Positions 1 through 34,863 of a DNA stretch of 34,863 nt are shown in pieces. Source of the stretch: Lachnospiraceae bacterium (GTDB lineage: Bacteria > Bacillota > Clostridia > Lachnospirales > Lachnospiraceae). The translations under genes were made by a program, and so were the position numbers. Location of the stretch: the NCBI GenBank assembly GCA_910575605.1, contig CAJTEW010000012.1, positions 67,501 through 102,363 on the forward strand, written 5' to 3'. The notes beneath the pieces are model-generated. The model did not search any database. It was not told the origin of the DNA and saw only the letters and a program-made list of their open reading frames with translations. Each line of letters begins with the position of its first letter. Within the stretch, counting starts at the first letter, position 1.

Positions 1-1188
<1,188 letters not shown>

Positions 1189-1305
1189 AGAAGAGTGGAT
1201 AGGTAAAGGAGAAGATATTTCTTGTATGCAGTTTTGAAGGTACATAAGAGGAATAGTCCTTGCAGGGGAAGAAGAGGCAGGGGCTATAATTGAATTAAGG
1301 AATAA
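1189..1305 (+). other. 23S-tRNA spacer without a 5S rRNA gene
   Basis: These 117 bases lie between the 23S end and tRNA-Asn. They include the stretch around TGTATGCAGTTTTGAAGG, which resembles the transcribed spacer usually found after 23S genes in Lachnospiraceae. No 5S rRNA sequence is visible here or in the following kilobase. The operon therefore either lacks a 5S gene or carries it upstream of the window. Confidence 0.7.
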
Positions 1306-1377
1306 TCCTCGATAGCTCAATGGTAGAGCACACGGCTGTTAACCGTGGGGTTGTTGGTTCGAGCCCAACTCGGGGAG
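1306..1377 (+). tRNA. tRNA-Asn (anticodon GTT)
   Basis: A full cloverleaf can be drawn. The acceptor arms TCCTCGA (1306-1312) and TCGGGGA (1370-1376) pair over 7 bp, with discriminator G1377. The D arm is GCTCAATGGTAGAGC. The anticodon arm CACGG-CTGTTAA-CCGTG has anticodon GTT. The T arm contains GGTTCGAGCC. CCA is not encoded. It is probably co-transcribed with the rRNA operon. From 1320 onward the sequence is repeated exactly at 2979-3037, so this tRNA gene doubles as the left border of the adjacent cassette. Confidence 0.97.
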
Positions 1378-1378
1378 T
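1320..1378 (+). repeat. Direct repeat copy 1 (attL-like, inside tRNA-Asn)
   Basis: This is a 59-bp sequence, from the D loop of tRNA-Asn to one base past its 3' end, that recurs without a mismatch at 2979-3037. An exact 3'-end tRNA duplication flanking a gene cassette is the usual footprint of tyrosine-recombinase integration, in which the incoming element restores the tRNA gene. Confidence 0.85.
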
Positions 1379-1379
1379 T

Positions 1380-1420
1380 AAGAAAAGTCCGTATACGTTA
1401 GCGTTTGCGGGCTTTTCTTA
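1380..1420 (+). terminator. Terminator after tRNA-Asn
   Basis: AAGAAAAGTCCG (1380-1391) pairs with CGGGCTTTTCTT (1408-1419) around a 16-nt loop, with one G-T pair and T-rich 3' arm. It lies 3 nt past the tRNA and would end rRNA/tRNA operon transcription. Confidence 0.7.
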
Positions 1421-1592
1421 TACTCAAGATAGAAGAGAAGGATTAGAGAAAGCAATGTGCGGTTAACCGAAAAAGATAATACTCAATGGCTCAATGAAAG
1501 AGTTACATTTATTGAAACATATCATTAGGCGTTTAGTAGTGGCTTTTTGCGCAAAATGGAAGCAAAAGTAAAGGTTCGGCTTTTCATGTAAT
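1421..1592. other. Intergenic stretch, nothing recognised
   Basis: This AT-rich sequence lies between the tRNA terminator and the next hairpin. A short piece near 1485-1500 (GGCTCAATGAAAGAG) resembles a tRNA D arm, but no anticodon, T or acceptor arm can be built from the flanks. No ORF with a ribosome binding site is present. Confidence 0.5.
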
Positions 1593-1631
1593 GAAACCTT
1601 GTATTGAGTTTATGCAGGGTTTCTTTTTTGT
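1593..1631 (+). terminator. Terminator-like hairpin upstream of cassette promoter
   Basis: GAAACC (1593-1598) pairs with GGTTTC (1619-1624) and is followed by a run of six T residues. The stem is short (6 bp) and the loop long, so it is a moderate candidate. It would insulate the cassette genes from upstream rRNA transcription. Confidence 0.5.
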
Positions 1632-1640
1632 ATTAATCGA

Positions 1641-1669
1641 TTGAAGATAGTCGGAGAATAGATTATAAT
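1641..1669 (+). promoter_or_regulatory. Sigma-A-type promoter of the cassette
   Basis: TTGAAG (1641-1646) and TATAAT (1664-1669) are separated by exactly 17 bp, about 50 nt before the 94-aa gene. The -10 box is consensus and the -35 box matches at four of six positions. Confidence 0.7.
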
Positions 1670-1719
1670 ATATGAATAATCAAATAAGTGAAAGCAATAA
1701 AAACTAAGAGGGTGATGAA

Positions 1720-2004
1720 TTGGCTTCGCGAATAGCTGAGTACGATGAGAAAAGCGGCTTGCCTTTTGATCGTGGATATTTAGAGTGTGGCTTGCCATGT
1801 TTTTTACAGGAATCTATAGAGCAGATGAAAAAGGCATGGAAGAAACTAGACGCAGGGGAAGAGTATCTGCAATGGGACTGTGATTTCTGTAATCTGCAAA
1901 GCGATATCAACACAACAGAAGTAAATGGAATGATAAGCAGTGAACAGGCGTGGTATTTGCGGGAAAAATATCTGCGTATAGAAAAACATGAATTTATTGA
2001 ATGA
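1720..2004 (+). CDS. Small four-cysteine protein, partner of the HipA-like kinase
   Basis: The product is a 94-residue, acidic, probably cytosolic protein of unrecognised family. It has two cysteine pairs, C23-x3-C27 and C54-x2-C57 (WDCDFC), a layout that could hold one zinc ion. There is no signal peptide or membrane segment. The TTG start is supported by AGAGGGTG about 6 nt upstream, and no in-frame ATG gives a better choice. It is the first gene behind a good promoter and ends 31 nt before the kinase gene, so the two are probably co-transcribed. Its position suggests an antitoxin, a kinase substrate or an adaptor. That is inference from context only, and it has no visible DNA-binding helix-turn-helix like that of HipB. 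Confidence 0.75.
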   Translation: MASRIAEYDEKSGLPFDRGYLECGLPCFLQESIEQMKKAWKKLDAGEEYLQWDCDFCNLQSDINTTEVNGMISSEQAWYLREKYLRIEKHEFIE

Positions 2005-2035
2005 TAGTTAAAAGAAAGGAATATGATGTTCGGAT

Positions 2036-2944
2036 ATGATAGACTTTACAGAATTACCCAAAAGAAATAAATTATACGCGGGGGCAAATGGAAGCAAAAT
2101 ATCGGTTGTATATAACGGGGAACAGTATATGCTTAAATTTCCGCCGCATCCGGTGAAAAATCAAGATATGAGTTATAGCAACAGTTGCATTTCGGAGTAT
2201 TTGGGATGTAAGATATTTGAAAAAGCAGGAGTCCCTGTGCAGGAAACGATTCTTGGAACATATAAGACAAAAAAGGGTGTGGAAAAAATTGTTGTTGCAT
2301 GTAAAGATTTTACTTCTGTTGGGATTGAACTACAGGATTTTGCGTCTTTAAAAAATCAGATTATTGATTCAGAGCGAAATGGATATGGCACAGAGCTTGC
2401 GGACATTCTTTGTGTATTTGATGAACAGACGGCAATGGAGCCGGAGAAAATAAGAGAACGATTTTGGGATATGTTTATTGTGGATGCTTTTATTGGTAAC
2501 TGGGACAGACATAATGGTAATTGGGGTTTTTTGTATCATGTACAATCGGATGAATTAACACTGGCGCCAGTTTTTGATTGTGGGAGTTGTTTGTATCCAC
2601 AAGCAGATGAAAGAATGATTATGAAGATTCTTGCAGATAAACAGGAAATTAACCATCGCATTTTTAATATCCCGTTATCGGCTATTCAGAACAATGGAAA
2701 GAAAATTAATTACTACGAATTTATTTCTGCGTTAGACAATGAGGAGTGTAATAGAGCATTGTTACGGATTTTATCGCGGATAGACATGAAGGAGATTTTT
2801 AATGTAATTGAAAAAACGCCATTTATCAGTGATTTGCAAAAAGAGTTTTATAGAACAATGTTGATGGCAAGGAAGGAGCGTATCTTGGATTATTCTATAA
2901 AACGAATGTCTAAACAAGTAAGCAAATATGAGATGGAACGATAG
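2036..2944 (+). CDS. HipA/CtkA-like Ser/Thr protein kinase
   Basis: The 302-aa protein resembles the HipA-fold kinases of the CtkA type, which phosphorylate proteins on Ser/Thr and often act as toxins or effectors. Visible elements are a glycine-containing loop near the N terminus (YAGANGSKI, 14-22), a likely ATP-binding lysine in MLKF (K34), the catalytic loop GNWDRHNGNW (154-163, with D157 and N162) and a DFG-like metal site VFDCGS (D181). It lacks the N-terminal extension of E. coli HipA (about 440 aa), as expected for the short CtkA branch. ATG 2036 is the first start after an in-frame stop. The AAAGGA site is unusually far upstream (15 nt). It is partnered with the 94-aa gene inside the tRNA-bounded cassette. 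Toxicity and target are unknown. Confidence 0.85.
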   Translation: MIDFTELPKRNKLYAGANGSKISVVYNGEQYMLKFPPHPVKNQDMSYSNSCISEYLGCKIFEKAGVPVQETILGTYKTKKGVEKIVVACKDFTSVGIELQDFASLKNQIIDSERNGYGTELADILCVFDEQTAMEPEKIRERFWDMFIVDAFIGNWDRHNGNWGFLYHVQSDELTLAPVFDCGSCLYPQADERMIMKILADKQEINHRIFNIPLSAIQNNGKKINYYEFISALDNEECNRALLRILSRIDMKEIFNVIEKTPFISDLQKEFYRTMLMARKERILDYSIKRMSKQVSKYEMER

Positions 2945-2978
2945 TATTAGTTTTAATTTTCGGTGTGCGATTGTGTCG

Positions 2979-3037
2979 ATGGTAGAGCACACGGCTGTTA
3001 ACCGTGGGGTTGTTGGTTCGAGCCCAACTCGGGGAGT
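2979..3037 (+). repeat. Direct repeat copy 2: truncated tRNA-Asn (attR-like)
   Basis: This is an exact copy of bases 1320-1378. It contains the D-stem 3' side, complete anticodon arm, T arm and acceptor 3' strand of tRNA-Asn. The 5' acceptor strand is missing: the bases at 2965-2971 cannot pair with TCGGGGA, so this is not a functional tRNA gene. It lies 34 nt after the kinase stop codon. Confidence 0.9.
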
Positions 3038-3040
3038 CTG

Positions 3041-3077
3041 AAATTCGTATACATGAATGTATACGGATTTTTTATTT
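3041..3077 (+). terminator. Terminator after the tRNA fragment
   Basis: CGTATACA (3046-3053) and TGTATACG (3058-3065) form a perfect stem around a TGAA tetraloop, extendable outward, and are followed by GATTTTTTATTT. It would stop transcripts from the kinase operon. Like the terminator after the intact tRNA, it contains CGTATAC, so it may descend from the original tRNA terminator. Confidence 0.85.
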
Positions 3078-3080
3078 ATT

Positions 3081-3502
3081 AAATCAGCGCCTAGTATTGT
3101 CCCTGTTATTAGGACGGTTCCAAATTCCAGTAATGCCCGCGTGGTCTGTTCCAGAAGGCAGCCTAGAAAATATTGACTTCGCGGTGCCGGAGACAATAGG
3201 AGCATCTCCAAGGTGCCTTCTCTTAATTCAGTAATTAAAGCTCGCCCTATATTCATTAATGTTGAAACTGCCAAGATATTTAGCGCGGAACCTAATACAA
3301 TGTAGGTCATGTAATCAGCGCCATTTGTATATTCATTAAACTGGTTATTTAGATTTCCATGCATAAAGTAATGATAAATGAAATATGGAAATATTATTTG
3401 GGAGATTCCGTTTAATATTCTCGAGATAACAAAGGACCAGGGAACAGCCCGTAACACTCCGATTCTATTTTTTCTATATGTTGTATAGATAACGTTGTAC
3501 AT
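3081..3502 (-). pseudogene. ABC-2 type transporter permease, N-terminal fragment
   Basis: Reading leftward from ATG at 3502 (AGGAGA upstream), about 140 residues look like the first half of a DrrB/NodJ-type ABC-2 permease. There are membrane segments (FVISRILNGISQIIFPYFIYHYF, given here only as residues 26-48, and YIVLGSALNILAVSTL) and the family hallmark REGTLEMLLLSP near residues 93-104. Homology stops around 3081. The frame then runs through the terminator and tRNA fragment, giving the familiar spurious peptide VGLEPTTPRL. The second half of the permease and its ATPase are absent. The gene was cut at or near the recombination junction. Confidence 0.75.
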
Positions 3503-3718
3503 GTCTGTTCTCCTATTACATTTTCTTTTCAGTTAATTCTTTATATTTCTTTTCTAAATGTAGATATTATAAGTATTCTTTTTTAATTGTCAATATAATT
3601 TCATATTGTTTGAACTGATATTTTTTGCGCCTTTTTTGATAAAGTAATTTTCGAACTTGAAAGTGAGTCCAGGATCAGATTTTTTCAAATGATAATCGTA
3701 TTTAGTGCTTTTTTATGG

Positions 3719-3724
3719 TATACT
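3719..3724 (+). promoter_or_regulatory. Possible -10 box for the AraC-type regulator
   Basis: TATACT lies 46 nt before the start codon in an AT-rich leader. No convincing -35 hexamer is found at 16-18 bp, so the promoter may be weak or need an activator. The 268-bp gap 3503-3770 also contains the ribosome binding site of the reverse-strand permease fragment and nothing else recognised. Confidence 0.35.
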
Positions 3725-3770
3725 TCATGGTGTTAAAAATGAAAAGCTCCAAGAATAAAAGGAGGACATC

Positions 3771-5879
3771 ATGCTTCAACAGCTTCGTCTGTCAAAACTA
3801 GGAAAGCACTGGATATTATCATTAATTGCAGGTTTTTTGCTTATTTTCTGCTCACTTTTTGTTGTAAACATGAAGGCAGTCCACCTGATGCAGAATGACA
3901 AAATACAGGAATCAGAAAAAATAACAGATACGGCGCGGCGCAGTGTAGACCATTATTTATTTACCCTGAAGGAATCCGCATCAGAATTAATGCTGAATAA
4001 TCAAAATATGGCGCTTCAGTCAGCAGAGGACAGAAAAGAGTTTGTTTCTGCGTCTTCTTACAGATATTCAGAGCTTATGTACAATATTAAGATGGCAAAT
4101 GCTCTGGTAGAGGATATTTATATCTATTATCCAATGCAGGACTATATTGTTGGGACAGAAGGTAATTATCTATCCAAAAGCTATTTCCTTCTTTGCAATC
4201 ATCTGATGGAGGAAGGATATTCTGCCTGGAAAGAGGAAGTTCTGGAATCGGAAAGGACAGGGTTTTTCTTTGAGGAGCAGGAGGAAGGAGAACAGAAACT
4301 ATACTTTCGGCAGCGTATGCCGGCAGGTCTTGAGAGAGAGTCGGTTTCTGTACTGATTATCTGTGTGGATGGTGCTGAATTTGCCAGGCTTTTAGATATG
4401 ACCCTTCCTCATGACGGGAGTACATCCATTGCAGTGTTTAATAATGAGAATGAATTATATCAGGAGAGCATAGAGGAAGAGGCGCCGCCCTGGGAGGAGA
4501 TATTCCCTCTTTTTGGAAGTATGGGAAATGGCATGCAGGAGATTCAGGACAAGGCATATATAGGCTGGCGTATGCTGTCAGATTATGGAACATTTTACTA
4601 TGTGGTTATCAGTGACAGAGCCGCGCTGCTTTCACATCTCAGTCCGATACAGCATCTGCTTATTGTCGGAATTCTGTTGTGTACGGCTGCGGGACTTACC
4701 CTGTCAGTATTTCTAAGCTTTAAGCATTACATGTCAGTAGAGAAGACTATCAACAGCTTAAATGAAAAGGTAATCTGGAACTTGAAGGAAAATATGCTGA
4801 TAGATGTGTTGAACCAACGGCTTACGGACGAGAGTTCCATAAAGATTTTACTGCAGGCCAGCGGCATCACACTGGATTATATATATTACCGCTTTCTTTT
4901 AGCAGATGTATCTTTTGAAAAGAATAAAAGTCAGATTAAGGAGTGGATTTTAAATTCTGGAAAAATATTAGAGCAGGAATATGGATCAGTAGATGTGATA
5001 CCTGCAGTGATTGGAGGAAGAGTAGTATTTCTGCTTAATTATGATACGTCAGAGTATGACCCGGCATCCAGACTTAAGGAAATCTTTCAGAAAGTATGCA
5101 GAATATGCATGATTGTAAAATATAGTGAAGAATTTATGTCTCCGGCACAGATGGCATTAATTTATGAGCAGACCGTATTACTCTTTCAGGAGCAGCTGGG
5201 GCAGACAGGGGATATGTCATATGTACAGGATAAGGAGGGAGAAATCCTTTTGGAGCGGTGGAGGAAAACGCTGGTTTTCAGAGAGTATGCAAATGGCGCG
5301 GAGATGATTCCTGAGCTTATGGATAAATATGTAGCATCCTCCCCCGATTCCTATATTCGGATGAGCAGACAGTATACATTGGTGAACGAGACGCTCCAGG
5401 CTTTAGAGTCGGAAGATGAAAAACATCATACTGTCTTGTTTACATCTTATTTGGACAAGATGAAGAACTGTACCGGAGTACAGGAGGTATCAAAATGTAT
5501 TCAGGAAATTTTAAAGAGGCTTGAACAGCTTAATAGCCAATATACTACAAACCAGAAGGATAGACTTGTATATAGGATTAAGAGAATTATCGAGGAAAAT
5601 TACAATCAGCACTATCTTGGTCTGAATTATATTTCTGAGCAGGTGAATGTAAGTACGTCGTATGTATCTAAAGTGTTCAAGGAAGAATACGGAATGGGTG
5701 TGGTAGAATATATGAACTGGCTTAGAATTGATAATGCGAAAAAGATTATGAGGACTCAGCAACTTACTGTAAAAGAAATTGCGGAAAAGGTAGGCTTTAC
5801 AAGTGATATCCATTTTATCAGGATTTTCAAAAAATATGAGAATACAACGCCGGGAGTGTATCAAAAGCAGAGCAGATAG
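3771..5879 (+). CDS. Membrane-anchored AraC/XylS-family regulator (YesN-like)
   Basis: The 702-aa protein combines an extracellular sensor with an intracellular DNA-binding domain. A first membrane helix spans about residues 15-37. An extracytoplasmic domain of about 250 residues follows (Cache-like by position, not by a clear motif), and a second helix is near 292-316. A linker region leads to a C-terminal double helix-turn-helix AraC domain at about 596-702, with ISEQVNVSTSYVSKVFKEE and VKEIAEKVGFTSDIHFIRIF. The start has AAAGGAGG 6 nt upstream. Its location directly before the sugar-binding lipoprotein and permeases indicates it senses an extracellular carbohydrate and activates that operon, the usual arrangement for this family in Lachnospiraceae. 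The ligand is unknown. Confidence 0.92.
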   Translation: MLQQLRLSKLGKHWILSLIAGFLLIFCSLFVVNMKAVHLMQNDKIQESEKITDTARRSVDHYLFTLKESASELMLNNQNMALQSAEDRKEFVSASSYRYSELMYNIKMANALVEDIYIYYPMQDYIVGTEGNYLSKSYFLLCNHLMEEGYSAWKEEVLESERTGFFFEEQEEGEQKLYFRQRMPAGLERESVSVLIICVDGAEFARLLDMTLPHDGSTSIAVFNNENELYQESIEEEAPPWEEIFPLFGSMGNGMQEIQDKAYIGWRMLSDYGTFYYVVISDRAALLSHLSPIQHLLIVGILLCTAAGLTLSVFLSFKHYMSVEKTINSLNEKVIWNLKENMLIDVLNQRLTDESSIKILLQASGITLDYIYYRFLLADVSFEKNKSQIKEWILNSGKILEQEYGSVDVIPAVIGGRVVFLLNYDTSEYDPASRLKEIFQKVCRICMIVKYSEEFMSPAQMALIYEQTVLLFQEQLGQTGDMSYVQDKEGEILLERWRKTLVFREYANGAEMIPELMDKYVASSPDSYIRMSRQYTLVNETLQALESEDEKHHTVLFTSYLDKMKNCTGVQEVSKCIQEILKRLEQLNSQYTTNQKDRLVYRIKRIIEENYNQHYLGLNYISEQVNVSTSYVSKVFKEEYGMGVVEYMNWLRIDNAKKIMRTQQLTVKEIAEKVGFTSDIHFIRIFKKYENTTPGVYQKQSR

Positions 5880-6002
5880 CTAAAAATGTTAATTCTGCAG
5901 TATAGGCAAGAATTGTTTATCTTCATAAAATGTATATTTTTGGTCAGAAAACAGCTGAAAATTTATATATTTTGCTAAAAAATTGAAAAATAAATTTGTT
6001 TA

Positions 6003-6047
6003 AATTACACAGGAAATTTTTCTGAAGGGTTCCTGTGTAATTTTTGT
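6003..6047 (+). terminator. Terminator after the AraC-type regulator
   Basis: AATTACACAGGAA pairs with TTCCTGTGTAATT over 13 bp (6003-6015 and 6030-6042), followed by TTTTTGTTT. The arm sequence is AT-rich at the base and could work in both directions. It separates regulator and transporter transcription units. Confidence 0.85.
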
Positions 6048-6050
6048 TTA

Positions 6051-6079
6051 TTTAAAGTATATATTTCCTATCCTATAAT
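6051..6079 (+). promoter_or_regulatory. Promoter of the sugar ABC transporter operon
   Basis: TTTAAA (6051-6056) and consensus TATAAT (6074-6079) have a 17-bp spacer, about 100 nt before the binding-protein gene. The weak -35 box fits a promoter activated by the adjacent AraC-type regulator. No clear operator repeat was identified. Confidence 0.5.
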
Positions 6080-6181
6080 TGTAAGTAGTTCAGGCAGACA
6101 AATATCAAGTTATGTTATGAAGGATGCATCCAAAACATATCTGCCCAAAACAAGAATATAAAGAAAGGTAAGGAAAGATTC

Positions 6182-7474
6182 ATGAAAAAGGTTATAAAGA
6201 AAATGGTATCTGCACTACTGTGCATCATATTGACGGTGGGTATGCTTGCAGGCTGCGGGAAAAGTGACAGCAATGCTCCCGATGAGGGAGCAAAATCAGA
6301 GGGCGCAGTGTTAGATGTATGGCTTCCGCCTCTTAGTGAGAACCAGGATGACAAGGACATATGGGATAAGATTGTAGAACCATTTGAAGAAGAGAATAAT
6401 TGTACTGTAAATGTAGAGATTGTTCCCTGGGGCAACTATGAAGAGAAATATCTGACTGGCATTACCTCTGGCGAGGGTCCGGATGTAGGATACATGTATA
6501 TGGAGATGATTAGTGATTTTATCGATATGGGTGCCGTTGAACCATTAGATGATTATCTTACTGATGATGACAGGGATAATTTTCTGTATTTGTCCAATGG
6601 CATTATAGAAGGAAAACAGTACTGCCTTCCGATTATTGTAGGAAATGTTATCGTAATGTGCTATAACAAGGATATTCTTGTCGCAAACGGAGTTACAGAG
6701 GTGCCGGACAACTGCACCTGGGATGAATTTATAGAAATATGTAAAAAAGTAAAGATAGGGACTGATGGAAGTACAGAGGTATACCCTTTTGTACAGCGCT
6801 GGGGAAATCCTTCTATCAGTACACTGAATTCGTCCTTCTATCCATATGTATGGCAGGGTAATGGCTCCTTATTTAATGAGGATGGTACGGCTTTAACGAT
6901 TGACAGCGAAGCAGGTAAGGACGCAGTCCAGTTCTTGTATGACTTACGTTTTACACATCAAATTCTTCCCGATGTTGTTACAAGTTTGACTGCTGATGAC
7001 TGTATCAGCTATTTCTGTGAGGGAAAAACTGCCTTTGTGGAGATGGAGAGTTCCAGTACAGTGCAGTTTGATGATGCCGGCATTAACTGGGGATTTATTA
7101 CCAGCCTGACAAAGGAGAAAAAGGGGACCTTTGTAGCTTCTGATTCTCTTGTGCTTATGTCCAATGCCGAAAACAAGGAACTGGCATACAAGCTTATACA
7201 GTTTATGCTTAGCGGACCATCTATGACAGAATATCATAAATCTGCACAGTTTGCGCCAATAGGAAAAGATGAAGAATATCATGACAACCCGGCATTTGAA
7301 AAGGTTTATGAGGAGGATGGAGCAGAACTTCACAGTCTGTCTCCGGCAAAGGGAAGCTCTAAGATTTATGATTCACTTTATAAGAATCTGCAGCTTATGA
7401 TGATGGGAGAGAAACAGCCGGACGAGGTAATCAGCGAATCTGTTTCCTATGCGGATACGATTCTTAATGAATAG
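6182..7474 (+). CDS. Carbohydrate ABC transporter substrate-binding lipoprotein (CUT1)
   Basis: The 430-aa protein has a lipoprotein signal peptide: lysine-rich start, hydrophobic stretch and lipobox LAGC with the lipidated cysteine at residue 25. The mature part resembles family-1 extracellular solute-binding proteins (MalE-like): early VWLPPLSENQDD, then GEGPDVGYMYME and the YNKDIL region typical of sugar-binding proteins. The start is preceded by AAGGAAAG. It would capture a sugar or oligosaccharide outside the cell for the two downstream permeases. The sequence does not tell which sugar. Confidence 0.93.
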   Translation: MKKVIKKMVSALLCIILTVGMLAGCGKSDSNAPDEGAKSEGAVLDVWLPPLSENQDDKDIWDKIVEPFEEENNCTVNVEIVPWGNYEEKYLTGITSGEGPDVGYMYMEMISDFIDMGAVEPLDDYLTDDDRDNFLYLSNGIIEGKQYCLPIIVGNVIVMCYNKDILVANGVTEVPDNCTWDEFIEICKKVKIGTDGSTEVYPFVQRWGNPSISTLNSSFYPYVWQGNGSLFNEDGTALTIDSEAGKDAVQFLYDLRFTHQILPDVVTSLTADDCISYFCEGKTAFVEMESSSTVQFDDAGINWGFITSLTKEKKGTFVASDSLVLMSNAENKELAYKLIQFMLSGPSMTEYHKSAQFAPIGKDEEYHDNPAFEKVYEEDGAELHSLSPAKGSSKIYDSLYKNLQLMMMGEKQPDEVISESVSYADTILNE

Positions 7475-7490
7475 TAGAAAAAAGGGCGGG

Positions 7491-7515
7491 TGCAGGCTGC
7501 TTTATAAAGCCTGCA
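7491..7515 (+). promoter_or_regulatory. Intercistronic hairpin between binding protein and permease
   Basis: TGCAGGCT (7491-7498) and AGCCTGCA (7508-7515) form a perfect 8-bp stem with a 9-nt loop and no T run after it. It lies between the stop of the binding-protein gene and the permease Shine-Dalgarno site. Such hairpins commonly protect the upstream mRNA, which would allow more binding protein than permease. That role is inferred here. Confidence 0.55.
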
Positions 7516-7537
7516 TCTCCTTACAGGAGGAGTATCA

Positions 7538-8440
7538 ATGAAACGAAAAAAATTACGCTGGAGTACAGTCAGTGCATATTTTTTTATTCTGCCCAGCATT
7601 ATCCTACTTCTTACGTTCCATGTGATTCCTATTTTTATGACTGCAGGATATAGCTTTACTTCATATAATGTACTACAGCCTCCAAAATTCATTGGGATAG
7701 GTAATTACCAGGCAGTTCTTAAGGACCCCTATATTACCTCGTCCCTGATCAATACAGGTATTTATGCACTCATTGTTGTGCCAGTACAGACGATTTTATC
7801 TATGGCAATTGCATATGTGCTGGCAAGAAAATGTAAAAACCGTTTTGGAAATTTTGTGAGGAGTGCATTGTTTATTCCGGTTATCACATCTATGGTGCTT
7901 ACAGCAGCGGTATGGCGCCTTTTGCTCTCTGGAGATCCAGAAGGTGTTATGAATTCGGTTATAGGAATTTTGGGCATAGAACCTGTAAATTGGCTTGGCA
8001 GCAGCTGGCCGGCTTTGTTTTCCGTCTGTCTGATTGGAATATGGAAGAATGTGGGATATTTTATGGTTATATTTTATGCGGGCATGATGGATATACCGGT
8101 ATCACTATATGAGGCGGCTACAGTTGACGGGGCGGGAAGCACAAGGCAGTTTTTTTCCATTACATTACCCCTTTTAAGGCCTATTACATACCTGGTGGTT
8201 ACGCTCGGGACAATCTGGTCATTTCAGGTGTTTGATTTGGTATATACACTGACAGGAGGCGGACCAGGACGGGCTACTATGACCCTTGTGCTCACAATCT
8301 ACAATTCGGCATTTAAGGATTTTAAGATGGGGTATGCAAGTGCGGTATCTATGGTGCTGCTGGCAATTGTACTTTTTATATCCTTTTTACAGAAGGTTGT
8401 GTTTCGGGAAAAGGATGAGGGAAGGAGGAAACATGCATGA
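7538..8440 (+). CDS. Sugar ABC transporter permease, MalF/UgpA type
   Basis: The 300-aa integral membrane protein has about six transmembrane segments. The cytoplasmic EAA loop, which contacts the ATPase, is YEAATVDGAGSTRQFF (191-206), a clear match to the binding-protein-dependent transport permease signature. A strong ACAGGAGGAG site precedes ATG. Its last bases overlap the start of the next permease gene (ATGA), implying translational coupling. It forms the import channel with the following gene. No cognate ATPase lies in the operon. Confidence 0.95.
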   Translation: MKRKKLRWSTVSAYFFILPSIILLLTFHVIPIFMTAGYSFTSYNVLQPPKFIGIGNYQAVLKDPYITSSLINTGIYALIVVPVQTILSMAIAYVLARKCKNRFGNFVRSALFIPVITSMVLTAAVWRLLLSGDPEGVMNSVIGILGIEPVNWLGSSWPALFSVCLIGIWKNVGYFMVIFYAGMMDIPVSLYEAATVDGAGSTRQFFSITLPLLRPITYLVVTLGTIWSFQVFDLVYTLTGGGPGRATMTLVLTIYNSAFKDFKMGYASAVSMVLLAIVLFISFLQKVVFREKDEGRRKHA

Positions 8441-9261
8441 GACATTTTAATGGAAAAATTCAGATCAGCAGATGGAGCATTTATCTGCTGCTTATGATAC
8501 TGGCGGCTGGCAGTCTCTATCCATTTATCTTTATGTTTCTGACCTCACTGACACAGAAAAAGATAATGACAGCTTCCTTTGATTTTTCAGCAATGGATTT
8601 AAGAAATTATAAGAATCTTCTATCTGGATTCCCGATTCTTACATATGTAAAAAACAGTTTGATTGTTGTTTCGTGTGCCTGCTTTTTCAATGTAGTGATT
8701 GCAACGCTGGCAGGATATGCGTTTGCAAAAAAGAAGTTTCCATTAAAAGAGGTTATCTTCTGGCTGTATCTGGCCACACTGATGATGCCGGGACAGGTAA
8801 TTTTGATTCCGGTCTTTACAATTATGAAAAATTTAAATATGCTGAATACATACCCATCGCTTTTTGCGGTTATACTGGATGCCTTTGGTGTATTTCTGAT
8901 GCGGCAGTTTATGGAGGGAATTCCAGATGATCTGATAGAATCTGCCCGGATTGACGGCTGCGGTGAGCTGGGGACATTTATTCGGGTGATTCTGCCTCTG
9001 TCAAAGCCGGTAATCGTTTCTCTGGTAGTATTTACTTTTATTACCTCATGGAACGATTTTATCTGGCCCCTTGTTATGATTACAAAGGATGAAATGAAAA
9101 CACTGACGCTGGGGCTGTCTATGCTGCAGAACGCATATGTGAGCAGTTATGGACTGATTATGGCAGGAGCGACGCTGGCATTTATTTTCCCATTCATATT
9201 ATACTGCATTCTGCAGAAGCAGTTTGTTGAAGGGATTGCACTTAGCGGTATTAAAGGATAA
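8437..9261 (+). CDS. Sugar ABC transporter permease, MalG/UgpE type
   Basis: The 274-aa second permease subunit has about six membrane helices and the EAA loop IESARIDGCGELGTFIRVI starting near residue 167. It overlaps the upstream permease by 4 nt. CUT1 importers without a local ATPase usually share a general one (MsmK/UgpC-like) encoded elsewhere, which is the most economical explanation here. The decayed permease at 19999-20394 is a relative but too different to be a recent copy. Confidence 0.95.
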   Translation: MRHFNGKIQISRWSIYLLLMILAAGSLYPFIFMFLTSLTQKKIMTASFDFSAMDLRNYKNLLSGFPILTYVKNSLIVVSCACFFNVVIATLAGYAFAKKKFPLKEVIFWLYLATLMMPGQVILIPVFTIMKNLNMLNTYPSLFAVILDAFGVFLMRQFMEGIPDDLIESARIDGCGELGTFIRVILPLSKPVIVSLVVFTFITSWNDFIWPLVMITKDEMKTLTLGLSMLQNAYVSSYGLIMAGATLAFIFPFILYCILQKQFVEGIALSGIKG

Positions 9262-9287
9262 GATATTTTAAGAGAGGAGATTCAAAT

Positions 9288-10982
9288 ATGGATTATGATG
9301 TACGAATTATAAGTTCACTTGAGAAGGTGTTTCCAAGAAGTGGTATGCTGGGAGCAAGGCGCATCCGCAGGCTTACAGGTTTTCAGGGGCAGCGTGTGTC
9401 GTTCCAGGCAGCGTATTGTTTCCATGGAGATTATTATGTAAATCAGACGACGGAGCAGGCATCAAGAAATCCTTATGCAAATGTCCGTGTGGAGGGAGAT
9501 TTTGAAGGAGAGGTATTGATTCGCAAAGTAGAATGTGTGCCTGTAATGTTTCCTCATGAGAAGAGGGAGAAAAAGTATGACTCAGAATATCTGGGGAGCG
9601 AGCCGGGGCTTTATCCGGATCTTCTTACCTCCTTTGACGGCGGCATACAGATAATTATTGAGCAGTGGCGTGCACTTTGGATTGACTGTGAGATACCAAA
9701 GGGAGCAGCAGGCGGGGACAGAAAGGTGGACCTTGTGTTTACAGGGACTGACGGACAGGAGCTTGCAAGGGAAGGCATAACGATTCATATCGTTCCAAAG
9801 GCTCTTCCAAAACAGAGGATCATTCATACGGAATGGTTTCATCCGGACTGCCTGGCAGATTATTATGGGTGTGAGGTGTTCTCTGAAGAGCACTGGCGGA
9901 TTATGGAGAATTTCCTTCGCAAAGCGGTTAGAAGAGGCGTAAATATGATATTAACACCCATATTCACACTGGCTCTTGATACGCTTATCGGAAGGGAACG
10001 TACAACAGTACAGCTGGTGAAAGTAATAATAAAGGATGGGGAATATTCCTTTGATTATACTCTTTTCAGGCGCTGGGTAAAGCTATGTAAGGAGATTGGC
10101 TTTAAGTATTTTGAGATGGCTCATTTGTTCAGCCAGTGGGGAGCAGTGTGCCCGCCCAAGGTAACAGCCTGGGTGGATGGAAGGGAAGTGAGGCTTTTCG
10201 GCTGGCATACTCCAGTGAAGGATGGCGGATACGAGGAATTCCTTGATGAGTTCCTGCCTTCATTTGTGGAAGAGCTTAAGGAAAACGGGATTTTGGAGCG
10301 GACATATTTTCATATTTCAGATGAACCGACCAAATATAATGCAGATACTTATAAGAAGGCACGAGATATAGTGCGCCGGCATATCGGGGATCTGCCCGTG
10401 ATAGATGCTTTAAGCCATGTGGAACTGTACGAAAAGGGTATTGTAGAGAAGCCGGTTCCTGCTAACACAGAGGTTCATACATTTTTGGATGCAGGCATGA
10501 AGAACGGATGGGTATATTACTGCTGCGGCCAGGGTTATAAGGTAAGTAACCGTTTTATTGCTATGCCGGCGTGGAGAAACAGGATTTTAGGCGTACAGCT
10601 TTATAAATATAAGATGGAGGGATTTCTGCACTGGGGCTATAACTTTTACAACTGCCAGTACTCCCTGCACCTGATTGATCCATACAGGGTAAATGATGCA
10701 GAGGATGCTTTTCAGGCGGGAGATCCGTTTATCGTGTATCCCGGAAAGAATGGGGAGCCGGAAGAGTCTATGCGTCTGCCTGTGCTAGCTGATGCAATGG
10801 CGGATGTACAGCTTCTGGAATATCTGGAATCCCTGACCAGCAGGGAGTATGTGATGGAGCTTTTGGAGGAAAAAGGGAACATCAATATAAGATTTGATGA
10901 ATACCCTAAGGGAGCCGACTACCTGCTTGATTTGTGGGAGACAGCGGCAGCAGAGGTGGAAAGGAGAACCCACGGCTGTTAA
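9288..10982 (+). CDS. DUF4091-type glycoside-hydrolase-like protein
   Basis: The 564-aa protein has no signal peptide and is probably cytosolic. The first ~170 residues look beta-rich. The rest resembles the DUF4091 catalytic-like TIM-barrel family, with FHISDEPTK (acidic pair D-E, near residue 346), a downstream HTFLDAG segment, and the tract GFLHWGYNFYN near 445 followed by GDPFIVYPG. These are family hallmarks. Activity is not firmly established for the family, and D-E is a candidate acid/base or metal site. It has AGAGGAG before ATG and sits last in the transporter operon, so it probably acts on the imported sugar. Its stop codon TAA lies in the loop of a tRNA-Asn-like hairpin, so the last few residues (RRTHGC) may have been added by recombination. 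Confidence 0.85.
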   Translation: MDYDVRIISSLEKVFPRSGMLGARRIRRLTGFQGQRVSFQAAYCFHGDYYVNQTTEQASRNPYANVRVEGDFEGEVLIRKVECVPVMFPHEKREKKYDSEYLGSEPGLYPDLLTSFDGGIQIIIEQWRALWIDCEIPKGAAGGDRKVDLVFTGTDGQELAREGITIHIVPKALPKQRIIHTEWFHPDCLADYYGCEVFSEEHWRIMENFLRKAVRRGVNMILTPIFTLALDTLIGRERTTVQLVKVIIKDGEYSFDYTLFRRWVKLCKEIGFKYFEMAHLFSQWGAVCPPKVTAWVDGREVRLFGWHTPVKDGGYEEFLDEFLPSFVEELKENGILERTYFHISDEPTKYNADTYKKARDIVRRHIGDLPVIDALSHVELYEKGIVEKPVPANTEVHTFLDAGMKNGWVYYCCGQGYKVSNRFIAMPAWRNRILGVQLYKYKMEGFLHWGYNFYNCQYSLHLIDPYRVNDAEDAFQAGDPFIVYPGKNGEPEESMRLPVLADAMADVQLLEYLESLTSREYVMELLEEKGNINIRFDEYPKGADYLLDLWETAAAEVERRTHGC

Positions 10983-10990
10983 CCGTGGGT
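10968..10990 (+). repeat. Hairpin identical to the tRNA-Asn anticodon arm
   Basis: A perfect 8-bp stem (ACCCACGG / CCGTGGGT) with loop CTGTTAA lies here. The inner 19 nt (10971-10989) equal bases 1331-1349 of tRNA-Asn and 2990-3008 of the truncated copy. It spans the stop codon of the DUF4091 gene and lies 20 nt from the stop of the convergent amidohydrolase. It could be a bidirectional terminator, but neither side has a T run. It could also be a residual recombination core. Both readings are inference. Confidence 0.6.
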
Positions 10991-11010
10991 TCATCCCGAT
11001 TGTCAAGGCA

Positions 11011-12174
11011 TTATTTTCCAAGTCTTTTTAGTACGGCTGTTGCATAGATAGCAGCCCCGATTGGGAGTACATTCTCATTAAAACGTATCTTCGGATTATG
11101 CTGCGGCAGGCGTTCATCTGGATTATCAACTCCTGCTCCAATCATGAAGAAAGAAGAAGGAACCAGCCTGGAGTAGCATGCAAAGTCCTCGGAGCCCATT
11201 GCATGGAAAGATTTCACAATAAGTGAATCATCAACCTCCCTTATTACTTCCTGGCACCATGCGTTTTCTTTCTCATCACAAACCAGAGGGGGAACATCGC
11301 TGAGTACCTCTATCTCTACTTTTGTACGATAAGCAGCAGCAATGCCTTGGGAGATTTCATGAATCCGCCGGATTATTTTTTCGCGTATTTCTGGATCAAA
11401 CACTCGGAGGGTTCCTTCCATTTCAGCAGTCTCAGGAATAATATTTGCAGCGCTTCCTGCATGAAATTTTCCGATTGTTAGAGCAACTTCATCAAATCCA
11501 GAGATTTCTCTTGCCATTAGTTCCTGTAAACCCTGATGAATTTGAATTGCTGTTACGATAGGATCAATACCGCCTTCTGGCGAGGAACCATGTACGCCCC
11601 TGCCTGTCAGCTTAATTCGGAAACCGTAAACTCCTGCACAAGGAACAGAATGCCCACCCAGCGAGCCAAGAGGCACCTGGGAAAATACATGTAATGCCAT
11701 GGCAGCATCGACGTGTGGATTTTCCATAGCTCCAGAGCGTATTAAAGCCTTGGCGCCTGCAAAGATTTCTTCTGCGGACTGGAAAATTAGCTTGGCAACA
11801 CCGCGAAGCTCTGATTCATGTGCTTTGATCAGCTTTGCTGCGCCAAGCATCATTGTGGTATGCATATCGTGTCCGCAGGCGTGCATACAGCCATTTGTAG
11901 AGGAGAAAGGCTCCTGAGACTGCTCCTCGATGGGCAGCGCATCCATATCTCCTCGAATCATATAGCATGTATCTCCCTTACCGATGCAGGCAACGACATT
12001 AGAGCTGTCCTCATAAACTGTGTACTCAATATTCATTTCTTCTAGTTTTTTTGTCACAAATGCGACTGTTTTAGGAAGTGTAAGACCGACTTCAGGAATC
12101 TGATGCAGTTCGCGTCTCCATGCAGTTAATTCTTCCTGAAGCTGTTCTGCTTCCAGCATAATCTGATTTTTCAT
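11011..12174 (-). CDS. M20 family metallo-amidohydrolase (N-acyl-amino-acid / IAA-amide hydrolase type)
   Basis: The 387-aa protein is a cytosolic dinuclear metal amidase of the M20D group, which removes acyl or aminoacyl groups from amides. Signature elements are the early metal site MHACGHDMHTT (98-108, C100 and H102), QSAEE with the catalytic glutamate at about 135, ALHV (second metal-site histidine), the dimerisation-domain motif HGSSPEGGIDP, and the C-terminal MGSEDFACY ligand region. Length is normal for the family. ATG is preceded on the reverse strand by CAGGAGGAAA. It is transcribed alone, divergently from the SsuB-like operon, and convergent with the DUF4091 gene. The substrate is unknown. 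Confidence 0.93.
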   Translation of the reverse strand: MKNQIMLEAEQLQEELTAWRRELHQIPEVGLTLPKTVAFVTKKLEEMNIEYTVYEDSSNVVACIGKGDTCYMIRGDMDALPIEEQSQEPFSSTNGCMHACGHDMHTTMMLGAAKLIKAHESELRGVAKLIFQSAEEIFAGAKALIRSGAMENPHVDAAMALHVFSQVPLGSLGGHSVPCAGVYGFRIKLTGRGVHGSSPEGGIDPIVTAIQIHQGLQELMAREISGFDEVALTIGKFHAGSAANIIPETAEMEGTLRVFDPEIREKIIRRIHEISQGIAAAYRTKVEIEVLSDVPPLVCDEKENAWCQEVIREVDDSLIVKSFHAMGSEDFACYSRLVPSSFFMIGAGVDNPDERLPQHNPKIRFNENVLPIGAAIYATAVLKRLGK

Positions 12175-12209
12175 AAAAATTTCCTCCTGTGAGCACTTAG
12201 AATATAAAT

Positions 12210-12238
12210 ATAATAACAGGATATTACCTTGTTGTAAA
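12210..12238 (-). promoter_or_regulatory. Promoter of the M20 amidohydrolase
   Basis: On the reverse strand, TTTACA (12238-12233) and TATTAT (12215-12210) are separated by 17 bp, each matching five of six consensus positions. Transcription would start about 30 nt before the start codon. It lies in the 316-bp divergent gap 12175-12490, which otherwise shows only AT-rich sequence and the opposing promoter. Confidence 0.6.
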
Positions 12239-12424
12239 AGGATTCTGAGAATTTTTAAAAATTTCAGGGTAAAACATAGCAGACAGCTTGTTGTTTCTCC
12301 TTGTGCATAGCTGATTTATAAATAATATATATAAATGACTTGATTTATAGAAAATGTGCAAATAATACAAAAATCAACAAGCTGATTGTCGAATCTAAAC
12401 GATGTAAAGGATAAACAAACATAT

Positions 12425-12430
12425 TATAAT
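12425..12430 (+). promoter_or_regulatory. -10 box of the SsuB-like transporter operon
   Basis: A consensus TATAAT lies 60 nt before the ATPase gene. The best -35 candidate (TGTAAA, 12403-12408, 16-bp spacer) matches only three positions, so an activator may be needed. The downstream PucR-type proteins are possible candidates. Confidence 0.45.
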
Positions 12431-12490
12431 CTCAATGTGAAAAATGGCGAAACACAGTTATAGTTTTTATAAACAAAAGAGGATTTTATT

Positions 12491-13273
12491 ATGAGTTATA
12501 TAGAAGTAAAAGATGTATCATTCTCTTATACGGATGACGAAAGACTTGTCTTAAAGGATATCAGCCTCAATGTAGAAAAAGGGGAATTCGTGTGTCTTTT
12601 AGGTCAGTCGGGATGCGGCAAAAGCACATTCCTGCGGCTGCTGGCCGGACTTGAATGGCCGGCAAAGGGCGTGATTAATGTAGATGGGAAGTTAATTACA
12701 AAGGCAGGTTTGGACAGAGGCGTAGTTTTTCAGGATTACGGCCTGTTTCCGTGGATGACTGCCGGTGAAAATATTGTACTGGCATTGACCCAGAAATTTC
12801 CAAATAAGGATAAAAGACAACTAAAAGAAACAGCTGTTAAGATGCTTCAGGCAGTGGGACTGGATGAAAGTATTATGAAAAAATATCCGAAAGCGCTGTC
12901 AGGAGGAATGAAGCAGAGATGTGCGATTGCAAGAGCATTTGGCATAGATCCACCAGTGCTTTTGATGGATGAGCCGTTTGGAGCTCTTGATGCAGTAACC
13001 CGTGCAAAGCTTCAGGATTTATTGCTTAACCTCTGGTCGAGGGATAAGGAGAAGAAAACTGTATTTTTTGTCACGCATGACGTAGATGAGGCAATACTTC
13101 TTGCAAATAGAATCTGTGTCCTGGGTCAGTCGCCCAGCAATATTATATATGAATGCAGGATTCCAGAAGAACAGCGCCCTGCAAGAGACACACAATTTGA
13201 GGATGTGAACGTTCTAAAGCTGCGCAATGAATTGATTAGAAATATTAACAGGGATGTGAAGTCTCGTATTTAA
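12491..13273 (+). CDS. ABC transporter ATPase, nitrate/sulfonate/taurine type (SsuB/TauB-like)
   Basis: The 260-aa ATPase subunit shows Walker A GQSGCGKS (38-45), the Q loop QDYGLFPW (81-88) with the FPW typical of SsuB/TauB/NrtD proteins, signature LSGGM (136-140), Walker B LLMDEP (157-162) and the switch histidine in FVTHD. It would energise import through the permease at 14459. It is the first gene of the cluster ATPase - binding protein - permease - enolase-superfamily enzyme. The actual ligand cannot be inferred, since this transporter class carries many compounds besides sulfonates. Confidence 0.95.
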   Translation: MSYIEVKDVSFSYTDDERLVLKDISLNVEKGEFVCLLGQSGCGKSTFLRLLAGLEWPAKGVINVDGKLITKAGLDRGVVFQDYGLFPWMTAGENIVLALTQKFPNKDKRQLKETAVKMLQAVGLDESIMKKYPKALSGGMKQRCAIARAFGIDPPVLLMDEPFGALDAVTRAKLQDLLLNLWSRDKEKKTVFFVTHDVDEAILLANRICVLGQSPSNIIYECRIPEEQRPARDTQFEDVNVLKLRNELIRNINRDVKSRI

Positions 13274-13331
13274 GGCAATAATAGGCACGAAGGTCTATTT
13301 GCAAATAAAGGATAAAAGGAGAATTAGTATT

Positions 13332-14462
13332 ATGAAAAGAAGAGTACTATCATTACTGCTTGTCATGATGATGACATTCAGTCTTGCTGCATGCGGCAGT
13401 TCACCTGCAGATGGAGCAGGAAAGGATGAAGGCGCAGAAACAAAAGAAGAACAGAAGCCGGAAGAGGAAGTGACAACAGGTGCTGAGAAACCGGAAGTAT
13501 CTGAAATCCACTGGGCACGTGCTAACAGCGGCAACATACTGGTAACGATTGCAAGAGAAAAAGGCTATCTTGATGAGGCAGGACTTACAGTTATTGAAGA
13601 CCCGATGGCGTCATCTTCTGACGCTTTAACGGCTCTTGAAACAGGTGCAGTTGATGTTACATCCAATCAGGGAACAAATAATCCTCTGCAGTTTATTAGT
13701 ACAGGCTCTGACTTTACGATTGTAGGCGGATACATGTTGAAAGGAATGTATCTGGTAGCGGAGAAAGGAACAGGATTTAATGGTGTTGAGGATTTTGTGG
13801 GGAAAAAGATTGCCTATGCAGGTGTACATCCGGTAGTAGGAATGGCAATGCTTGATGCAGATATTGATCCCACGGATGAGAAGAACGTAGAGTGGCTTAC
13901 ATATTCTACCAATAGTGACCGTCTGGCAGCAGTAGCGGCAGGAGAAGCAGACTATGCAGTATTAAGCGGTGACCAGTTATTTGCAGTTGGAAACAACCCG
14001 GATTTGGAAATTACATGTTGGTTAGATGATCTGGTACCTAATTATGGATGCTGCCGTATGAACATGAAGACAGAATTTGTAGAGAAAAATCCGGTAACAG
14101 TAAAGCTGCTTTTGAAATGCCTTATTCGTGCAGAGCAGTATTACCGGGCAAATACAGAGGAATGTGTTTCTATTCTTGCGAAGGATATTGATGCAGATGA
14201 AGACTACGTTGCAGCATATCTTCTAAATGAAAATTATATTTCCAGTGTTGATCCTTGTAAGCAGGCAGTTGTAAAGACCTGGGACGGCATGATTAAAATG
14301 GGATTTATTGATGAGGCAGACATCGAAAATATTAATATTGAGGACCATATTAATGTTGATTTATATAAAAAAGCATTAGATGAGTGCGTCACAGAATACC
14401 GCGATGAAGACCCGGAGTTCTATGACGGACGGGTTGAATTCTTTGAGGCCAATAATCAATGA
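13332..14462 (+). CDS. ABC transporter substrate-binding lipoprotein (NMT1/SsuA-like)
   Basis: The 376-aa lipoprotein has signal peptide MKRRVLSLLLVMMM, lipobox LAAC and lipidated cysteine at residue 21, then an acidic low-complexity linker. The mature domain resembles NMT1/THI5-like periplasmic binding proteins (IAREKGYLDEAGL, then ALETGAVDVTSNQ). I chose ATG 13332 because AAGGAG lies about 10 nt upstream and the signal peptide starts there. The frame is open for 11 more codons to a TTG at 13299 without a ribosome binding site. The stop overlaps the permease start. Confidence 0.93.
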   Translation: MKRRVLSLLLVMMMTFSLAACGSSPADGAGKDEGAETKEEQKPEEEVTTGAEKPEVSEIHWARANSGNILVTIAREKGYLDEAGLTVIEDPMASSSDALTALETGAVDVTSNQGTNNPLQFISTGSDFTIVGGYMLKGMYLVAEKGTGFNGVEDFVGKKIAYAGVHPVVGMAMLDADIDPTDEKNVEWLTYSTNSDRLAAVAAGEADYAVLSGDQLFAVGNNPDLEITCWLDDLVPNYGCCRMNMKTEFVEKNPVTVKLLLKCLIRAEQYYRANTEECVSILAKDIDADEDYVAAYLLNENYISSVDPCKQAVVKTWDGMIKMGFIDEADIENINIEDHINVDLYKKALDECVTEYRDEDPEFYDGRVEFFEANNQ

Positions 14463-15220
14463 GTAAAATAGCACAATTTGTAAAAACGTACTGGATTACA
14501 GTCTGCATTTATATTGCCATGTTTTTAGGCTATAAATATATTTCAGATAACAAATTGTTTGGCGGCTTCTTGTTTCCATCAGTGGAAAAAATTGGGATTT
14601 CATTTAAAGAAAATGCAGGGACACTGTTTATGAACATGTTGTATTCCTTTCAGCTGATGATTCCATCTATTTTTACTGCGGCAGTAATTGCAATTGGGTT
14701 AGGTACAGTTCTAGGCATGCATACTCATATCAGAAAAGTGGTACATCCGGTAATTTATTCGGTAAGTGTGATTCCGTCCATTCTTATGTCTCCCTTTGCA
14801 CTGCTTCTGGCACCCAATTTCAGAGCGGCATCCATGTTTCTTGTTGTATATAACACTATATGGGCCACTCTGTTTGCCACAATCAATGGAATTATGACGA
14901 TTGACAAGAGGTATTTAGACAATGCGGCAACACTGGAGCTTAATCCCTTTCATAAATTGTTTAAGGTTATTATGCCGGCAGCCTCCCCTTCTATTTTATC
15001 GGGATTTGTTACTTCTCTTAGAGGCTCCTTTGTTGTACTGGTTTATGCTGAAATGTATGGTGCGAAATATGGCATGGGCTTTTATGTTAAGAAATATGCA
15101 GAATATGGACTATATGCAGAAGCGTGGAGCGGATTTATTTTTATGGTTGTTGTTCTTGTGATTGTGATGCAGATTTTTGAAAGAATAAAGAACTATATGT
15201 TAAAATGGACCATTAATTGA
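14459..15220 (+). CDS. ABC transporter permease (SsuC/TauC-like)
   Basis: The 253-aa protein has five to six membrane helices and a recognisable EAA-type cytoplasmic loop (LDNAATLELNPFHKLFKVIMP) after the fourth helix. The start ATG overlaps the binding-protein stop by 4 nt, so translation is coupled. It makes up the membrane channel, probably as a homodimer as in SsuABC. The following enolase-superfamily gene is only 26 nt away, which ties the transported compound to that enzyme. Confidence 0.92.
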   Translation: MSKIAQFVKTYWITVCIYIAMFLGYKYISDNKLFGGFLFPSVEKIGISFKENAGTLFMNMLYSFQLMIPSIFTAAVIAIGLGTVLGMHTHIRKVVHPVIYSVSVIPSILMSPFALLLAPNFRAASMFLVVYNTIWATLFATINGIMTIDKRYLDNAATLELNPFHKLFKVIMPAASPSILSGFVTSLRGSFVVLVYAEMYGAKYGMGFYVKKYAEYGLYAEAWSGFIFMVVVLVIVMQIFERIKNYMLKWTIN

Positions 15221-15246
15221 GAGCATAGAGACTGGAGAATAAAAAT

Positions 15247-16428
15247 ATGAAGATAACAAAAATAGATGTAATGTTAGTTGATGTAAAGCCAGAGGATAAT
15301 CCCGGGTGGACTCCGGTTATATGTCGTATCTATACGGATGAAGGAATTTACGGGGATGGAGAGGCAGCTATGGCATACGGTAGCGGATCGACAGGTGCCT
15401 ACGGGGCGCTTCAAGATTTTGCAAAGAAGATTATTGGGATGGATCCGTTGGAGCATGAGGTTATCTGGGAATTTTTATACAAATCCACATTTTGGTGTCA
15501 GAATGGCGGGCCGGTGGTATTTTCGGCCATGTCAGCAATCGATGTAGCACTTTGGGATATCAAAGGAAAATATTTTCAGGTTCCGGTTTACCGGCTGCTT
15601 GGAGGAAAGATGCGAGATAAGCTGCGCTGTTATGCAAGCCAGCTTCAATTTGGATGGGGAGAAAAAAAGATTCCGGCACTTAGCACTGAAGACTATGTAG
15701 AAAATGCAAAAAAAGCAGTGGCGGAAGGATATGATGCAATTAAAATTGATTTCTTTACCTTTTCACCGGAAGGAAGAAGATTTAACAGCGAAGACACAAC
15801 AAGGCTGCTTTTACCCAAATATGTAAACATGATAGTGGACAGAGTGGCAGCAGTAAGAGAAGCAATAGGCCCGGACGTAGATATTATTATGGAAAACCAC
15901 TCCTATATTGATGCACAGGGAGCAGTTCAATTAGGTGAACGCGTAAAGCCTTATGGGATTTTCTGCTATGAGGAGCCATGTACACCGAGTCCCAGGGTGA
16001 ATAAATTTGTCTGTGATAAACTGAATATGCCAATCGCACAGGGAGAGCGTATTTATACAAGGTGGCAGTATGCCCAGTATTTTGAAAATAATTCTATTCA
16101 GATGATTCAGCCTGATATCGGAAACTGCGGCGGTATTACAGAGACAAAGAAGGTGTGTGACCTTGCACATATTTATGATGTAGGCGTACAGATACATGTA
16201 TGCTCCAGCCCCCTTTTAACAGCGGCCTCTCTTCAGCTGGAATCCGCAATACCGAATTTCACAATTCATGAGCATCATGTCTATAACCGTTATGATTATA
16301 ATAAACGGCTTTGTAAATATGATTACCAGCCGGTAAACGGGTATATGACAGTTCCAGAGTATCCAGGAATTGGAAATGAATTCAGCGATTATGTATTTGA
16401 AGTAAGTACATGTGTAACAGTTGAGTAA
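15247..16428 (+). CDS. Enolase-superfamily (mandelate racemase/muconate lactonizing) enzyme, probable acid-sugar dehydratase
   Basis: The 393-aa protein is normal length for the MR/MLE group. These enzymes use Mg2+ to abstract the proton alpha to a carboxylate, most often in acid-sugar dehydration. An N-terminal capping domain (1-130) precedes the barrel. Candidate catalytic residues are K166/D168 (IKIDFF), metal ligands E216 (MENHS), E242 or E243 (CYEEP) and E267 (QGER), and the Asp-His dyad D290 (QPDIG) and H317 (IHVCSSP). Replacement of the usual second Lys of KxK by Asp is notable and resembles sugar-acid dehydratase subgroups rather than racemases. CTGGAG precedes ATG. The substrate is presumably brought in by the upstream ABC importer. 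Confidence 0.88.
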   Translation: MKITKIDVMLVDVKPEDNPGWTPVICRIYTDEGIYGDGEAAMAYGSGSTGAYGALQDFAKKIIGMDPLEHEVIWEFLYKSTFWCQNGGPVVFSAMSAIDVALWDIKGKYFQVPVYRLLGGKMRDKLRCYASQLQFGWGEKKIPALSTEDYVENAKKAVAEGYDAIKIDFFTFSPEGRRFNSEDTTRLLLPKYVNMIVDRVAAVREAIGPDVDIIMENHSYIDAQGAVQLGERVKPYGIFCYEEPCTPSPRVNKFVCDKLNMPIAQGERIYTRWQYAQYFENNSIQMIQPDIGNCGGITETKKVCDLAHIYDVGVQIHVCSSPLLTAASLQLESAIPNFTIHEHHVYNRYDYNKRLCKYDYQPVNGYMTVPEYPGIGNEFSDYVFEVSTCVTVE

Positions 16429-16445
16429 GATGGATAGACCTATAG

Positions 16446-16475
16446 AAAAGAGCTATAAGCAGAGCTTTTTTAATG
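16446..16475 (+). terminator. Terminator after the enolase-superfamily gene
   Basis: AAAAGAGCT (16446-16454) pairs with AGCTTTTTT (16463-16471) with one G-T pair around an 8-nt loop, ending in six T residues. It marks the end of the importer-dehydratase operon. Confidence 0.65.
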
Positions 16476-16486
16476 AGCTTTTCTAT

Positions 16487-16515
16487 TTGACAGATGTAAT
16501 GTTTTAAGAAATAAT
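16487..16515 (+). promoter_or_regulatory. Promoter of the PucR / DCCP-fusion operon
   Basis: A perfect TTGACA (16487-16492) and AATAAT (16510-16515) are spaced 17 bp. The start codon follows about 24 nt after the -10 box, so the leader is very short. A near-consensus promoter suggests steady expression of the two regulators independent of the upstream operon. Confidence 0.7.
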
Positions 16516-16538
16516 ATCCATAACTGGAGTGTGTGGAT

Positions 16539-17660
16539 ATGTATAATATTGATGTCTGTTATAAATTTATATTTGGTTCCATGTTCGAAGAAATGGTTTT
16601 GGATGATATTGCACAGAAGGTGTATGAATATACAAGAGCAGGTGTATTTTTTGTGTCGTGTTCCGGTGAAATTCTGGCGTATTCCTGTGGAAAGGAAGAA
16701 AGAAAGGCATGTTCCTTAAAGAAAGGCTGTCTTACGTTTGAGGATTATAAGAGGATTTTCGATGATACAGTATCAGGTAAAAATCAGAATCTGATATTTC
16801 CGGTATACCACTTAAAGAGAGTATTGGGATATGTTGTTCTGACTCATATTAATACGGAACAGCAGACTTTTTTTCGTGAGCTGGGAAGAATTCTTGTACA
16901 GATAAGCCAGGAATTTTTTGAGGAAAAGGGAAAAAATACATTTTTTCATCTGCCTCTTAAGGAGCAGGTAATATGCAGGACAATTTTTGCGGAAAAGCAG
17001 TGTCACAAAATCCTGGCAGATATTTTAGAAGGAAACTACATAATTATCATTTTTCCCAAGGAAGATATTATACAGAAAATAGATTATTTAACAATAAACC
17101 AGGCATGGAAGCATTTATACGTATATGAGGAAGAGGCATATATTACTGCAGTCCTATATAAAGTAAATGACCAAAAAGCGCAGGATGTATATAACAGGAT
17201 TGCAAATATAAATTTATCATGCTGTATAAGTGAAATGTTTGGAGATCTAGATGTATGCAGGGCAAAGCAGGATTTTCTCAAGCATATCATGTCCATACGG
17301 CGGCAGGAAGATGTGGGGATGAAACGTGAGAAAGACTGGTATATGGAAGGACTTTTTGCATATACCAGTCCTTTAATAAAGGATGCAGGCTTAAATGACT
17401 ATTCTATTTCATGCCTCATAGAAGAAGACAAGAAGAATAATACGGAATTTTATCATACATTAAAAATGTACTTGTTGTGTGAAAATAATATAACAATAGC
17501 AGCAAAGAAGCTGTATATTCACAGGAACACAATGGTATACAGGCTGAAACAGATTAAGTCATGTATAGGGCTGGACTTTAATGATGGTGACATTTCGAGA
17601 GGATTGCTGGCATTTATGATGATGCATGATGCCGCAGAGGGACAGGGAAATAAACAATGA
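16539..17660 (+). CDS. PucR-family transcriptional regulator
   Basis: The 373-aa regulator has an N-terminal sensor-like domain (VYEYTRAGVFFVSCSGEILAY, near 27-47) and a C-terminal PucR-type helix-turn-helix at about 316-345 (ITIAAKKLYIHRNTMVYRLKQI). It has no membrane segment. I chose ATG 16539, 8 nt after GGAG. A GTG two codons upstream is too close to that site. The stop overlaps the next start (ATGA). The sensor part is laid out like the C-terminal half of the following fusion protein, suggesting the pair arose by duplication or works as a hetero-complex. Likely targets are the importer-dehydratase operon or its own operon (inference). Confidence 0.88.
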   Translation: MYNIDVCYKFIFGSMFEEMVLDDIAQKVYEYTRAGVFFVSCSGEILAYSCGKEERKACSLKKGCLTFEDYKRIFDDTVSGKNQNLIFPVYHLKRVLGYVVLTHINTEQQTFFRELGRILVQISQEFFEEKGKNTFFHLPLKEQVICRTIFAEKQCHKILADILEGNYIIIIFPKEDIIQKIDYLTINQAWKHLYVYEEEAYITAVLYKVNDQKAQDVYNRIANINLSCCISEMFGDLDVCRAKQDFLKHIMSIRRQEDVGMKREKDWYMEGLFAYTSPLIKDAGLNDYSISCLIEEDKKNNTEFYHTLKMYLLCENNITIAAKKLYIHRNTMVYRLKQIKSCIGLDFNDGDISRGLLAFMMMHDAAEGQGNKQ

Positions 17661-19810
17661 AGCTAATACAGGATCTGCCTGAAATATTTGAGGAGTTTAA
17701 AGAGAAGAGAAGGCAGGCATTTTTAGAAATAAAGGAGTATAAGGATAAAGGAAATCCTGTTGTAGGAATGTATTGTGCATATTTTCCTACAGAACTGGCA
17801 ATGGCAGTTGGAGCGATTCCTGTAGGGCTGTGCTCCTTTGCAAATGAGACAGTTTCAGCGGCAGAACGAGAACTGCCTAAAAGTATGTGTCCGCTGGTAA
17901 AATCCAGCTATGGCTTTGCAGTAGAGGATAAATGCCCTTTTTTTCATTTTGCAGATTTGGTAATAGGAGAGACAACTTGCGATGGAAAGAAAAAAATGTA
18001 CGAGCTTATGGCGGAATTTAAGCCAGTTTTTGTTATGGAGCTGCCAAACAGCCAGTCCGGGAAAGGGATAGAATTCTGGAAACAGGAGGTCCTGCGCACC
18101 AAGGAATTTTTTGAAGAATTTTTCCATGTTGTTATTACTGATAGAATGATTCGTGAAGCTGTACACATTAGTAATGAGATTCGCACATCTCTAAAAAAAC
18201 TGTACGAGGTCATGAAACTGAATCCAGCGCCGGTACTGGGCGGTGATATACAGAAGATCGTAACAGGCTCAAAATACCGTTTTGATTTTCAGACAACGCC
18301 AGAGGTTGTAGACGCTGTAACGGCAAAAATTCTAGAGGAGTATGACAAGGGGAAAATGCTTGAATACAGACCCAGAATACTTGTAACGGGGTGCCCAATT
18401 GGCGGAGACAGTATGAAAATCATCCATGAAATTGAAAATAACGGCGGTGTAGTAGTTGCAGTGGAAAACTGCAGCGGAGTCAAGACTCTGGATCAGATGA
18501 TTGATGAGGAGGAAGAGGATATCTACGGGGCGATTGCCAGACGCTACCTGTCAACAGGATGTTCTATTATGACGCCTAATGACAACCGTATTGAGCTTTT
18601 AGGAAGGATTATAGATGAATACCAGGTAGACGGAGTTGTGGAAATGGTTTTAACAGGCTGTCATGCAACCGGTGCAGAGTCTATTTACATCAGAAAGTTT
18701 GTAAATAAAGAAAAAGGAATTCCCTATATAGCGATTGACACAGATTATTCTCCGGCAGATAAGGGGCAGATTGCCACAAGGTTATCTGCTTTTATTGAAA
18801 TGATACAGGTACAAGACGATGAACTGGATATGAACTACTGCTATAAAATTGTGCTGTCTGGACTGACGAGGGGAGATTCAATAAATCATATTGTGAAAAA
18901 AGTTCGGGATTATACAAAAATTCCTATCTGTATATATGACCAGCGGGGCAGAAAAATACCGGATGATTTGTATATAAATAAGACAGATATAAAATCAGAG
19001 AGGATAATTGAAAAGGTACTTGAAGGAAATTGTGGGAAAATTGTGGCATTTATTCCACCGGAAAAGCGCCGGACAAATGTATTAGAGATACTCGATATAC
19101 TGGCAAAAAGCTATGAGCTTAGAGAAAGGTCCTTCTGCGTGCAGAAGTTAAAGGCACAGCAGGATACTCCTGATTTTCTATGGGTTTTGTCCGAAAGCAC
19201 ACAGGCATTGAAAGCCATATATAAGGGAGCTTCGGAGATCCAGGCAGAGATGCCTTGTCTGGTACTGCATGATGATAAAAGTATCTTTGTATCCTGCGTG
19301 CAAGGAAAGGATGGCAGAGAGAAATTTATCCGGTTATGTGAAAAGTATATGGAAAAAGTAGAAGGGTTTCTTTTGATAGGAAATGGCTTTTTTGATGTGC
19401 ACAACAAGGAAAATAATAAAGCCATGCAGTATGAGATTCTAAAAATCATTAAGAGAAATAAAATAAGAAAAAAGATATATTTAACAGAAAATTATTACTA
19501 CGAACTTGCAGCTGCTCATATAAGTAAAATGACGGAAAAGGGTATTCGTTACCAAAATGATTTAGAGTGCATTAAAAGAGAGGATGAAGAAAAAGGGAAA
19601 AATCTGTATGAAACATTATATTGGTATCTTAAAATGAAACGGAATATTTCCCAAACGGCGGCGAGCCTTAAGATTCACAGGAATACTCTACTGCCTCGAA
19701 TAGCAAGAATTAATGAACTGATAGCTCTGGATGAAAAGGACGGCGCAGAGTGTGAAAAGCTTTTTCTTACAATGGAGGTGGGACTGCTTGGGGTGAATAG
19801 AATATTGTGA
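17657..19810 (+). CDS. Fusion: HgdB/double-cubane-cluster reductase domain + PucR-type regulator
   Basis: The 717-aa protein has two parts. Residues 1-395 look like the 2-hydroxyacyl-CoA dehydratase D-component family, specifically the stand-alone double-cubane-cluster proteins (YjiM/DCCP type), which use an ATP-driven electron donor for difficult reductions. Conserved cysteines are at 40, 59, 78, 93, 108, 246, 272, 302 and 335, with contexts such as CAYFPTELAMAVGAIP, TCDGKKK and TGCHATGAES. Residues about 400-717 resemble a PucR regulator: sensor segment DYTKIPICIYDQRGRKI and a C-terminal helix-turn-helix at 661-690 (ISQTAASLKIHRNTLLPRI). The frame is continuous and the start overlaps the upstream stop by 4 nt. 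No HgdC-type activator ATPase is present in the window. A redox- or substrate-sensing transcription factor is the simplest reading. Confidence 0.85.
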   Translation: MKLIQDLPEIFEEFKEKRRQAFLEIKEYKDKGNPVVGMYCAYFPTELAMAVGAIPVGLCSFANETVSAAERELPKSMCPLVKSSYGFAVEDKCPFFHFADLVIGETTCDGKKKMYELMAEFKPVFVMELPNSQSGKGIEFWKQEVLRTKEFFEEFFHVVITDRMIREAVHISNEIRTSLKKLYEVMKLNPAPVLGGDIQKIVTGSKYRFDFQTTPEVVDAVTAKILEEYDKGKMLEYRPRILVTGCPIGGDSMKIIHEIENNGGVVVAVENCSGVKTLDQMIDEEEEDIYGAIARRYLSTGCSIMTPNDNRIELLGRIIDEYQVDGVVEMVLTGCHATGAESIYIRKFVNKEKGIPYIAIDTDYSPADKGQIATRLSAFIEMIQVQDDELDMNYCYKIVLSGLTRGDSINHIVKKVRDYTKIPICIYDQRGRKIPDDLYINKTDIKSERIIEKVLEGNCGKIVAFIPPEKRRTNVLEILDILAKSYELRERSFCVQKLKAQQDTPDFLWVLSESTQALKAIYKGASEIQAEMPCLVLHDDKSIFVSCVQGKDGREKFIRLCEKYMEKVEGFLLIGNGFFDVHNKENNKAMQYEILKIIKRNKIRKKIYLTENYYYELAAAHISKMTEKGIRYQNDLECIKREDEEKGKNLYETLYWYLKMKRNISQTAASLKIHRNTLLPRIARINELIALDEKDGAECEKLFLTMEVGLLGVNRIL

Positions 19811-19860
19811 TTTTATTTGCAGCATGAAAAAAATAACAGAATAGGCAGATAGATTTAATA

Positions 19861-19897
19861 AATACGGCGAGAGCGCAGCTCTGCCGTATTTTTGTTT
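19861..19897 (+). terminator. Strong terminator after the DCCP-PucR fusion
   Basis: AATACGGC-AGAGC pairs with GCTCT-GCCGTATT (19861-19890), with one bulged G, GC-rich core and tight loop, followed by TTTTTGTTT. It closes the two-gene operon. Confidence 0.9.
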
Positions 19898-19998
19898 ATC
19901 ACAAAATTATAAGAGCCCCAGAAAAATATAGCACAATTATATCAATATACGAAATCAAGGTATTCACAGGATGGGGATGAGAGAAGGGTGAGATTACA

Positions 19999-20394
19999 TT
20001 TTATAAAACCATTCCGAAAGACCTGGAAGATGCGGCACGGATTGACGGCTGTTCCAGGCTGAGAGCTTTTATTCAGGTCGTAATCCCAATTTCTGGTCCT
20101 GGATTTGTGGCAGTCGGAGTTTTAGTATTTTTAATGTCATGGGATGAGTTTATGTATTCCTTACTGCTTATTACCTCTCAAAGTAATAAGACTATACCTG
20201 TTGCTATTTCCGAATTTTCTAGTCAGTTTGGTGTAGATTATGGAATGATGATAACAGGAGGATGCATTGCAACAGTTATCCCTCTGGCACTTGCACTGAT
20301 ATTCCAGAAATGGATATCTATGGGGCTGACCTCTGGAGCAGTAAAAAAGGGATATGAATCTGCGAAAAAAGGTGTAACAGTAAAAATGGTATGA
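19999..20394 (+). pseudogene. MalG-type sugar permease, C-terminal half only
   Basis: The frame TTT-TAT-AAA from 19999 encodes FYKTIPKDLEDAARIDGCSR, an EAA loop of a CUT1 permease, then the last two or three membrane helices, ending at TGA 20394. No start codon or ribosome binding site precedes it, and the N-terminal ~150 residues are absent. An internal GTG at 20107 would skip the EAA loop. No binding protein, partner permease or ATPase remains nearby. This is the tail of a deleted sugar-transport operon. Confidence 0.85.
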
Positions 20395-20429
20395 TATAAT
20401 TATAATACTGAATAAGTAGATTATATCAT
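20391..20429. promoter_or_regulatory. Inverted repeat before the lacI remnant
   Basis: ATGATATAAT (20391-20400) and ATTATATCAT (20420-20429) are perfect 10-bp inverted repeats with a 19-bp gap that contains TATAAT. They overlap the stop of the permease fragment. There is no T run, so a terminator is unlikely. An old autoregulatory operator is possible. Confidence 0.35.
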
Positions 20430-20449
20430 AGAACAAAGGGATGAAAAGT

Positions 20450-20928
20450 ATGGCTAATGTTCGAGAAGTTGCATAAAAAGCAAATGTTTCTGTAGCAACA
20501 GTGTCCAGAGTGTTGGATAACAGCCCGCGTGTTCGGGAAGATACAAGAAAAACGGTATTAACTGCAATAGAAGAATTAGAATACATAGTGCCCAGACAGC
20601 ATAAAGAAGATAAAGAAACTAGGCTGATAAAGGTTCTGGCTCTTCTTCCAGATGTGGAAAATCTGTTTTATTCGGCCATTGCAGAGGGAATCTGTGATAT
20701 GGCCAGAAAGAAAAATTGCATGGTATTGCTTTGTACAACAGCCAGTGAATATGAAAATGAACAAAAATTTTTGCAGATGCTTTCCCTAAATCTTGCAGAC
20801 GGAGCTATTTTATGTTCTTCTGTTATGGAGCGGGAAGAACTTCGAGAGCTAAACCAAAAATACCCTTTAATACAATGGTGTGAACATAAAGAGAAACTAG
20901 AGTGTGTTCCCAATGTCACTAAGTTAAG
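20450..20928 (+). pseudogene. LacI-family repressor, in-frame stop and C-terminal truncation
   Basis: ATG 20450 starts MANVREVA, then TAA at 20474, then KANVSVATVSRVLDNSPRV: an interrupted but otherwise textbook LacI helix-turn-helix. The reading continues through the hinge and the first ~100 residues of the sugar-binding domain (VLALLPDVENLFYSAIAEGI, EYENEQKF), then stops making sense near 20920, where an unrelated gene tail begins. Both lesions together make function very unlikely, though re-initiation at GTG 20501 would give a protein without most of the DNA-binding domain. Confidence 0.88.
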
Positions 20929-21144
20929 ATTAATTCTTTTGTTTCAGTTGGTCATGGAGATGTGGATTTTGATGGGATTATCAGAGAGCTGAACCAGATG
21001 GGATATGACGGCCCGCTGTCTGTTGAGTGGGAGGACTCGGGAATGGATCGTAAAATCGGAGCAAAAGAGTCTTGTGAATATGTAAGACGTTACAATTTTA
21101 ATCCATCGGGGACTGCATTTGATTCATCATTAAAAATGGGGTAG
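20929..21144 (+). pseudogene. Sugar-phosphate isomerase/epimerase, C-terminal fragment
   Basis: The frame leading into VGHGDVDFDGIIRELNQMG and GPLSVEWEDSGMD is the C-terminal end of an IolE/xylose-isomerase-like TIM-barrel protein, with the His and Glu metal-site region of that family. About 70 of roughly 300 residues survive, and no start signal exists. It joins the truncated lacI directly at about 20920, so a deletion removed the sequence between. Together with the permease fragment it marks a lost sugar-utilisation locus. Confidence 0.8.
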
Positions 21145-21210
21145 TGATTAATTACCTTCCATATAATCTAGATTATCGAAAATCTATTATGTCAAAAATA
21201 TTAATCATTC

Positions 21211-21238
21211 TTGCCTAGAGCCCAGAACTTTATATAAC
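21211..21238 (+). promoter_or_regulatory. Possible promoter of the first two-component/ABC module
   Basis: TTGCCT (21211-21216) and TATAAC (21233-21238) with a 16-bp spacer lie about 75 nt before the response-regulator gene. The match is moderate. The remaining gap (21145-21310) shows no other signal apart from the AAAAGGAGAG ribosome binding site. Confidence 0.4.
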
Positions 21239-21310
21239 AGCAGGAATGAAAGCAATCAGGTAATATGATTAGATGCCTCTGGCAAAAAGAAGGAGGGAAA
21301 AGGAGAGAAG

Positions 21311-21991
21311 ATGCAGTACGAGTGTTTAATTATAGATGACGAGCAGCTTCTTGCGGACAGCACAGCAGAATATTTTAACTTATTTGGTGTGAAAACAGCT
21401 GCTGTATACAGAGCATCTGCGTGCAGGGAATTTTTAAAAGAGCATACAGTCAGGCTTCTGCTTTTAGACATTAACCTTGGAGATGGCAGTGGATTTGAGC
21501 TGTGTAAGGAGCTCCGAAGAAACACGGAGATTCCGATTCTGTTCATTTCTGCCCGTACAAGTGATGATGATAAGATTATCGCGCTTAATATCGGAGGGGA
21601 TGACTATATACAGAAGCCTTATTCATTAGGTGTGCTTCTTGCGAAAGTGAAGGTAATGCTGAAGCGTTTCGGCCAGGCCTGCAGCGACAAGTTTTCCGAT
21701 GGCCGGCTGACTGTTGACTTTCAGGCAAAGCAGGTATTTGTGGACGGGAAAGAGGTACGGCTGACAGCACTTGAATTTAAACTTCTGTCCTGTCTTATGA
21801 GGCATGAAAACAAGGTACTGTCAAAGCAGGAGCTGTTTGAAGAGGTATGGGAGGATAAGTTTACCGGTGACGGAACACTTAATGTGCATATCCGTAAAAT
21901 CAGGGAAGCGATTGAGAGAATTCCCGGGAAGCCGGAGTATATTGTCACCGTCTGGGGGGATGGCTATAGATTCTGCGGGGGAAGGCAATGA
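21311..21991 (+). CDS. OmpR/PhoB-family response regulator
   Basis: The 226-aa protein has a receiver domain with acidic pocket D9/D10, phosphoacceptor D53 (LLDINL) and K102 (QKP), and a C-terminal winged-helix domain (LTALEFKLLSCLMRHENKVLS, GDGYRF end). Its stop overlaps the kinase start by 4 nt. It probably regulates the downstream ABC operon. Four TAAGG-like repeats at 23251-23293 are a plausible binding site. Confidence 0.95.
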   Translation: MQYECLIIDDEQLLADSTAEYFNLFGVKTAAVYRASACREFLKEHTVRLLLLDINLGDGSGFELCKELRRNTEIPILFISARTSDDDKIIALNIGGDDYIQKPYSLGVLLAKVKVMLKRFGQACSDKFSDGRLTVDFQAKQVFVDGKEVRLTALEFKLLSCLMRHENKVLSKQELFEEVWEDKFTGDGTLNVHIRKIREAIERIPGKPEYIVTVWGDGYRFCGGRQ

Positions 21992-23253
21992 AAAAACGAA
22001 CATTTTTAGTTAGCCTGCTATTTGTTTTTTTAGCTGAACTTATGGCTCTTATTCTTTTTGCCAATCATGATATTGATAATACGCAGGACGCAGTTCTTGT
22101 AAATGAAGCAGTTCAGTCTGTACGTATGGACTGGGACAATATGGAGAACCACAGAAACCAGACGCTTCTTGATTATGCTGTACTTGACGTGGACGGGTCT
22201 GTGCTGTTTAAGTCAAAGTCAGATTTAAGTGAAAGTATAAACGAGGCTGTCATCCACAGGGATACTATTCTTGATATCCAGGTGGATGACTTAGTCGTGG
22301 GCAAAATTATTATTTATAATGAAAGTGCAAGGCAGCTTTGGCGCTGGAAGCAGGGGATGATTTTCATAATACTTGCGGGCAGCCTTATGCAGTGTGGAAT
22401 CTGTGCAGGGTATTATGTCTATTTAAACAGTAGTATTATAAAGCCATTTCAAGAATTAAAGGGATTTGCAGAACGTATCGCAGGCGGAAATCTGGATACT
22501 CCTATGGAGATGGACCGGCATAACATCTTTGGTGCTTTTACAGAGAGCTTTGACATTATGCGTTCGGAGCTTAAAAAGTCGAGAAAAGCAGAGGCTAAGG
22601 CCAATGCAGATAAAAGGGAGCTTGTAGCAAAGCTTTCCCATGATATCAAGACACCTGTGGCAAGCATTAAGGCAGCTTCCGAAGTGGGAGCAGCGCTTAC
22701 AGATAATGAAAAGCAGAAGGATAATTATGTACAGATTATCCGCAAGGCTGACCAGATAAATACATTGATTACTAATTTGTTCACAGCAGCACTGGAGGAG
22801 CTCAAACAGCTTTCTGTGGCACCGAAGGATATGGAGAGCAGAGAGATAAAGACATTGCTTATAAATGCCGACTACCTCAGGAGGACAGAAGTTCCTGATA
22901 TACCAGAGTGTATAATATATATAGATAAGCTCCGCCTGCAGCAGGTCTTTGACAATATTTTTGCAAATTCCTATAAATATGCGGGTACAAATATTATGAC
23001 AGAAATATATTTAGATAATAAACGGCTTGCAATTAGTATTGAGGATTACGGGGGAGGCATAGACAGAGATGAGGTGCTGATTATAAAAGAAAAATACCGA
23101 CGGGGAAGTAATGTAAAAGATGTGGAAGGAGCTGGGCTTGGACTTTATATCTCTGATTATTTTATGAGGGAAATGAAAGGGGAACTGATTGTGGAAAATG
23201 GGAAAAATGGCCTGAAGGCTACGGTGATGATTTTGCTTAGCGGGGAGATTTAA
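21988..23253 (+). CDS. Membrane sensor histidine kinase
   Basis: The 421-aa kinase has two membrane helices (about 5-25 and 122-145) enclosing a ~95-residue extracytoplasmic domain, a HAMP-like linker (150-200), the H box LSHDIKTP with H218, the N box NIFANSYKYA and the G boxes DYGGGI and GAGLGLYI. It is a full-length sensor rather than the short 'intramembrane' type of BceS kinases. It is coupled by a 4-nt overlap to its regulator and followed by an ABC exporter, a pairing seen in peptide-sensing and detoxification modules. Confidence 0.94.
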   Translation: MKKRTFLVSLLFVFLAELMALILFANHDIDNTQDAVLVNEAVQSVRMDWDNMENHRNQTLLDYAVLDVDGSVLFKSKSDLSESINEAVIHRDTILDIQVDDLVVGKIIIYNESARQLWRWKQGMIFIILAGSLMQCGICAGYYVYLNSSIIKPFQELKGFAERIAGGNLDTPMEMDRHNIFGAFTESFDIMRSELKKSRKAEAKANADKRELVAKLSHDIKTPVASIKAASEVGAALTDNEKQKDNYVQIIRKADQINTLITNLFTAALEELKQLSVAPKDMESREIKTLLINADYLRRTEVPDIPECIIYIDKLRLQQVFDNIFANSYKYAGTNIMTEIYLDNKRLAISIEDYGGGIDRDEVLIIKEKYRRGSNVKDVEGAGLGLYISDYFMREMKGELIVENGKNGLKATVMILLSGEI

Positions 23254-23293
23254 GGAATATTTAAGGATTGCATAAAGGCATTTAAGATTTGAG
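23251..23293 (+). promoter_or_regulatory. Candidate response-regulator binding repeats
   Basis: TAAGG begins at 23251 and 23262 (11-bp step), TAAAGG at 23273 and TAAGA at 23283. Direct repeats with about 11-bp phasing are the usual target of OmpR-family dimers. They overlap the kinase stop codon and lie about 60 nt before the ATPase start. No strong -35/-10 pair follows, which fits an activated promoter. Confidence 0.4.
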
Positions 23294-23350
23294 AAGGTAA
23301 CATAGAAGGTGCAGACAAGATTACAGGTAATAGTAAATGGGAGGCCTGAC

Positions 23351-24109
23351 ATGAAAAATATATTGTTAAAAACCAATAATTTAAGTAAATCCTTCTCAAG
23401 CGGAGGTGCTTTGCAGCATGTATTGAAAAATATTGATTTGGAGCTATATGAGGGGGATTTTACTGTTATTATGGGAGCAAGCGGAGCGGGAAAATCCACA
23501 CTTCTCTATGCTCTTTCGGGGATGGATACGCCGTCTCTTGGCACGATTACTTTTGGAAATACAGTGATTTCTGATTTGAACCAGGATGCTCTTTCAGTAT
23601 TCAGGCGCAGCCACTGCGGTTTTGTTTTCCAGCAGATTTATCTAATAGAGGGCATGTCTGTGATGGATAATATTCTGGCGGCAGGACTGCTTGTGAGTAA
23701 GGACAAAAAGGAGCTTTGTGAGAGAGCCGGGGAGCTGTTTAAAGCAGTAGACATTTCCGAAGAGACACAGAGGAAATTTCCGGCTCAGATATCCGGAGGG
23801 GAGGCACAGCGGGCGGGAATCGTCCGGGCACTTATTAACTGTCCCGAGATTCTGTTTGCCGATGAGCCTACAGGGGCGCTTAATTCGAAAACAGGGCTTG
23901 ATGTTTTAAACACGCTTACAGGCTTCAACGAGCAAGGGCAGAGCGTGGTTATGGTTACACATGATATGCGTTCAGCAAGGCGGGGAAACCGTGTGTTGTA
24001 TTTAAAGGACGGTGTGATTCTGGGAGAATGTGATTTGGGGAAATATGTGCACGGTGATGTAAGGAGGCATGAGAAGCTTTCTGCCTTTCTTAGGGAAATG
24101 GGGTGGTAG
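23351..24109 (+). CDS. ABC transporter ATPase (MacB/LolD/BceA class)
   Basis: The 252-aa ATPase has Walker A GASGAGKS, the Q loop FQQIYL, signature SGGEAQRAG, Walker B ILFADEPTGALN and switch VTHD. The EPTGAL form is characteristic of the class that works with FtsX-type permeases. I chose ATG 23351, which follows GGGAGG by 6 nt. The open frame extends to a GTG at 23309 without a ribosome binding site. It ends one base before the permease start. Confidence 0.95.
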   Translation: MKNILLKTNNLSKSFSSGGALQHVLKNIDLELYEGDFTVIMGASGAGKSTLLYALSGMDTPSLGTITFGNTVISDLNQDALSVFRRSHCGFVFQQIYLIEGMSVMDNILAAGLLVSKDKKELCERAGELFKAVDISEETQRKFPAQISGGEAQRAGIVRALINCPEILFADEPTGALNSKTGLDVLNTLTGFNEQGQSVVMVTHDMRSARRGNRVLYLKDGVILGECDLGKYVHGDVRRHEKLSAFLREMGW

Positions 24110-24110
24110 T

Positions 24111-26447
24111 ATGAGAAAAGGTATTCTTCTTGTACACTCTAATGTGCGCAGGGCAAAGGGGCAGACAGCAGCTATTATTGTGCTTATTTTTCTTTCGGCA
24201 GTTATGTTGAACCTGTGGCTTATGCTGTCAATGGACTATAAGCAGAATTTTGAGCGCAGCCATACAAGGCTTAACGAGGGCCATGTTACCCTTATAGCTG
24301 ATGCTGATGACAGTGAGACGAAGGATTTCCTGAAGGAGACAATAAAAAACGACAGACGAACAGCAGAATTCAGTATTGATTCTTGTATGCATATGGTTGG
24401 ACTATTTGAATTTAACGGAGGTGAGGTTAACTCAGAGTTTGTTTTTCTTAAAAAGGAGGAGGCTGTTTCCCGTCCTGTAGGAAGAATAGAGATTGTAGAG
24501 GACAGCGGACTGGATAGCGGAATCTATATGCCTGTTCTGTATAAATCGGACGATATAGCAATTGGGAAGACAATTTATATTTCGATTGGAAGCAAAAAAA
24601 TGCCGTATAAGGTATGCGGTTTTTTCAACAGTATGATGGCCGGGTCACATAACTGCGGAATGTGTGGGATTATTTTGACGGAGGACAAATACGAGGAATT
24701 AAAAGAAAAGGGCTATGTGCAGCAGGCGGCCTTATGTTCTGTCCGTCTTGAAGATAAATCAGATAGTGAGGATTATGAAGCAATGCTCAAGAATGCCATA
24801 TCTTCTGCCTGGCCTGCGGTCCGTATGAAAAGCAATTCTTATGCTCTTGTTTCCAGCTCAAGATATATTTCCCAGATGATTTGTTCGGGAATTATGAGCG
24901 CAATGGCTTTTTTTATTCTTCTTATTGCCCTTGTTGTGATAGCATCAAATATTATGAATTATATTCAGGAAAATATGAAAAATCTTGGAGCTCTTAAGGC
25001 GGTGGGGTATACAGGGCGGCAGCTTACCGGGGTCCTTCTTCTGCAGTTTTCCGGGCTTTCCATGATAGCTGCCGTAGCAGGTGCAGGTATTTCTTATACG
25101 CTGTTTCCGGCAGTAAATGAGATGATGACTTCCCAGACAGGTATTCCGTATAGAATTCGGTTCCTGCCGGTTCCATTTTTACTGACAGTTGGAATATTGG
25201 GCGGGGCAGTTTCACTAGCTGTATGGATGTCCTCAGGGAGACTTAGGAAGGTAGAGCCGATTGCTGCTTTAAGACAGGGAGTTCAGACCCATAATTTCAA
25301 ACGGAACCATATTCCCCTTGAGAAAACAAAGGCCCCGCTGAATTTTGCCCTCGCTCTGAAAACTACATTTTCTGGTGTCAGGCATAATGTGACAGTATGT
25401 ATCACCATGCTGGTGCTTTCTCTTATTGTCGTATTTTCCGGACTTATGGTGGAAAATATGATTGCGGATGTGATGCCGTTTTTGAACCTGATTGTAGGGG
25501 AGACAGCAGACAGCTGTATAAATGTAAATGCACAGGCAGAGGAAGCATTTTTAAAAAGAATGAAGGAGGATGACCGTGTAAAGGATAACTATCTTTATCA
25601 TTCTATAGAAGTAAGGCATGTGGATGGTGTCGCACTGGTGGCGACCCTTGCAGATGATTTTTCACAGGTAAATAATCAGAATGTGGTATTTGAAGGCAGG
25701 TTCCCCCAATATGAAAATGAAATCGCCGTTGCTGCAAAGTACGCTGGAGAGAAGAAGCTTAAGGTGGGGCAGGAGGTTACGATAACAGCAGAGGGAAAAC
25801 AGGCTGATTATATTATATCAGGTTTTACGCAGATAACAAATAATCTGGGCAAAGACTGTCTGATGACGAGGGAAGGCTATGAGCGTCTTGGAAAGCTTCA
25901 GAATATGAGCTATTACCTGAACCTTAAGGACGGTACGGATATAGATACATTTAATTCAGATATAAAAGAATGGTTTGAAAATGATATAAATGCTTCGATA
26001 AATGTTGACGCGACAATCGAGGGGGCGGCATCTGTTTATATATCGCTTATGACGGTTATTGTGGCAGCAGTTCTTGTTCTCAGCTTGATTATTATTGCTT
26101 TTGTACTGTACCTGCTTGTGCGCACAATGCTGGGAAATAAAAAGAGGGAGTATGGAATTATGAAGGCACTGGGTTATACAACAAGACAGCTTATCCTGCA
26201 GACGGCTCTGTCCTTTATGCCTGCGGTTATTATCTCGACGATTACCGGGATTACAGTGTGCAGCTTTATTATTAACCCGCTGACAGCTGTATTTTTAAAG
26301 AATATTGGAATCGTGAAATGTACATTTACAGTCCCTATTATGTTTAATATATTGGCTGGAGGGGGACTTATACTGTCGGCGTTTGTGATTTTGTGCCTGA
26401 TGTCGGTCAGGATTAGAAAGGTACAGCCAAGAGAACTGATGGGATAA
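24111..26447 (+). CDS. FtsX-type ABC transporter permease
   Basis: The 778-aa membrane protein has two FtsX-like halves. A first helix near 20-40 is followed by a ~220-residue extracytoplasmic domain and three helices (about 265-385), then a second repeat with a helix near 430-450, another large outer domain and three C-terminal helices. Motifs NLGALKAVGYTGRQL and GIMKALGYTTRQL are the matching coupling segments of the two halves. ATG 24111 follows the ATPase stop by one base. With the ATPase it probably moves peptides, lipids or lipoproteins, or acts mechanically rather than as a pump. The substrate is unknown. Confidence 0.93.
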   Translation: MRKGILLVHSNVRRAKGQTAAIIVLIFLSAVMLNLWLMLSMDYKQNFERSHTRLNEGHVTLIADADDSETKDFLKETIKNDRRTAEFSIDSCMHMVGLFEFNGGEVNSEFVFLKKEEAVSRPVGRIEIVEDSGLDSGIYMPVLYKSDDIAIGKTIYISIGSKKMPYKVCGFFNSMMAGSHNCGMCGIILTEDKYEELKEKGYVQQAALCSVRLEDKSDSEDYEAMLKNAISSAWPAVRMKSNSYALVSSSRYISQMICSGIMSAMAFFILLIALVVIASNIMNYIQENMKNLGALKAVGYTGRQLTGVLLLQFSGLSMIAAVAGAGISYTLFPAVNEMMTSQTGIPYRIRFLPVPFLLTVGILGGAVSLAVWMSSGRLRKVEPIAALRQGVQTHNFKRNHIPLEKTKAPLNFALALKTTFSGVRHNVTVCITMLVLSLIVVFSGLMVENMIADVMPFLNLIVGETADSCINVNAQAEEAFLKRMKEDDRVKDNYLYHSIEVRHVDGVALVATLADDFSQVNNQNVVFEGRFPQYENEIAVAAKYAGEKKLKVGQEVTITAEGKQADYIISGFTQITNNLGKDCLMTREGYERLGKLQNMSYYLNLKDGTDIDTFNSDIKEWFENDINASINVDATIEGAASVYISLMTVIVAAVLVLSLIIIAFVLYLLVRTMLGNKKREYGIMKALGYTTRQLILQTALSFMPAVIISTITGITVCSFIINPLTAVFLKNIGIVKCTFTVPIMFNILAGGGLILSAFVILCLMSVRIRKVQPRELMG

Positions 26448-26580
26448 TTGACCGGACGCCTGCTTGTGTTCACTCGGGCCTGTGCAATAATTTTTTTGAC
26501 CGTAAGGAAGTGGTTCAGGAGTGGGTGAATCTCACTTACAGAGCAAAGTGTAGATACGCAAATGTTTTGCTTGGGATTGG

Positions 26581-26609
26581 TTGAAGTAAATATGTCCTTC
26601 TAGTATAAT
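26581..26609 (+). promoter_or_regulatory. Promoter of the shikimate kinase/MFS/two-component operon
   Basis: TTGAAG (26581-26586) and consensus TATAAT (26604-26609) are spaced 17 bp, 35 nt before the first gene. These are the same two hexamers as in the cassette promoter at 1641. The rest of the gap 26448-26580 shows no clear terminator after the FtsX-type permease. Confidence 0.65.
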
Positions 26610-26644
26610 AAGAATATGACAAGTGTGAAAAGGATAGCAGGAGA

Positions 26645-27178
26645 ATGGAAAAACAAAATATATTTCTAATCGGTTTTATGGGAACAGGAAAAAGTACCAT
26701 TGCGGGTGAAATAAGCAGAAGGCTTGGAATGGTACAGATAGAAATGGATACTGCCATAGCCGAAAAACAGGGGATGAGCATCAATGATATATTTAAGGAA
26801 TACGGTGAGGCTTATTTCCGGGATTTGGAAAGTGATCTGCTAATAGAATTACAAAAGAAGAAGGGCATGGTAGTGTCCTGCGGAGGAGGCGCAGTTCTGA
26901 GGAGCAGGAATGTACAGAATATGAAAAAAGGCGGAAAGACCGTGCTTTTGACTGCCTCCCCAGAGACAATTTATCAGCGGGTAAAGAGGAACCATGACCG
27001 GCCGATTTTAAATAATAACATGACTGTGGAATTTATCAGTGAACTGATGGAAAAAAGAAGACAGTCCTATGAATCTGCGGCAGATATTATTATAGAGACT
27101 GATGGCAAATCAGTTTCGCAGATTTGTGAGGAGATTATTCAGAGGGTATACGGAAATGAACATATTTTCACAATATAA
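26645..27178 (+). CDS. aroK: Shikimate kinase
   Basis: The 177-aa cytosolic enzyme phosphorylates shikimate to shikimate 3-phosphate in aromatic amino acid synthesis. Expected residues are present: Walker A GFMGTGKS (10-17), substrate aspartate D35 (EMDTAI), R59 (YFRDLE), the GGG loop (80-82), lid arginine R119 (HDRP) and the C-terminal RRQSYESAAD. Start ATG follows AGGATAGCAGGAG closely. It is unusual in that no other shikimate-pathway gene is nearby. It leads an operon with an MFS transporter and a two-component system, and overlaps the transporter gene by 23 nt. A housekeeping paralog elsewhere, or use on a related substrate, is possible. Confidence 0.9.
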   Translation: MEKQNIFLIGFMGTGKSTIAGEISRRLGMVQIEMDTAIAEKQGMSINDIFKEYGEAYFRDLESDLLIELQKKKGMVVSCGGGAVLRSRNVQNMKKGGKTVLLTASPETIYQRVKRNHDRPILNNNMTVEFISELMEKRRQSYESAADIIIETDGKSVSQICEEIIQRVYGNEHIFTI

Positions 27179-28388
27179 AGGTCTGCGGCGCGAAAATTAT
27201 ATACTCTGCTTCGGACGTCTGGTTACCGCTATGGGTTCTATGATCTGGCCTATGATGACTATGATTTTAAACCAGAAGATGGGCATGAAGGCAGAAATGG
27301 TTGCATGGGTCATGGCGGCAGGAGGCTTCCTGGCTCTTCCGGCTCATTTTATCGGCGGGAAGATGGCAGACCGGTTTAATAAGAAAATGAACATTGTGTA
27401 TATGGACATTATTTCAGTAGTATGTTATGTAATCTGTGCGCTTACCCCACTTTCTATAAAGTCTATTGTACTGATGTTTACTGCTTCCATCTGCCAGAAT
27501 ATGGAGCACCCTTCTTATAATGCCCTTACGGCAGATATGACGATTACAGAAGACCGGGGGAGGGCATATTCTCTTCAGTACTTGTGTGCAAACCTGGGAT
27601 TTGTCATGTCACCAACAATTGCGGGATTTTTGTTCAGGGATTATCTATGGCTTGCATTTCTCGTAAGCGGAACTGCAATCGGATGTTCTTCCATTTTGAT
27701 TTTCTTTTTTGTGAAGGACATTACTCCTGTGAAGGATGTGAGCCAGAAGGCAGTATATCAGGCGGAGTGCGAGGGTGAGAGTCTGTGGTCTGTGATAAAG
27801 GGAAATAAAACAGTTCTCCTTTTTATTGTGGCTGTCAGTGGCTACTATGCGACTTATCAGATGTATAATTATCTAATGCCCCTGGAGCTTTCGAGGCTGC
27901 ACGGAGACAGCGGCGCGGTGATTTTCGGCTCGATTACAAGTGTAAACTGTGCAGTGGTCGTTATATTTACGCCAGTCCTTACAAAGATGTTTCCAAGACT
28001 TTCGGAGCCTGCCAAAAGTATGCTGGGGCAGGTACTTCTTTTGGCCGGCTTTGGGATATTCTTTTTATTCGCAGGATACATACCATCCTACTATGCAGCC
28101 ATGCTTATTATTACATGGGGAGAAATCTTTAATGTACTTGCAGAGAGTCCATATTTGACAAAGAGGGTGCCGGCAAGCCACAGGGGAAGGGTAGATGGAC
28201 TGAGTATGGTGGTCAGGGGCGGCGTGACAGGTGTGTATCAGATGCTGATTGGCTTTGTATACGGGATAGGGAGCCCGGCTGCCGCCTGGATTTTTGTTCT
28301 TTCAATTGGAGGATTTTTTGTATTTCTGACCGTTGTACTTATTATAAAGGACAGGAAAATATATAAGAATCTGTACTTTGACAGCTAA
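27156..28388 (+). CDS. MFS transporter (drug/proton antiporter-like)
   Basis: The 410-aa protein has about 12 membrane helices and a motif-A-like loop GGKMADRFNKK between helices 2 and 3, typical of multidrug or small-molecule exporters. I chose ATG 27156, which follows AGAGGG by 9 nt, inside the last codons of the kinase gene. The frame is open to 27102 but that extension has no ribosome binding site and would overlap more. The response-regulator gene follows after 17 nt. Export of an aromatic compound related to the shikimate pathway is possible but unproven. Confidence 0.9.
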   Translation: MNIFSQYKGLRRENYILCFGRLVTAMGSMIWPMMTMILNQKMGMKAEMVAWVMAAGGFLALPAHFIGGKMADRFNKKMNIVYMDIISVVCYVICALTPLSIKSIVLMFTASICQNMEHPSYNALTADMTITEDRGRAYSLQYLCANLGFVMSPTIAGFLFRDYLWLAFLVSGTAIGCSSILIFFFVKDITPVKDVSQKAVYQAECEGESLWSVIKGNKTVLLFIVAVSGYYATYQMYNYLMPLELSRLHGDSGAVIFGSITSVNCAVVVIFTPVLTKMFPRLSEPAKSMLGQVLLLAGFGIFFLFAGYIPSYYAAMLIITWGEIFNVLAESPYLTKRVPASHRGRVDGLSMVVRGGVTGVYQMLIGFVYGIGSPAAAWIFVLSIGGFFVFLTVVLIIKDRKIYKNLYFDS

Positions 28389-28405
28389 TAAGGAGTTTAA
28401 GATGT

Positions 28406-29068
28406 ATGATAAAGATTTTGCTTGTAGAGGACGATGATACAATTGCATTTGGAATCCGTTCTGCACTTAAAAGAACGGGCTTTGAGGTAATGAGCTGTAT
28501 GAGTATGACAGAAGGCAGAAAGATGTTTTCTGAGGATATCTCACTTGTTCTTCTTGACCTTAATCTTCCTGACGGAAGCGGTTATGAATTCTGCAGATGG
28601 GTAAAGGAAAGAAGAGATACACCAATCATTTTCCTGACGGTGCTAGATGATGTGGCAGATATAACGAAGGGGCTTGACATGGGTGCAGATGACTATATAA
28701 CGAAGCCTTTTTCCATTCCAGTATTGGAATCCAGAATCCGGGCAGTCATTAGAAGGATATCTAAAACAGAGGAAGATATACTCTCGTGCAGTACCATCCA
28801 GATGGATAAGAAGAGGATAAAGGTAAGCGTGTGCAAGGAAGCAATCAGCCTTACCAGTCTTGAGTACCGTCTTTTGCTAATCCTGATGGAAAATAAAGGG
28901 TGTATACTGCCCCGCAGCCTTATTCTTAAGAAGCTGTGGGATGATGAAAGTAATTTTGTAAACGATAATACACTTACGGTTGCTATGAAGAGGCTCAGGG
29001 AAAAGCTTAAAGATGCTCCCTGCATCAAAACAGTTAGAGGAATCGGCTACCGGATGGAGGATATATAA
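28406..29068 (+). CDS. OmpR/PhoB-family response regulator
   Basis: The 220-aa protein has a receiver domain with D9/D10, phosphoacceptor D51 (LLDLNLPDG) and K100 (TKPF), then a winged-helix DNA-binding domain ending GIGYRMEDI. AAGGAG lies 10 nt upstream. An ATG four bases earlier is out of frame. The stop overlaps the kinase start (TAATG). Its likely target is the convergent ABC operon, where tandem 11-bp repeats lie at 33666-33687. Confidence 0.95.
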   Translation: MIKILLVEDDDTIAFGIRSALKRTGFEVMSCMSMTEGRKMFSEDISLVLLDLNLPDGSGYEFCRWVKERRDTPIIFLTVLDDVADITKGLDMGADDYITKPFSIPVLESRIRAVIRRISKTEEDILSCSTIQMDKKRIKVSVCKEAISLTSLEYRLLLILMENKGCILPRSLILKKLWDDESNFVNDNTLTVAMKRLREKLKDAPCIKTVRGIGYRMEDI

Positions 29069-30249
29069 TGAATACAGGAAAGAGGGCAGCAGTACATTTT
29101 ATACTATGGCTGTGTCTGGGCGCAGCCGCCGGAATTTTTCTGGCGGCTGTTTTAAGTATCCATGAATATAATACACTGTCAGATATTACGGGCTCTGTTA
29201 TGCAGTCGAAATCGCTTTCGGCGGGGATTAAAAATGGAGCGGACAGGTTCAGAGAGGATGGGGAGGCCTTTCTTAAGGATTATGGATATGGCCCTATGAG
29301 AAACTGGGAAAAATATCTGCCATATACGATGCTTATCAGTATTCTTCTTTTCCAATCAGCAGGCTTTATTATATTTGGAAAGCAGTATATAGAAATACGG
29401 AACCGAAAGAAAAGGATTCAGGGGCTGACAGAATACTTAAGACATATAAATTCTGGGGACGCCGCAGTACTCTGCCGGAATGAAGATGAATTTTCCCATT
29501 TGGAGGATGAGATATATAAAACAGTTATTAAGCTTCAGGGGACAAAGGAGGCGGCAGTCACGAACCATGAGATTCTGTCAGAACGGATTGCGGACATTGC
29601 CCATCAGCTTAAGACGCCGCTTACCTCTATGTCTCTCATGACAGAGCTTTTGGAAGAATATCAGACCAGTGATACAAGAGAATATTACACAAGGCTTTCG
29701 AATCAGATAGATAGACTTAAGAACCTGGTGTCCGGGCTTTTGGCATTGGCAAAGCTTGATTCCCACGGGATTGTACTTAAAGAAGAAAGACTGGAGATAT
29801 CAGAGCTTTTGGAGGCGTCTTTAGAGCCGCTTAAGGGAATGATGGAGGAAAAGGGAATTTTTCTGGCGGCAGGGGGCGGACTATCGTCTGATAAGGTATG
29901 CTGTATATATGCGGACCGTCAGTGGACAGAGGAAGCGCTTTTAAATATTTTGAAAAACTGTGTGGAGCATACTCCAAAGGGCGGAAGAATAACAGTCTTT
30001 TACGGACAGAACCCTATTTTTACAGAGCTTAGGATAGAAGATAGCGGAGGTGGGTTTTGCCCTGGGGATCTGCCTCATATTTTTGAGCGTTTCTACCGGG
30101 GCGCGGGGACGGCGAAGGATAATGCTGGGATTGGACTGGCCCTTGCAAAGGCGGTTATCGAACAGCAAAACGGGCAGATCCATGCAGAGAATACTACAGA
30201 TGGACACGCCCGTTTCCAGATTAAATGGTATCATCCTTTATTGTACTGA
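29068..30249 (+). CDS. Membrane sensor histidine kinase
   Basis: The 393-aa kinase has two membrane helices (about 8-30 and 84-103) around a short ~50-residue outer loop, the H box DIAHQLKTP with H179, the N box ILKNCVEHTP and G boxes DSGGGF and GIGLALAKA. The small sensor domain is closer to VanS/BceS-like kinases that sense together with a transporter. Its last 29 bases overlap the 3' end of the convergent permease gene. Confidence 0.94.
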   Translation: MNTGKRAAVHFILWLCLGAAAGIFLAAVLSIHEYNTLSDITGSVMQSKSLSAGIKNGADRFREDGEAFLKDYGYGPMRNWEKYLPYTMLISILLFQSAGFIIFGKQYIEIRNRKKRIQGLTEYLRHINSGDAAVLCRNEDEFSHLEDEIYKTVIKLQGTKEAAVTNHEILSERIADIAHQLKTPLTSMSLMTELLEEYQTSDTREYYTRLSNQIDRLKNLVSGLLALAKLDSHGIVLKEERLEISELLEASLEPLKGMMEEKGIFLAAGGGLSSDKVCCIYADRQWTEEALLNILKNCVEHTPKGGRITVFYGQNPIFTELRIEDSGGGFCPGDLPHIFERFYRGAGTAKDNAGIGLALAKAVIEQQNGQIHAENTTDGHARFQIKWYHPLLY

Positions 30250-32920
30250 TAATGTTCTCTTTTTGAAGCTTCTTACCTCCCAGGAAATATGCGCCTATAA
30301 TTGCCAGAAGAATCAGTAAGGTATAGGCAGACAGAACACCAAAGGGAGCAAAGGGAAGGTATTCGGGCAGAGAGATTTCTGTTACAAAAAGGAGCGCAGC
30401 AAGTACGGCGGCCTGAATTGGAAGGGAGTAAAGCAGCGGTTTTAGTCCCAGAGTTAGTCCTTCAAGAAATAAAAGCTTTGCAAGCTGTCTGGGAGACAGG
30501 CCTACAGAGCGAAGCATGGCAAATTCCTGGCGTCTCCTGCGCAGGCTTCCGGAAATGCCTGCCCAGACATTTGACAGTCCGATAACAGCTAAAAACCCAG
30601 TTAAAAAGGTAACAACAAGGTTTAAAACCTGCCGTGCACTTTTATTCATTTCTTCTTTTTCAGCAAGGTCACTTATGATGTAATCGCCGCTGCCATAATA
30701 GCCTGCGACGGCCTTTTCCATCTGTTTTGTAACATTTTTCAGGGCCGTATAATCAACTTCGTCCGAATCACTGGACCAGAAGGTACCGTTAATGTTGCGG
30801 GAGGTGTTTGCACGTTTCTCACAGCAGTGGGTTCCAAGCTCCAGTACATGCTCCATGGGCATGAAAACTGCTAAAGTAAAGTTGGAAAAGCCAAGACCCT
30901 CTGCAGGAAGCTTATTCGTAATGGCTTCTGCTGTGACACGAAACTCATAATCTCCTTCTATTTCATCCTGGTTTTTTTCAGTAAAGAGAAGCTCGTCTTT
31001 TTCCTGTATATCAAGAAGCTCCCTGTACAAAACATTTCTTCTGGTACTGTTTTCCGGGTCCTTTGTATAATTGTACATAAGAGCCTTTGAAGGATCATCG
31101 TAGAAGGGCTGAGCCGGAATCCCAAGTTCCTTACAGTACTCCTGGAAGCTGTCCTTTTCAAGGCCATAAACGACAGCCTGAATGCGGTATTTTCCGTCTC
31201 GCTTTATGGGAGAATATTTATTCTTTGCAATAATGTCATCAAGGCTGCCAAAGGTTGTGCGTATATCATTAGAAATTTCCCCAGAATCAATCCAGACAGC
31301 ACAATATAACTGATTATGGATAAAAGCTTTTGTAATTCCCGGAACATTTTTTATCTGCTGTACGGCTTCCATATCCGGCCTGCGTCCGTCACTTATAGAT
31401 AGGAAAATATGGCCTTTTTCAGACACAGATGTGCCAAAAATAACCTCATTTGCCTGCTGTATGGTAATTATATACTGAAATACCATAAGAAGGAGAAAGG
31501 ATATACACAGGGAAATAGCTGCTGTCCGGTAGGAGCGTTTTCTTGCAGAGACAGCATTAGCAGCAAGCTCTCCGGTAATCCCAGGAAAATGAAAAAGTCG
31601 TTTTTCTTTTTTTAGTTTTTGGGTATGCTTTTTGGGACCGCCCTCCTGCTTCAAAATTTCAATGGGCAGTTTCTTAGCAGCCTTTTTGGCGGGGATTCCT
31701 GCCGACAGCCATGCCGTCAGGAGGGATAAAAGAACGGCGGGAACAACAGCGGGAAATCCATAGGTTACAACAATATCCGGCGCATTTCTACCTATATCGT
31801 TTGATGCATTAATGAGCTCAAACAGCTTACATACTAAAAGCCAGCCGGCAAAAATCCCTAAGGGAAGGGGTATAATGGTTAAGAAGAGCGCTTCAAAGCA
31901 GACAGTTTTTCTAATCTGTTTTGGGGACGCTCCCACCCCGGCAAGTGTACCAAGCTGCATAAGCTTTTCATCTACAGACATGATAAAGGCGTTGTGGATG
32001 ACCAGTACAAATACAGCTATAAGAAATACTGTAAATATAAGAAACATAAGGGGTACAGCAAGGCTGCTTAAATGTATCGGAAAACCTTTTTCTACAGGGG
32101 GAAGTATTCCGTAAGTGGACAATAGGCCGCTATTATAGCGCAGCATATACTGCCCGTATTCATCTGTCTCATAACCAATAGCCTCTGCAAGTGCGGGAAG
32201 CTCCTGATAGGTGCTTCGCATAGGCGAAAACCGAAGATAGACAGTAATAGAATCGTCTGGTTTTATAGAAGCTTCATCAAGCCAGGTCATACCTGTATAT
32301 GCCGGTACAAAGGATGAGGTTGTAGCATCCATAACGCCTACAATTGTATAAGATTTTGTCCCGGTCTGACGGAAAGTCTCCCCCTCGTGATAGCCTTCTG
32401 TGTCCATACAGACCTGTCCGTTATTAATTCGCTGTCCAGTGGAGAGTGTTAGTATGTCTCCGATTTTCGTTTCTGGAAAATCTTCAAAATATTGTTTTGA
32501 CAGTACAATTTCATTTTCAGAGGAAGGACATCTGCCTTCAGTGATAGATTGTTTTTCAGGCATGGAATCCCAGTATTCCTGATTTGCACCTCTGGAAATA
32601 AGATAAAGCCGTGGATTTTTGTTTCCGCCTGGCTTTTTAAGCCTTGCGGTTTCCCAGTCTCCTTTTATCATGACAGCACAGACAGAGGAATAATTTTCAA
32701 TCTGTTCTAGGGCAGAGCCAGAAGTATTATCAAAAAGCTCACCATGCCAGTCTCCGTTATGCCACTTTTGCAGTACTACGGCATCGGACCACATGGTATA
32801 GACAAGGCCGCAGAAGGCGGACATGAGGGTTGACATAAGAAAAAGGGATATTACAATAACAATACTGGAGCGTTTATTCTGCCGGATGGTATCCCATACA
32901 TATTCATGCAATATTTTCAT
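30221..32920 (-). CDS. FtsX-type ABC transporter permease (large)
   Basis: The 899-aa protein has an N-terminal helix (about 18-42), a large outer domain, a helix cluster around 285-410, a second single helix near 470-490, another outer domain, and three helices at the C terminus. FtsX segments are LGTLAGVGASPKQIRK and LRSVGLSPRQLAK, the coupling regions facing the ATPase. Its start overlaps the ATPase stop (TAATG on the reverse strand). It is the second such transporter in the window and belongs with the two-component system at 28406-30249. This suggests sensing or export of a peptide or envelope-active compound. Confidence 0.93.
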   Translation of the reverse strand: MKILHEYVWDTIRQNKRSSIVIVISLFLMSTLMSAFCGLVYTMWSDAVVLQKWHNGDWHGELFDNTSGSALEQIENYSSVCAVMIKGDWETARLKKPGGNKNPRLYLISRGANQEYWDSMPEKQSITEGRCPSSENEIVLSKQYFEDFPETKIGDILTLSTGQRINNGQVCMDTEGYHEGETFRQTGTKSYTIVGVMDATTSSFVPAYTGMTWLDEASIKPDDSITVYLRFSPMRSTYQELPALAEAIGYETDEYGQYMLRYNSGLLSTYGILPPVEKGFPIHLSSLAVPLMFLIFTVFLIAVFVLVIHNAFIMSVDEKLMQLGTLAGVGASPKQIRKTVCFEALFLTIIPLPLGIFAGWLLVCKLFELINASNDIGRNAPDIVVTYGFPAVVPAVLLSLLTAWLSAGIPAKKAAKKLPIEILKQEGGPKKHTQKLKKEKRLFHFPGITGELAANAVSARKRSYRTAAISLCISFLLLMVFQYIITIQQANEVIFGTSVSEKGHIFLSISDGRRPDMEAVQQIKNVPGITKAFIHNQLYCAVWIDSGEISNDIRTTFGSLDDIIAKNKYSPIKRDGKYRIQAVVYGLEKDSFQEYCKELGIPAQPFYDDPSKALMYNYTKDPENSTRRNVLYRELLDIQEKDELLFTEKNQDEIEGDYEFRVTAEAITNKLPAEGLGFSNFTLAVFMPMEHVLELGTHCCEKRANTSRNINGTFWSSDSDEVDYTALKNVTKQMEKAVAGYYGSGDYIISDLAEKEEMNKSARQVLNLVVTFLTGFLAVIGLSNVWAGISGSLRRRRQEFAMLRSVGLSPRQLAKLLFLEGLTLGLKPLLYSLPIQAAVLAALLFVTEISLPEYLPFAPFGVLSAYTLLILLAIIGAYFLGGKKLQKENIISTIKDDTI

Positions 32921-33600
32921 TAGTCAGTCACCTCGTCGGATAAAATTTTACCATCCTCCAGTGTGATAATACGATCTGCCATTAATGCAGTTTTCTCATT
33001 ATGTGTAATCAGAAGAATGGTCTGATTGTATTGTTTGTTGGAAAGCCTTAGAAGATTTAGGGTTTCATCAGAGTTTTTTCTGTCCAGGTTGCCGGTAGGT
33101 TCATCTGCCAGAAGGATAGCAGGCTGGTAAATCAGACTTCTGGCAATGGCGGCGCGCTGCTGCTGTCCGCCGGACAGCTCTCTTGGATAATGGGACAGCC
33201 GGTCGGAAATCCCCAAAGTTCTCACAAGCTTTTCAAATCGTGCTTCGTCTGGTTTTTCCCCGTCTAAGAGGATAGGAAGTAGTATATTTTTCCGTACATT
33301 TAAGGTGGGAATCAGATTATAAAATTGGTAGACAAGGCCTACCTTTCTGCGTCGAAAGACAGCGAGCTGTTCTAAGCTGAGGGTGGAGATGTCAGTATCT
33401 TCTATATAAATGCTGCCCTCTGTGGGACGGTCTACTCCTCCAAGCATGTGAAGAAGAGTGGACTTGCCGGAGCCGGAGGCACCTACTACGGCGGTGAAGC
33501 TTCCTCGTTCTATCGAGAGGCTTATGTGGTCAAGAGCTATAATCTGGTTTGTACCTTTGCCATAGGTTTTTGTGAGATTCTGACATTTAAGTATTTCCAT
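32920..33600 (-). CDS. ABC transporter ATPase (MacB/LolD/BceA class)
   Basis: The 226-aa ATPase has Walker A GASGSGKS, Q loop YQFYNLIP, signature LSGGQQQRAAIA, Walker B ILLADEPTGNLD and switch ITHNE, in which asparagine replaces the more common aspartate after the histidine. EPTGNLD is typical of the class paired with FtsX permeases. AAAGGAA precedes ATG on the reverse strand. It is first in its operon, with tandem repeats just upstream. Confidence 0.95.
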   Translation of the reverse strand: MEILKCQNLTKTYGKGTNQIIALDHISLSIERGSFTAVVGASGSGKSTLLHMLGGVDRPTEGSIYIEDTDISTLSLEQLAVFRRRKVGLVYQFYNLIPTLNVRKNILLPILLDGEKPDEARFEKLVRTLGISDRLSHYPRELSGGQQQRAAIARSLIYQPAILLADEPTGNLDRKNSDETLNLLRLSNKQYNQTILLITHNEKTALMADRIITLEDGKILSDEVTD

Positions 33601-33644
33601 TATGTGAGGGTTCCTTTCTGCGGTATTATATATTTAAGTGCTTC

Positions 33645-33687
33645 TTTATAATCTAGCATAACAGGGGAAAGTGACAGGAAGGTGACA
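33645..33687 (-). promoter_or_regulatory. Regulated promoter of the second ABC operon: 11-bp direct repeats and -10 box
   Basis: Two head-to-tail 11-bp repeats, GGAAAGTGACA (33666-33676) and GGAAGGTGACA (33677-33687) as read on the plus strand, differ at one base. On the reverse strand a TATAAA (33650-33645) follows about 15 bp downstream, so the repeats occupy the -35 region. This is the standard geometry for activation by an OmpR-family regulator, here probably the one at 28406. Confidence 0.6.
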
Positions 33688-33816
33688 TTTTTATTAAAAA
33701 TATAATACCTTTGTGCAAAGTAATATTTATTTTATCTGCATTTTTTCCGATATAAATAATAATAAGGTTAAATATATTGTCTGAGATTTGCAGATGATTA
33801 ATATGGAGGGATTGTT

Positions 33817-34788
33817 ATGGATAAATGTACATGTTATAATTCTACTCCTTTTCAGAAAATTCAGCCATGGACTGAAAAGATTTCTGCTGGGCAGATGGAA
33901 AATATAGAGAAAAATTTTGCTTCGGCAAAGCCAATGAATGACGAGCCTCTTGCAATCAAGAAGGATGCTTCAGTCCAGACAGCAGTGCCGGCTCCTGTAG
34001 AGCGTAAGGGAGTTATAAGTGTTATAAATCATGTAAAACCATTTTATACAGGCTATGCACGGATTGATAATGCAATTACAGATGCCTTGTATGGCAAAAG
34101 TCAAGAATTGAAGGACAATGTGTACGATATTATGTGGAATGATCTGCTCCGTCATAACGTACATGGTTTAGAAGAAAAAGATAGAACCGCATTAATTTCC
34201 CTGGGTGTTCAGAAGGCAGAGTATCTTGCAGATCAGTTTATGGATGATAAGACAAAAGCCTCTTTTATGGAAGCCATACGTTCTGTTGCCCGGATTGGTA
34301 TGGAAGGTAAGCGTGTCAGCGCCTGTGAGATGGAGTATAATGTGAAATATGCTGTCTGCCTGGATGGGAATAACCACGTACATGACGACAACATGGAAGA
34401 ATATCTTTTTGCTATGGAGAGGGAAGCACCGGATACATATAAGACATATCAGGAGCTTCGCAAGTCTTCAAAAAACGGCGAAGTAGATGCAGCATTCTTT
34501 GCACTTCACTGGGCGATGAAAAATCTAGATCTGATAGCCTCAAACAGGCCAGGGTATCAGCGGCATAAGGATGAGCAGTATGAAAAGCTTCAGAAAGTAA
34601 AGCTTGCTGATACTTTTTCTGGGGCAGATACTTCCAGTAAGGAAAAGTTTCTTTCGTCTATTGTGGAGAAGCTTAAGATGAACCAGAATTTGCAGCAGAG
34701 CTTCTTTATGGAGCAGATTATGAGGATGTCGAAGACCTCCAGTACATATCTGCTTGAAAGACAGATGGTTTTGACAGGGAAGGCATAG
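33817..34788 (+). CDS. Hypothetical protein, 323 aa
   Basis: I do not recognise this protein. It has no signal peptide or membrane segment and is rich in Lys, Glu, Asp and Met, with predicted mostly helical content after residue 65. Residues 40-65 form a low-complexity Ala/Pro/Val linker (QTAVPAPVER). Two cysteines lie at the N terminus (CTC, 4-6). The start is well supported by GGAGGG 7 nt upstream. It stands alone, with reverse-strand ABC genes on the left and a large palindrome on the right. The frame, strong ribosome binding site and length make it a real gene. Confidence 0.85.
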   Translation: MDKCTCYNSTPFQKIQPWTEKISAGQMENIEKNFASAKPMNDEPLAIKKDASVQTAVPAPVERKGVISVINHVKPFYTGYARIDNAITDALYGKSQELKDNVYDIMWNDLLRHNVHGLEEKDRTALISLGVQKAEYLADQFMDDKTKASFMEAIRSVARIGMEGKRVSACEMEYNVKYAVCLDGNNHVHDDNMEEYLFAMEREAPDTYKTYQELRKSSKNGEVDAAFFALHWAMKNLDLIASNRPGYQRHKDEQYEKLQKVKLADTFSGADTSSKEKFLSSIVEKLKMNQNLQQSFFMEQIMRMSKTSSTYLLERQMVLTGKA

Positions 34789-34807
34789 GAGCCAGCAGGG
34801 GACAGGG

Positions 34808-34863
34808 AAAAGCGAATCGGGGACGGGGTATTTTTAAAAATACCCCGTCCCCGATTCGCTTTT
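34808..34863. repeat. Perfect 56-bp palindrome (REP-like / bidirectional terminator)
   Basis: Bases 34808-34835 are the exact reverse complement of 34836-34863, with no loop beyond the central TTTTTAAAAA and without a mismatch. The core GGGGACGGGGTA / TACCCCGTCCCC is GC-rich against AT-rich surroundings, and the outer arms end in AAAA and TTTT. It can act as an intrinsic terminator for the 323-aa gene in either direction. The GGGGACGG...CCGTCCCC form recalls dispersed REP-type palindromes in Firmicutes. It reaches the window edge and may extend further. Confidence 0.85.

Follow-up and report, generated by a model that had tools for sequence, protein, structure and literature searches.

A DCCP domain fused to a PucR-type transcription regulator is conserved alongside an operator-like element upstream of an uptake operon

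Within the analyzed stretch of DNA from a Lachnospiraceae bacterium (34,863 nucleotides of contig CAJTEW010000012.1, referred to as the window), a gene encoding a DCCP (double-cubane-cluster) domain fused to a PucR-type regulator was observed, and this fusion co-occurs with an operator-like DNA element. The gene of a further PucR-type regulator located directly upstream (partner PucR) belongs to the finding besides the fusion, and both genes close an uptake operon. It appears fairly probable that the fusion is a PucR-type regulator with the DCCP domain as input module, which acts together with the partner PucR at an element of approximately 66 bp and activates the uptake operon. Accordingly worded in its parts, this reading implies that the DCCP domain may serve as the sensor, that the candidate element may be bound by the fusion or by the partner PucR, and that the operon would be activated rather than repressed. 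The compound taken up is most likely sulfur-containing or amino-acid-like. Coordinates of all features are summarized in Table 1.

Table 1. Features of the locus, with positions counted from the first nucleotide of the window.
Feature	Position	Strand	Remarks
Core of the operator-like element, ATAGAAAATGTGCRANNNNTACAAA, 25 bp	12347..12371	+	sole exact site in the genome
Phylogenetic footprint, ~66 bp	12347..12412	+	34/66 aligned columns invariant, 8 genomes
Inferred operon promoter	12401..12430	+	GATGTA 12401-12406 (poor -35), 18-nt spacer, TATAAT 12425-12430
ABC transporter ATPase (nitrate/sulfonate/taurine type), heading the operon that is presumably regulated	12491..13273	+	profile matches
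Substrate-binding protein, SsuA/NMT1-like	13299..14462	+	below NCBIfam cut-off
ABC transporter permease	14459..15220	+	profile matches
Enolase-superfamily (mandelate racemase / galactonate dehydratase-like) enzyme	15247..16428	+	profile matches
Promoter in front of the regulator pair, sigma-70 type (TTGACA-17-AATAAT)	16487..16515	+	exact in 6/8 loci
Partner PucR-type regulator, 375 aa	16533..17660	+	ATG at 16539 possible; overlaps fusion start as ATGA
DCCP-PucR fusion ORF	17657..19810	+	717 aa, single unbroken frame
DCCP (HgdB/BzdN-like) domain, fusion residues 1-384	17657..18808	+	Pfam/NCBIfam matches, BzdN alignment
GAF-like domain, fusion residues ~388-500	18818..19156	+	predicted fold; poorly conserved among orthologues
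GGDEF-like (PucR-type) domain, fusion residues ~501-640	19157..19576	+	predicted fold alone
HTH_30 PucR-type DNA-binding domain, fusion residues 650-707	19604..19777	+	Pfam match

The sequence-only reading had described an uninterrupted frame of 717 codons joining a complete DCCP-like domain to a regulator of about 310 residues with a C-terminal helix-turn-helix. The frame is indeed unbroken, and the HgdB-type and HTH_30 profile searches proposed there returned both domains above the cut-offs, namely HGD-D (Pfam) on residues 40-383 (E 3.9e-109) and HTH_30 (PF13556) on residues 650-707 (E 7.4e-15, 54.9 bits versus a cut-off of 27), the latter representing the helix-turn-helix, which is conserved among the fusions. 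Moreover, the NCBIfam model NF040772, 'double-cubane-cluster-containing anaerobic reductase', matched residues 14-383 (492.3 bits, cut-off 350) and was covered in full (1-372 of 372), so that the DCCP-like domain is complete; the length of the regulator half has to be corrected to about 330 residues. A Pfam GGDEF_2 match was absent from the fusion, and the GGDEF-like domain was called from the predicted fold. In fold comparisons, the C-terminal half matched PucR structures, but with high rmsd. PucR regulators MabR (Rv2242) and BAD_0249, which according to the consulted part of PMC11617747 carry HTH_30 and GGDEF-like domains behind another N-terminal domain, have a layout like that of the fusion, where HTH_30 and the predicted GGDEF-like domain likewise follow an N-terminal domain. 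The architecture also appears to fit enzyme-domain transcription factors (MocR-like or trigger enzymes). MocR regulators, in which an aminotransferase-like sensory domain is fused to a GntR-type HTH (PMC5320631, consulted in part), share with the fusion the principle of an enzyme-like domain as transcription-factor sensor, but differ in their PLP-type fold and GntR HTH, the domains being unrelated.

A survey for the same architecture yielded eight intact copies including that of the window (G000, G1090 (= L041), G191, G350, G1091, G231, G1087 and G1089), and a ninth, more divergent copy with a broken frame was found in G163. All eight intact copies are fused in frame with varying linker lengths, which excludes a missed stop codon or frameshift between residues 390 and 410, a possibility raised by the sequence-only reading. 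An assembly error as source of the fusion was likewise rejected, since eight intact orthologues form one clade. The family set of 397 genomes contained four with full-length fusions (E up to 1e-100, no more than two candidates being scored in each genome), the order set of 392 contained two, besides a third genome (G329) with only a partial PucR match, and the class set of 391 contained one; for the order and class sets, up to five candidates were scored, and the hits obtained there were already known. Furthermore, full-length fusions were present in 4 of 6 genomes of the genus, in 1/1 and 2/3 genomes of two further genera and in 1 of 61 relatives of G231. These sets overlap, and all of them are samples.

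Out of 253 relatives from named genomes, 80 were kept, and PucR was sought in flanks of up to 6 kb with a home-made HTH profile. Among these 80, L041 from an uncultured Lachnospiraceae (86% identity) represents a fusion, whereas three loci represent PucR + DCCP gene pairs (L042, Mordavella massiliensis; L043, Merdimonas faecis; L044, uncultured Lachnospiraceae); at nine of the 80 loci the DCCP gene was missed by ORF choice, and the neighbours there are less sure. In the DCCP tree (quick method, midpoint root, several long branches), the DCCP halves of all eight fusions fall into a single clade (SH-aLRT 100), nested in a group of 13 (SH-aLRT 99) together with four paired DCCPs and L015. A single fusion event would fit this topology best. 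Due to their relatedness, the eight fusion genomes correspond to only about four independent lineages (G000 and G1090; G191; G350 and G1091; G231, G1087 and G1089).

The core element ATAGAAAATGTGCRANNNNTACAAA was derived from the upstream regions of six operons and searched in 18 genomes, allowing up to three mismatches. Exactly one perfect match was obtained in each of the eight intact-fusion genomes, i.e., the six source genomes plus G1090 and G1091, which are close relatives of two of them. In the ten genomes without an intact fusion (G163 with its broken copy, the same-genus G1088 and G306, G032 from the genus of G350, as well as G329, G317, G323, G321, G232 and G246), no perfect match was detected, and conservation of the fusion alongside the operator-like element thus amounts to 8/8 versus 0/10 genomes. 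This holds also for G1088 and G329, which possess PucR + DCCP pairs without fusion and lack an exact copy of the 25-bp element. One or two mismatches gave no match in the 18 genomes; at three mismatches, 16 scattered matches occurred in fused and unfused genomes alike, and 10 matches were obtained with the pattern reversed as a control. In six genomes, the perfect site and the fusion lie on one fetched stretch. In G1090 and G1091, the site is on a different contig from the fusion and precedes the matching operon genes there, the contigs breaking off within the partner PucR gene (G1090) and the M20 gene (G1091). Invariant columns make up 34/66 in the footprint versus 6/61 before and 4/60 after it.

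An orthologue of the partner PucR precedes all eight intact fusions directly (in G1090 the gene is split across two contig ends), and the trees of fusion and partner agree wherever resolved (G1090 partner omitted). Two kinds of operons were found upstream. Type I (window, G1090, G191) encodes a nitrate/sulfonate-like ABC transporter and an enolase-superfamily enzyme, and type II (G350, G1091, G231, G1087, G1089) a cystine/amino-acid-like ABC transporter and an M20 amidohydrolase, joined in three of the five cases by a PatB-type C-S lyase. The transporter names rest on matches under NCBIfam equivalog cut-offs, and those of M20 and PatB on matches above the cut-offs, checked in G350 (PatB also in G1088). 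Judging from these neighbours, the imported substrate is perhaps an organosulfur compound or an amino-acid derivative. The core element is common to operons with the two different transporter kinds, and comparisons of type I with type II operons gave identities of 0.63-0.70 within the footprint versus 0.36-0.51 in the flanks (six pairs).

Just downstream of the footprint lies TATAAT with a poor -35 hexamer, a combination that would suit an activated promoter; this inferred promoter was not among the plus-strand matches of the consensus promoter scan. The regulator pair is preceded by TTGACA-17-AATAAT, which ranked first among 26 promoter-like matches across 8.3 kb, although shuffled sequences give as many matches. 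It is exact in G000, G1090, G191, G231, G1087 and G1089. G1091 deviates from it by a single mismatch, and G350 has CATAAT behind an 18-nt spacer.

The fold of the entire N-terminal half of the fusion is the same as in DCCP, known with its reductase DCCP-R from PDB entries 6ENO, 7YYL and 7YZM (Carboxydothermus hydrogenoformans; 35% identity, cysteines aligned). This DCCP is a stand-alone enzyme and homodimer, whereas the DCCP half in the window is fused to a regulator. Nine cysteines at conserved positions between residues 40 and 335 had been recognized beforehand, and all are present (C40, C59, C78, C93, C108, C246, C272, C302, C335). Six of them (C40/78/108/272/302/335) align one-to-one with C36/73/100/263/293/327 of BzdN, a subunit of benzoyl-CoA reductase (8S02), and these are the [8Fe-9S] ligands given in the consulted part of PMC11971306; BzdN is part of a catabolic heterodimer and 21% identical to the fusion DCCP half. 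Loss of the cluster cysteines in homologues was not observed, the six ligand equivalents being invariant in 136/136 aligned distinct DCCP domains (8 fusions, 4 PucR-paired, 111 other stand-alone and a distant group of 13 including the contig-16 copy of the window genome; 40 of 176 segments had been removed before alignment as duplicate or short). C59 and C93 are invariant in the same set and C246 is conserved in 122/136, yet these three family-conserved cysteines are not equivalents of BzdN ligands. The DCCP half of the fusion may assemble an [8Fe-9S] cluster.

Compared to the 111 stand-alone DCCPs, the fusions are changed at 8 of 105 positions conserved to at least 93%, and in six of these eight the nearest ligand is at most three residues away (P 7e-4 in a hypergeometric test, uncorrected for relatedness). 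Position 338, three residues past the last ligand, is Tyr or Phe in 123/123 DCCP domains outside the tree group of 13 and never within it (0/13), with Thr in 8/8 fusions, Asp or Val in 4/4 paired DCCPs and Val in L015 (G317). As the whole group of 13 differs at this position, the near-cluster pocket was probably changed before the fusion arose, in a lineage associated with PucR and transporters.

For three fusion pairs whose synonymous sites are clearly not saturated, dN/dS values of 0.031/0.020/0.055 (DCCP half), 0.206/0.089/0.219 (middle part) and 0.036/0.007/0.144 (HTH) were calculated. G231 versus G1087/G1089, nearer saturation, gave 0.054/0.040, 0.078/0.137 and 0.000/0.032, respectively. 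All parts are under purifying selection, both ends of the fusion being held while the middle drifts. In the first three species pairs, stand-alone DCCPs showed values of 0.009-0.052; the DCCP half is constrained about as strongly, i.e., at enzyme strength. Invariant positions among the eight fusions account for 235/384 in the DCCP, 9/113 in the GAF-like, 16/140 in the GGDEF-like and 31/70 in the HTH domain, and the GAF-like domain is the least conserved part. The predicted GAF-like domain, located between DCCP and HTH, could alternatively sense an effector, with the DCCP half as a tethered enzyme or dimerisation scaffold without sensing function. This is improbable in view of its few invariant positions compared to the DCCP half and of the changes relative to stand-alone DCCPs, which lie mainly beside the ligands.

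The partner PucR is present wherever the fusion is, and the tie to the element therefore cannot separate the two proteins. It would also be explicable if regulation were exerted by the partner PucR alone and the fusion were merely an enzyme with a relic PucR half. Such a role is very improbable, as the fusion HTH is under purifying selection (0.007-0.144 in the three pairs) and the PucR half was retained in 8/8 intact copies.

Regarding electron supply, four HGD-D and three BcrAD_BadFG matches above cut-off were found in the window genome, whose contig 16 (G000:C16) harbours a 258-codon activase frame near another DCCP. An activase (frame of 254-277 codons) lies within approximately 1.5 kb of a DCCP gene in 11/11 genomes (the eight fused ones, G163, and G1088 and G329 with gene pairs), so that a BadF-type activase could possibly supply the fusion in trans in each of them. 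It adjoins the fusion only in G191, where a stand-alone DCCP followed by the activase is encoded downstream; elsewhere it is located near other DCCP genes.

This supply would equally serve a bifunctional enzyme-regulator, whose DCCP half reduces the imported compound in an ATP-driven manner and whose PucR half reports or autoregulates, presumably comparable to a PutA-like trigger enzyme. Retention of the six ligands with only few changes at conserved positions, selection of a strength that fits retained catalysis, and the gene order in G1088, where genes of a PatB C-S lyase and an ABC transporter come after a separate DCCP gene, are in line with it. However, the gene pair has its own consensus promoter, unlike the expectation for a purely inducible catabolic enzyme, and in G191 a second enzyme next to the fusion could be redundant. 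This alternative is considered rather unlikely.

For the preferred reading, a regulator with the DCCP domain as input module, the promoter of the regulator pair would drive basal expression of fusion and partner PucR, which would act on the footprint either as dimers or in mixed complexes. The DCCP half would carry an [8Fe-9S] cluster reduced by the BadF-type ATPase shared with stand-alone DCCPs. Substrate binding or reduction at the cluster, or its redox state, may be the signal that rearranges the GAF-like/GGDEF-like/HTH half and alters promoter activation, and the uptake operon would be switched on by a substrate or electron-status signal from the DCCP half. This agrees in part with the sequence-only reading, which had suggested a transcription factor sensing redox state or a reducible substrate; the role of the partner PucR, the operator-like element, the uptake operon and the unfused PucR + DCCP pairs go beyond that reading. 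Tentatively, and short of probable, the cluster itself may be the sensory cofactor of the transcription factor, with activase-fed reduction or turnover setting promoter activity; the unfused PucR + DCCP pairs would then be the same switch in two proteins.

The fusion and its element look like a new way of gene switching through an iron-sulfur cluster. In line with the earlier statement that no described regulator of this design was known, neither a PucR regulator whose N-terminal part is an Fe-S enzyme domain nor a report on 2-hydroxyacyl-CoA dehydratase together with PucR was found in the open-access PMC literature, which mostly does not cover subscription papers. In the text of the double-cubane isoprene-reductase paper PMC10134865, PucR does not occur, and the consulted part names no such regulator. 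PucR-family regulators and iron-sulfur clusters appeared together in papers on a Streptomyces genome and a Lactiplantibacillus transcriptome. If the cluster is the sensor, the regulator would rely on an ATP-fed cluster of very low potential, a design on which open-access PMC yielded no report. The physiological relevance of DCCP reactions was called still unclear in 2025 (PMC11971306, consulted in part). The fusion with its candidate operator and target operon gives one DCCP lineage a concrete setting, namely uptake of sulfur- or amino-acid-type compounds with C-S lyase and amidohydrolase, and offers a reporter readout for the natural DCCP ligand. Moreover, some stand-alone DCCPs would be signalling proteins and not metabolic enzymes, if the unfused pairs function alike. 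These pairs (L042, L043, L044, L142) are the nearest relatives in the DCCP tree and encode two proteins instead of one, with the PucR gene directly upstream. Their surroundings resemble those of the fusions. At the G1088 locus, PucR, DCCP, PatB lyase and an ABC transporter are encoded, the transporter being 43-69% identical to that of the window, and the L042/L143 locus comprises PucR, DCCP, a MetQ-like ABC transporter and an MtaA/CmuA-like methyltransferase (matches below cut-offs).

In a midpoint-rooted tree of the DCCP (double-cubane-cluster protein) domains, the fusions found in members of a single genus were split over two subclades, one comprising those of G000 (the genome containing the window) and G1090, the other those of G1087 and G1089. 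Since these same-genus subclades also differ in operon type, transfer or replacement between genera is suggested. In the genome G163, a divergent copy of the fusion was observed that is broken and split over two frames (L196:11264-13397, contig C71). A search of this genome for the 25-bp operator core revealed that the element is absent. At four other loci (L122, L123, L138 and L139), a second ATAGAAAA half site is located approximately 29-31 bp 5' of the operator core and possibly represents an additional binding site.

Directly 3' of the fusion in G191, genes encoding a stand-alone DCCP and then a BadF-type activase were identified (L121:7927-12217). This DCCP shares 57-60% identity with the DCCP domain of the window's fusion, and the locus is a complete DCCP system adjoining the regulator. 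Moreover, a separate PucR gene immediately precedes a stand-alone DCCP gene at L042, L043, L044, L142 and L143, with ABC transporter genes adjoining; such unfused pairs possibly represent the switch in two-protein form. A PatB C-S lyase lies beside one pair and an MtaA/CmuA-like methyltransferase beside others. Furthermore, a 1426-codon frame of G000 (C1 361959-365315) matches BcrAD_BadFG twice and, weakly, also HGD-D; similar long frames occur in 10 of the 11 genomes surveyed for activases.

Further features of the window

Feature	Window position	Remark
23S rRNA gene, 3' part	within 1-1377	
tRNA-Asn	1306-1377	
Second tRNA-Asn	2964-3036	ARAGORN
ABC sugar-permease-like frame (short) and LacI-type frame (short, 163 aa)	20107-20992	just 3' of fusion

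For the second tRNA-Asn, Rfam gave no report at gathering score. The short permease-like and LacI-type frames look like gene remnants. On reading the ORFs, two sets at 21311-26447 and 28406-33600 appear to pair a response regulator and a sensor kinase with an ABC ATPase and a large permease, presumably of the antimicrobial-peptide-sensing type.
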